Shown: positions 1-64,000 of the stretch, one piece after another
How positions within the stretch are numbered: position 1 is the first letter of the stretch
Layout of the letters: every line of letters starts with the position of its first letter
NCBI GenBank assembly: GCA_021234155.1
Contig: JAJEKV010000025.1
Location: 3,807,773 to 3,871,772 of the forward strand
Length of the DNA: 64,000 nt
Reading direction: 5' to 3'
Source: Isoetes taiwanensis
Lineage: Eukaryota; Streptophyta; Lycopodiopsida; Isoetales; Isoetaceae
Notes under the pieces: model-generated
Told to the model about the DNA's origin: nothing
What the model saw: only the letters and a program-made list of their open reading frames with translations
The model's database searches: none
Made by a program: the position numbers and the translations under genes

Positions 1-60
1 GTTATTTGCACGCACAAAAAACCATCACCTATATCATTCTTAGTTGATGAAGTTCCGTGA

Positions 61-1011
61 TTGGAAATCCTTTGTAGAGCCATATATGCCGAAGGAAACC
101 TTGCTTTGATGTGCCATTCCAAACCCTTACAATTCAAATTCTGGGTTAAAGAAGGTGTTCCTATAATGCAATGTAAGATGCGTTCGACAGACCAAGATTG
201 GATCCCTACCAATGGATATGAAATGTGGAGAAGAGATAAAGATGGTAAGGTAATGATTCCCGAAGGCGAGCCTTTGTCACTCCCACCGTTCAAGAACACC
301 AAAGATCACGAAGCATTGATGAGAGGACGTAAACAATTTATTAGCCATTGGCAAGACATTTTACAACAACCAACACTGAGTGTAGCAAAGAAAGATTCTT
401 TACAGAAGGTGATTATATATTGGGAGAAAGTGGGTGAGGCCTTGCAAAACATTGATGGAGGAGGACCCTTGAAAGATGGATTTCTTCCAATTTCTAGATG
501 GGAGAAGAAATCCCTAGAACAAGTTGAGTTGAATGTTGGTACCTCGCAAAAAAAGAGCTTGGCTAATTGGCATGTTGGTAGCAAGTCTAGCAGGCCCCAA
601 TGGCATGGCCTACCGGATTGGTTAGTTACAGAGGATGTGAAAAAAGGGTATTTTGTTCTCATTAAACCCGACAATCTAGATGTATACCCAGTTTGGTTAG
701 GTGAGGTTCGATGTGCACCTACCAAGGATGATGATAAACCTGGACTAGAGAACTATTGGATTGAAGTTCAATATTGGGCTCCAAAATGGAATATGAGGAA
801 AAAGAAAAAGCCAAGCGAAAAGGAAGTTTATGAAAATTGTTGGAAAAAGATTTGGGTTTTGAATCCTTCTGATCCTCCAAGAAAAGAAAAAGTAAGTTGT
901 ATTCTTTGGTCCTATGCACCACCAAGGGGAAAAGACATCATATCCATACAGGAACATAAGATTCCAAAAGTACACGCGAAGAAAGCAAAATATAACTTAA
1001 GTTTAGGATGA
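61..1011 (+). pseudogene. Transposon-associated ORF of unknown function (broken 5' end)
   Basis: An open frame of about 316 codons. It has no ATG at its left edge: it starts after an in-frame TGA at 58-60, and the same frame is open upstream to the window edge, so this is probably an internal part of a longer gene with one premature stop. The protein is basic and rich in Trp and Lys. The segment around residues 180-245 (KKGYFVLIKPDNLDVYPVWL, then a WIEVQYWAP stretch) looks like a small beta-rich reader or BAH-like module, but I cannot assign a family. Its position upstream of coiled-coil and Ulp1 fragments on the same strand suggests it belongs to the same transposon gene. Function unknown. 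Confidence 0.45.
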
Positions 1012-1502
1012 TGTGACAATTTACTCAACAAGCCTATTACTTCTAAGGTTTTTCCCTCAAAGACCCTTTGGTTACGCTTCTTGAACTCGCTTTACCTCCC
1101 AGATAACGGTTACTGTGGTAAAATCAACCCTTTCACTCTGTTTTATCAAGTTTTTTACTATTTCCTACTATTCTTTACTAAATCTCACTTTGTTTTGCGT
1201 ATGGACGAGTCCATAACCCCGAAGTCAGCCTCAACACCAGCTTTGGCGAAATCTTTGTCTTGACTCGTGTTTGCTTCATATGCAAATAAGATTCCGAGAG
1301 TTCCCGCGCGACCGCTTTAATCGGATGTCGAGGTGGAGTCCCCGAAGCCATCAGGGCAACAAAAATCGGATGTAGGGCAGGAAAAATCGGGGGTGGGGAA
1401 GAATCCGCAGGTGGAGGTGAAAGAACGAAGTTTCGTGGACGCCAACTACTCGGTGATTTGAATGAGGAAGGGCAAAGAAAAGGTCGTCATAGACAACGAG
1501 CC
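1012..1502. other. No recognisable gene between transposon ORFs
   Basis: Short open stretches only. GC content rises after about 1300, where frames encode basic, Pro/Arg-rich peptide pieces that may be decayed coding sequence joining the flanking ORFs. No motif was recognised. Confidence 0.3.
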
Positions 1503-2369
1503 CGATTACATGCCTATAAGAACCAAGAGGCCCCCGACACGCTTCACGATCACCGGCAAAGAGATGGAAGTGCTTAATTGAGGATCAAGCGCCAAAACTT
1601 ACTCCAGAAGGTTGAGCTCGAAAATCACGTGTTTCGAAAGTGCATGCCTTGTATGACAAAGTTTCGGGTTCCCCGATGCGCCGAGGGGGAGGATTCCAAA
1701 TCGAATTCATTTGCCCAATGCAGAGCCCGCCAAAACGAATGTCAATCAGGAAGAAGGGAGTTATCGCGAAGATTTCGTGGGCCGTAAGCATGGATCCGGA
1801 CTATAAATATTCCCACAACCCGACCAAAATTGCAGAGGGCCGTGAGAAATGCTGGAGTGGTGGCCGATGAGCAAATTGAAATGGGTCTTCTCGATAAGAG
1901 CCAAAGAGAAGCCTTCATTAATTTACAGGTCCAGAGGAAGAAAGCAAGTGAATTGGAAAGCCAACAATTGCAGATCGAGGAGATAAAGGCACGGATCAGG
2001 AGCAGCACCAAAAATTTAATCTCTGATGATGAGCTTTGGCCTCCACTAACCAAAGAGCAGGAGCAAAGCCAATTGGACGCTGATGATGTGAGCGAGGAGG
2101 TGGCTGCAGCAGCAGGTAAGTATTCGTCCCCACAGCCTAAACCTGTGTTGCCAAAGGCAGGCCCAAAAAATTCTCGGAGGTCTCGTGCAGACCCAAAACC
2201 CCCAAAACCTCCCCCTAAATCCACTGAATTCATGGCCCCTAATCGGATCCTGTTGGAAACTGCTGAAGAAAATATTCCCAAGCCCAAAGAAGATTATGTC
2301 AGATCATCATCAGATTCTCGCCGATCCACATTTTCTAGATTCAGTTTTGGACTACCAAAGAGGTGTTGA
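1503..2369 (+). pseudogene. Coiled-coil/proline-rich fragment of a Ulp1-bearing transposon gene
   Basis: Three overlapping frames give one plausible protein if frameshifts are allowed: a basic segment at about 1503-1870 (PDYMPIRTKRPPTRFTITGK, later CPMQSPPKRMSIRKKGVIAK), then the longest frame at 1830-2369. The latter has a Gln/Glu/Lys-rich predicted coiled coil (residues about 25-65), then a Pro/Lys/Ser-rich linker. I recognise no enzymatic domain. It lies directly upstream of the Ulp1-like exons on the same strand, where plant transposons commonly carry low-complexity linkers. Frames change at about 1590 and 1830, so it is probably not translatable as it stands. Confidence 0.35.
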
Positions 2370-2923
2370 TGCCGCATCGATGGCGGTGCCCCTTCACATT
2401 AAATTTCCCCAGGTGGTTGAGAGCCCCTTCATCAAGGTCGGCAAAAGAAGTCGAAGAAATGTCGAGTTTTTACATCCAAGAAGCCGAGGCCCTTAAATTT
2501 ATGACAATCCCTTCTCGCCTCGGGGATCCGGAGAGCGATGTGGACTCCTGGATTGCATTGGTTCTTATCTCCTCGTAGGTTTTAAGTTCTAAAGTTTCTT
2601 GAATTTCAGGTTGATCACAAAGACTCAATTGCTCAATTCACGCAGGGTAATTCTCGCACTCAATTCCTATCCGAAAAGGTGCCATCATGTCTTCCCGCAT
2701 CTTGCCGCATTCAGCTGTTCTTGAGTGGAAGCAAGGCCGGGTTGGCAGGGGGCTTATGAGCAGTTGCCAAGCTCATCCCCGACAACCCGCTTGGTAGGGC
2801 ACTGAAGATCCGCATACAGCACAATTCTATTATATTCCCAATCAATCTTTGGGTAAACTCTTTGGCTTGATTATTTATGTTTTAAATCTATTTTAATTGT
2901 CTTTCAATTTGCTATTTCTCGGT

Positions 2924-3554
2924 GGCCATTGGAGCCTTTTCATCTTAGTGATCGATGGCCCGGGCGTGTCCCTCGCCTCTTTGCATTCTGCACCTTGATT
3001 CATATGATCCCTTGCATGCATCTACCCGAGAATTTGTCACACTGTAAGTATTCCTCTCTATCTCGAATTATTTAATCTTTTGCATTATGATTTAAGCTAA
3101 TTTCTTATTGACACTCGCAGATTCCTCACAGACGTGTTTAAGAGGTGGAGGCATGAGGAAAGTGCATTGCATAATGCACCCTGCATTCTAGTAGAAACTC
3201 CCCAACAACACAATAATTCGGACTGTGGTGTGTATGTCATAAATTATGTGAAGAAATTTGTTAGAGACATCAGTGGCAAGGAGGATAATGTGAGTCTTAG
3301 AGTTTATGTTTGTTGTTTCTTTTTTTTTTGTGTGCAAATTCTCAGTTCATGGCTAAATTCATATTTTAATGCAAGTTCTGATTAACCGTGATTGGTTCAA
3401 AAAAGAAGACATAGATTGCATGAGGTCAGGCTTCAAGATAATGCTCCAGAAACTGCACGATTGCTTGGCTGCAGGGAAGTCCACCTTTTACTTACCCCAG
3501 GGTGACACGGGTGATAGTAGACCCCAGACCCGCTTGCTGGTTCATGGTCCTTGA
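2924..3554 (+). pseudogene. Ulp1-like (C48) SUMO-protease domain fragment
   Basis: Pieces of a Ulp1/SENP-type cysteine protease lie in order. A His-Trp motif (HWSLFILVID, His codon 2927-2929) supplies the catalytic His and, in VID, the likely Asp (2954-2956). ILHLDSYDP follows in another frame. After an intron with a GTAAGT donor (about 3044) and a GCAG acceptor ending at 3120 comes the exon with QQHNNSDCGVYVINYV, which holds the oxyanion Gln and the catalytic Cys (codon 3224-3226). A second donor (GTGAGT, about 3290) and an acceptor near 3374 lead to a Lys/Asp-rich tail at 3375-3554. The four catalytic positions are all present, but the His and Cys parts are out of frame. Ulp1 domains are frequent in plant MULE and CACTA transposons, so I read this as transposon-derived rather than a host deSUMOylase. 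Confidence 0.6.
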
Positions 3555-3644
3555 CTTCCTGGTAAAAATCTAAAAATTTGTGAATGTGATAATCTCAAAA
3601 CTTTGAATGTGAATATTTTCTTGAACACAATGTGAATATTTTCT

Positions 3645-3900
3645 TCAAGACTTTAATGTGAACACTGGAACACTTGAATGTAATTTTGGCTTTTGAGTTA
3701 GTATAACTTTACTGTTTAATGACAGTGCAATGGCTCAATGCACCAAAGTTTAATGTTTCAAATCTTCCACCAAAGTTTCAACACCAAAGTTCAATGTTTC
3801 CACTGTCCCAAGACATATTTCAATGGTTAAGGGCTATGATAAATAATATATTCCTAATTTCAATGGTCGGGTTGTGATAACTAATATATTAACATATTCA
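3645..3900. repeat. Left copy of direct repeat flanking the 4680 gene
   Basis: AT-rich sequence with recognisable blocks (TTTAATGTGAACACT, TTTTGGCTTTTGAGTT, CTCAATGCACCAAAGTTTAA, AACATATTCAATGC) that recur in the same order and orientation at about 5392-5560. It follows the Ulp1 gene as its twin follows the small two-exon gene, so both genes share one type of 3' flank. Both copies run straight into GATCCCG hairpin repeats. Confidence 0.7.
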
Positions 3901-3904
3901 ATGC

Positions 3905-4440
3905 GGTGATCCCGGAGGACGGGATCACCAAGCAGGCGGACGGGGGATCCGGGAGGACGGGATCCAGTTTTAATTAGTGTGTGATCCCGGAGGAGGGGAT
4001 CACCAAGCACGCGGACGCGGGATTCCGGAGGGGGGGATCCCGTTGTAATTACTATGTGATTCCAGAGGACGAGATCACCAAGCAGGCGGACGGGGGATCC
4101 CGGAGGAGGGGATCCCGAACGTTTTTTTTTTTTTTTTTTTTTTTAATCCTATGGTCTGAGGCTCAATGGTCTAAATTGTAAACCTTTTATCCTATGGCCG
4201 GGCGCGGGATCCCGGAGGACGGGATCACCAAACAGGCGGATGTATGTGATCCCGGAGGACGGGATCACCAAATAGGCGGACGCGGGATCCCGGAGGAGGG
4301 GATCACGAACTTTTTTTATTTTTTTTATTTTTTTATCTTATGGTCTATTGCTCAATGGTCTAAATTCTAAACCTTTTAGCCTATGGTCGGGCGCGGGATC
4401 CCGGAGGAGGGGATCCCGGACGTTAATTTTTTTTATTTTT
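3905..4440. repeat. Hairpin minisatellite, GATCCCG/CGGGATC type
   Basis: Repeated units contain an inverted repeat with a 5-nt loop. The first is GGTGATCCCG (3905-3914), loop GAGGA, CGGGATCACC (3920-3929). Spacers such as AAGCAGGCGGACGCG separate the units. From about 4130 the units sit in a larger repeat that adds a T-run of 13-22 nt and a CTCAATGGTCTAAATT block, seen three times up to about 4500. The sequence is much richer in GC than its surroundings. No coding potential. Related arrays occur at 5550 and 44955, and a sister family at 45225. Confidence 0.85.
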
Positions 4441-4575
4441 TTTTTATTTTTTTACTATGGTTTAAGCTCAATGGTCTAAATTCTAATCCTTTTATCCTAT
4501 GGTCGACACCCTTAGAAATTGAAATCATGGCCTAATCGTTGTACAACGGGTAGTACAACGGTTCATTCATGAGTC

Positions 4576-4583
4576 TATATATA
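4576..4583 (+). promoter_or_regulatory. TATA box of the small two-exon gene
   Basis: TATATATA lies 97 bases upstream of the ATG at 4680, in a short unique window between the hairpin minisatellite and the gene. The distance fits a TATA box with a leader of about 65-70 nt. No other promoter element was identified. Confidence 0.45.
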
Positions 4584-4679
4584 CCCTTGCCTTAGTTGTT
4601 CTTGGTAGAAAGTTATTTGGTTTCAGTTGAGTTCAGTAGCGGTCGAGTTCATTTGCTTAGTGTTCAAGCCAAGTGAGAG

Positions 4680-5296
4680 ATGGTGAGGACCCGACAACAG
4701 CTTCTTGAGAGCAATGACCACAGTCTCGAGGATGTTCTCATCCACTTGAATGAAATTCAGGAGGATGTGGGGCTAGATTTTGCCCAGTATGGCAGCATCA
4801 AAACGTTCAAAAGTAAGCATGTTGTTGTATTCCTTCATATTCATGTTCTACTTCATATTCATATTCATGTATTCATATTCATATTCATGTATTCCTCCAT
4901 ATTCATGTTCATGCAGAGACCGTGGAGAATGGGGACTTTCGAGAGACCCCTGGGCCCCCTGGGCCTCTCGACAATGATCCCGTTCGACCAAGCCACAGGG
5001 CATTGCTTTGGGAATTGAAGAAGTGTATTATCCAGCGCAAGGCTTTGAAGCATTTGCTAGCTATGGACGTTGTCTGGAGAGGCAACACCCTAAAAGCCTG
5101 CTTCGAGAAAATGTATGCTGCACGGAGGCTGCGTAAGAAGGAGTTGATCAGGGAAGTCCTAGAGGGGTCTGATCCATCCCTGTGCGATATCTTCGATCAG
5201 ATCATGTGGAGACTACCTTGCGGTGTGTCAGATGTAACTGTTGACGACGTCCGGGAAGAAGGCATGGCAACCGTGCTTGATGTTCATTCAGAATGA
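4680..5296 (+). CDS. Small two-exon gene, 170-residue protein of unknown function
   Basis: Exon 1 is 4680-4812 and exon 2 is 4917-5296. The intron has a GTAAGC donor (4813) and a CATGCAG acceptor (ending 4916), and its removal keeps the frame across a split Lys codon. The intron consists largely of tandem TTCATATTCATG-like repeats. The predicted protein of 170 residues has an acidic N-terminus (a LESNDHSLEDVLIHLNE helix), a Gly/Pro-rich spot (TPGPPGPLDNDP) and a helical, basic C-terminal half with RRLRKKELIREVLEG. No signal peptide, membrane segment or known motif was seen. A TATA box lies upstream. The gene is framed by direct repeats and hairpin arrays, so it could be the cargo of a non-autonomous element rather than a host gene. 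Splice sites and frame look intact. Confidence 0.6.
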
Positions 5297-5391
5297 TTCC
5301 GAAGTAGAGTGTTAGTTTTAAGCCATTGTAACTTATGATCCATTTAAAACATTCAATCATGCAAATGAATAGACTTTAATGTTCCCAATTT

Positions 5392-5560
5392 CATGAAGAC
5401 TTTAATGTGAACACTTGGACACTTCAATGTGATTTTGGCTTTTGAGTTGGTGTAATTGTATTGGTTTTGGTTTATGAATTCGCTCAATGCACCAAAGTTT
5501 AATGTCTCAATGGTTAGATAAATAAATAATATATCAACATATTCAATTCAATGCATGGAT
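5392..5560. repeat. Right copy of direct repeat flanking the 4680 gene
   Basis: Same ordered blocks as at 3645-3900 (TTTAATGTGAACACT, TTTTGGCTTTTGAGTT, CTCAATGCACCAAAGTTTAA, AACATATTCAATTC), in the same orientation, leading again into GATCCCG hairpin units. The copies are clearly divergent, so the duplication is not recent. Confidence 0.7.
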
Positions 5561-5755
5561 CCCGAGCAGGCGGACGCGGGATCCCGGAGGAGGGGATCAC
5601 CGAGACGGCGGACGCGGGATCCCGGAGGAGGAGATCCCATTTTAATTCGGGAGTGATCCCGGAGGACGGGATCACCAAGCACGCGGACGCGGGATCCCGG
5701 AGGAGGGGATCACCAAGCACGCGGACGCGGGATTCCGGAGGAGGGGATCCCCTAT
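5550..5755. repeat. Hairpin minisatellite, GATCCCG/CGGGATC type (second array)
   Basis: About five units of the repeat seen at 3905, with the same spacers (GCGGACGCGGGATCCCGGAG). Some units vary, for example GATTCCGGAGGAGGGGATCC, where one arm base has changed. From 5760 to 6000 only AT-rich sequence without recognisable features follows. Confidence 0.85.
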
Positions 5756-6000
5756 GTTTCTTTATTACTTTTTCATGCTATGGTACGAAGTAGCCATGGT
5801 ATGAACTCCAAACATAAAACATAAAACATCCTATGTTAGGGAAGTTAAGTTTGAACATAAATATTGATAACATTAACAATATTTATCAAGAGGTTAAGTA
5901 TTTAGTAAATAGGTAAACAATTAACAAGACAGTGAAGCTCATGAGTGGCTTCAAAAGGTGTCAATGGGGATTAAACAACAGCAAACTCACAATGTCATTC

Positions 6001-8235
6001 TCACAATAGGCCCTCCATCTCAACTTGCTTCCAACTCTTCTTGGTTTCCTTCTCTTTCCTCTTCCCAATTTCTATCAGAGGCTTGAGCCTTGCCAAACTA
6101 TTACCACACTCCTCTTCGACTGCATTAGTGGGGATACATGTTATGGATTTGTTGGAGTTTGTGTAGCCAACATCATCCATTCTTTCAAGCCGCGTGTCGA
6201 GTTGTCTCATGAGTGAGTCAGTTGCAATTAGCATGCCTGGATCTCTTTCTGCCCTTGACATCACTCTAGCAATGACTTCTTGTAAGGATCTCCTTGTCTT
6301 ATCCAGGATAATCCTTGTCTCCTTTGGAGAGGGAGACTCGTCCAAGCCTACAATCTTAGCCACATCTTCATATGTGGTATCCTCCCCATGAGGGGCCCTC
6401 TGAAGTAGATCCTCACATGGCCTCAAGTGGTCTATGCCCCCACCAATTGTCCCATATTGGGATCCAAGCACCTGTAAAAGATCTTGATCCCTGTAGTTGC
6501 CCAACATTTGCATGACCTTAACTTGGTGCTTACATAAGTTGCCCTTGGCTCCCCAGGAACAGTCACAGCATGCCCAGTTCTTGTGTGCCCCGTTCACAAA
6601 GTATGGTCCTTGCCCTAGAGTGCGTTCACTTTGCACTTCTGCCTCACCTTCTTCGAAGTTAGTGAATGTGACCTGCTCATCAGCAATCTTCACCACAAAC
6701 CCTGCTTCCTTCATGGACCTAGATGACAAGAGAATTATGTACTTGCAAAATCAAAATAGGCTAGAGAAGATGATTAGCCGTTGTACCTGATGTATGCCAT
6801 ATGTGTCTCCACGTTGTTGGTTAGAATGTAGAGCAGTCAATCAATCCTCCGTCCTCGGAGTGCTCGTTTTGAAATGCCCAGGCGCCTTTTCAAGGCACAA
6901 TGCCATGCCTCTATGGCTGCATTAGTCTCTTGGTTGGAGTGAGGGTACATCCTTGTGGCCAAAACCCATTGGCAAATGTTTTTGGTCCATTCCTTACTCA
7001 TGTACGCCGCCAACTTGGGGTATTGAGGATACTTCCTCACCAAGTCTTCCAATTTCTTAGTTGCCTCCCTCCTTACTGCCTCCCTATATTCTTCACCGTA
7101 GACATTGTCCCCTAGAGGACCTTCTGTCCTGTACATAATGTAACCAAGTTCCTTAAACAGATCTTTACATGCCACCTTGTTCTTGATGTTCTTCTGCAAC
7201 CACTTGATCCAAGCCCTCCTCACGTGCCATATGCAAATTTGCACGGGCACACTAGGAAAAACCTATGCAAATAAACAATGTTAGTACATATGGAATGCTT
7301 CCAATGATTGGAGTTTGACAAGTCACCCTTTTCACGGCCTTTATCTCAGCATGGGCATCATCTGTAATGATGCAAGAAGGTTGCCAATCAGGATCATGTT
7401 TGCATAAGGACTCCTTTAGTGCTTGCATCCACTTTGTTATAGCTCCACTCTTTTGAGAATTGGTAATAACATAAGCCAATGGTAAACCATTGGAATACTC
7501 AACAAAGGCGATAAGTGTGAACAGATAGAACCTACATTAAACCATACACAATAAACAAATCAACTCAACGTAGAACGTACCAGGAGCACACACAATAAAA
7601 GTTGGGGAAGAACCGCAACTCTTGTCGTTTGTTTTGAAAGTAGAGTCCATGCAAATGGCTCTGTTCTTGCCAAATCTCAACATGGACTCCCTTTGGATTG
7701 GAGTCATAACTCCTAATTGAAACAAGTCTCCTTGCTCATACATGAACACAGATTCTTGGTGTTGTTGAACCCACATTTCAATGCTAGTGGGAAGATCTTC
7801 ATGTAGCTTCCATGTGTTACGAACAACCCCCTTTTCAATATTGTACACGTCCCGAATTTTCAACACATCATCCCTACACATGCTTTCCTGTCCATTCACT
7901 TCAAGTCTCAACTTCCACCTCTCTTCATGCATGTTCATGACACTACGTGGCGTGTGCCATTGGACAAGCTTCTCTCTTACCCATTCCCTCAGTTCTTGTG
8001 AGATCCAGGGTGCTAGCTTGAACTTAACTCCACAGGATGGGTCAACAAACCTACCATGGCAGGGCAAACCTTGGATATTCTTGTGATCAAAACCATAATA
8101 AGTGATATGTGAAAATTCTGGAAGGAAATAGAGTTGCCTGATTGTGAAATGGCACTGGTAGCCTCTACGTATGCCCTCTCCCCTCTCAACCCTTATCCTA
8201 CGTCTGCCCGATGCCCGTGGTCTATCCTCAACCAC
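6001..8235 (-). pseudogene. Mutator-like (MULE) transposase with C-terminal SWIM zinc finger
   Basis: Read right to left on the minus strand. At 8235-7581 is an N-terminal region ending in the first catalytic Asp motif (CMDSTFKTN, Asp codon 7647-7645). At 7479-7252 a second Asp motif (CIITDDAHAEIKAV) follows. At 7250-6837 come the CxxH-type CIWHVRRAW and the Glu motif (ETNAAIEAWHCALK, Glu near 6911). At 6729-6001 lies a SWIM finger, Cys55-x-Cys57-x8-Cys66-x-His68 in that exon, and a coiled C-terminal tail ending in a stop. The D-D-E order and SWIM finger identify a MULE transposase that cuts and pastes DNA. GTACGT at the end of the first block suggests an intron; other block edges may be introns or frameshifts. 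FAR1/FHY3-type domesticated proteins share this architecture, but repeats around it favour a transposon. The N-terminal part is separated by an LTR element inserted at 8650. Confidence 0.75.
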
Positions 8236-8448
8236 ATGAGTGTTTGCTGTCTTGTCTTGAGGTCCATATGAACATCAATATCTGTATTGTGCATTACAAA
8301 TTAGTTTTGATCTACTAGGTGTAATCCTAATGACAAGGACATCAAATGACTTAAAAAAGCAAGAATTATAATCAAACACATAACCTATTGGATGGCCCTT
8401 TCTTGGACTCATGATTTAAAACACAAACACATGAATCAAACCAATAGC

Positions 8449-8649
8449 CTACCTCTTCAACGTCATATAGGAATCCTTGTAGGGTCTTTTTAACACTCTC
8501 TCAGGCACTGAACTTCTTAGATAGAAATTGGCAGGTGCAACACAATTCCTCTGCTCCCCAAGAACGAAATCTTGGACCCTATGCCTCAGTATGGATGTAG
8601 CAAGTCCAAACAAGCATCCGCCACCCCTTGAATATCGGTACAAAATGTT
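8449..8649 (-). pseudogene. 5' exon remnant of the MULE transposase gene, cut by LTR insertion
   Basis: On the minus strand an open frame encodes YRYSRGGGCLFGLATSILRH followed by LGEQRNCVAPANFYLRSSVP and a basic end, stopping at 8449. It lies upstream of the transposase blocks in the right orientation and separated by an intron-sized gap (8236-8448). It stays open up to 8649, exactly where the retrotransposon LTR begins. The natural reading is a MULE N-terminal exon whose 5' part was displaced by the insertion. Identity as a MULE exon is inference; no motif proves it. Confidence 0.4.
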
Positions 8650-10350
8650 TGTGGATCGTTCCAAGTATTTATACTGTGATAATGATAAATATATTGACAC
8701 GTCACCCAGTATAGATACGCCACCATGGGGTATGGTAACCTAGGGGGTTGACTTAAAAGGGATTAAATTAGCTATGCTAATTTAATTATTAAGGATAATA
8801 ACCTATAATTAAGGAATTAATATTAAAAAGGGATAATTAAGCTAATTATGGTTTGGGAAGGCGCCACGTGGCCAAAATCGATTGGCTAACATGGTGATGC
8901 TAATTGGAGCCATCAAGGTGGATCAAGACCCCCATATCGACACAATTCACCTTGGAGCGGTTGAGCCCAACCTTGTGACCCGTGAGAGCTGACCACCTTG
9001 AGCAGTTGAGCGCCACCCTTGTGACCAGAGCTTAGCGCCACCCTTGCGACCAGAGCTGAGCGCCACCTTGAGCAGTTGAGCGCCACCCCTGCGACCAGAG
9101 CTGAACACCAAGACCAAGAAGATGGAAATCCCCAATGATAACGGGTCCAGCAGGAACACAGGTGGGTGGCTAGTGTAGCTTGTGAATTCTAGGGTAGCGC
9201 CCCTTTTGGGCACTTGTTATGTTGTTTCTGTCTGTTCTTTCTGTGTTTTACTCGTAGGAGCTAACCCTTGGTTGTAAAGGTAAGTTCTCTTTATATTCCG
9301 ATTCGGGTTTTGCTCTTGACGGATGGATTGATAGTTCTTTATGTGAGTATTACTCGAAATGGGGAGTTAAGGGGGTAGAGACCTCGAGCTCATATATGAT
9401 AGTATGCTCCTAGATAGTGCCCCCGTAATATTCCCATTAGATGCGGCTGTGTACAAGAGACCACCGGGTCAAAAGATGCTATGGTCCGGCTTAGCACCGA
9501 GAAGGGACACAAGTGGTGAAGTGGGGGTGGGGTCTTGCACGAACATAAAAGGCTCCTGAGACTCCTACAGTGGGCTAGACCCGATAGCCGGTCACGTAGA
9601 GGGCCGGGTATGGGTCTGACACTCCCTGGGTGTAGAGGTGTGACCCGTACGGGGCACCTTGCACTTTGAGTAGATTTAGGGTGAGTAAGTCGGTATGGAT
9701 GCGGGGTCGCCGATGCGACACGTATTCTCTAGCTCATCCATGGAACCACCGTGATCCCGGAAGGGGACGCTTCCGACCTGCCTCATCGGACCGGGCGTCC
9801 ATGAACCCCCCGGAGAAGGCTCGCCAGGTGATACCTCGAGCCGGCGCCTCCGGAAGGCTATAGCGAAGCCATAGCGTGAATCGACCCATCTGCAAAGTGT
9901 GCACAGGAGGGGTGGATGGAGTGGACAACCCTAGCCGATGTTCTATGCCAGCCAACGCCAGGTTATACCTCTGTCTGCTGATCTCTTGAGGCCGAGCCGT
10001 CAGTCTATCCTCACAGGAGTCTGAACCGGGGTAGAACCTGGGGTTTGGGGTGTTTTCTTAGTTTAGATGCATATTCTTTGCCGATGGTATTTGGATGGAT
10101 GCGCCACCCTTCGTGGTGGCTATTTATATATGATTTATGCTGTGTGCTAACATGTATTCACGCTTCCACGACGTAGGAGTCCCACTGAAGGCGTGGGCCG
10201 AATGACCCCTCCGTGTCCTTCACTCGGCCATCCCTCTATAGATGGCCCGGGAGAGACGGAGGGCCCTGCTCGTGGCGACACGGTCGCCATGGGAGGGGAA
10301 AGTCCCCGTATGTATACAGCCGGGGGTCGTATATATTCGGGGAGCGTCCT
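8650..10350 (+). repeat. 5' LTR of the gypsy element
   Basis: The left end is set by similarity to the 3' LTR start and by TG. The right end is placed just before the primer-binding site at 10353, giving about 1.7 kb. Only the first 160 bases can be compared because the 3' LTR is truncated; within these the 3' copy lacks about 14 bases near GCTATGCTAATTTA. The right end does not show the usual CA, so it is approximate. A TATA-like stretch (TTTATATATG, about 10121) could be the promoter. Confidence 0.65.
8950..9115. repeat. Short tandem repeat inside the LTR
   Basis: About five degenerate copies of a unit built from TTGAGCGCCACC and GCGACCAGAGCTGAGC, 25-45 nt apart. It lies about 300 bases into the LTR and could be an enhancer-type tandem array, but no factor site is recognised. 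Confidence 0.6.
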
Positions 10351-10352
10351 AG

Positions 10353-10364
10353 TGGTATCAGAGC
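10353..10364 (+). promoter_or_regulatory. Primer-binding site, initiator tRNA-Met
   Basis: TGGTATCAGAGC is the standard plant LTR-retrotransposon primer-binding site complementary to the 3' end of initiator tRNA-Met. It sits just downstream of the presumed 5' LTR end and marks the start of minus-strand DNA synthesis. Confidence 0.9.
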
Positions 10365-11050
10365 CGTGATTTCGGTTACTCGAAATCATAGCACTGACCA
10401 AACCCTAACTCGTTAGTTCGGTAGTTAGGAGGGAGAGTGTGATTGTTTAGCTCTCTGATGTTTGGTTTGGTGCTAGGTTAACGTAATAGAATGTAAGCTC
10501 TTAGGAAGTTTAGGGCGACTTGAAGACCCAAGTTTGGAAGAGCTATAACTTTTTGTAGGTAGCTCAGATGAAGGCGAAAACGGTTCCAATGGATCGGGCA
10601 CCTCCCAAATACCCTAAGGGGCACGCCTCCCGAGGTCAAAAAGACAACAGGCCGCCAAAAAATCGAAAGGGGCGCTGCTGTCCTCGGAGGTGTTTATTTC
10701 GAAAAGTTAGGGCCGTATAAGTAACGCAGCGCCCCATACGGTCGCGCGTATTTTTATACGCGCCCGTTTAAAAATTTTATAAAAAAAAAAAAATTTATAT
10801 TTTTGGAAATTTTCATAAAAAGTTAAAAGTTAAAATTTGAATTTTGAACTATCTTTTTGAACGTGTGCTTTCTCTGAGCGCCCTTCTCCGCCATAGCCGC
10901 CGGACTTGAGCTCCAAACTCGCCATAGCTGACCTCCACGACTACCTCGCACCTTCTCTAAGGCCTAGCGCCCTTGCCTACCCTTCAGCGCTGCCCATACC
11001 AGTTTGAGCGCCCTACCTCTTCTCTCTTGCTGTTCCTAGCCAGTGCGACC
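10365..11050 (+). other. Leader of the gypsy element
   Basis: About 690 bases between the primer-binding site and the first ORF. It contains an A/T-rich run at about 10765-10830 and a pyrimidine-rich stretch before the ATG at 11051. No ORF or motif is recognised; packaging signals would be expected here. Confidence 0.5.
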
Positions 11051-12384
11051 ATGCCACGCTTCAAGCTGACCGTCGACCTAAAGAAGATGAGTGTCTTCCA
11101 ACTGTATAGCGTCTTAGTGGACTATCTTTCGAAGGAGGACCCCCTGGTCGACACTACCCTCAACCTTTTGGTGAAGCACTTCATTGAAGGCCGTAGAATT
11201 CCTTATCCCATTTTTCATTTCAATGATCGCTTCCTCATGAAGCTTAACGAAGCCCACCAATCCTATACTCTTGTAGAGCAGCCTGACCAAGCCTGGGCCT
11301 TCGTCAAGTTTTACCCATTAGAGGTCGAGGAGGAAGATCCCGAAGAGCCTATTCGGAGAGAGGCCCAGCGGATTCAGCACCTTGCCAGAGTAGAGGACCT
11401 TCAACAAATAGCTGGGGCCCTACCAGAAGAACGGGCCAGTGGGTTTTACTACCTTGGGGAAGGCCATGTAATTATGTACAGGACCACTACTATCTCCCCA
11501 CCTTCTTCTGGAACGAGGATCTGCATGCTTTTGTTTTTGAGAATGTTCCACCTAGCTTCACCCAAGATCGTATGGAGTTGGTACAAGCAGACATGCGGGC
11601 TCGCCCGGCCCGGTCCCATACAGAGATCGCCCGGTGCCTACAAGCGCGTTTGGATAAAGAAGCTCGAGCTGCTGAGAGAGAGAGGCTTCGCAAGGAAGGG
11701 GAAGATAGCCAGAACCAACAGAGCGGGAATCAACAGGTGGATCAACAGGACGACCAGCAGGTTGATCAGCAGCAGGATCAAGGTGTTGGTCAGAATGTCG
11801 ACCATCAGGGAGACCAGAACATGGGTGATAACGTAAATCAACCGGTAGATCCGCAGGGAAGCCCCAAGAACAGGAAGCATAGTGAGAGGGGTAACAGAAC
11901 ATTGAAGAGGAAGAACACCAAACCCGTTAAGGGAGGTGTGGGTTACAAGACCCGTCTGCAGGAGAACGCCGCCATTGCCAAGAAGACATCGGCTCAGAGA
12001 CGGGAGCAGATTGTTCAGCGGGCAAAGCACCCAACAACCGGCGGGAAATCCATTCCGTCGCTCAGGGCAACCCTCAAGCCACGGAAGCCCCACAGATATC
12101 GACCGGGCACAGTAGCACTTCGGGAGATACGTAAGTATCAGAAGTCTACTGAGCCATTGATTCGTCGGCTTCCCTTCCAGCGGCTTGTACGGGGAATTGC
12201 CCAAGACTTTAAAACCGACCTGAGGTTCCAAGCTTTTGCAATCCTCGCACTCCAGGAGGCTGCAGAGGCTTACCTCATCGAACTCTTGAGCGACGCCAAC
12301 CTTTGCGCCATACACGCAAAGAGGGTTACCATCATGCCCAAGGACCTCCAGCTAGCACGAAGGATCCGAGGGGAGTTTCGGTGA
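11051..12384 (+). CDS. Retrotransposon ORF1: novel N-terminal domain fused to a histone H3 fold
   Basis: Start chosen at ATG 11051 (context GACCATGCC). The N-terminal part (to about 11460) is an unrecognised, mostly helical, acidic domain beginning [20 protein letters not shown]. One frameshift between about 11440 and 11479 moves reading to the frame that continues to the TGA at 12382-12384. Then follow a charged helix, a Gln/Asp-rich linker (about 11713-11870) and a Lys/Arg-rich segment. The last 99 codons (about 12085-12381) match histone H3 residues 37-135 without a gap. [49 protein letters not shown] and [16 protein letters not shown] are all recognisable. Tetramer-interface residues equivalent to Cys110, His113, Asp123 and Arg129 are kept; changes include L60P, K64R, E73G, E105S and an FR end. 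The loop 1 length is canonical, so it is H3/H3.3-like rather than CENH3. The role is unknown; nucleosome binding or packaging is inference. Confidence 0.85.
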
Positions 12385-12542
12385 CTAGGCGATCGTTTTT
12401 TTTCCCTGTTGTATAATTATTGTAACTTATCTATGTACTGTTCCCATTTTTGGAGGCTGTGAATATAAAAATATCTTTTTGAATATAAATTATTAATTAA
12501 ATAATAAATTTTAATAATAATTTTGGGAAACGTGCCGAAAAG

Positions 12543-12550
12543 TATAAAAA
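12543..12550 (+). promoter_or_regulatory. TATA box upstream of retrotransposon ORF2
   Basis: TATAAAAA lies 88 bases before the ATG at 12631, inside an AT-rich stretch following ORF1. It suggests that ORF2 can be transcribed separately from the LTR transcript. Chance occurrence in AT-rich DNA is possible. Confidence 0.4.
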
Positions 12551-12630
12551 CCCCTTTTTGGCCATTAGGGTTTCATTTTCCTTTCTTGTTTTCAGCGCCT
12601 CCTTTCTCCTCCTTTGCGCTTCCACCCCTC

Positions 12631-14019
12631 ATGGCTCGCCCAACCTTGCAGCAGTGGTATATGGACGGAGAGCATTGGGATCCTGCAGTTCCCTTTGATC
12701 TTCTTCACCCCTACCTGCTCCAGCGGGTAGATCTTGTCTCCAACATGCAGGTGCACCCAGACTATGCTGCCTTCCTTCAGTTTTTCCATGAGGAGATTGT
12801 ACCTGCTTGCGTCTCCAATGAAGACGACACACAACTCTATCTCGGCGTCCACACTTTGCTCGAGATGCTAGGCAATGATGAGCACGCCCGGAATGTCCTC
12901 AAGGGCATAAGAAGGAGGGGGACTGACCTTCCTATTGTTACAATAGAATGGGAAACTTATTTTGAGGCCCGATTCGCACTGGCCATCATCATGGACCAGT
13001 ATATTGAGGATGAGGAGATAGCTGCGGAGCAATCCTCTACGCCTGTACCTCCTGACTCGGAAGACGGCGAAGTCGTCGATGAGCAGGATTTTATTAGGTG
13101 GAAGGAACTTGCTACTGAAGCTCCTGCCAGCCGACAGAAAGGCCTCAAGCTCGAAGGGCTAAACCTTCTTCCTTCAGTACTCTTGAATAACCAAGAGTAC
13201 CTGATTTTTGAGGACATTATGTGGGCCTACCGTGTCATTACGGGGATCCGCCGCAAGAAGATAGAGGTCCTCTATGACCTTGCAGAGTATTGCCAAGATG
13301 ACTTCATCGACTTTACCACACCGATTGTGTATCCCTCACCAGTGGAGAACTTATTGGCATATCAGCCCGAAGAACAAGAGCCCGTTGAGACTCTTTTGTC
13401 ACTTCGCCAGTTCTTACTTAGTGACACACCACAGCCTCCAGAGGAGCATTTTGCGGCTCAGATCCGACCCCCTCTCGCAGACCCGCCCTTGCAAGTCACC
13501 ATGGGAACGGTGGGTCAGGACGAAGAAGACCTTTGGGACACCAAGGTCAGCCTTAAGGATGATAAGGAAGAAGAAGAGGAGGAGAAGATCCCCGCGAACT
13601 TGGAAAAGGAAGCGGAGACCTCCAGAGATCCTCAGATTAGGGCAATGGGCAACCATGTGCCCCGATTCTTTCTCTCAGCCTTCCGGCAAGGAGAGGTGTT
13701 GTTCTTCTCCAAGAACCTAGGGCCTTCTTCTGCAGCTTCTTGGTGGGCGCTCCGAGCCTTATCGACTTCAGCGGGCCATAAGAAGATTGATTATCATGCC
13801 ACCACCATAACTTTGGTCCGTAGGGATTTGGCTATAGCAGCATTGGGTGATGTGGCGGGCTGCGCTAATATGCGCCTCCTTGTGGCGGCACCCTTGGCTA
13901 CTTGTTTACCCCCAGAGGCAGCAGCTCGAGCCACCCTTTCCGCTAGCCCCAGTGCCACTTTGATGCGCTACCGTCCACCTCCTCAGCCTATGGACGAAGA
14001 CGAGCGACCCAGTTCTTAA
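12631..14019 (+). CDS. Retrotransposon ORF2, unknown acidic protein
   Basis: The frame is open from 12523, but the first ATG in good position is 12631 (MARPTLQQWYMDGEHWDPAV), giving about 462 residues. The upstream part of the open frame is pyrimidine-rich leader. The protein is helical and acidic, with an EDEEIAAEQSS segment, a run of six Glu near its middle, and a Pro/Asp tail (PPPQPMDEDERPSS). No zinc finger, protease, polymerase or histone fold is seen. It lies between the H3-fusion ORF and gag, a position where most Ty3/gypsy elements carry nothing. The frame is uninterrupted over 1.4 kb, in contrast to gag-pol, which suggests coding constraint until recently. Function not known. Confidence 0.7.
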   Translation: MARPTLQQWYMDGEHWDPAVPFDLLHPYLLQRVDLVSNMQVHPDYAAFLQFFHEEIVPACVSNEDDTQLYLGVHTLLEMLGNDEHARNVLKGIRRRGTDLPIVTIEWETYFEARFALAIIMDQYIEDEEIAAEQSSTPVPPDSEDGEVVDEQDFIRWKELATEAPASRQKGLKLEGLNLLPSVLLNNQEYLIFEDIMWAYRVITGIRRKKIEVLYDLAEYCQDDFIDFTTPIVYPSPVENLLAYQPEEQEPVETLLSLRQFLLSDTPQPPEEHFAAQIRPPLADPPLQVTMGTVGQDEEDLWDTKVSLKDDKEEEEEEKIPANLEKEAETSRDPQIRAMGNHVPRFFLSAFRQGEVLFFSKNLGPSSAASWWALRALSTSAGHKKIDYHATTITLVRRDLAIAALGDVAGCANMRLLVAAPLATCLPPEAAARATLSASPSATLMRYRPPPQPMDEDERPSS

Positions 14020-14204
14020 ATGATTATATTATGCATTTTGTATTTAAAATAGTTGTAAAATTTGGATTGGTAACTTCTTCAGTCATTTTATCAGTCATGA
14101 TATGTCATCCTTTATGATTTGTGTCTATTGTATCAATGAATACATAATGCTAAAAATAATTTTGAATAAATCTCTTCCATGATGCATCATTATATCTCCT
14201 GGAA

Positions 14205-14702
14205 TTGTTTAGTGCTATATATCCATTCTGCCGTTTTGCAGAAGAAACACTAGAGGAGTACGAAGAGAGAATCACCGACCAGATATTGAGGGATGATCAA
14301 GGGCCTCCTGAACAAGATTATGGCCAAAGATACGGAGAGTATCCGGAACGAGAGATTGGAGATGAGATGGATGAACCTGCAGAGCCAGAAGAACCTTATG
14401 ATCCAGACAAGGGGATGGAAATAGTTACCCTCCTCCGGGAACGGGCCTTTGACGACCTGAAACGGACCCTTTGCCACACATGGGACTATTGGAATATGTC
14501 CAGACACGAAGCTTTCGAGGATGCCAACGACCATCTGTGGCAAATCTTCTACGCATTAAGGAGGCTTTTCAACCTCCTCATCATTAGCCCCACCTGGGAT
14601 TACCAACCTGTTATTGTCCAGGCCTGGGCATGTTACAAGCTCGTCAGAGCTGTACGTGAAAGTGTTCGTTATTCTGTTATGTACCCTTTTGCGAACCCCT
14701 AG
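14205..14702 (+). CDS. Retrotransposon ORF3, unknown; probably a spliced exon
   Basis: The coding part probably begins after a TTTTGCAG acceptor ending at about 14240 (EETLEEYEERITDQILRDDQ) and runs to the stop at 14700-14702. It has an acidic first half with DEMDEPAEPEEPYDPDKGME and a helical Trp/Tyr-rich second half (HTWDYWNMSRHEAFEDANDH, LRRLFNLLIISPTWDYQPVI). No family recognised. The ATG at 14205 lies in what looks like intron sequence. It may be spliced to ORF2 or to the gag exon starting near 14974, where a pyrimidine/AG acceptor (CAATATAG) also occurs. Confidence 0.5.
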   Translation: MFSAIYPFCRFAEETLEEYEERITDQILRDDQGPPEQDYGQRYGEYPEREIGDEMDEPAEPEEPYDPDKGMEIVTLLRERAFDDLKRTLCHTWDYWNMSRHEAFEDANDHLWQIFYALRRLFNLLIISPTWDYQPVIVQAWACYKLVRAVRESVRYSVMYPFANP

Positions 14703-14935
14703 GTCCGGACCCTCCAGTTTTGTTTTGCTATGTTTCAGTGTGACTAAGAAAGTGGCCCATGTATAAAAAGCCACTTGTATATTACTTAACTTTAAGTTGA
14801 TAACTATCTTCAGTGTGAAGTTCTGCAATGTAACAGTGTTTTGACTTATAATCGAAATCTTTTCTCTGGTCTTCTCTTATTCACTCTTACTTCAGTACTA
14901 CCCAAAAATGATCTTGTTGTGAGACTTGATGTTGA

Positions 14936-16448
14936 TTGAAATTCTGCTTATATCTTGTTATGCTCAATATAGACGGTGCACGCAACACCGCCTGGCAGAC
15001 ACCCTCAAATGCCAGTAGGTTAACACCCGAACAGGAACTGATGTTAATGAAAAGGCAGCTAGGCGAGTTACAGGCCTATATGTTGCATGCCAATCCACCC
15101 CAGCATATTCAAGAGGACGGACCGGAATTACCACAACCGCCACCAAGTCCACCTACACAGCAGCCGTCCCCACCGGAGACTAGCCCTGCACCTGTAAAGA
15201 GGAGGCCCCATGCCAAACATCGTCGGAGCTCCTCCAAGGATAGCGCCACCTCCTCGCACTCGGCCACTTCGGTGTCCTCTGAGTCGTCTGCATCATCTGG
15301 TGACCATACAAAGCGCCGGGACAAGGAGTACCGTAAAACGGTTGACACGGCCATAACTAGTATATGGAAGAATAGGAAACTGACCCAGTTTGATGGAAAA
15401 TCTAGAGGTGGACTGAATGCAGAGTCCTGGCTCGACGAGATGAAGGAGTTTGGTCGTTCCTATGGCATGACAGAAAAGGATACAGAAGGTTGCTACCACA
15501 AATCTTACAGGGGCTGCCCGTATTTGGTGGAAGGGCTATGCCAGAGCCAAGCATCTGGACAGGAGCAGATGCAACTTTAGGAAATTCGCAAAGGCTTTTA
15601 AGTCGCATTATGTGCCTCGTGCGCACAAATGCCAACAGATCCAGACCTTCTACAGGTTAGAGCAGAAGGGGATGTCAGTTCAGGCCTACACTGATGAATT
15701 CATGCGCCTGAGGCTGTATGTACCAGGGATGAATGAAAAGAGGGCGGTGGAGGGCTACATTGAAGGGTTGGCCCCATCCATTAAACGACTGGTTAAGGCT
15801 ATAGACCCCAAGTCAGTTGCGGAAGCTGAGGCTAAGGCATTAAGCCTCGAGGAGGACACATCAAGGAACCAGTATCCGCGTCCTGCTCCTTACTCGCAGC
15901 CACGCCTGTCCACACCTTACAAACCCCGCTCACCAAGTCCGGGGCCCTCTCAGCAGAACTCTTATGGCCGCCAGGAAAAGAAAGTCACCTTCAGCACGCC
16001 CGATAAATCGAATAATGTCGGCAAGGAAGTTCGGAACCTTTTACAGTCTATTCCTAAAGAGGCTCGAGAACAGCTCCGCCGAGATAAGGCATGCTACAGG
16101 TGTATGCGACCCAGCCACTTTATGCAGAATTGTCCCTATGTCACGCAGACTGCCCAGCTGGCCATGGCCGACCTTGATTGGGATGATCTTGAGTCCACAC
16201 CACATGTCGAGGACGAGGCTCCCGAGTACATTCACGGTGCGTCTCATATTCTTGCAGCCATTGAAACTGGCAACGCTGAAAGTCAGCCTTCTGTTATTTC
16301 CACCATAGGCCAAGTAGACAGTAAGCCTTTCATAATTTTGATGGATACGAGTAGTACACATAATTTTGCTTCTCCTAGAATGGCCCAAGTATTGCAGCTT
16401 GAAACATTGAGATCCCGACCAAAGCCCACCACGCTTAGCCGCTGGTAA
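14936..16448 (+). pseudogene. gag: gag (capsid and zinc knuckle) plus N-terminal protease of the gypsy element
   Basis: First frame 14936-15580: a Gln/Pro/Ser-rich N-terminus (PPPSPPTQQPSPPETSP, a Ser-rich stretch), then the capsid start (LTQFDGKSRGGLNAESWLDE). A frameshift near 15500 moves to the frame of 15612-16448, which continues the capsid (QTFYRLEQKGMSVQAYTDEF). It then shows a CCHC knuckle, CYRCMRPSHFMQNC (CX2CX4HX4C, 16092-16133), and the retropepsin active-site region FIILMDTSSTHNF, where the family motif DTG is DTS. A second frameshift before 16453 carries the protease C-terminus (YDLIVGKEFL, 16453-16686). Gag forms the particle and binds RNA; the protease matures the polyprotein. 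Two frame breaks make it inactive as written. Confidence 0.8.
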
Positions 16449-16452
16449 GATC

Positions 16453-16686
16453 GTGCACACTCATGGCCGCCGCATTAACCTTAAGATGCTTGCCGTGCAC
16501 ATGCCGAAGTTAATGGACATTGGCAAATATGATCTTATTGTTGGTAAGGAATTTTTGGCATCTGCAAAGGCCAATATAGACTGCGAGAAACGTGAGGTTA
16601 CCTTCAACGCCGCCAATGGAGGCCGCGTGACTATAAAAGGTGATCCATTCAACCCTATTATGCGCCTATGTCCATCGACAGCTTAG
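16453..16686 (+). pseudogene. Retropepsin C-terminal part
   Basis: Continues the protease in a new frame: LMDIGKYDLIVGKEFLASAK fits the conserved ILG-type region after the flap in gypsy retropepsins. It stops at 16686, before the connector to reverse transcriptase. About 78 codons. Confidence 0.6.
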
Positions 16687-16759
16687 ATAAAGCTATACGC
16701 CAGAAAAGCTCCTTCAAGGTCATTAGACTTGCCTCCATTGAGTCGATGCTAAACGTAAG

Positions 16760-17345
16760 GTGTAATCGATACCTTGCCAGAGGGGATTGCTAACCTTCTC
16801 CGAGAATTTAGTGATCTTTTTCCAGATGAGATCCGGAAGCTTCCTCCTTTTAGAGGGGTAGAATGCGAGATAGCTTTGGAACCGTGCACTAAGCCTACCA
16901 AGAAGGCCCCTCAGACCTCAATGAGTCCTCCGTGAGTTGGCGAGCTTAAGAAGCAACTTCGGAGTTACTAAACCTAGGTTTCATTCGACCTAGTGTTTCG
17001 CCTTTTGGCGCCCCTATCCTTTTTGTTAAGAAAAAGGATGGCTCCTTGAGGATGTGTATTGATTATAGGCAGCTCAATAAGCATACCATCAAGAATCGCT
17101 ATGCTTTGCCTAGGCGTATGATCTAATGGACCAGGTTGCAAAAGGCCAAATATTTCTCAAAGATTGATTTACGCCCAGGATACCATCGATAAGGATAAAG
17201 GAGGAGGATATCCATAAGTCTGCTTTTCGCACTAGATATGGGCATTATGAGTTTACCGTTATGCCTTTTGGATTAACTAATGCCCCTGCAACTTTCATGC
17301 GGTTGATGAATGACGTCTTTCGCCATGATAGGTTCCTTGTAGATA
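16760..17345 (+). pseudogene. pol: Truncated reverse transcriptase of the gypsy element
   Basis: Across several frames one reads a gypsy RT N-terminus: LPDEIRKLPP-like lead, [20 protein letters not shown] then [27 protein letters not shown], and [16 protein letters not shown] just before 17345. The catalytic YxDD box that should follow is absent because the match ends at about 17345. RNase H and integrase are also absent. Frame breaks occur at about 16940, 17130 and 17190. The deletion joins RT to 3' untranslated element sequence (17345-17721), which has no recognisable gene. Confidence 0.8.
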
Positions 17346-17721
17346 AATTTTCTTTCATTTCTTATAGGGGGTGGTCCCTTCAACCACAATCTAATTATAT
17401 ATACTGATATAATCGACATGTGCGAGGCCGCTGAACAAAGACGTGACCTGCCCATGTTAGAGGGTTGCTGATGGCCCGAACTCTTCAGTTTTATTTTGTC
17501 TACACATCTTGTTTTGGTTGTTACTCTAATGTTGATATTGGACCTCGGTCCTTGAACTTGTTGATTATGATAATCATGTGAAATGCACCTCGGTGCTTGA
17601 ACTGTTTTCAACTTTAAAGCTTTTAATATATTACCTTCACAAATAAGGAATTATCTTTTTCCATAATGTATTTTTCCTATATTTGTAACTAACCCCAATG
17701 CTGCGGACAGCATTAATTTTT

Positions 17722-17734
17722 AAGGAGGGGAGAA
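17722..17734 (+). promoter_or_regulatory. Polypurine tract
   Basis: AAGGAGGGGAGAA directly abuts the 3' LTR start TGTGACG at 17735. This is the expected plus-strand primer site. Confidence 0.85.
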
Positions 17735-17877
17735 TGTGACGTTCCAAGTATTTATACGGTATACGTATAAATATATTGACACGTCACCCAGTATAGATAC
17801 GCCACCATGGGGTATGGTAACCTAGGGGGTTGACTTAAAAGGGACTAATTTAATCATTAAGGATAATAACCTATAAT
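17735..17877 (+). repeat. Truncated 3' LTR
   Basis: Matches the first 160 bases of the 5' LTR at 8650 with few differences, then ends at CTATAAT. The remaining 1.5 kb is missing and replaced by CTT/ATCTT-rich sequence, so target-site duplication cannot be tested. Confidence 0.85.
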
Positions 17878-17902
17878 CTTCTTATCTTATCTTATATATA
17901 TA

Positions 17903-17940
17903 TTACAAGAAATTTATCGCGGCGGCCAAGGCCGCCGCGA
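17903..17940. mobile_element. CACTA-like terminal sequence with GC-rich perfect palindrome
   Basis: TTACAAGAAATTTA resembles the CACTACAAGAAA start of CACTA transposons (the first bases differ). It is followed by a perfect inverted repeat, TCGCGGCGGCC (17917-17927), AA, GGCCGCCGCGA (17930-17940). At 18115 and 18163 a block AAAAATTCCATCATTGAGCA is repeated, as in subterminal repeats. The right end of such an element was not found. Confidence 0.4.
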
Positions 17941-19911
17941 ACATTTCTTTGGTTCCAAACCTGCATAGTTGGACTTGCTATTTAAATGAAATATTTAATA
18001 CTATTTTGCTAGTGGTCAAAGGCATCTATGTTAGATGCTTTTTATGATTCATGCTTATAGGCAAGGTCTATTTTTTAAAGCACTCTCAAACAACCTAAGG
18101 TGGCTATTCATGATTCTAAAAATTCCATCATTGAGCAAAAGCTAAGGTATTTATGCATGGTTTTAAAAATTCCATCATTGAGCAAATAAGTGGGTTGCCA
18201 CTAGATGTTGAATAGGGTTTATTGTTGGCAATTATATTGTTCTTGTGGTGCACGTGTAATGGCTTTTTAATCCTTAAAGCTAAATCAAGGGGTTGAGTTA
18301 CATGCTCAAAAACTGTGGGTATTGCAAAATTCTTTCGATTCTATTCCCGAGATCCATCGAAAGTCCTTGATGCTTTGAGATACCATGGCTCAATCTGACT
18401 CAAGCAAAAAAAAAAACCGCACAAATAAAACTCAAAACCCAAAATGAAGGGCTTGAAGTTGTGAAGCCTTACAACTCCTCAATAATCACGAGCAAATATT
18501 TTGAGTTATGCACAATGTATATTGAGGGCTTGGGCGTAGATCCGGATAATGCAATTTCTCTTTTTCTCTCTAACCGGCGCAAGTCGATCTAAAATTGGTC
18601 AATAGCAGTTGAAGACTGCAATGCTGCCCTGACTTCACAGCCAAACTGTACATAAGCCCTTCTTAGGTGTGCATATTCGTATTCAATAGTTGGTTTGTAG
18701 GAAGCCTTCAATGTTCTAATATTAGGTTATATTATGTGCTCAATGAGTGTTTTTTCTCTATAGTAGAGCAGTTCGTACTGTCCAACATAGTTAGAAAAAA
18801 ACAGTATCATTAATCGAAACCGATGCTAACATAAGTAACATTTTCTATGGCAGTGATTTTTGTTTATGTAGCCAAACAGATTCCCCGTGAAAAAGGCGGT
18901 CACTAAGCTACTTCTGTATGAAATAGTTCCTCAATTTCTTATCTGCTTTGTCAGTGTCTGAAGCCTAAGTGGCAGCACTCTTCTTTAGGAGCACACTTGG
19001 CAATTAGAACCTTGGTCACCTTAATGACTTTCATAGGCCGTTTCTAACGCCATAATCATAACCTTCTGGGACATTACAAACAATAAAGATTGCCCTGCTG
19101 CAGTATACCAAGCAATTCGTCACTAATACAATGAATTAAAATGGCACATCATCCGAGCAAAGAACCTGCAAGAAATACTATGTCAAGGCTTCAATAAGCT
19201 GTTTATAAATGTTTCAAATGATGGCACATATGCACAACAGCTCTAGTCAATTTATGGTTTAACCCAGGTTGCCTCCCATAACATTTGGGGGCAATCAACT
19301 TAAGGAGCCTACCTATTTGACGAGAGAAGCTACAAACTGATGCAAAGCTTACCAAAGGCTGTGCTTTACTATCATGTGAAGCTAATTTCCAAGATGCTCA
19401 GCAAACAACCAACATATATTCAGTAGAATTAAAACCTAGAGGCATTTCAAATCCTCCAAATGTTCTAAAATTGCTGAAAAGATCCTCTGGAACCAGTGAA
19501 ATCCCAGAGGAGATTAATGAATGAGCCATAAATATTCTAAAATCTAAATATTTCCCAATTCAATGTAGAAACGTAGAGGCATGCATTAAAATGTGTATGC
19601 TGCAAATGTTATCTTTCCGCGCCCTATAATGGAAATAACAAGTAAACTTCTATTCTAGCTAGTGTGACTATCTACAGCTCTCCCTAAAAGTCTCGTTCTG
19701 GGGTTGATTTGCTTATAATAAAGGCAAAGCAGGCTATTATTGATTCTGTGAGAGCAATACAAAAAGGAAAAGCAGGGAATGTTCAGCCCTTGGCAATTTC
19801 TAATCCTAACACTTCATTGCCATGCAAGAAGGTTAGATACATGCTGATTTGAAATACAGATACACAAAGTTAAAGAATCACAAACAGGAGAAAAAGACTA
19901 GTGACACACCA
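17941..19911. other. Non-coding stretch without recognised gene
   Basis: AT-rich, no long frame on either strand, no domain recognised. It contains the short direct repeat at about 18115/18163 noted with the CACTA-like end. Probably decayed transposon DNA. Confidence 0.4.
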
Positions 19912-20230
19912 TGCAGGTTGAGGCTAGCGTCTTTTGGTCAGCAATGATGTCGTGATCAGGGTAGCAATCACATCTATCACTGCCAGCATAACAAGTATTG
20001 ATGATGGATGCATTTATGACTTTTCTTCAGAAGAGTATAATCAACTAGTAGTATTATATTAGGATCTGAAGATGCATTCAAAAGTGGGCTGCAAATTCAC
20101 TGAATAAAATATTTGCTACCTCTGATACCATGCAGGTTGAAGCTAGCGTCTTTTACTCAGCAATGACGTCATGACCAGGTAGCAATCAAATCTACCACTG
20201 CCAGCACAGCAATGATTGATGATGGATGCA
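19912..20230 (-). mobile_element. TRIM/SMART-like miniature LTR retrotransposon
   Basis: Two direct repeats of about 100 bases lie at 19912-20012 and 20131-20230. On the minus strand each begins TGCATCCATC and ends CAACCTGCA, so they are TG...CA bounded like LTRs. Immediately after the minus-strand 5' repeat comes TGGTATCAGAGG (20130-20119), a primer-binding site for initiator tRNA-Met. The internal part is only about 118 bases and non-coding, ending in a purine-rich AGAAAAG before the second repeat. Total about 319 bases, in the size range of TRIM and SMART elements. No target-site duplication was found. Confidence 0.65.
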
Positions 20231-22665
20231 TATTAAATGATATAAATGCACAAAGTAAGACCTTGTGCTCACAGTATAGCAATGAAGACTAAGATTCACT
20301 GCAAACTGTGCAAATTTGCTCCTCGAGAGTGGAGCAACGGATTTGCTCGGAATTCTGAGGCAGTTTTAGGTTAAATCGTGATGAACTGTGTAGAACAGGC
20401 AGTAACTAGTGACTGCGTAGTAGTGACTGCGAAGGACAAAAGAAACAGAACTGAAAAAAAAAAAACTCACAGGCGACATACCTTAAACGGAAGCGATCTA
20501 ACTCAGGTAACGAACTGAAAAAATTTGGGCGATTAACTCTTTTTTATACTCAAAGAAAACCACAGAAGTTTCAACACGCAATGATCTGCCATGATTTCAG
20601 AAATATCCGGATGTGGCTGTCGTTGTGCCACTTCTTTATCTTCGTCCAGCTGCAATCCTAATCTGGCAGCGGAAGATTTGCTACGTGCTGGAAACACAGA
20701 ATAGATCAGGAAAGAACGTGGCGGCAGAGAAAAAAAACGTCCCTTTTTTTTTTAGCTATTTTTTGCCCCCCGAAACACAGAATATGCTAACGAATCTTGC
20801 CAATAATAATTACATGTGTTAGATAATGTTATTGTGTAAGTGTTGGACCCAGCCCTAAATTTAAAGGCTGAGATTTGATTATTTTATTTAATGGTTGAGA
20901 TTTAATCTGATTCAGTGGCTATCTCGATTAGGGTTCGAGGCACAGGGAGTTCGATTAGGATTAGGGAGCTCGAGGATTTCTTTAGAAGTTGCATGCGTTT
21001 CATCTGCGCATCTTTTCTTCTAAAAATACGGCTGCCTCCAAAATCCAGCATGTTGAGTCGATTTGCAGAAGCCAGTTGGAGTCGGCTGGCGATACGCAAG
21101 CGGTCGCAGGTAACTGGAGATCGGCAATTAGCCAGACGATTTTTGCAGAGTAGTATTATGCACCCGAAGCTTTGGCCTGTGAATCGTGTGTGCAAATAGG
21201 TCTTCAATGCATGTTCACACAGTGGTTAAGCAGAGGTTTTCAAGCCATATCTGTTTCCTTCAGCTGCAACAGGCTGTTAAATTTGAACTGCGCGTGCTTA
21301 AGAGCAGCTTAGTCTTCAACGACCTACAACATGTGTTTTATTTAGACCATCTCTGTGTTTTGTTTCAGTCTTATATCTGCAAAGGTTCCTAGCAAGGTAA
21401 GAATATTTGGGCCAATGTGTTTTTGTTATGTAAGGCAGGCCATCATCCTCCTATTGCCATATTATGCTGAATGATTTAAATTGTCCCTGGCTCTTTTTGC
21501 AGGATATTGCTTATTGGGCAAATGCCCCTTTGTAATTACTTTGATTAATCGTAATGAAGAGTATTGCTCATAATGCTAAGGGGAGTTGAGAATCTTTTAC
21601 AAACAAAAAGGTAAGGGTTCATGCTTTGTTGGCGTCTTTGTTGGATTGACATGCTTCATCATATCTTCTACATGTTTTTGCGAAGGTTTTAAGCGCGCCA
21701 AGTGCTCCAGGTGCACCAGTTTCTGGAGAAATATGCTTCAGTTTGTCAGTCTACATGTAATCAAGTGCATAGGTACATAAAAAGATCTTAAATTCTATGG
21801 CACTCCATTGCATACTTTCTCTAGCTAAGAATTGTTTATCCTCCTTCATTGCATACTTTCTCTTATGGGTGTATATTTTCAAGTCCGTTTGTTTGCTATA
21901 TTGCACATATAATTCTGTTTTCTTAGTAATGTGTTGCGCACAGGGCAGTTGCTGGTGTAGTTTGCTTTACTGTAGCATTTCACAGTGTGCAAGACACTCA
22001 CAGGTAAATATTTCTAACTTATGAAAGAACCCAAATGATCATGGTTGTTTTGCAGTGAGATAACGAAATTGGGTAAGCATGTACAATAGCAAAAGCTTTA
22101 AGTATGTGCGAGACATGATTAAAAAGACTCTAAAGAAACTAACCAGCTCATTAACACGCATTTTTGTACAAATTCCATTTTTAAAATATTAAATGTAGCA
22201 ATATAGGATGCTATGTTGTCTTTTGCATTTGTAAAAACTGCTGGAGAATGTAATTTGCGCCAGAACACTTCCCAATTACCTGTTGCTAGAATTGGTCATT
22301 TTTGATGTGTCTAGAAATTAGAGACACAGAGAAGTGATATGGAAGAGAACCCCATGAGGTGGTAAGTTCTGTTTTTTTCCAAAATATCCTGCAAATTGTA
22401 TAGTTGAATATAGGTTTTTGAATAGGTTTGCTGGTATTTCAAGGAATTTCCTTGAGCAAAAATTCGTAGCATTTCCCAATCATCTGTTGCTGGAATGGGT
22501 TCCCTAAAAAGCAAAGACACAGAAGTGATGTAGAAGAGGGCTCAATGCGAGAATATATTTTGGTCCCAGCACTGCATGTTAGTTTCTTTGAATTTACTGC
22601 ATTTATAATTAGGTTTTGCACTGCCTACAGTTTTGAAGGTTTTGCTGGTATAAATTACAGGGAAG
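20231..22665. other. Non-coding stretch; contains an imperfect local duplication
   Basis: No recognised gene. Around 20930-20980 the sequence (TCGATTAGGGTTCGAGG) resembles a plant 5' leader. An imperfect direct repeat is visible at about 22262-22352 and 22467-22543 (shared blocks CTGTTGCT, GACACAGAGAAGTGATATGG versus GACACAGAAGTGATGTAG). Pyrimidine tracts and possible splice sites suggest introns of a decayed gene leading to the fragment at 22666. Confidence 0.4.
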
Positions 22666-23165
22666 ATGTCCTCTCGAACACTTTGCGTTGCAGAGCTCCC
22701 AACGCCTCCTGCTCTGCCTGTACCATCACGCTCGATTCTTGAAGGAATGGCTGCCTTTGTAAGCTCAGCGATTGAAACAGCATATGCTGCTGCTACTTGG
22801 CGTGCTTGCAGGATTGCACATTCTCTTTTGCATTCCACTGCAGTGTCCTTTGAGAGGGCCACCAGATGACAGAAGCATTGGTGTGCTGGTTCACAGAAGT
22901 TTCATTTGAATGACTACATCAGTTATCAAGCCAAACAGTGCCTCTTGCAAAGCCATTGATATTGGTCATTGCAACATGTTATGTTGGTCTTCCAGGCACT
23001 GTAGAGAACGTTCTTACCAGATCACACAGTACGATTGAAGATTTGGCAGTACCAGCTTTTGTTGAATGGGCAGAATCTCTGGCCTCCATAGTAGATGGTG
23101 CTGATACACAATTATCCTTGGAGTCTGAATTAAAGTTGGCGGGTAAGGCCTTGAAAATGTTTTAA
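22666..23165 (+). pseudogene. Fragment resembling a plant ARM-repeat (importin-beta-like) protein
   Basis: Two helical pieces in different frames. At about 22666-22860: SSAIETAYAAATWRACRIAH with SLLHSTAVSFE. At about 22935-23165: TVPLAKPLILVIATCYVGLP, GTVENVL and a helical end with SLESELKLAGKALKMF. The pattern of a Trp-Arg-Ala-Cys helix followed by a PLxKPLxLxIxTCY helix resembles, from memory, a family of plant ARM-repeat importin-like proteins. A stop and frame change lie between them (22861-22935). I am not certain of the family; a profile search is needed. It sits directly upstream of the BUBR1/MAD3 exons. Confidence 0.35.
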
Positions 23166-23517
23166 TTTATGTAAGTGCCATGGTATTCATTCATGTACGT
23201 CATAACATTAACATCTTAGTATGGATGGATGTAGTAACTGCACTCACAAATAAAGCTATCACATTATATGCAATCCCACTCCTTTCACCAATACACATGT
23301 TGCTACAATTATGATGGCACCTATAGCCCAGGAATCGCCCTTATTTTTCTTCCTAACAGTTTTGGCTATGGTTTTCCCTCCTTCGTTTTTTTCCCCTTGT
23401 GGCACCGCCAGACAATCGTCTTTCTGCTATGGCAGAGCAGAGCAGCGCATCCACAACCGTCGCCATAACTCTCATCTGCCTGTCTTCATCCACAATTTTC
23501 CTGGTGTTTGTCTAAGT

Positions 23518-25156
23518 TTTGGAATTTGCTGCTTGAAGCTATTGATACTTATGTTGGAGATGATCCTCTGGAGCCTTGGATCAGGTAACAATCTTTTGCC
23601 CTTGCTTTTGCTTAAATATCTTTCCCCTTATTTTTCCTGTTTTTCTTCTAGATAGTAACTTGTATTTTATCTATAGATGTATTGAATGGACACAAGAAGC
23701 ATACCCTTCTAAAGGAGCACAATCTGGCATACTTCCAATGCTAGAACTATGTGTGAGAACATTTCGTGACAACAAGAAGTACCGGACAGATTTAAGATAC
23801 CTCCGAGTTTCGATGAACTACGTAAGCTTTATCTCTATCCCATTCATGTTTAAGAACTTTGTTCATAAACTTCCATTCTGCATTTCCAGACTGATCGTTG
23901 TACAGACCCCAGAGATATATTCAAATTTTTGGAGATAAATGAGATTGGAAAAAACCATGCCTTATTTTATGAATCATATGCTAAGGATACGGAGAAGTGT
24001 AGGAATTTCTCCAAAGATAATGAAATCTATGCCCTGGGTATTTCAAGGTATTATATCTAGTGTTCTTTCCATCATGTTATGTTCAATGCTTGAGAAAGTT
24101 TTTTAAAACATTGTATGGGGAAGCGGTGCTAGTTCAGAGGCTGAAAAGCTTGGACAGAGGATTCATAACAAGTTCCAGGAAAGTTGCCAAGTATCCTATG
24201 ATTGAGGTAGTTCTCCTCTGCAGATTGTTGGCATTTTTGCAACAGAAACCACGATGAAGAATATGACTTTATGGACTCTGACACGAGGCTACAGATAATT
24301 TACTAGGGAAAAATAAGAGATCTTTTGGGGAGATAGGAACTGCACTTGCAAAACCAGGTACAACATGCTTTATTTACAGTATTTTTATGCTTACGGAGAC
24401 AATCACCTGCCCAGTGCATTCTTAACAACTTATTTTTATGCTTTTCTCAGCAAGAAAAGTTCATGCACTACAGCCAATAGGGAAGGCCAATCCCAAAATC
24501 AACTTAAGCAAAGGGTGATTGAAGACATTAGAGACACCTCTCTTATCTAAATTTGTTATATGGTTTTCAAAACCTTTGTGTTTGGTTTAGGCTTTCTATA
24601 TATGTAGACCCTGAATTTGGTCCCAACTCTGTCTCACCTGCACCACAAATTGAGAAGCCTCTTTGGACCAATCTGCCAAGTCAGGTAGAAAGATCAAAGG
24701 AGAACATTCAACAACCATCCAAATGGATTAAAGCAAAGGTGCGTATGAATGTGAAATATATCAAAGGCATACAGAGAAGTTATGTTTTGTGTTATGCTCA
24801 GATCCCTCAGAAGCCCACAGGACCACCACCAGAAGATCAGCTGCACGTTTTTGTGGATGAAGAGTTTGTAAGGTGATCTTTTTCTTTTCTTTAATTCATG
24901 TCCTTGGCATTGGTTGACCTTGTACGTTATTTGGTATTTGCAGAGCTGATGTTGTTAGGGCACATGGAACAAAAGATTGTGAATCTATGCCACTAAAGAT
25001 ATGTCTTGACTATGTGCGAGATCTTAAAAGGCAAGTGCTACTTGTTACTTGAAATTCTAACCTGGCTTGGCTCTGAAAGTCCTTTTTCTTTCTAAAATTT
25101 TCAGAGAGTCTAAGATGCTCAGATACGATCATTGGCTAGGTTTTTGGAAGATATGA
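23518..25156 (+). pseudogene. BUBR1: BUBR1/MAD3 spindle-checkpoint gene, 5'-truncated copy A
   Basis: Exons of the Mad3/Bub1 homology region. Exon to 23584: LLEAIDTYVGDDPLEPWI. 23677-23821: RCIEWTQEAYPSKGAQSGIL through the RTDLRYLRV motif. 23890-24057: TDRCTDPRDIFKFLEINEIG, then ALFYESYA. Later exons: 24451-24513, 24591-24738 (with a KEN box in RSKENIQQPSKW), 24802-24872 (IPQKPTGPP, HVFVDEEFV), 24952-25030 and 25105-25156, ending in frame at TGA 25154. Introns are GT-AG except the last, which is GC-AG. BUBR1/MAD3 inhibits APC/C-Cdc20 at unattached kinetochores through KEN boxes. The N-terminal exon with the first KEN box is not seen. In this copy the acceptor of the exon after 24057 is altered (TATGGGGAAGCGG versus TAATAGGAAAGCAG in copy C), so correct splicing is unlikely. 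Confidence 0.75.
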
Positions 25157-26690
25157 GATAAAAGCAGATCATTGTTTCTGTTATACATGCAACAGTCAAA
25201 CTCACACAATTTGGAGGCTTATGACAGGGATAATGGTCGGTCACAGACCAATATTACATGGGTAATGGGCAAGTCAGTGTCGAAGTAGCTGTGACCAAAC
25301 ATTTTCCTATGTAAAGGCAATTTTGTCCGGCAGGCAGATATCAAGGTTTGAGGAAGGAGAGAACCTTTGCGCGAGGTAAAAAGAGTCTGTAGTTGACCTG
25401 TTCCTGTCCTTAGATGAAATCTTGAAGATAGTATTTTTAGTGGTTAATAACACCTTGCCATGCCCATAATGTCAAATTTTCTCAGTTGACATGTCAAAAC
25501 CATCTTTGGTTCTTTTGTTTTGCTATACCGACCGATCTTGGCTGTGTCGATATTTTGGCAGCCTGACATTTTGCTTTGAGAAGCACTGTTCAAGGTAAGC
25601 TCCTTGGCCTTATGAATTCCCTTGCCGCTAAGCTCAGATAATGGACTTTCTTTACCTGTTGCCCTTGAGTGATGGTCCCAAGCTCCGGCCAAGGCAAAGA
25701 ACACAAGGAAAGTAAATCTCATAGAGCAACAATTGGATTCATATAAATGCCAAATTCTAGGACTTTGGAGCCCACAATCATGAATTGGATACAGGTCCTT
25801 ATGTCTCATGATGTGATCTGTACTGTGATGACTCATCAATAGAAATGTACCCTTTTTGAAAGTTGTGTAAGAACTATGTAAGCAAAAGTTTTGGGTCAAT
25901 CAAACGGGAACACTGCATCCAATGGTCGTACCCTATGTCAGGGGACCATCTAGAAGATAAAGAGGACAAGACAAGTAAGTAATTGACACGAACACGGTAC
26001 AACACCTAAACTCTTTCACATTATGTCATGGAACTCGGGTTATTTATTCCAATTTTGCATCAACTTCACCGACGTTTGTAGGTCGAGGGGAGCAAGGTGG
26101 AAAAAGAACTTAACGAATTCCTTACATTCACTATGCTAGGCAAGTAAGGTGGTAATTTTAGGACGTGCAACCAGAGTTAGGACGGGATGTGTGTAAATGG
26201 AATCTGAGATCGTGATATATTTGGCCAAAAAAAGTGGTATATTCGGCGTGAAAGTGCATGGCAAGGCCAAAATCTTTGGTCAGATCGATCTTCCTGCTTC
26301 ATAGGTTGCGTGATATTCCCTTCAAACTGGTCCTCCATTTTTATTTGAATAACAAACCATAACAAAGTTTCTTTTGATGATCTAGCAGACGCAGAATATC
26401 CAGTTTAATTTAGGAACTAATAGAACTATAGTAGATTTCTTGGACGAAATTGCCTTCTCGTATACCTTAACACTTACCTTAAATGCTCCTCTTGCCAATA
26501 TATGCTTTCCACTAGATGCTTTCCATGTACTTAAATATTGCAGATACTACGGATTGCCCAAAACCATGGGTGGTTATCTGTACCTGTACTTGTAGTATAT
26601 AGATGATTGAAAAATTTTGAACGCATGGTAGAAGTTTGGACACACAAACCCTTAACACGGGTCACCTAAATGCAACAAGTTTATGTATAC
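25157..26690. other. Flank downstream of BUBR1 copy A; one unidentified minus-strand ORF
   Basis: Mostly non-coding. A minus-strand frame at 25899-25444 (151 codons) has no recognisable motif and is frameshifted at its end in copy C (49672-50127), so it is probably not a gene. Nothing else identified. Confidence 0.4.
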
Positions 26691-26691
26691 A

Positions 26692-26792
26692 GGAATGTTG
26701 CTACTGTGTTGATTCCAGGGAGGAAACAGGGGACGACGCCGTTAGGCAAAGGCCCCTGTTGACTCCCAGGAATCAACACAGGAGCAACATTC
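26692..26792. repeat. Fold-back sequence with about 40-nt arms
   Basis: Left arm 26692-26732 and right arm 26753-26792 are complementary apart from a few mismatches and bulges: GGAATGTTGCT pairs with GGAGCAACATTC, TGTTGATTCC with GGAATCAACA, GGGAG with CTCCC, and AACAGGGG with CCCCTGTT. The loop is about 20 nt. It could be a short MITE end pair or a small-RNA precursor-like hairpin. The same structure is in copy C at 50957-51056 with several changed bases. Confidence 0.75.
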
Positions 26793-27312
26793 GTGAACGT
26801 GAATGGAGGTTGCCGGAATCGCAGGTAAAACCCAAGAATGTTGCGTGGAATGGAGGAATGTTGAGTAAAAACAAGGGACAACAATGACATAAAAATTTGT
26901 TAGCATTCCTTTAAAGAAATAATGCCACGTGGCACGGTGTGATTGGCTGACGCGCCTCAATTAATCCTAACCTACATTTACGTTTCATGTTTGCCATGTA
27001 CATTATTATATTAACTAAGGAGTTGATTCTCTAACGTTTCTTTGAATCTATTGATCGTGAAATAAGTACTCATTATTTTATGGCTACTTGCTCATATTGA
27101 TCTTGAGAATCACACATTAGAAAATCACACTAGTAACAGTGCCCAACGTTGTTGGGCATTAGTTAGGAACCTGTAAATGGTACCAACCCAATCTTCATGT
27201 TAGAACTTATATTATCCATATCTACAAAAGTACATATTAAGCCTTATGCAATTAAATTGAGAGATATGATACATTTTTGCAAGTGAGAAGTTTCACTCAT
27301 ATGCGAAAGTTC
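26793..27312. other. Non-coding; small palindrome
   Basis: No gene. GCCCAAC GTT GTTGGGC at about 27141-27157 is a 7-bp stem with a 3-nt loop. Otherwise AT-rich unassigned sequence. Confidence 0.4.
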
Positions 27313-28362
27313 TTAACACTAGAGTTGTCCCTTGATGAACCCAAATGGGTTCATTCGGATACTTTTTTTGAAATTCTATTATAGCTCTGAGATAAAGAAT
27401 TTGTCTACATACTCACAATATGTTGTCCTCCATGAGTGTACATATAAGGAAAATTTTATGAAAAATATAGAAAGCTTCTATTACCAAACATAATGTGGAC
27501 CCGAATGCAAAGGGGTCAAGTTTATTCTCAAAGTCTTTCACATTTCTCACATTATTTTGCAAAAATAATTTTTCCTAGGAGTTCTAATTCTTCCATCTTG
27601 TAAATCATGGTATGAGAAATCTATCGCAAGAAGAATAAGAAAAATCTATGGTAGAATTTTCGAGAAAAAATTCCTTAAAGTTTGAAGTTCAGAAGTTCTT
27701 TATGGACCCAGTTAGGTCCCCCGAGGGTCAAAGTTTTGAAAATTCATAGTACTACTCCACTTTTTGCAAAAATGAAATCCATTTAGCAAGCGTGTAGTAC
27801 TTAGTATCTATTTCCATTGAAAAATAACAGTACCTTCACATTCTTATTCTATTTCAAATATCATGGATATGAAATGGTTCCTGAATGTCTATTTTTCAGA
27901 AATTATCTAGGGACCTGACTGGGTCTCTCACGGATTGAAATTATGATTTGCCCATTAATACATCAAATTTTTATGAAATCACATGAAATTTGAAAAATGA
28001 ATAGCGTTCATAGAAAATTAATGTTATCTTGAAATTTGTATTCCATGTTGAGTGCCATGAGATTATATCATATCATCGAAACCATTGAATTGAGTGTATT
28101 TCAAGGTGTGATTGTGCCAAACTTGTGAAGAATTTTATTTCGCCATTGAATATAGTGGTACAACTTCGAGTTAACCTCCCATAGGCCGATTGGCCTCCTC
28201 GGATGATAAAAGAACCTTCCTTCCTTCCTTCCTTACAATTCAGGTGTTCATATTTAAAATCTCATAAGTATCATGAAGAACTAGTCCCTAATATGGAGAA
28301 GGATTGAGGGACCCATATGGGTTGATTAACCCAAACAGTCCCCCAGACAACTCTAGTGTTAA
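27313..28362. mobile_element. TTAA-flanked MITE with piggyBac-like ends, copy A
   Basis: The terminal inverted repeat CACTAGAGTTGTC occurs at 27317-27329 and, inverted, at 28346-28358. It is flanked on both sides by TTAA (27313-27316 and 28359-28362). The 1042-base interior is AT-rich and non-coding. It carries several short palindromes pairing GGGTC/GACCC types (GAACCCAAATGGGTTC, ACCCATATGGGT) and a CCTT run near 28220. TTAA target duplication and a CxCTAGA start are typical of piggyBac-class elements. The CACTA start could also suggest a CACTA derivative, but that class makes 3-bp duplications. Twin at 51576-52628. Confidence 0.6.
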
Positions 28363-29220
28363 GCAAGAGTTATATTAATATCTTCATATACACTTTTAAT
28401 TCTCAAGAGATTTTGATGTTCAATATTCATTTTCTTGTTATGCTGGTCCACAAAGCGCATGGTCATATAAGCACAGTTTCATTAAATATGGACAATACCT
28501 TAATTTGTGGACTTTTTATAAAACAAGCGCTTCCATGACACTAACATACATCCTCAAATGAAAAGCCGCATATGCGCTTAGTAATTTATTCCCCTCGGGC
28601 AAGAGGGGGATCTCCATAGCTTATATGATAGGAGCATCTTATAGGAATAGAATAGAATAGAATAGAATAGTCCCAATGGTAACAAAGCAATGATCTTGGT
28701 AGACCAAGATCATAGCACTGGCCATTCACCCTAGTAGGATAGCTATCCCAAAGAGAACTTCAAGAGAATCTCAAACTATAACCTCAAAAATATGGAAAAA
28801 AAAATCTCATAAGCTAGAATTGTAAGAAGTGATAATCTCTAGAATAAGTAGTTAGATAACAGCTTACATAATTGAAAATTAAAAAATTCTTTTCTTTTCT
28901 TTTTCTTTTTTTTTTTAATGTTAGTACTTGTACAAGTAGTAACAAATGTTAAGAAGTGCAATACAAGCATGGGGTGCCTTAAATAACATGCATGAAGCAA
29001 ACACAATCTATTGGGAAAGATCTTTGAGGTTTTGGCGTATTTTAACATGAGTTAATATCATCTCTTTTCCGCTTGGTGTGGCCAATATTTGGTTTTAGTA
29101 GTTAATATAAACCAAAGGGGCTTGTGCAAAATTAATGGACTTCAAAGGGCTAAAAATTGCCTTGGCCACATTTATCGATTGCCCTTGCTAAAACAAGGCA
29201 AAATTAAAGGCTGAGAGGCA
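28363..29220. other. Non-coding; pentamer microsatellite and cruciform
   Basis: No gene. A GAATA-type microsatellite lies at about 28645-28670 (one repeat longer than in copy C). ATGATCTTGGT (28690-28700) and ACCAAGATCAT (28703-28713) form an 11-bp perfect stem with a 2-nt loop. A T-rich run lies at about 28890-28918. Confidence 0.6.
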
Positions 29221-30000
29221 TTATTTGAGCCACTTTTTTAAATTGCTCTGGTTAAGAGAGAAGGACTGGAGCCGGAACCTATTGGGCACCCAACTACTTG
29301 TGCTGCTGTATGTCATCGTATAGATTGACATAGGGGTCCAACCTATCCACATCCGAGTGAGTGTGATAGAAATTGCTCTCTGCACGTGGGAAGTAGTAGG
29401 CTGCCACAAAGAGAGGTCTGCTAGAGCGAAACATGAAATAGTGGATGGAGACGAATAGATGGAGGGAGCTCCAGCAGAAATGCCCCATCATTGATCGGGT
29501 AAGGACCAAGGCGGCCATAATCCAGCTTGTTGCAGGGATATGAGGTTGGAAGGTCTCTACGGAGAAGTCGGGCAAGGTCACCAACATGAAAAGTAATCAT
29601 CATCTTGATAACTGAGAAAGCACCTCAAATATTGTTCCAGAGTCTGATTAGTGCATTCTGCTTGTCCATTACTTTGTGTATGATGACCGGATGTCAGTAA
29701 GCGTTCAATATGCCATAACTTCGATGAACTGGGGTGCAAGATTGCTGACAATATTGTCTGGCAATCCATGAAGTTTGACTACTTCGCGAAGGAAAATATC
29801 AGTTGTTCCTTCATTGGTTATAGTGATGTCGCAGGGAATAAAATGAGCCATCTTAGAGAAGCGATCAACAATGACTATGATGGCATCATATCCCTGAGAG
29901 TGGCGCTCCCGATTAAAAGCCATAGAAATACTCTTCCAAAGACCATTTGGAATGCAGGCAAAGGGTTGAAGAAGACCATGAGGAAAATGTCACCTTCATT
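29221..30000 (-). pseudogene. Ty3/gypsy integrase 3' fragment, copy A (minus strand)
   Basis: Minus-strand frames give an integrase core: [19 protein letters not shown] (first catalytic Asp), LHGLPDNIVSNLAPQF, where the second catalytic Asp of SDRGPQF is Asn, and GHHTQSNGQAECTNQTLEQY with the Glu. A C-terminal region follows (LGPYPINDGAFLLELPPSIR then LHPLFHV). No chromodomain is evident after it. Three frames are needed, so it is dead. It directly abuts CACTA sequence near 30000-30050. Confidence 0.75.
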
Positions 30001-30059
30001 CAACAACAGATATCATAGGATCGAACAAAAACTTCGACAGAGCGACTAAGCCTAGACTA

Positions 30060-32320
30060 CCAATACTGCAGACTAATAAGTTCAAGAGACTTGGCTACTC
30101 CAAATATGCATTAGGGTTGAAATATCATTGCATTCATGCTTGCCCAAATGATTGTGTGTTGTACTCGAATGCATATGCAACATTACATGAGTGCCCAAAA
30201 TGCAAGGAACCACGTTATAACATGGATATGAAGAAGAAAATTATTCCTAGAAGAGTTTTATGCGACATCTACCCATTACTCCCTCGCTTGCAATACATAT
30301 TTCATTCTCCATCTTTGTCAAGATTAATGGATTTTCATGTGACACATCAAGTAATGATAGTTTTAAGAATCCCAAAGAGATGCGTAAGCTATGAAACATA
30401 TAGAAGATAAGTGGCAGGTATTTAAGGATGGACCACGCAATTTAAGTCTTGCTATTGGAATGGATGGGATTTGTCCATTTGGAACATTGTCATCAAAATA
30501 TAGCGTGTGGCCTATAGTTGTGATCAACTACAACATTCCACCATTGGAAAGAACTAAAACTTGTGCATCTACTAGATCCCATGAATATCTTCAAGAATGT
30601 TGGGCAATCACTCTGGAAACATTTGACAGGGGATTGGGAGAAGTTAAGTGCCAGAAGGGATTTACAGAATTGTAATATAATGTGTACTTTGTGGCCTATT
30701 GAAGAGGAGGGCAAAGCCATTAGGACCCCAGGCACCTTGGGTTCTAAGCAAATCCGAGAAGTTACAAGTAACCAATATTCTATCCAAAATGCGCACCCCC
30801 ACTGGCTATAGCGCTTCACTCCGTAAAACCTTCACAAAAGATGGTGACCTAAGCGGGTTGAAGTCCCATGATTGGCATAAATTGATACAGGTATTGACTT
30901 TGTATTAAATATCTTGTGACGTATTTTTTAATTGTGTTTTTGCTGCATTCTAGCACATTCTTCCATGTGCAATTGAGAATTGTCTTACAAGTAACGCTCG
31001 TGCTATTATATATCGACTTGGAAAATTTGCAAGGTATGACACAAAACACGTTTTAGTGGTATATTTTCAATTATATTATTAACAAATAGCAAGTTTGTAC
31101 ATAGATTGGTCTCAATGAAAGAGATTAGCTTAGACGATATTTCAACAATGGAGCGAGAGTTCCCTACAAGTTTTTTTGACCTTCAAGTACACTTATTGAT
31201 TCATCTACCAGAAGAGACTCGACTTGTTGGACCAGCTCCAAGTCAATGGATGTTCTTTTTAGAACGGTACATGAAAATTTTGAAAACTTACGCCTCGACA
31301 AATGGCTAGATTCTCGAGGGGTCTATGGCCGAGGGTCATTTGCTTCATGAAACATTGTTCTTTCTAAATGAAGCCACATTTTCAATACACAAAGTTGCCC
31401 CAAAGGTTTGGAAATGACGAGGAGTATAAGGAAGTAGTAGAAGAGGTCTTACAAGGTCATGGAGTGCTTCAAAAATTGAATGAGGAAATGTTTGAAGAAA
31501 TAACTAAGTTTGTATTAAAATATGGAGGGAGAGATATAAACGTGCTAAAGAGGAAAGAGAGGCAAAATAAAAGAGAATTTGCATATAATAGTATACATCT
31601 TGGCCAAAAAACATATTCTATATCCAGAGTCTTTGGAAGAATTGCCCCGAGCATATGACTCATGATTGGTTGCTTGAAGCAATGGAAGATGCACCTAGAT
31701 AAAAAGAGAGGATGTTCCAAATGATGACTTCAACATTGCACATGGATGTGTTAAAAGGTATAATTTTCTATTTATTGTCAAGGTGTTACATACATATGTT
31801 TCATTTCTCGTGATCCTTCTAAAATGCGTGCCTCGCTTTCACAATTCAATGTGGGCTTATGGAAAATATCTTCTGATCAGAGGCTCGGCAAAGGTCGCTT
31901 GACATATAATCGGAAATTTCTTCTCAATTTGAACAAAAAATGTCAACCCAAGAAGAACGCGGATCGACAAACCGATTACGGTGACCTTAATTATGTTGGG
32001 CAAATTACGATATTATTGATGTTGACTTCCGCTCATTTCATGTAACCATCTTGAGGGCAAAATGGTCCAAAGTTGTTTATAGAGGCAGAAATCAGACCAT
32101 GAGATCACATCCTTCAGGTTTCTACCAAATTGATTCAACACAGGTTCTTGGAGAGATGAATGAACCATTTGTTACCCTAAACAAGTTGAACATATTTTCT
32201 TTTTGAAAAAACCGTTAACCCAATATGGTGGATTGTAGTCCATGTTGTACCAAAGCGCAGATGTCTGATTGCTACTACTACATTAGAGCTTAGCAATGAT
32301 GATCAAGAAGATGATTGATG
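30060..32320 (+). pseudogene. CACTA (En/Spm) Tnp2-type transposase gene, copy A
   Basis: Order of pieces: Tnp2 N-terminal HACPNDCVLY with HECPKCKEPRYN (Cys pairs); IEDKWQVFKDGPRNLSLAIG with DGICPFG and YSVWPIVVINYNIPP. The middle of the catalytic domain is then missing, and the tail resumes at DLSGLKSHDWHKLIQ. After an intron comes the DUF4218-type region EFPTSFFDLQVHLLIHLPEE with WMFFLERYMK, and finally a DUF4216-type region (VDFRSFHVTILRAKWSKVVY) at about 31990-32200. This architecture is that of plant CACTA transposases. The internal loss and several frameshifts (near 30240, 31290, 31400, 31690 and 31860) make it inactive. Best preserved in copy B. Confidence 0.8.
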
Positions 32321-32339
32321 ATATCTTGACTTCTCGAAT

Positions 32340-33035
32340 AATTTCTTATCAGCTTGTCACTTTAAAGTTAGTTTATTGGCACTTATTTGTCATCTTATTG
32401 TCACTTCAAAATCTATTTATTGTTATTTTATTATCGTCGTATTGACACTTTGATGCCAACTTATTGTCAATTTATATTCACTTTTTTGTCACCTTATTCT
32501 CTCCCTTTTGTCACATTTGAGGCACTCTATTGGCACACTATTGACACATTTGTGCCAATGCTTTCTCCAACATCTTTATCAAAGTTATGACATTTTATTG
32601 TCACACTATATAATGGTCAAATTTATATCATTTCTTTGTCACTACTTCATTCTAAAGTTGACATATTTTTGGCACATGGTTTTATCAAAACTTTGTCAAT
32701 CTATTGTCATAGTTGTGTCATTTGTTGCCACATTATAGTCAGACTTAAGCATTTGTTTGTCATCACTCTTGTCAGTATTAAGTCAATTTATTGTCAAATT
32801 TTTGATACATGGTTTTGTCATAACCATATCATTCTATTGTGACATTATAGTCACATTTAAACCATCTTTTTGTCACTTTCTTTTATCACTATCGCATTAC
32901 TCTATTGTCACATTTATTGTCATTTGGATTTCACTATTTTGGTCATTTTTATTGTCACTTTTATATCAGCTTTTGGACATAATATTTTAGTGACAAAAAA
33001 AAAAAAAAATGACAATAAATCATTGTTCTCTTTGT
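32340..33035. repeat. TGTCA-rich subterminal region of the CACTA element, copy A
   Basis: AT-rich stretch with dozens of short direct copies of TTATTGTCAC/TTTTGTCAC and related TTGGCAC words, ending in TCTCTTTGTAG. CACTA elements carry such arrays of short subterminal repeats as transposase-binding sites, and their 3' end reads TCTTGTAGTG. Location right after the transposase gene supports this. Frames in this stretch are artefacts. Confidence 0.6.
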
Positions 33036-33086
33036 AGGGAGGAGGGGGAGGGAGGGAGGGAGGGAGGGAGGGAGGAGAGAGAGAGT
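33036..33086. repeat. GGGA/GA microsatellite, copy A
   Basis: Runs of GGGA and GGAGGG with a short GA tail, between the CACTA end and the minisatellite. Confidence 0.95.
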
Positions 33087-34290
33087 TGGAGTCTAGGTGG
33101 CATGTTCCACCTTGGCATGTTGGAACCTAGGTGGCATTATGGAACCTAGGTGGTGTGCTTGAGCCACCTTGGCATGTTTGAGCCTAGGTGGCATGTTGGA
33201 GCCCGCATGGCATGTTTGAGCCACCTTGGCATGCTTGAGTCTAAGTGGCACGCTGGAGCCCAAGGGGGCATGTTTGAGCCATCTTGGCATGTTGGAATGT
33301 GGCATGTTTTAGGTGGCATGTTGGAATGTGGCATGTTGGCACCTAGGTGGCATGTTTAAGCCAGCTTGGCATCTCAGAGCCTAGGTGGCCAGCTTGGCAT
33401 GTCAGAGCCTAGGTGGCGTGTTTGAGACACCTTGGCATGCTTGAGCCACCTTGGCATGATTGAGCCTAGGTGGCATGTTGGAGCCCGTGTGGCATGTTTG
33501 AGCCACCTTGGCATGTTTGAGCCTAGGTGGCATGTTGGAGACTAGGTGGCATGTTTGATCCTAGATGGCATGTTGGAGCCAACTTGGCATGTTTGAGTCA
33601 AGCGTTAGAGCCATCTTGGAGCATGTTTGAGCCACCTTGGCATGTTAGAGCCTAGGTGGCATGTTGGAGCCTCAAGTGGTATGTTTGAGCCACCTTGGCA
33701 TGTTTGAGTCTAGGTGGCATGTTGTAGCCCGTGTGGCATGTTTGAGCCTAGATGGCATGTTGGAGCCTAGATGGCACGTTGGAACCCACGTGGCATGTTT
33801 GCGCATAGCTGGCATATTGGAGCCTAGGTGGTGTGTTTCAGCCATCTAGGCATGTTTGAGCGACCTTGGCATATTAGGTGGCATGTTGGAGCCTAGGTGG
33901 CATGTTGGAATCTAGGTGGCATGTTAGAGCCTAGGTGGCATGTTTGAGCCTAGGTGGCATGTTGGAGCCTAGGTGGCGTGCTTGAGCCACGTTGGCATGT
34001 TTGTGCCTAGGTGGAATGTTGGAGCCTAGGTGGCCTGCTTGAGCTACCTTGGCATGTTTTTGCCTAGGTGGTATGTTGGAGCCCGCATGGCATGTTTGAG
34101 CCACCTTGGCATGTTAGGTGGCATGTTGGAGCCATCTTGGCATGTTTGAGCCTAGGTGGCATGTTGGAGCCTAGGTGGCATATTGGATTCTAGGTGGCAT
34201 GTTGGAGCCACCTTGGCATGTTGAAGCCCAGGTGGCAGTTGGAGCCACCTTGGCATGTTGAGCCTAGGTGGCATGTTAGAGTCTAGGTCT
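33087..34290. repeat. 19-bp minisatellite, copy A
   Basis: About 60 tandem units of a 19-base word with consensus GAGCCTAGGTGGCATGTTG. It exists in variants with GCCTAGGTGGC, GCCACCTTGGC or GCCCGYRTGGC cores. Neighbouring variants GCCACC and GGTGGC are complementary, so the array can fold into many hairpins. The unit length is not a multiple of three, so the long frames in it carry no meaning. Confidence 0.95.
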
Positions 34291-35180
34291 AGTCAAAACT
34301 TGACCTTGCTTACTTGGCATGCCATGTCACCACTTGGAATGCCACATCATCTTTTCCATGCTGTTTGTTGGTGCTACAAGGGTAACAATATGCACTATCA
34401 AATCTTGGCCACTTGTGGCAAGAGGAGCAGTCCATAACATGAACACTACATTTTTTGCATCGAGATGGAGACAAACACGCCCCAGAGTTTGCATATCGTC
34501 ATTATCATGTCCACATCACCCATATCTTGCCATGTCACCAAAACTTTGCCACATCACCCCATGGAAAAGCAAAGTTGCACATTTTTGGATTTTTGGGCTA
34601 GTCAAAAATCGGCATTGCTTATTTGGCATGACATGTCAAATGGCATGCCACATAATCATGTGCATGTCAACTGTGACTTCTCGACTTGGTCAAAATATGG
34701 TATTGCTTAGACAGCTAAGTTTGGTAAGTGTACGCCTAACTTAGATAAGATTAGCAATACTACATATATAAGTTTCATCTTTGGTTTCGTCTTAAATTGA
34801 CGGTTTAAGCAAACTTCTATCAGGTTATCAACATGATGGTTTATTTATACATAGAAATTTTCTACCTTACTTTATGTTCTCTTTGTGCCAGATGATCCTT
34901 GCTATGACCTTGCTATATCATGACATGCGCATCTACAATGCCGTAAACACGCATTAATGATATAAAATTGTGAGACAAAGCCAATTAAAGAAAATGCCAT
35001 AGAAAATTGTGAGAAAGCCAATTAAAAAAAAAAGACAAATAAACGGCCGAGATGTGGTCAGAATTAATGGCTTGGATTTTGATCCAGAGCCTATTGTTCT
35101 ATTGGTCAACTGAATTCTCGCCTTGCCACTCGGCATGCCCGGTTTGTTCCTGCTTTCATCTTCCTCATCCTCCAGCGTTC
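34291..35180. other. Flank after minisatellite, copy A
   Basis: Shared with copies C and D. It contains short palindromic words such as TGGCATGCCA and GACATGTC near 34315-34660, then AT-rich sequence. No gene recognised. Confidence 0.5.
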
Positions 35181-37640
35181 TTCATCCTCATCTTCGGCCT
35201 TTGCATATCTGCCCACTGCTATGGTCGCTGGCACTTGTCCAAAGAATTCGGATTTTGCATAATCCAGCAGGATGATTCTGGATACTTCAGTGCATAGGAT
35301 AGAAGAGTCATTGAACCTCTCTTACGGTTCTTTTTGCCAAAGCAAAGCGTCCTAAAAAAACAAAAACCACAGCTCCTTAAAAAAATAACAGTGGACGTTC
35401 CTTGTCCACTTAAAAAACAACACCGTTAGTTAGTAAAACCACACCTCCACAGATCTACATGTAGAAATCTCCGAATAAAGGACATGTGGACCTAAGAAAA
35501 CTATACTTTTCAACAGTGGACCAAAACGCGGGGTGAGTGTGTAAGTGATTCCAAGCCCTTGTCATCCCTTGCTCTTAATTATATAACAAGTTCAAATATG
35601 GAACAATGCAACGCAAGTAAACATACCTCTTGCAAACTGAAAGTCTAATCTTTTAGCCAAGTAAAACAGTGTGCGCGTTTGTGTGATCTCTACAAAACAT
35701 TTCTGATTTATCTTTAGAGCCTTCTTTGGTCATTTTCAATTGTACCGTGATACCTTTTCTCATCCTCTTCGTAATTGTTTACTAATGCACACAAGAACCA
35801 AAGGCAATAAACTTGCACAGAAGCTCATTGATGAATTACTCACGCGTGTGCCAAATGGAACCTTGAAACACAGTAATTTCATGTTTAGCTTATGGATCCT
35901 TAGATTTATATGTTTGGCACGAAATTTTCATGGGCTCTTGGAGGGACCTATAAAAATGGTTCCATTGGTGCACTGAATGCATCGAAGCTGCTAGAGTCAT
36001 TTTCAAATACCCTGATACGCTTGAAGGGACACATTCTTGCGCAAATGGTTAGATCTACTGCCGTCTCTATTATCAGGACTAAAAGCTGATGGTATTCTTG
36101 CTACTGAGGTGGTAGGCGTCAGTAAAAGTGTCTTTGGGACTTCCTTTAAGTCTTTGTTTTCTTCAGTTGCTTCAATGCAAAATTAGAGCTTGGAGATGTA
36201 GGAAAGACTTTGGCATGTATGTTGTTTTGAATGTGCATGTTGTCAGGTTATTGAAAGAAGCGATTGATTATTATCTATTAGACCAAATATGTCCTTAATA
36301 ATATGCTTGAATTTAATGAATACATAAGTCTTTTAGAAGCTAAACCTTAATGAATAAGTAGTTATAAACTTTGTATTGTGGAGAAGAACTATAAGATCAA
36401 CAAGGTTGTGTGTCAGCAGATTTTTGGAGGCAATGAATTGACAACATCTGAAATAGTTGATTGGAAAACAAAACATTTCTAAAAACAGATTTTCATGAAT
36501 TGGAGTTTAGGAAATGAACCTATTGTATGGGCATTTTAGAAGACGTAAATATAAACTAGGCTTTTTAAGCTTTTCTATGCATTCTGACAGTTAGACTATG
36601 ACATTCAGATATCCAATTGTCTTTTACAAAAGGAATGATTTCGATCACGTGTTTTTTTCTTAATTTATTATGTACAAAAGATTATAAAGGCAGTACAAAG
36701 AAGAGCATTACAGAGGAGTGAGGCATCGTAGAGGACTGAGACAGAGACAATACTAGAAGATTCACACCATTGGCAGGTAAAATCCTAGACTATTCATGAT
36801 AAAATTGGCACTTTTCTGAGAAGTTTTTAAACAGAATAAGATCTTGCCTCTATGGTGCGGATCCAAAAACACATGCAATTTGAGTCTGTGCACACATGGC
36901 ATTTGATGGAATCCCTGCATATGGTCTTAATATGCTCCACCATTCCATATTATTTTGTCTTGATGGGATCATAAACAAATGAGTAAATGAGAATGGCCCA
37001 GGCTCTTGATTTTACTTGGATCAGATGAGCTTGGAAATTTGAACCTCTTTGCAGAGCAATTATTATGTCCTTCCATTCAATTGTCTTATTCTTTCTTTCC
37101 TTTATTCAGGCCATTTCAACATTTTCTTTCTTTTATTCAGGCCATTTTGTTTGAGTTTGCAGATAGAGAACTGGCCCATTCATGTACCATGCCAAGCAGA
37201 GCCGAAGTTTCTGGAAATCGGGAAAGACCATTTACAAGGTCGAACAAGGACAAGGGAGGAGGAAACAATAAAGAAGATGTCAGATAAATATTAGTAACAA
37301 ATTACTAGACAAAAAAAGGTTTGCACTTTTAGAGCCGTTTAACTTACTTTATTTTTAGTACTTGCTTTTTCTTCTGTGTAAATGCATGCATTATAGCATA
37401 GTGATTTGTTATCATTGACATGAGAAACTGTTAAAGAAGATGGCAGCTATAAAGAAAGATGGTATTGTGGAGCTTAATAATGCCACGGTTCTATTGCGAT
37501 AGCAATAGAACCGACATTCCTTAGATGGGGACGCCCCTTTTTGCACTCCCTATTTATTCAGTCTCTTTCATTGTTTCATCATCGGCGTTCTCTTGAGCTA
37601 GTTGTTTCATCTTCTCTATCCTACCAGTTTCCCTCACCCT
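35181..37640. other. Unassigned region; one strong hairpin
   Basis: No recognised gene. Short open stretches at 35740-35976 and 37006-37294 show no known motif. GGTTCTATTGC (37487-37497), loop GATA, GCAATAGAACC (37502-37512) forms an 11-bp perfect stem. Confidence 0.4.
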
Positions 37641-37744
37641 CCCTCCCTTGATGGTTTGTCTGCATTTGATCATATCCGCGTTTTTCTTTTTTCGTTATCC
37701 CTTTCCATTTCTTTTCCTTTTTAGTCCGCTAACCATCTCCGTCT

Positions 37745-38350
37745 TTGGTTTCCATACTTTGGGTCGCTCTGCAGCCTCTAAATGTTCCATGATTTCCTTT
37801 CTATGTTTTTTATGGTGCATATGTTCTTATTCTTTAGTTTTCTCGGTGTGGCATTGTAGCTTCCCAGGCCTACTTATTTTATTCTTCTCGGAGTCTGTAT
37901 AATCTTCTATATTTTTTGGGTCGTTTTGCAGCCCTTGATATTCTTTGTGCTTTCTTTCTTCTTTGGAAACACATATGTTCTCATTTTCCATTTTTCTCGA
38001 TGTGGCTCTGTTGCCTCCACGTCTTCTTATCTTTTCATTCTTTCTCTATGTGGCTGTGGCCTCCGTGACTTAATTTTTGTTCATTTTTTCTCGGACAGTA
38101 TTACTATTCATTTTCACATGCGTATTGTTTTGTGGCTCTGTGGTTGACAGCTTGCCTGCATAGTTTTCTTTTTCTCGATGTGGCGCTGTAGCCTCCGAGA
38201 AAGTATTTATTCATTTTCTCCTCGGCGTGGCGCTATAGCCTCTGAGGCCGCACTAATTGGATGTTCGTTCACGCAATGGTTTATTTTCGCGAACAGTTCC
38301 CGGTTGGTCGGCTGTTGTTTCTTCCTCGGCGTGGCCCTGGAGCCTCCGAG
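37745..38350. repeat. Dispersed CTCGG...CCGAG hairpin repeat
   Basis: At least seven degenerate copies, 35-110 bases apart, of a word like CTCGGCGTGGCGCTATAGCC followed by TCCGAG. They are near 37750, 37845, 37918, 37995, 38046, 38175, 38221 and 38323. CTCGG pairs with CCGAG and GGC with GCC around a GCTATA-type loop. Copies toward 38.2-38.3 kb are cleanest. Surroundings are pyrimidine-rich. No coding potential. Confidence 0.7.
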
Positions 38351-38399
38351 TGCTATTATTCTTGATTTTTGCGCTTTGGCACATGCCTATGCCTAAAGC

Positions 38400-39800
38400 T
38401 TTTGACTTTGTAACGGGTCATTCTCTTGTTTAGACTTTCCATTGCAGGTCAGTTTCTTGCAGTTCTCTTGGTTGTCAGCGCCATCATGTGATATACCAAC
38501 TCACTTCTCGGCGGACCTATGCTAACGATTGTGAAGATCTCTCAGTTCTCGGAGGGCGAGGGGTCGAGCTCCTTGGGGATGCCTGGCCATCGTGTTTGTT
38601 TCAAAAGCATTTCTCGGTTGATTTGTGCTAGGGGTCGAGCTTCAACCTTTAGCGCGATGTATTCAAGTTGTCTCCATTCTAGTTCGGGTGCTGCAAGCAT
38701 TGGATGAGAGCATTAGTGATCGTTCTCATTAGGGCTTTCCTCGAAAACCTGCAAGGGCGGGGTTTTTCAGCCCAATGAGAAGGTGGCGAGAGTTTTTCTT
38801 ACCTTTGCGCGCTTAAGCAGCTGATGGTCTACACTTTATCTTGTTTCCTTCATTTACATCGTGCTCTCAATGATTGTCTAGTTTTGGAGCACATTTATCA
38901 AACATTTATATCCCTAGTAGGGGGATCAATTTGTACTCAGTGATTTTCAAAGAGCTCAATGAGAACACCACTTCACTAAGTGCAGAAATGTTGCCAGTCT
39001 CTGGCATCCCGGAGGCAATTTGCCATGGAGAAGGAACTAAAGATGAAGAGAGAAAGATCCAGCATTGTAAATTGCCATGCTGATTCTTAAGACCCGCGAA
39101 GATGTCCAGCCATTTATTGCCATTGGCAAACATTCTCAGATGCATGAAAACCGAACTGTTTTTTCTTTTGAAACATCTTCTAGCAACACCTTAAAACTAA
39201 GATTTTGTAGGAATGTGGGTGTCGTGTTCGACTTGCAGCGCAGGAAAACTTTTAGCAATTTGTCATGGCATCGAGTCTTGAAGTTTACCCTATGGGAGGG
39301 GATCCAAAGGTCCTAGCTGGATGTAAGAAGAAGCTTATCAAAGGTTAGGATATATAAGAGATAATTTAGTTGTATTAATTCCCTGAGCATATTTAACATA
39401 TAGGTGTTATTTACAGACATGATAAAAAACAAAGGCTTTTTGCCTTCAAGCCGATCAGAGATTCCAATATAAAGGAAGTAGTTAAAATTGATAACAAACT
39501 CCTTATTAGTTGCATGTACAGAAGCATGCGGTGAATTATCTGTGCCTTTCCAAGCCCAAGCTTTGAATGCAAACCCTCTTGCCTATGGTATGCTTTTCTT
39601 GCATCGCAGGCTTTAATGTATCTTTGCCAATGATTAATTGACATAGCTGCCTGGGCATGTCAATTAATCATTGACATTACAATAAGCGATTATTATATCT
39701 TCCCTAGATATTAAACCAATAATTGATAAGGTATCAAGTGGTTTGATAAGGAACAAGATTGGGGACTAGTGAATGCGTGACCTCATCAGAGAGGTGCACT
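38400..39800. other. Unassigned region; 17-bp perfect hairpin
   Basis: No gene recognised. CAATGATTAATTGACAT (39628-39644), a 12-nt loop, and its exact inverse complement (39657-39673) form a perfect stem. GTC-GAGC-rich short words near 38570 and 38630 are repeated loosely. Confidence 0.5.
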
Positions 39801-40797
39801 CTGGGCTGCTTTGAGATCCAAACTAGTTCGACTGGGGGCTCATGTTGCATGGTTGTTGGTGGGTGACTTCAATATAGTGGAGTTAGAAGTTGATCGGTGC
39901 GGCAGAGGATCAGAAATCATCCAAGGCTTTGAACGTGAACAAAGGCAACGCTTGATGCATGACTGTGGTTTGGTAGAGGTGGATGGTGATGGAATCTTCA
40001 CTTGGTGCAATGGCTGGCTTGGAGCTGGTAGAGCATATGCACGTCATGACATGGGATATTATAATGCATTGGCAGCTATATATTTGCATAATTTCTCTCG
40101 CCAAAACATGCTTGACAGCTCTATTTCAGATCATAATCCGCAGTATTTCTCTTGTTCTTAGGATGGGCGCATAGCAGGATCAAGACTTATTTCAAGTTAA
40201 ACACTTCATACTTGAAGGATGAGGAGTTTAAAAATGGATGCAAGCAAGCCTAGTCCTCTGCATTTGTGAGAAGGAAAGGAATGGCTGGGATTGTTGATGC
40301 TCTAGCTGCCGTGAAGTTCTTTGCTAAGAATTGGGATCATCAGCGAGTTGCTGTTAATCGCGGGATTTTGATTGCTCTGTACCAACAATTGGTGGCTTGT
40401 AGGTCTGTTGTACCATCAGATGCCCAGCAGGAGAAGCAGATTTTGGCCAGCATTAGACAGATGGAAGCTGAGCAAGTTCATCACGCTTGAGTTAATGTGG
40501 GCCTGCAATGGTTCAAAGAGGGGGATCGCTGCACATGCTTCTTTTTTAGAGCTGCGAAAATTCGGAGACAAGCTTCTGCGATGGTGTCTCTCCAAGTTCA
40601 AGATGGGCCTCTCATCTCTGATCCTGAGCAACTTAAGTTCTTTCTGCATGGCCACTTTTCTTCCTTTTTTGCTTCTCGTCGCCTTCCCTTCCAATCAGAT
40701 TTTCAGGAGGCATTACTGGCAAAGATACATCCTATTATATCTGAGGAGCAAAGAGCTACTCTAGGAGCAGAGATTACGGGTATGATTTAGCAGATGC
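39800..40797 (+). pseudogene. LINE (non-LTR retrotransposon) fragment: endonuclease and linker
   Basis: 39811-40161 encodes the back half of an endonuclease/exonuclease/phosphatase domain: WLLVGDFNIVE (GDFN motif), DGIFTWCN, and SDHNP (the catalytic SDHxP motif). After a frame change, 40266-40490 and 40497-40790 encode the linker to reverse transcriptase, with LQWFKEGDRCTCFFFRAAKI and VQDGPLISDPEQL. No RT palm is present because block B begins at 40801. Endonuclease order and the WxxxGDxxTxFFF linker are typical of plant L1-type LINEs. Truncated on both sides and frameshifted. Confidence 0.8.
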
Positions 40798-40841
40798 TAC
40801 CTCCATTACTTTGTGTATGATGACCGGATGTCAGTAAGCGT

Positions 40842-41130
40842 TCAATATGCCATAACTTCGATGAACTGGGGTGCAAGATTGCTGACAATATTGTCTGGCA
40901 ATCCATGAAGTTTGACTACTTCACGAAGGAAAATATCAGTTGTTCCTTCATTGGTTATAGTGATGTCGCAGGGAATAAAATGAGCCATCTTAGAGAAGCG
41001 ATCAACAATGACTATGATGGCATCATATCCCTGAGAGAGTGGCAGTTCCGGATTAAAAGCCATAGAAATACTCTTCCAAAGACCATTTGGAACAGGCAGT
41101 GGCTGAAGAAGACCATGAGGAAAATGTCAC
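40842..41130 (-). pseudogene. Ty3/gypsy integrase fragment, copy B
   Basis: Minus-strand frame 41063-40842 encodes [20 protein letters not shown] with the first catalytic Asp and SNLAPQF, where the second Asp is replaced by Asn as in copy A. The C-terminal part is absent because the block starts at 40801. Confidence 0.7.
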
Positions 41131-41199
41131 CTTCATTCAACAACAGATATCATAGGATCGAACAAAAACTTCGACAGAGCGACTAAGCCTAGACTACCA

Positions 41200-43440
41200 A
41201 TACTGCAGACTAATAAGTTCAAGAGACTTGGCTACTCCAAATATGCATTAGGGTTGAAATATCATTGCATTCATGCTTGCCCAAATGATTGTGTGTTGTA
41301 CCGGAATGCATATGCAACATTACATGAGTGCCCAAAATGCAAGGAACCACGTTATAACATGGATATGAAGAAGAAAATTATTCCTAGAAGAGTTTTGCGA
41401 CATCTACCCATTACTCCCCGTTTGCAATACATATTTCATTCTCCATCTTTGTCAGCATTAATGGATTTTCATGTGACACATCGAAGTAATGATAGTTTTA
41501 AGAATCCCAGCAGATGCAGAAGCTATGAAACATATAGAAGATAAGTGGCAGGTATTTAAGGATGGACCACGCAATTTAAGTCTTGCTATTGGAATGGATG
41601 GGATTTGTCCATTTGGAACATTGTCATCAAAATATAGCGTGTGGCCTATAGTTGTGATCAACTACAACATTCCACCATTGGAAAGAACTAAAACTTGTGC
41701 ATCTACTAGATCCCATGAATATCTTCAAGAATGTTGGGCAATCACTCTGGAAACATTTGACAGGGGATTGGGAGAAGTTAAGTGCCAGAAGGGATTTACA
41801 GAATTGTAATATAATGTGTACTTTGTGGCCTATTGAAGAGGAGGGCAAAGCCATTAGGACCCCAGGCACCTTGGGTTCTAAGCAAAAATCGAAAGTTACA
41901 AGTAACCAATATTCTATCCAAAATGCGCACCCCCACTGGCTATAGCGCTTCACTCCGTAAAACCTTCACAAAAGATGGTGACCTAAGCGGGTTGAAGTCC
42001 CATGATTGGCATAAATTGATACAGGTATTGACTTTGTATTAAATATCTTGTGACGTATTTTTTAATTGTGTTTTTGCTGCATTCTAGCACATTCTTCCAT
42101 GTGCAATTGAGAATTGTCTTACAAGTAACGCTCGTGCTATTATATATCGACTTGGAAAATTTGCAAGGTATGACACAAAACACGTTTTAGTGGTATATTT
42201 TCAATTATATTATTAACAAATAGCAAGTTTGTACATAGATTGGTCTCAATGAAAGAGATTAGCTTAGACGATATTTCAACAATGGAGCGAGAGTTCCCTA
42301 CAAGTTTTTTTGACCTTCAAGTACACTTATTGATTCATCTACCAGAAGAGACTCGACTTGTTGGACCAGCTCCAAGTCAATGGATGTTCTTTTTAGAACG
42401 GTACATGAAAATTTTGAAAACTTACGTTCGACAAATGGCTAGGCCTGAGGGGTCTATGGCCGAGGGTCATTTGCTTCATGAAACATTGTTCTTTCTAAAT
42501 GAAGCCACATTTTCAATACACAAAGTTGCCCCAAAGGTTTGGAATGACGAGGAGTATAAGGAAGTAGTAGAAGAGGTCTTACAAGGTCATGGAGTGCTTC
42601 GCAAATTGAATGAGGAAATGTTTGAAGAAATAACTAAGTTTGTATTAAAATATGGAGGGAGAGATATAAACGTGCTAAAGAGGAAAGAGAGGCAGTCAAA
42701 AGAGAATTTGCATATAATAGTATACATCTTGGCCAAAAACATATTCTATATCCAGAGTCTTTGGAAGAATTGCCTGAGGATATGACTCATGATTGGTTGC
42801 TTGAAGCAATGGAAGATGCACGAGATAAAAGAGAGGATGTTCCAAATGATGACTTCAACATTGCACTTGGATGTGTTAAAAAGGTATAATTTTCTATTTA
42901 TTGTCAGTGTGTGTTACATACATATGTTTCATTTCTCGTATCCTTCTAAAATGCAGGCTCGTTTTCACAATTCAATGTGGGCTTATGGAAAATATCTTCG
43001 GACTGTAGAGGTCGGCAAAGGTCGCTTGACATATAACTGTGGAATTTCTTCTCAATTTGAACAAAAATGTCAACCCAGTAAACGTGATCGACAACCGATT
43101 ACCGGTGACCTTAATTATGTTGGGCAAATTACTGATATTATTGATGTTGACTTCCGTTCATTTCATGTAACCATCTTGAGGGCAAAATGGTCCAAAGTTG
43201 TTTATAGAGGCAGAAATCAGACCATGAGATCACATCCTTCAGGTTTCTACCAAATTGATTCAACACAGGTTCTTGGAGAGATGAATGAACCATTTGTTAC
43301 CCTAAACAAGTTGAACATATTTTCTTTTTTGAAAACCCTGTTAACCCAATATGGTGGATTGTAGTCCATGTTGTACCAAAGCGCAGATGTCTGATTGCTA
43401 CTACTACATTAGAGCTTAGCAATGATGATCAAGAAGATGA
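41200..43440 (+). pseudogene. CACTA Tnp2-type transposase gene, copy B (best preserved)
   Basis: Same order as copy A. Tnp2 N-terminal Cys pairs lie at 41254-41544, and the DGICPFG/YSVWPIVVINYNIPP segment at 41489-41809. After the internal loss the GLKSHDWHKLI exon ends near 42025 with a CAGGTATTGA donor. The DUF4218-type exon at 42240-42785 is one uninterrupted frame of 181 codons (ISTMEREFPTSFFDLQVHLL, ARPEGSMAEGHLLHETLFFL). The DUF4216-type frame at 42789-43364 includes GQITDIIDVDFRSFHVTILR. Splice sites look usable, but the catalytic middle is missing, so no active transposase is expected. Copies A, C and D carry private frameshifts where B is open. Confidence 0.8.
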
Positions 43441-43464
43441 TTGATGATATCTTGACTTCTCGAA

Positions 43465-44160
43465 TAATTTCTTATCGCCTTGTCACTTTAAAGTTAGTTT
43501 ATTGGCACTTATTTGTCATCTTATTGTCACTTCAAAATCTATTTATTGTTATTTTATTATCGCCATTATTGACACTTTGATGCCAACTTATTGTCAATTT
43601 ATATTCACTTTTTGTCACCTTATTCTCTCCCTTTTGTCACATTTGAGGCACTCTATTGGCACACTATTGACACATTTGTGCCACGTTTTTCTCAACATCT
43701 TTATCAAAGTTATGACATTTTATTGTCACACTATATAATGGTCAAATTTATATCATTTCTTTGTCACTACTTCATTCTAAAGTTGACATATTTTTGGCAC
43801 ATGGTTTTATCAAAACTTTGTCAATCTATTGTCATAGTTGTGTCATTTGTTGCCACATTATAGTCGTCGACTTAAGCATTTGTTTGTCATCACTCTTGTC
43901 AGTATTAAGTCAATTTATTGTCAAATTTTTGATACATGGTTTTGTCATAACCATATCATTCTATTGTGACATTATAGTCACATTTAAACCATCTTTTTGT
44001 CACTTTCTTTTATCACTATCGCATTACTCTATTGTCACATTTATTGTCATTTGGATTTCACTATTTTGGTCATTTTTATTGTCACTTTTATATCAGCTTT
44101 TGGACATAATATTTTAGTGACAAAAAAAAAAAATGACAATAAATCATTGTTCTCTTGTAG
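43465..44160. repeat. TGTCA-rich subterminal region, copy B
   Basis: Same short TTATTGTCAC-type repeats as copy A, ending in TCTCTTGTAG (44151-44160), close to a CACTA 3' end. Confidence 0.6.
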
Positions 44161-44937
44161 GGAGGAGGGAGGGAGGGAGGGAGGGAGGGAGGGAGAGAGA
44201 GAGTTGGAGTCTAGGTGGCATGTTCCACCTTGGCATGTTGGAACCTAGGTGGCATTATGGAACCTAGGTGGTGTGCTTGAGCCACCTTGGCATGTTTGAG
44301 CCTAGGTGGCATGTTGGAGCCCGCATGGCATGTTTGAGCCACCTTGGCATGATTGAGTCTAAGTGGCACGTTGGAGCCCAAGGGGCATGTTTGAGCCATC
44401 TTGGCATGTTGGAATGTGGCATGTTTTAGGTGGCATGTTGGAATGTGGCATGTTGGCACCTAGGTGGCATGTTTAAGCCAGCTTGGCATCTCAGAGCCTA
44501 GGTGGCCAGCTTGGCATGTCAGAGCCTAGGTGGCGTGTTTGAGACACCTTGGCATGCTTGAGCCACCTTGGCATGATTGAGCCTAGGTGGCATGTTGGAG
44601 CCCGTGTGGCATGTTTGAGCCACCTTGGCATGTTTGGGCCTAGGTGGCATGTTGGAGACTAGGTGGCATGTTGGATGCTAGATGACATGTTGGAACCCAC
44701 TTGGCATGTTTGAGCTGCGTGTTAGAGCCATCTTGGCATGTTTGAGCCACCTTGGCATGTTAGAGCCTAGGTGGCATGTTGGAGCCTGCGTGGCATGTTT
44801 GAGCCACCTTGGCATGTTTGAGCCTAGATGGCATGTTGGAGCCTAGATGGCACGCTGGAACCCACGGCATGTTTGGCGATAGTCGGCATATTGGAGCCTA
44901 GGTGGTGTGTTTCTGACCATCTAGGCATGTTTGAGCG
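44161..44937. repeat. GGGA microsatellite and 19-bp minisatellite, copy B (truncated)
   Basis: GGGA run to about 44203, then about 38 units of the 19-bp word. The array stops abruptly at TTTGAGCGA (44937), where hairpin-family DNA begins. Confidence 0.9.
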
Positions 44938-44954
44938 AATCGGTCCAGAATCCG

Positions 44955-45075
44955 GGTGCCGGAGATCCCGAGGAGGGGATCGACGGTGGATATCGGCCAG
45001 ATTAACCAAATGTAATCGCGGGGATCCCGGAGGAGGGGATCGCGGGATGATCCATGGCAGGGGGATCTCCGAGGC
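44955..45075. repeat. Hairpin minisatellite, GATCCCG type (third array)
   Basis: Units GAGATCCCGAGGAGGGGATC and GGGATCCCGGAGGAGGGGAT match the repeat of 3905 and 5550. Degraded copies continue to about 45215. Confidence 0.75.
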
Positions 45076-45224
45076 GAATTTACCGAGATTGCACGGGGTT
45101 TTGATGGCGGGATGGACCGTCCGACGCGGGCGTGTGCCGCCGACTCGTAATCCGGTCTCTCCCCAACGGACCGTCGAGGCGACCCGGGATCCCTGAGGAT
45201 TTCGGTATATTTATCTCCCGGGAT

Positions 45225-45770
45225 CACCGATAAGGAACAAAATATTTTACCCCGGTTATTGTGATTCCATCGCAAAAAATTCCATCCCGCGGAATCACCA
45301 GCCGGAGACCCCGCTTATCCGTATCGCAGCCCCCTCATATCCGTAGACCGGGGGTCGCCAGTCAATTATAACCTTCCTGTGGGAATCACAACTTTGCTAT
45401 TCCGCGGATGGAATCACCAATTTACGATTCTTCGAGATGGAATCACCGCCATGTATTCCACCGGATGGAATCACAACCGTATATTTATTCCGCGAGATCT
45501 TATCACAATCGTTTATTCCGCGGGCGGAATCACAACCTTGCTATTCCGCCGATGGAATCACGCGAGCCCGATTCCGGTGAGATGGAATCACCACTTACGT
45601 ATCCCGCAAGACAGAATCACAACATTGCTATTCCGCCAGATGGAATCACAACCATGCGATTCTGCCCGGTGGAATCACCCCCTTCCACTTCCGCGGGGCG
45701 GAATCACCATACTCTGATTCTGTCCAATGGAATCACCCCAGATGGGATTCCTCCCGACGGAATCACCTGG
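45225..45770. repeat. Hairpin minisatellite, GATTCC/GGAATCAC type
   Basis: About 16 units of 30-37 bases ending in GGAATCAC(A/C)A or GGAATCACC. Most are preceded by an inverted ATTCC or GATTC arm, for example ATTCCGCGGATGGAATCACC and GATTCTGTCCAATGGAATCA. Architecture equals the GATCCCG family, with T:A in place of C:G within both arms. Frames here are repeat artefacts. Confidence 0.85.
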
Positions 45771-45789
45771 AGAAGCCCAATGTTTGCCA

Positions 45790-47228
45790 TTTTCAATTTC
45801 TGCAGATGAGTGGCAGATTCTCAAAGTATAACTTACATTTGCTTGTTACATTTGCTTGCAAAAGCAAGCAGGGTGGATTGAATTGGAAGAAAATATAAAC
45901 TTGTGCTACTCCATTTTTTGTGTGCCTGTCCATCGTTATTCTATGCACTGCCCAGAATTTTTATGGATGGGGATTTGAACCCCTTGCCAATATTGGCAAT
46001 GCCATGGCCGAACTAAATCTTGCATGGATTCTTCACATTTTTCTGTGCACAAAATTGTGCACAAAATTGCAGTTGATACTCCAACTTAAAACATAATTTC
46101 CATATAATCCAGTTGCAAATGCTCCAGGATGTCTTGGGGCACAAGGATGGTTGATAAATTCGAGAACAAGGCTAGGAAAGAAAGTAAATTCTATATATGT
46201 TAGAAGAAATACCTGTCGAGAGGTGGGTAAGCGAAAAAAAAGAAACGAGAGATTTGTTAGGACGTAGAAACCATGCCAGAGAGGCCCAATCCGTGGAGAG
46301 GCCGGAGCTAAAACAGGATGAAGAGGGCAAAAAGAATCTGTGATCTAGTCCACGGGGTGGAGTGCCCGAGATCGGGCGAGGCGCTTAAGCTCAAAAGGCG
46401 CATGGCATTCTCGTGATTTCGAAGGTAGTGGAGCAACAAAGCAGTTCTTTTGCGTAACCCGTAAGTCCGGCTAAGCCAAGCATCACCGATCTAAGCCGCC
46501 CTTATTCCGATGCCATAGTCAATGTGGCCATGGATATGAGAGCGATCTCGGCGCCAAGAAGGGAAGAATCAATTGATGCCCCCTATGTTTCCCCGGTTAG
46601 GTCCTAAGCGGCTTTCCTACCATTAAATCTTCGCCTCAACTTGTTACACATCCTTCGTGGTTCTAATTTATCCACCCTAATGCCGAAAAGCCCCAATCTT
46701 AGGTCAACCGCTCCATTTAGGCTTCGCCACCACTCGCCTAATGCTCAAGAATTTTTTCGGGCTCGCCTCCCCGCCGAACTACGCCCAAGTCCGGCCATGA
46801 ATCCAAATTCTCCGGATCTCCCACAACGACGCCATATCCGCCCGCCCTTTGCCCTCGGATCCACCCTTTACTCGCTTCTTGGGACCGCGGAAAGATCAAG
46901 ATATGGCGCCTCCCGGGCCTCAAATGCCTCCATTAATTCCATCGTTATCCGCCCTCGCCGGATTCCTCTACACCGCTGCCGATTCGGGTCCACCAAGATC
47001 CGGAGCAAAGATGGCCGTAAACAGAGCACTTCTTGGTCCGGACTTTGGATCCGCAAGCATGGGCAAAACTATTTCCTTCCACAAGGATCTGCAAGCATTT
47101 AACCAAGATTGAAAACCCGTGATCTCAGAGAAGCAAAAATAAAACAAGAACAAGAAAAGAAGGAAACCCCAAATGAAAGCAAGCCGCCATAGCCAAAAAA
47201 CCTCCCACAAGAAATTTTGAATTTTTAG
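45790..47228. other. Unassigned, GC-rich toward the right
   Basis: No recognised gene. 46250-47110 is rich in CCG/CGG words, with an open stretch at 46641-47102 that lacks any motif. The possible SINE promoter at 45971-46015 lies in it. Confidence 0.35.
45971..46015 (-). promoter_or_regulatory. tRNA-like pol III promoter (possible SINE head)
   Basis: On the minus strand, TAGTTCGGCCATGG (46015-46002) resembles an A box, and GGTTCAAATCC (45981-45971) is a perfect B box flanked by GGGG/CCCC like a T-arm. They are separated by the palindrome TTGCCAATATTGGCAA. The spacing of about 34 bases fits. It is not a full tRNA (no acceptor stem). A tRNA-derived SINE is the likeliest reading. Confidence 0.4.
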
Positions 47229-47480
47229 TGAGATATTCCGTATGGTGATTCTCAAGGCATGGAATAAAAGTGGGGTGATTCCGCCCCGCCAGATTTTAAG
47301 CGAGGTGATTCTCACGGGAAGGTATAAAATGGACTCCGCCGATGCACCCTTTTAGATGGATGGCCGGATCAATCGAAGGTACACCGACATCGCCAGTACG
47401 GATAACGGGGCCTCCAGAACGGACCCCGTTCCCCGGGCTCGTGATTCTGCGGCAAGGAATATCTTGCGATGGAATCACAA
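47228..47480. repeat. GTGATTCC-type hairpin repeat, inverted orientation
   Basis: Words GGTGATTCTC, GGTGATTCCG and AGGTGATTCTC recur about 35 bases apart. They are the reverse orientation of the GGAATCAC units at 45225-45770, followed by a forward GGAATCAC near 47471. The two arrays therefore face each other across 1.5 kb. Confidence 0.6.
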
Positions 47481-47764
47481 TAACCGGGGTAAAAATATTT
47501 TGACGCACCGAATAAGGGTAAAAGTATCCTGAGCCCCGTGCGGGTAAAAGTATCCCCGTGCCTATTGGGAACGTCGCCATAGCTCATTATTTTTCTTCCT
47601 AACAGTTTTGGCTATGGTTTTCCCTCCTTCGTTTTTTTCCCCTTGTGGCACCGCCAGACAATCGTCTTTCTGCTATGGCAGAGCAGAGCAGCGCATCCAC
47701 AACCGTCGCCATAACTCTCATCTGCCTGTCTTCATCCACAATTTTCCTGGTGTTTGTCTAAGTT

Positions 47765-49384
47765 TTGGAATTTGCTGCTTGAAGCTATTGATACTTATGT
47801 TGGAGATGATCCTCTGGAGCCTTGGATCAGGTAACAATCTTTTGCCCTTGCTTTTGCTTAAATATCTTTCCCCTTATTTTTCCTGTTTTTCTTCTAGATA
47901 GTAACTTGTATTTTATCTATAGATGTATTGAATGGACACAAGAAGCATACCCTTCTAAAGGAGCACAATCTGGCATACTTCCAATGCTAGAACTATGTGT
48001 GAGAACATTTCGTGACAACAAGAAGTACCGGACAGATTTAAGATACCTCCGAGTTTCGATGAACTACGTAAGCTTTATCTCTATCCCATTCATGTTTAAG
48101 AACTTTGTTCATAAACTTCCATTCTGCATTTCCAGACTGATCGTTGTACAGACCCCAGAGATATATTCAAATTTTTGGAGATAAATGAGATTGGAAAAAA
48201 CCATGCCTTATTTTATGAATCATATGCCAGAAATATGGAAAAGTGTAGAAATTTCTCCAAAGCTAATGAAATCTATAGCCAGTATATTTCCAGGTACTAT
48301 ATCTAGTTCTCTTTCTTTCTATCATGTTGCGTTCAATGCTTGGGAAAGTTTTTGAAAACATTGTAATAGGAAAGCAGAGCCAGTTCAGAGGTTGAAAAGC
48401 TTGTACAGAAAATGCAAAATGTCCTATGATTGAGGTAGGTCTCCTCTGCAGATTGTTTTCATTTTTGCAACAGAAACCACGATGAAGAATATGACTTTAT
48501 GGACTCTGAGAACAGGATACAGATAATTTACTAGGGAAAAATAAGAGATCTTTTGGGGAGATAGGAACTGCACTTGCAAAACCAGGTACAACATGCTTTA
48601 TTTACAGTATTTTTATGCTTACGGAGACAATCACCTGCCCAGTGCATTCTTAACAACTTATTTTTATGCTTTTCTCAGCAAGAAAAGTTCATGCACTACA
48701 GCCAATAGGGAAGGCCAATCCCAAAATCAACTTAAGCAAAGGGTGATTGAAGACATTAGAGACACCTCTCTTATCTAAATTTGTTATATGGTTTTCAAAA
48801 CCTTTGTGTTTGGTTTAGGCTTTCTATATATGTAGACCCTGAATTTGGTCCCAACTCTGTCTCACCTGCACCACAAATTGAGAAGCCTCTTTGGACCAAT
48901 CTGCCAAGTCAGGTAGAAAGATCAAAGGAGAACATTCAACAACCATCCAAATGGATTAAAGCAAAGGTGCGTATGAATGTGAAATATATCAAAGGCATAC
49001 AGAGAAGTTATGTTTTGTGTTATGCTCAGATCCCTCAGAAGCCCACAGGACCACCACCAGAAGATCAGCTGCACGTTTTTGTGGATGAAGAGTTTGTAAG
49101 GTGATCTTTTTCTTTTCTTTAATTCATGTCCTTGGCATTGGTTGACCTTGTACGTTATTTGGTATTTGCAGAGCTGATGTTGTTAGGGCACATGGAACAA
49201 AAGATTGTGAATCTATGCCACTAAAGATATGTCTTGACTATGTGCGAGATCTTAAAAGGCAAGTGCTACTTGTTACTTGAAATTCTAACCTGGCTTGGCT
49301 CTGAAAGTCCTTTTTCTTTCTAAAATTTTCAGAGAGTCTAAGATGCTCAGATACGATCATTGGCTAGGTTTTTGGAAGATATGA
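47765..49384 (+). pseudogene. BUBR1: BUBR1/MAD3 spindle-checkpoint gene, 5'-truncated copy C
   Basis: Same exon set as copy A: to 47830, 47923-48067, 48136-48293, then an exon starting at 48370 that is intact here. The join reads ISR then KAEPVQRLKSLYRKCK, matching the NAEPxxRLKxxYxxF helix of the Mad3/Bub1 domain. Later exons carry the KEN box (RSKENIQQ, about 48930), FVDEEFV, and the in-frame stop at 49382-49384. All inspected junctions are GT-AG apart from one GC-AG. Exon 48136-48293 differs from copy A at its end (YARNMEKCRNFSKANEIYSQ). The upstream exon and promoter are absent because the block begins at 47588, so expression as a full protein is unlikely although the retained part is better than copy A. 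Confidence 0.75.
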
Positions 49385-50956
49385 GATAAAAGCAGATCAT
49401 TGTTTCTGTTATACATGCAACAGTCAAACTCACACAATTTGGAGGCTTATGACAGGGATAATGGTCGGTCACAGACCAATATTACATGGGTAATGGGCAA
49501 GTCAGTGTCGAAGTAGCTGTGACCAAACATTTTCCTATGTAAAGGCAATTTTGTCCGGGCAGGCAGATATCAAGGTTTGAGGAAGGAGAGAACCTTGCGC
49601 GAGGTAAAAAGAGTCTGTAGTTGACCTGTTCCTGTCCTTAGATGAAATCTTGAAGATAGTATTTTTAGTGGTTAATAACACCTTGCCATGCCCATAATGT
49701 CAAATTTTCTCAGTTGACATGTCAAAAACCATCTTTGGTTCTTTGTTTTGCTATACCGACCGATCTTGGCTGTGTCGATATTTTGGCAGCCTGACATTTT
49801 GCTTTGAGAAGCACTGTTCAAGGTAAGCTCCTTGGCCTTATGAATTCCCTTGCCGCTAAGCTCAGATAATGGACTTTCTTTACCTGTTGCCCTTGAGTGA
49901 TGGTCCCAAGCTCCGGCCAAGGCAAAGAACACAAGGAAAGTAAATCTCATAGAGCAACAATTGGATTCATATAAATGCCAAATTCTAGGACTTTGGAGCC
50001 CACAATCATGAATTGGATACAGGTCCTTATGTCTCATGATGTGATCTGTAGTGTGATGACTCATCAATAGAAATGTACCCTTTTTGAAAGTTGTGTAAGA
50101 ACTATGTAAGCAAAAGTTTTGGGTCAATCAAACGGGAACACTGCATCCAATGGTCGTACCCTATGTCAGGGGACCATCTAGAAGATAAAGAGGACATATA
50201 ACACTCGTGTGCCTACTTTAGAGACCAGACAAGTAAGTAATTGACACGAACACGGTACAACACCTAAACTCTTTCACATTATGTCATGGAACTCGGGTTA
50301 TTTATTCCAATTTTGCATCAACTTCACCGACGTTTGTAGGTCGAGGGGAGCAAGGTGGAAAAAGAACTTAACGAATTCCTTACATTCACTACGCTAGGCA
50401 AGTAAGGTGGTAATTTTAGGACGTGCAACCAGAGTTAGGACGGGATGTGTGTAAATGGAATCTGAGATCGTGATATATTTGGCCAAAAAAAGTGGTATAT
50501 TCGGCGTGAAAGTGCATGGCAAGGCCAAAATCTTTGGTCAGATCGATCTTCCTGCTTCATAGGTTGCGTGATATTCCCTTCAAACTGGTCCTCCATTTTT
50601 ATTTGAATAACAAACCATAACAAAGTTTCTTTTGATGATCTAGCGGCACGTTGAGATCATCCAGTTTTAATTTAGGAACTAATAGAACTATAGTAGATTT
50701 CTTGGACGAAATTGCCTTCTCGTATACCTTAACACTTACCTTAAATGCTCCTCTTGCCAATATATGCTTTCCACTAGATGCTTTCCATGTACTTAAATAT
50801 TGCGATACTACGGATTGCCCAAAACCATGGGTGGTTATCTCAGACTGTACTTGTAGTATATAGATGATTGAAAAATTTTGAACGCATGGTAGAAGTTTGG
50901 ACACACAAACCCTTAACACGGGTCACCTAAATGCAACAAGTTTATGTATACGAGAT
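49385..50956. other. Flank downstream of BUBR1 copy C
   Basis: Counterpart of 25157-26690. It carries about 29 extra bases near 50195-50225 (ACACTCGTGTGCCTAC) that are absent from copy A. No gene. Confidence 0.5.
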
Positions 50957-51056
50957 AGTTGCTCTTTGTGTTGATTCCGGTGGAGGAAACAGGGGGCGCC
51001 GCCGTTAGGCAAAGGCCCCTGCTGACTCCTTCGTGAATCAACACAGAGCAACATTC
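50957..51056. repeat. Fold-back sequence, copy C
   Basis: Counterpart of 26692-26792. The stem is weaker here because of changes such as ACTG to CTTTG and CCAGGG to CCGGTGG. Confidence 0.65.
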
Positions 51057-51575
51057 GTGGAACGGAATGGAGGTTCTTGGGAATCGCAGAGTAAAACCCA
51101 AGAATGTTGCGTGGAATGGAGGAATGTTGAGTAAAAAACAAGGGACAACAATGACATAAAAATTTGTTAGCATTCCTTTAAAGAAATAATGGCACGTGGC
51201 ACGGTGTGATTGGCTGACGCCTCAATTAATCCTAACCTACATTTACGTTTCATGTTTGCCATGTACATTATTATATTAACTAAGGAGTTGATTCTCTAAC
51301 GTTTCTTTGAATCTATTGATCGTGAAATAAGTACTCATTATTTTATGGCTACTTGCTCATATTGATCTTGAGAATCACACATTAGAAAATCACACTAGTA
51401 ACAGTGCCCAACGTTGTTGGGCATTAGTTAGGAACCTGTAAATGGTACCAACCCAATCTTCATGTTAGAACTTATATTATCCATATCTACAAAAGTACAT
51501 ATTAAGCCTTATGCAATTAAATTGAGAGATATGATACATTTTTGCAAGTGAGAAGTTTCACTCATATCAAAGTTC

Positions 51576-52628
51576 TTAACACTAGAGTTGTCCCTTGATG
51601 AACCCAAATGGGTTCATTCGGATACTTTTTTTGAAATTCTATTATAGCTCTGAGATAAAGAATTTGTCTACATACTCACAATATGTTGTCCTCCATGAGT
51701 GTACATATAAGGAAAATTTTATGAAAAATATAGAAAGCTTCTATTACCAAACATAATGTGGACCCGAATGCAAAGGGGTCAAGTTTATTCTCAAAGTCTT
51801 TCACATTTCTCACATTATTTTGCAAAAATAATTTTTCCTAGGAGTTCTAATTCTTCCATCTTGTAAATCATGGTATGAGAAATCTATCGCAAGAAGAATA
51901 AGAAAAATCTATGGTAGAATTTTCGAGAAAAAATTCCTTAAAGTTTGAAGTTCAGAAGTTCTTTATGGACCCAGTTAGGTCCCCCGAGGGTCAAAGTTTT
52001 GAAAATTCATAGTACTACTCCACTTTTTGCAAAAATGAAATCCATTTAGCAAGACGTGTAGTACTTAGTATCTATTTCCATTGAAAAATAACAGTACCTT
52101 CACATTCTTATTCTATTTCAAATATCATGGATATGAAATGGTTCCTGAATGTCTGTTTTTCAGAAATTATCTAGGGACCTGACTGGGTCTCTCACGGATT
52201 GAAATTATGATTTGCCCATTAATACATCAAATTTTTATGAAATCACATGAAATTTGAAAAATGAATAGCGTTCATAGAAAATTAATGTTATCTTGAAATT
52301 TGTATTCCATGTTGAGTGCCATGAGATTATATCATATCATTGAAACCATTGAATTGAGTGTATTTCAAGGTGTGATTGTGCCAAACTTGTGAAGAATTTT
52401 ATTTCGCCATTGAATATAGTGGTACAACTTCGAGTTAACCTCCCATAGGCCGATTGGCCTCCGCGGATGATAAAAGAACCTTCCTTCCTTCCTTCCTTAC
52501 AATTCAGGTGTTCATATTTAAAATCTCATAAGTATCATGAAGAACTAGTCCCTAATATGGAGAAGGGATTGAGGGACCCATATGGGTTGATTAACCCAAA
52601 CAGGTCCCTGAGACAACTCTAGTGTTAA
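51576..52628. mobile_element. TTAA-flanked MITE with piggyBac-like ends, copy C
   Basis: CACTAGAGTTGTC at 51580 and its inverse ending at 52624, flanked by TTAA at 51576-51579 and 52625-52628. The right inner end reads CAGGTCCCTGAGACAAC, slightly different from copy A. Same position as in block A, so it was duplicated with the block. Confidence 0.6.
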
Positions 52629-53479
52629 GCAAGAGTTATATTAATATCTTCATATACACTTTTAATTCTCGAAGAGATTTTGATGTTCAATATTCATTTT
52701 CTTGTTATGCTGGTCCACAAAGCGCATGGTCATATAAGCACAGTTTCATTAAATATGGACAATACCTTAATTTGTGGACTTTTTATAAAACAAGCGCTTC
52801 CATGACACTAACATACATCCCCAGCGAGTGCCGCATATGCGTTTAGTAATTTATTCCCTGGTTGGCAAGAGGGGATCTCCATAGCTTATATGATAGGAGC
52901 ATCTTATAGGAATAGAATAGAATAGAATAGTCCCAATGGTAACAAAGCAATGATCTTGGTAGACCAAGATCATAGCACTGGCCATTCACCCTAGTAGGAT
53001 AGCTATCCCAGTAGAACTTCAGTAGAATCTCAAACTATAACCTCGAAAATATGGAAAAAAAATTTCTCATAAGCTAGAATTGTAAGAAGTGATAATCTCT
53101 AGAATAAGTAGTTAGATAACAGTTACATAATTGAAAATTAAAAAATTCTTTTCTTTTCTTTTTCTTTTTTTTTTTAATGTTAGTACTTGTACAAGTAGTA
53201 ACAAATGTTAAGAAGTGCAATACAAGCATGGGGTGCCTTAAATAACATGCATGAAGCAAACACAATCTATTGGGAAAGATCTTTGAGGTTTTGGCGTATT
53301 TTAACATGAGTTAATATCATCTCTTTTCCGCTTGGTGTGGCCAATATTTGGTTTTAGTAGTTAATATAAACCAAAGGGGCTTGTGCAAAATTAATGGACT
53401 TCAAAGGGCTAAAAATTGCCTTGGCCACATTTATCGATTGCCCTTGCTAAAACAAGGCAAAATTAAAGGCTGAGAGGCA
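52629..53479. other. Non-coding flank, copy C
   Basis: Counterpart of 28363-29220. The pentamer run is one unit shorter, and the ATGATCTTGGT cruciform is kept at 52950-52973. Confidence 0.5.
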
Positions 53480-54240
53480 TTATTTGAGCCACTTTTTTAA
53501 ATTGCTCTGGTTAAGAGAGAAGGACTGGAGCCGGAACCTATTGGGCACCCAACTACTTGTGCTGCTGTATGTCATCGTATAGATTGACATAGGGGTCCAA
53601 CCTATCCACATCCGAGTGAGTGTGATAGAAATTGCTCTCTGCACGTGGGAAGTAGTAGGCTGCCACAAAGAGAGGTCCGCTAGAGCCCGAACATGAAATA
53701 GTGGATGGAGACGAATAGATGGAGGGAGCTCCAGCAGAAATGCCCCATCATTGATCGGGTAAGGACCAAGGCGGCCATAATCCAGCTTGTTGCAGGGATA
53801 TGAGGTTGGAAGGTCTCTACGGAGAAGTCGGGCAAGGTCACCAACATGAAAAGTAATCATCATCTTGATAACTGAGAAAGCACCTCAAATATTGTTCCGT
53901 AGTCGATTAGTGCATTCAGCTTGTCCATTACTTTGTGTATGATGACCGGATGTCGATGGCGTTCAATATGCCATAACCGATGAATCAGGGTGCAAGATTG
54001 CGACAATATTGTCCGGCAATCCATGAAGTTTGACTACTTGAAAGGAAAATATCGATTGTTCCTTCATTGGTTATAGTGATGTCGCAGAGGAATAAAATGA
54101 GCCATCTTAGAGAAGCGATCAACAATGACTATGATGGCATCATATCCCTCGAGAGTGGCGCCCGGATTAAAAGCCATAGAAATACTCTTCCAAAGACCAT
54201 TTGGAATGCAGCAAAGGGTCAAGAAGACCATGAGGAAAAT
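53480..54240 (-). pseudogene. Ty3/gypsy integrase 3' fragment, copy C
   Basis: Minus-strand frame 53863-53480 (127 codons) is longer than in copy A and includes LGPYPINDGAFLLELPPSIR with LHPLFHV. The integrase core ([19 protein letters not shown] at about 54160) is broken by many small indels relative to A and B. Confidence 0.7.
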
Positions 54241-54309
54241 GTCACCTTCATTCAACAACAGATATCATAGGATCGAACAAAAACTTCGACAGAGCGACTA
54301 AGCCTAGAC

Positions 54310-56550
54310 TACCAATACTGCAGACTAATAAGTTCAAGAGACTTGGCTACTCCAAATATGCATTAGGGTTGAAATATCATTGCATTCATGCTTGCCCAAA
54401 TGATTGTGTGTTGTACCGGAATGCATATGCAACATTACATGAGTGCCCAAAATGCAAGGAACCACGTTATAACATGGATATGAAGAAGAAAATTATTCCT
54501 AGAAGAGTTTTGCGACATCTACCCATTACTCCCCGTTTGCAATACATATTTCATTCTCCATCTTTGTCAGCATTAATGGATTTTCATGTGACACATCGAA
54601 GTAATGATAGTTTTAAGAATCCCAGCAGATGCAGAAGCTATGAAACATATAGAAGATAAGTGGCAGGTATTTAAGGATGGACCACGCAATTTAAGTCTTG
54701 CTATTGGAATGGATGGGATTTGTCCATTTGGAACATTGTCATCAAAATATAGCGTGTGGCCTATAGTTGTGATCAACTACAACATTCCACCATTGGAAAG
54801 AACTAAAACTTGTGCATCTACTAGATCCCATGAATATCTTCAAGAATGTTGGGCAATCACTCTGGAAACATTTGACAGGGGATTGGGAGAAGTTAAGTGC
54901 CGTAAGGGATTCTGTAATTGTAATATAATGTGTACTTTGTGGCCTATTGAAGAGGAGGGCAAAGCCATTAGGACCCCGTGCACCTTGGGTTCTAAGCAAA
55001 TCAGAAGTTACAAGTAACCAATATTCTATCCAAAATCGCACCCCATCGGCTATAGCGCTTCACTCAAAAAACCTTCACAAAAGATGGTGACCTAAAGCGG
55101 GTTGAAGTCCCATGATTGGCATAAATTGATCTGTGTATTGACTTTGTATTAAATATCTTGTGACGTATTTTTAATTGTGTTTTTTTGCATTCTAGCACAT
55201 TCTTCCATGTGCAATTGAGAATTGTCTTACAAGTAACGCCTGGGTGCTATTATATATCGACTTGGAAAATTTGCAAGGTATGACACAAAACACGTTTTAG
55301 TGGTATATTTTCAATTATATTATTAACAAATAGCAAGTTTGTACATAGATTGGTCTCAATGAAAGAGATTAGCTTAGACGATATTTCAACAATGGAGCGA
55401 GAGTTCCCTACAAGTTTTTTGACCTTCAAGTACACTTATTGATTCATCTACCGGAAGAGACTTCGACTTGTTGGACCAGCTCCAAGTCAATGGATGTTCT
55501 TTTTAGAACGGTACATGAAAATTTTGAAAACTTACGTTCGACAAATGGCTAGGCACGAGGGGTCTATGGTAGAGGGTCATTTGCTTCATGAAACATTGTT
55601 CTTTCTAAATGAAGCCACATTTTCAATACACAAAGTTGCCCCAAAGGTTTGGAATGACGAGGAGTATAAGGAAGTAGTAGAAGAGGTCTTACAAGGTCAT
55701 GGAGTGCTTCAAGAAATTGAATGAGGAAATGTTTGAAGAAATAACTAAGTTTGTGTTAAAATATGGAGGGAGAGATATAAACGTGCTAAAGAGGAAAGAG
55801 AGGCAAATAAAAAGAGAATTTGCATATAATAGTATACATCTTGGCCAAAAACATATTCTATATCCGAGTCTTTGGAAGAATTGCCCGAGGATATGACTCA
55901 TGATTGGTTGCTTGAAGCAATGGAAGATGCACGCGGAGATAAAAAGAGAGGATGTTCCAAATGATGACTTCAACATTGCACTTGGATGTGTTAAAAGGTA
56001 TAATTTTCTATTTATTGTCAGTGTGTGTTACATACATATGTTTCATTTCTCGTATCCTTCTAAAATGCAGGCTCGTTTTCACAATTCAATGTGGGCTTAT
56101 GGAAAATATCTTCGGACTGTAGAGGTCGGCAAAGGTCGCTTGACATATAACTGTGGAATTTCTTCTCAATTTGAACAAAAATGTCAACCCAGTAAACGTG
56201 ATCGACAACCGATTACCGGTGACCTTAATTATGTTGGGCAAATTACTGATATTATTGATGTTGACTTCCGTTCATTTCATGTAACCATCTTGAGGGCAAA
56301 ATGGTCCAAAGTTGTTTATAGAGGCAGAAATCAGACCATGAGATCACATCCTTCAGGTTTCTACCAAATTGATTCAACACAAGTTCTTGGAGAGATGAAT
56401 GACCCTAAACAAGTTGAACATATTTTCTTTTTTGAAAACCCTGTTAACCCAATATGGTGGATTGTAGTCCATGTTGTACCAAAGCGCAGATGTCTGATTG
56501 CTACTACTACATTAGAGCTTATCAATGATGATCAAGAAGATAATTGATGA
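54310..56550 (+). pseudogene. CACTA Tnp2-type transposase gene, copy C
   Basis: As copy B, but with indels near 54898, 55060, 55430 and 55710. It lacks an 11-base stretch (AACCATTTGTT) that A, B and D carry in the DUF4216-type region. Its frame 55900-56547 therefore continues through VEHIFFFENPVNPIWWIVVH, the expected end of that domain, to a stop after DDQEDN. Confidence 0.8.
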
Positions 56551-56574
56551 TATCTTGACTTCTCGAATAATTTC

Positions 56575-57260
56575 TTATCAACGTGTCACTTTAAAGTTAG
56601 TTTATTGGCACTTATTTGTCATCTTATTGTCGCTTCAAAATCTATTTATTGTTATTTTATTATCGTCGTATTGACACTTTGATGCCAACTTATTGTCAAT
56701 TTATATTCACTTTTTTGTCACCTTATTCTCTCCCTTTTGTCATATTTGAGGCACTCTATTGGCACACTATTGACACATTTGTGCCACGTTTTCTCCAACA
56801 TCTTTATCAAAGTTATGACATTTTATTGTCACACTATATAATGGTCAAATTTATATCATTTCTTTGTCACTACTTTTGTCATTCTAAAGTTGACATATTT
56901 TTGGCACATGGTTTTATCAAAACTTTGTCAATCTATTGTCATAGTTGTGTCATTTGTTGCCACATTATAGTCAGACTTAAGCATTTGTTTGTCATCACTC
57001 TTGTCAGTATTAAGTCAATTTATTGTCAAATTTTTGATACATGGTTTTGTCATAACCATATCATTCTATTGTGACATTATAGTCACATTTAAACCATCTT
57101 TTTGTCACTTTCTTTTATCACTATCGCATTACTCTATTGTCACATTTATTGTCATTTGGATTTCACTATTTTGGTCATTTTTATTGTCACTTTTATATCA
57201 GCTTTTGGACATAATATTTTAGTGACAAAAAAAAATGACAATAAATCATTGTTCTCTTGT
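56575..57260. repeat. TGTCA-rich subterminal region, copy C
   Basis: Same repeat type as copies A and B, with TCTCTTGTAG at its right end (57253-57262). Confidence 0.6.
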
Positions 57261-58680
<1,420 letters not shown>

Positions 58681-59572
58681 CTAGTCAAAACTTGACCTTG
58701 CTTACTTGGCATGCCATGTCACCACTTGGAATGCCACATCATCTTTTTCCATCTTTGTTTGTTGGTGCTACAAAGGGTAACAATATGCACTATCAAATCT
58801 TGGCCACTTGTGGCAAGAGGAGGCGATCCATAACATGAACACTACATTTTTTGCATCGAGATGGAGACAAACACGCCCCAGAGTTTGCATATCGTCATTA
58901 TCATGTCCACATCACCCATATCTTGCCATGTCACCAAAACTTTGCCACATCACTCCATGGAAAAGCAAAGTTGCACATTTTTGGATTTTTGGGCTAGTCA
59001 AAAATCGGCCTTGCTTATTTGGCATGACATGTCAAATGGCATGCCACATAATCATGTGCATGTCAACTGTGACTTCTCGACTTGGTCAAAATATGGTATT
59101 GCTTAGACAGCTAAGTTTGGTAAGTGTACGCCTAACTTAGATAAGATTAGCACAAATTAGCAATACTACATATATAAGTTTCATCTTTGGTTTCGTCTTA
59201 AATTGACGGTTTAAGCAAACTTCTATCAGGTTATCAACATGATGGTTTATTTATACATAGAAATTTTCTACCTTACTTTATGTTCTCTTTGTGCCAGATG
59301 ATCCTTGCTATGACCTTGCTATATCATGACATGCGCACGACAATGCCAGAAACACAGACACGTATATAAAATTGTGAGACAAAGCCAATTAAAGAAAATG
59401 CCATAGAAAATTGTGAGAAAGCCAATTAAAAAAAAAAAGACAAATAAACGGCCGAGATGTGGTCAGAATTAATGGCTTGGATTTTGATCCAGAGCCTATT
59501 GTTCTATTGGTCAACTGAATTCTCGCCTTGCCACTCGGCATGCCCGGTTTGTTCCTGCTTTCATCTTCCTCA
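58681..59572. other. Flank after minisatellite, copy C
   Basis: Counterpart of 34291-35180. No gene. It ends at the junction with block D. Confidence 0.5.
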
Positions 59573-59575
59573 TCC

Positions 59576-61150
59576 TTGGGTTCTAAGCAAATCCAAGAAG
59601 TTACAAGTAACCAATATTCTATCCAAAATGCGCACCCCCACTGGCTATAGCGCTTCACTCCGTAAAACCTTCACAAAAGATGGTGACCTAAGCGGGTTGA
59701 AGTCCCATGATTGGCATAAATTGATACAGGTATTGACTTTGTATTAAATATCTTGTGACGTATTTTTTAATTGTGTTTTTGCTGCATTCTAGCACATTCT
59801 TCCATGTGCAATTGAGAATTGTCTTACAAGTAACGCTCATGCTATTATATATCGACTTGGAAAATTTGCAAGGTATGACACAAAACACGTTTTAGTGGTA
59901 TATTTTCAATTATATTATTAACAAATAGCAAGTTTGTACATAGATTGGTCTCAATGAAAGAGATTAGCTTAGACGATATTTCAACAATGGAGCGAGAGTT
60001 CCCTACAAGTTTTTTTGACCTTCAAGTACACTTATTGATTCATCTACCAGAAGAGACTCGACTTGTTGGACCAGCTCCAAGTCAATGGATGTTCTTTTTA
60101 GAACGGTACATGAAAAATTTTGAAAACTTACGCTCGACAAATGGCTAGACTGAGGGTCTATGGCCGAGGGTCATTTGCTTTCATGAAACATTGTTCTTTC
60201 TAAATGAAGCCACATTTTCAATACACAAAGTTGCCCCAAAGGTTTGGAATGACGAGGAGTATAAGGAAGTAGTAGAAGAGGTCTTACAAGGTCATGGAGT
60301 GCTTCGCAAATTGAATGAGGAAATGTTTGAAGAAATAACTAAGTTTGTATTAAAATATGGAGGGAGAGATATAAACGTGCTAAAGAGGAAAGAGAGGCAG
60401 TCAAAAGAGAATTTGCATATAATAGTATACATCTTGGCCAAAAAACATATTCTATATCCAGAGTCTTTGGAAGAATTGCCTGAGGATATGACTCATGATT
60501 GGTTGCTTGAAGCAATGGAAGATGCACGAGATAAAAGAGAGGATGTTCCAAATGATGACTTCAACATTGCACTTGGATGTGTTAAAAAGGTATAATTTTC
60601 TATTTATTGTCAGTGTGTGTTACATACATATGTTTCATTTCTCGTATCCTTCTAAAATGCAGGCTCGTTTTCACAATTCAATGTGGGCTTATGGAAAATA
60701 TCTTCGGACTGTAGAGGTCGGCAAAGGTCGCTTGACATATAACTGTGGAATTTCTTCTCAATTTGAACAAAAATGTCAACCCAGTAAACGTGATCGACAA
60801 CCGATTACCGGTGACCTTAATTATGTTGGGCAAATTACTGATATTATTGATGTTGACTTCCGTTCATTTCATGTAACCATCTTGAGGGCAAAATGGTCCA
60901 AAGTTGTTTATAGAGGCAGAAATCAGACCATGAGATCACATCCTTCAGGTTTCTACCAAATTGATTCAACACAGGTTCTTGGAGAGATGAATGAACCATT
61001 TGTTACCCTAAACAAGTTGAACATATTTTCTTTTTTGAAAACCCTGTTAACCCAATATGGTGGATTGTAGTCCATGTTGTACCAAAGCGCAGATGTCTGA
61101 TTGCTACTACTACATTAGAGCTTAGCAATGATGATCAAGAAGATGATTGA
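59576..61150 (+). pseudogene. CACTA Tnp2-type transposase gene, copy D (3' half)
   Basis: Begins in the GLKSHDWHKLI exon. The DUF4218-type region lies at 59945-60595 with one frameshift near 60110-60190, and the DUF4216-type frame at 60495-61070 is almost identical to copy B. The Tnp2 N-terminal half is absent because of the block edge. Confidence 0.8.
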
Positions 61151-61179
61151 TGATATCTTGACTTCTCGAATAATTTCTT

Positions 61180-61863
61180 ATCAGCTTGTCACTTTAAAGT
61201 TAGTTTATTGGCACTTATTTGTCATCTTATTGTCACTTCAAAATCTATTTATTGTTATTTTATTATCGTCGTATTGACACTTTGATGCCAACTTATTGTC
61301 AATTTATATTCACTTTTTTGTCACCTTATTCTCTCCCTTTTGTCACATTTGAGGCACTCTATTGGCACACTATTGACACATTTGTGCCACGTTTTCTCCA
61401 ACATCTTTATCAAAGTTATGACATTTTATTGTCACACTATATAATGGTCAAATTTATATCATTTCTTTGTCACTACTTTTGTCATTCTAAAGTTGACATA
61501 TTTTTGGCACATGGTTTTATCAAAACTTTGTCAATCTATTGTCATAGTTGTGTCATTTGTTGCCACATTATAGTCAGACTTAAGCATTTGTTTGTCATCA
61601 CTCTTGTCAGTATTAAGTCAATTTATTGTCAAATTTTTGATACATGGTTTTGTCATAACCATATCATTCTATTGTGACATTATAGTCACATTTAAACCAT
61701 CTTTTTGTCACTTTCTTTTATCACTATCGCATTACTCTATTGTCACATTTATTGTCATTTGGATTTCACTATTTTGGTCATTTTTATTGTCACTTTTATA
61801 TCAGCTTTTGGACATAATATTTTAGTGACAAAAAAAAAATGACAATAAATCATTGTTCTCTTG
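61180..61863. repeat. TGTCA-rich subterminal region, copy D
   Basis: As in the other copies. The terminal word reads TCTCTTGGAG instead of TCTCTTGTAG. Confidence 0.6.
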
Positions 61864-63095
61864 GAGGGAGGGAGGGAGGGAGGGAGGGAGGGAGGGAGAG
61901 AGAGAGAGAGAGAGTTGGAGTCTAGGTGGCATGTTCCACCTTGGCATGTTGGAACCTAGGTGGTGTGCTTGAGCCACCTTGGCATGTTTGAGCCTAGGTG
62001 GCATGTTGGAGCCCGCATGGCATGTTTGAGCCACCTTGGCATGCTTGAGTCTAAGTGGCACGTTGGAGCCCAAGGGGCATGTTTGAGCCATCTTGGCATG
62101 TTGGAATGTGGCATGTTTTAGGTGGCATGTTTGAATGTGGCATGTTGGCACCTAGGTGGCATGTTTGGCCACCTTGGCATCTCGTGAGCCTAGGTGGCCG
62201 CCTTTGGCATCTCGAGCCCAGGGGGCGGTTTGAGACACCTTGAGACATGCTTGAGCCACCTTGGCATGATTGAGCCTAGGTGGCATGTTGGAGCCCTTGT
62301 GGCATGTTTGAGCCACCTTGGCATGTTTGGGCCTAGGTGGCATGTTGGAGACTAGGTGGCATGTTGGATGCTAGATGACATGTTGGAACCCACTTGGCAT
62401 GTTTGAGCTGCGCAGTTAGAGCCATCTTGGATGCTGTTTGAGCCACCTTGGCATGTTAGGAGCCTAGGTGGCATGTTGGAGCTCAAGGCAGGCATGTTTG
62501 AGCCACCTTGGCATGTTTGGAGTCTAGGTGGCATGTTGAAGCCCGTGGTGGCATGTTTGAGCCTAGTTGGCATGTTGGAGCCTAGATGGCACGTTGGAAC
62601 CCACGTGGCATGTTTGCGCATAGCTGGCATATTGGAGCCTAGGTGGTGTGTTTCAGCCATCTAGGCATGTTTGAGCCACCTTGGCATATTAGATGGCATG
62701 TTGGAGCCTAGGTGGCATGTTGGAATCTAGGTGGCATGTTAGAGCCTAGGTGGCATGTTTGAGCCTAGGTGGCATGTTGGAGCCTAGGTGGCGTGCTTGA
62801 GCCACGTTGGCATGTTTGTGCCTAGGTGGAATGTTGGAGCCTAGGTGGCTCACGCTTGAGCTACCTTGGCATGTTTTTGCCTAGGTGGTATGTTGGAGCC
62901 CAGGATGGTAGATGTTTGAGCGACCTTGGCATGTTAGGTGGCATGTTGGAGCCATCTTGGCATGTTTGAGCCTAGGTGGCATGTTGGAGCCTAGGTGGTA
63001 TATTGATTCTAGGTGGCATGTTGAAGCCCAGTGTGAGTTGGAGCCACCTTGGCATGTTGAGCCCTAGGTGGCATGTTAGAGTCTAGGGTCTAGTC
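61864..63095. repeat. GGGA/AG microsatellite and 19-bp minisatellite, copy D
   Basis: GGGA/AG run to 61914, then about 60 units of the 19-bp repeat. It has more small indels than A-C, for example near 62160-62240 and 62400-62530. Confidence 0.95.
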
Positions 63096-64000
63096 AAAAC
63101 TTGACCTTGCTTACTTGGCATGCCATGTCACCACTTGGAATGCCACATCATCTTTTCCATGCTGTTTGTTGGTGCTACAAGGGTAACAATATGCACTATC
63201 AAATCTTGGCCACTTGTGGCAAGAGGAGCAGTCCATAACATGAACACTACATTTTTTGCATCGAGATGGAGACAAACACGCCCCAGAGTTTGCATATCGT
63301 CATTATCATGTCCACATCACCCATATCTTGCCATGTCACCAAAACTTTGCCACATCACTCCATGGAAAAGCAAAGTTGCACATTTTTGGATTTTTGGGCT
63401 AGTCAAAAATCGGCCTTGCTTATTTGGCATGACATGTCAAATGGCATGCCACATAATCATGTGCATGTCAACTGTGACTTCTCGACTTGGTCAAAATATG
63501 GTATTGCTTAGACAAATTAAGTTTGGTAAGTGTAATTAACTTAGATAAGATTAGCACAAATTAGCAATACTACATATATAAGTTTCATCTTTGGTTTCGT
63601 CTTAAATTGACGGTTTAAGCAAACTTCTATCAGGTTATCAACATGATGGTTTATTTATACATAGAAATTTTCTACCTTACTTTATGTTCTCTTTGTGCCA
63701 GATGATCCTTGCTATGACCTTGCTATATCATGACATGCGCACGACAATGCTAGAAACACAGACACGTATATAAAATTGTGAGACAAAGCCAATTAAAGAA
63801 AATGCCATAGAAAATTGTGAGAAAGCCAATTAAAAAAAAAAAGACAAATAAACGGCCGAGATGTGGTCAGAATTAATGGCTTGGATTTTGATCCAGAGCC
63901 TATTGTTCTATTGGTCAACTGAATTCTCGCCACTTTAAGATGCCCGCGCTTGTTCCTGCTTTCATCTTCCTCATCCTCCAGCGTTCTTCATCCTCATCTT
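63096..64000. other. Flank after minisatellite, copy D
   Basis: Counterpart of 34291-35200, continuing past the point where copy C was cut (CCAGCGTTCTTCATCCTC), so it follows the original block A sequence to the window end. No gene. Confidence 0.5.

Follow-up and report, generated by a model that had tools for sequence, protein, structure and literature searches.

The closest precedent for the gene described below comes from a fungus, Pyrenophora tritici-repentis, where a hAT-type DNA transposon family encodes the H3-like protein H3L; 26 very similar H3L genes, suspected of drift, are described, with insertions in the tail and a sequence that is neither canonical H3 nor CENH3 (PMC3538342). 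Captured host-like histones, often N-terminally extended, also occur as single viral genes, among them the bracovirus H4 (CvBV-H4), which is known to enter host chromatin, the H3 of Manila clam xenomavirus and the H3 of the phycodnavirus DSLPV1; most have 73-89% fold identity and the best-described extensions span 35-68 residues (PMC9145170). The same review lists two phycodnavirus metagenome genomes with H3-like proteins whose extensions of ~170 residues have no known homology, and the HzNV nudivirus Orf1, in which a large N-terminal part and a low-complexity middle precede a C-terminal histone domain (PMC9145170).

Here we describe, from a 64,000-nucleotide stretch of Isoetes taiwanensis DNA (the window), an LTR retrotransposon whose first ORF upstream of gag ends in a histone H3 fold (the H3-ORF), together with its relatives in the same genome. 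Histones are among the least expected proteins in an RNA-based mobile element. Ogre carries an ORF1 upstream of gag, and we know of no histone in OTA (Ogre/Tat/Athila) elements. These resemble the Isoetes element in having extra ORFs in a large Ty3/gypsy element but are non-chromoviruses (PMC6317226), while plant chromoviruses with type II chromodomains share its Gag-PR-RT-RH-INT-chromodomain order and tRNA-type primer-binding site (PBS) (PMC6317226, PMC3350952). What sets the Isoetes element apart from the latter is that three additional ORFs precede gag, of which the first encodes H3. Like H3L, the Isoetes ORF is H3-like, encoded by a mobile element and multiplied; unlike H3L, which belongs to a DNA transposon with terminal inverted repeats, it sits in an LTR chromovirus, occurs in four diverged families under purifying selection and has a shared 210-aa N-domain (PMC3538342). 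It shares host-like capture and N-terminal extension with the single viral histones and its overall build with HzNV Orf1, but the former belong to DNA viruses or bracoviruses and the latter, likewise from a DNA virus, is a doublet of the H4-H3 type with 30-40% identity (PMC9145170).

The sequence-only reading knew of no described LTR element that carries H3, and none was found in the open-access literature among the matches listed, which does not establish absence from print; for a mobile element of another kind, the fungal DNA transposon, an H3-like gene is described. The word "histone" is absent from a review of additional ORFs in plant LTR elements (PMC7264820) and from the main text of the Isoetes taiwanensis genome paper (PMC8566536), and words beginning with retrotranspos or retrovir are absent from the main text of the viral-histone review (PMC9145170). 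A pattern search of viral contigs, from which records of this genome may be left out, gave 28 matches with no relative among them.

Layout and class of the element

The features of the window copy are collected in Table 1. The H3-ORF lies between PBS and gag of an LTR element, as had been claimed from the letters alone; the claim of a single ORF across 11,051-12,384, however, failed, since the N-terminal part is read in frame 2 and a frameshift near 11,480 puts linker and H3 into frame 1. In seven related copies (L069, L071, L060, L040, L079, L082 and L080) a single open H3-ORF of 435-494 aa is present, and the LTR family has among its genes this fusion, which runs from an N-terminal domain through a Q/D-rich linker and a basic segment into H3. 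ORF2 and ORF3 sit between the H3-ORF and gag both here and in L069 and L071, where ORF2 is broken or partial. We take the PBS (TGGTATCAGAGC) to be of the initiator-Met tRNA type. In the gag-protease region RVP_2 remains under its Pfam cut-off (0.0016), and a CCHC zinc knuckle is seen by eye in gag. The chromodomain is missing from this copy, in which pol is deleted; with its frameshift, degraded pol and truncated 3' LTR, the window copy is dead.

Table 1. Features of the window copy (positions in the window)
Feature	Position	Strand	Evidence or remark
5' LTR, ~1.7 kb	8650..10350	+	start, at ~8650, repeated at 17735-17852 (92.6%); 1.6-kb LTRs of relatives align; end fixed by PBS
Primer-binding site TGGTATCAGAGC	10353..10364	+	exact motif in 23/30 N-domain-selected loci
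N-terminal domain of H3-ORF, first part, frame 2	11051..11480	+	homologous in families A-D, 33-40% identity
Remaining N-terminal domain and charged helix-like stretch, frame 1 past frameshift	11481..11700	+	
Q/D/N-rich linker, borders approximate	11701..11880	+	translation of ORF 11572-12384; same type in family A relatives
Basic segment replacing H3 tail	11881..12084	+	
Histone H3 residues 37-135 (alpha-N helix and histone fold)	12085..12381	+	PF00125, E 7.8e-40
ORF2, 462 aa from ATG	12631..14019	+	no Pfam match; similar ORF after family B H3-ORFs
ORF3, ~165 aa	14205..14702	+	no Pfam match
gag running into protease, frame change near 15,580	~14936..16448	+	PF19259 (3.2e-7), PF03732 (1.8e-5)
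Degraded protease and reverse-transcriptase remnant	16449..17345	+	Blast to L069 up to its RT
Truncated 3' LTR	17735..17852	+	92.6% to start of 5' LTR

Elsewhere in the window, minus-strand ORFs at 6001-8235 resemble a MULE transposase by eye, with one sub-threshold Pfam match (7537-8235), and contain CDCSWGAKGNLCKH, presumably a SWIM-type zinc finger motif. Short imperfect direct repeats of GGGATCCCGGAGGA-like units cluster at 3900-5780. The stretches 23,341-33,057 and 47,587-57,280 form a 9.8-kb duplication of 96.5% identity, which is part of a larger repeat containing arrays of a 19-bp minisatellite at about 33, 44, 58 and 62 kb.

Two further element copies, each read in two pieces (L069/L070 and L071/L072), have LTRs at 363-1986 and 1953-3580 (92.0% identical) and at 394-2007 and 1995-3577 (94.9% identical), respectively; in each, the PBS follows the 5' LTR immediately and an H3-ORF of 484 or 470 aa precedes gag. 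The LTRs start with TGTGAC and finish with GTCACA, with at most slight deviations; the 5-bp repeat GATTC stands on either side of L071/L072, and the flanks of L069/L070 match imperfectly. A family B copy on contig C1018 likewise has paired LTR ends (L089/L090; 95.8% over 746 columns) and a PBS (in L081), and paired LTRs thus flank the same ORF in all three copies checked, from families A and B. Pfam domains in L069/L070 follow the order Ty3 capsid, protease, RT, RNase H, integrase and chromodomain, the last at the integrase C-terminus in L070 (PF00385, E 1.5e-9). The LTR pair, PBS, gag-PR-RT-RH-INT order and chromodomain of L069/L070 identify the element as a Ty3/gypsy chromovirus. By eye, this chromodomain is without the first and third cage aromatics, as in type II chromodomains, for which their absence is the rule (PMC3350952, PMC6317226). 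Assignment to the Tcn1 clade was considered and rejected, since a tRNA-type PBS is present; that clade is described as usually self-priming and without one (PMC6317226). Gypsy elements as a whole are reported to make up 10.7% of the assembly (PMC8566536).

The captured histone: copies, identity and selection

We searched the Isoetes taiwanensis assembly (1,658,258,908 bases in 1110 contigs) with five queries, namely Pfam histone, N-domain A, H3 part A, H3 of family C and N-domain B. Each gave at least 150 matches: the best 150 scored candidates matched in 150 of 150 cases, for N-domain and H3 alike. Other copies therefore carry the ORF, and the sequence-only reading withstood its own refuting condition that none would. 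The first-look candidates, which are unscored and not copy numbers, came to 8705 for Pfam histone (host genes included), 2406 for N-domain A, 8664 for H3 A, 9029 for H3 C and 3403 for N-domain B. Thirty loci picked by the N-domain alone, including the window, have H3 similarity downstream in 26 cases (within 1.5 kb, full and open in 17, broken or partial in 9, none in 4). When 30 loci, again including the window, were picked by H3 instead, the N-domain was full in 13, partial in 9 and absent in 8; five of these (L047, L048, L052, L055 and L058) have a rearranged 236-aa form without the N-domain, in which an ORF2-like piece (TLHQMLGGDE, by eye) takes its place ahead of linker and H3. In such genomes, element copies can swamp both the tally of histones and phylogenies of H3.

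The translation of ORF 11,572-12,384 matches PF00125 with 136.4 bits against a gathering score of 26.4 (E 7.8e-40), which confirms the H3 domain. The gap-free alignment to H3 residues 37-135 was borne out, in the window and in other element H3s, and "about 85 of 99" matches became 84 of 99 against host H3.3 (locus L078): from H39 onward 82 of 97 residues agree, as do K37 and P38. The fold assignment rests on sequence homology, because single-sequence AF2 models were poor (pLDDT 58.3 for the H3 part and 48.6 for 142 aa of the N-domain); Foldseek with the H3 model returned three nucleosome chains at 82-84% identity, a match carried by sequence and not by fold, since TM was about 0.3 and rmsd 14-17 Å.

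As to the kind of H3, the closest PDB chain for the window is 7ux9_E, Histone H3.3 (E 9.5e-52), and the window is identical to H3.3 and to other host H3s alike at 82 of 97 residues. Families C and D have H87 and L90, families A and B F87 and L90; host H3 copies with S87 or T87 likewise have L90. We take H87 and L90 (and T31) to be the marks of plant H3.3, and the captured histone was perhaps this replacement variant. CENH3, with its longer loop 1, divergent fold and centromere localisation, was rejected: loop 1 of the element H3s is not extended but of H3 length, and 81-87 of 97 fold residues equal host H3.3. In all 11 element copies compared with host H3.3, V89I and T107A are present, residue 86 is replaced by A or T and residue 105 by S or G, and residue 135 differs as well; I124L is found in 10 of them. 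The alpha-2 changes comprise S86A/T, H87F (A and B), V89I, G102E/A, F104L (A and D), E105S/G and T107A. In 12-14 of the 14 uninterrupted N-domain-selected family A copies, R49, R63, R69, R72, R83, F84, C110, H113, K115, R116, T118, K122, D123, L126 and I130 are kept, which we take to be DNA, H4 or H3-H3' contacts in nucleosome structures; across these 14 copies 70 of the 97 H3 positions do not vary, and at 60 of the 70 the residue is that of the host.

The element-specific N-domain of ~210 aa is joined to H3 by the linker and the basic segment. It is homologous across families (blastp E 5e-32 to 2e-49, at the identities of Table 1), and nine of its members gave no convincing match in Pfam (a single member matched each of two families, at E 0.11 and 0.52), nor did its profile in the PDB (two chance-level matches only, E 1.5 and 1.6). 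In all four families read, the canonical 1-36 tail (K4, K9, K27, K36) is replaced by the basic segment and, further out, by linker and N-domain, and only short motifs recur. Family D proteins begin with MARTKG in 6 of 6 cases (L080, with its ORF from 465, and L084-L088), T following in 5 of 6; the host H3 start is MARTKQT. This start may be a relic of a full-length H3 split by N-domain insertion, may imitate the H3K4 peptide, or may be coincidental. Both family B copies with the start read (L081, L083) begin with MANTKS, and the L075 sequence begins within it (NTKS); family A proteins start with MPRFK or MSRFK and family C proteins with MEEVK. The basic segment of family B contains ARKSG in both copies open there (L076, L077), resembling the ARKS of H3 at K9/K27.

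The H3-ORFs read fall into four diverged families with N-domain and H3 common to all: A, the window copy and its relatives; B, L075-L077, L081 and L083; C, L073, L079 and L082; and D, L080 and L084-L088. Between families H3 keeps 78-90 of 97 residues, and N-domain identity drops to 33-40%. In a tree of 43 distinct H3 domains, one branch each separates A (100/99), host (100/95), C (94/95) and B (90/92) from the remaining sequences; the tree is unrooted and without outside H3, and does not by itself demonstrate one origin. The shared derived H3 changes suggest one capture; convergence is possible because I89 occurs in viral H3s too (PMC9145170). A host H3 was probably captured by the chromovirus lineage once and long ago, and the event is undatable because dS between element and host H3 is saturated. 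Integrase plus chromodomain of a B copy differ from those of A copies by dS 0.73-0.95 and dN 0.154, against 0.75 and 0.024 between A copies; A-B H3 synonymous sites are saturated, and LTR ends of A and B are 80.6-85.1% identical. Together these values, on the basis of one B backbone, suggest that old H3 cassettes may have been exchanged on a common backbone. In this family B copy, L091 (C1018:19370900-19372700), RT is lost and the protease runs into integrase, and the 477-aa H3-ORF is open.

Selection was assessed by dN/dS from NG86 counts. For H3 we used 20 of the 30 N-domain-selected copies, the other 10 being dropped because H3 was absent or less than 85% covered. H3 dN/dS was 0.305 at dS 0.02-0.1 (9 pairs), 0.129 at dS 0.3-0.5 and 0.100 above 0.5 (60 pairs), i.e. 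purifying at 0.10-0.13 once dS exceeds 0.3; the falling values fit selection during spread and neutral decay after insertion. N-domain dN/dS fell from 0.311 to 0.129 with rising dS in the 30 N-domain-selected copies, and from 0.250 (one pair) to 0.144 in 16 H3-selected copies. H3 dN/dS in H3-selected copies was 0.037 overall, lower than in the N-domain-selected copies but biased by the way in which these copies were selected. For the pair L069-L071, both chosen for long open ORFs, dN/dS was 0.021 for H3, 0.040 for RT-RNaseH and 0.038 for integrase, with an N-domain dN of 0.253 at saturated dS; in this pair only, constraint on H3 is at least equal to that on the catalytic genes. Between families, synonymous sites of H3 are saturated in all pairs compared but B77-D80 (dS 1.52). 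The H3 part is under purifying selection, and gene conversion with host H3 cannot mimic the signal because synonymous sites against the host are saturated. Chance insertion was rejected on the strength of selection and the many copies, and it is almost certain that the H3-ORF descends from a host H3 and is a gene of the element under selection. A host-derived H3 has been kept by a retrotransposon lineage through divergence into four families.

Proposed role of the fusion

The reading that we favour, tentatively and at somewhat short of even confidence, is that the fusion forms a dimer with H4, becomes part of nucleosomes and exposes its N-domain, a putative chromatin tether. Nucleosome entry, tethering, the steering of integration and the disturbance of silencing marks, as proposed in the sequence-only reading, are all conjectural. 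The basic segment may direct nuclear import, the conserved histone fold would pair with host H4, and the fusion could then be deposited into nucleosomes with the N-domain held outside on the long linker. Such nucleosomes might serve as a tether owned by the element, a dock for its nucleoprotein complex or integrase, and/or as a patch whose H3, without the normal tail, resists silencing. The alpha-2 chaperone site reads HAIL or FAIL in elements and HAVL, SAVL or TAVL in the host; this resembles viral single H3s judged likely to enter host chromatin, whose sites include SAIL and TAIL (PMC9145170), and supports nucleosome entry. The alpha-2 changes as a set point the other way, as they might affect H4 or chaperone binding, and a tether agrees poorly with the multiplication of a form that has no N-domain. 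Broken copies are numerous, with a full open H3 missing in 13 of 30 N-domain-selected loci, and we count this too against nucleosome entry. If the protein does enter nucleosomes, a genomic parasite would directly edit the composition of host chromatin. The system would then allow one to test how elements reach or avoid particular chromatin states, and the type II chromodomains of plant chromoviruses, orphans so far, would gain a candidate partner.

An anti-silencing or dominant-negative histone is unlikely but the strongest of the alternatives: H3 without the normal methylatable tail, or the tying up of H3-H4 chaperones, would loosen repression, and the N-domain would serve stability or chaperone binding. 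The replaced tail in all four families, the constrained histone core and the multiplied N-domain-less form (5 of 30 H3-selected loci) agree with this; a bare decoy, however, needs no N-domain, and this one is homologous across families with dN/dS of 0.13-0.17 at dS above 0.3, while tail-like motifs persist (ARKSG in B, 2 of 2 open copies; an ARTK start in D, 6 of 6).

Distinctly less probable is a packaging role, in which the fusion would bind element RNA or cDNA in the particle or preintegration complex, nucleocapsid-like and without nucleosomes. Its position upstream of gag in the element and the strongly basic segment adjoining the histone fold are consistent with packaging, but such a protein would not obviously keep H4- and H3-facing residues or the 60 of 97 invariant positions equal to the host, and gag has the CCHC zinc knuckle, seen by eye, of its own.

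We give a slight chance, close to that of packaging, to a private chromatin mark, in which the element histone would be written into host nucleosomes and read back by the element's own integrase chromodomain, H3 core, N-domain and H3-like peptides together making up the mark. The idea draws on a chromodomain that, by eye, is without the cage residues for methyl-lysine, and to our knowledge the type II class has no known partner. If true, the element would supply its landing pad as well as the reader and would target itself by a code of its own making, without recourse to host marks.

A transduced host gene fragment riding as a passenger with no role for the element is very improbable: plant LTR elements are well known to capture genes (PMC7264820), but the ORF is kept in four diverged families under purifying selection, with open frames of at least 400 aa, uninterrupted by stops over the match, in 76 of 150 scored matches for family B and 34 of 150 for family A (hand count). 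Just as improbable is a fusion that is mainly a host gene from which the element copies derive, for which we found no positive evidence beyond the lack of the exact PBS motif in 7 of 30 loci; the exact motif lies upstream in the other 23, and paired LTRs flank all three copies checked.
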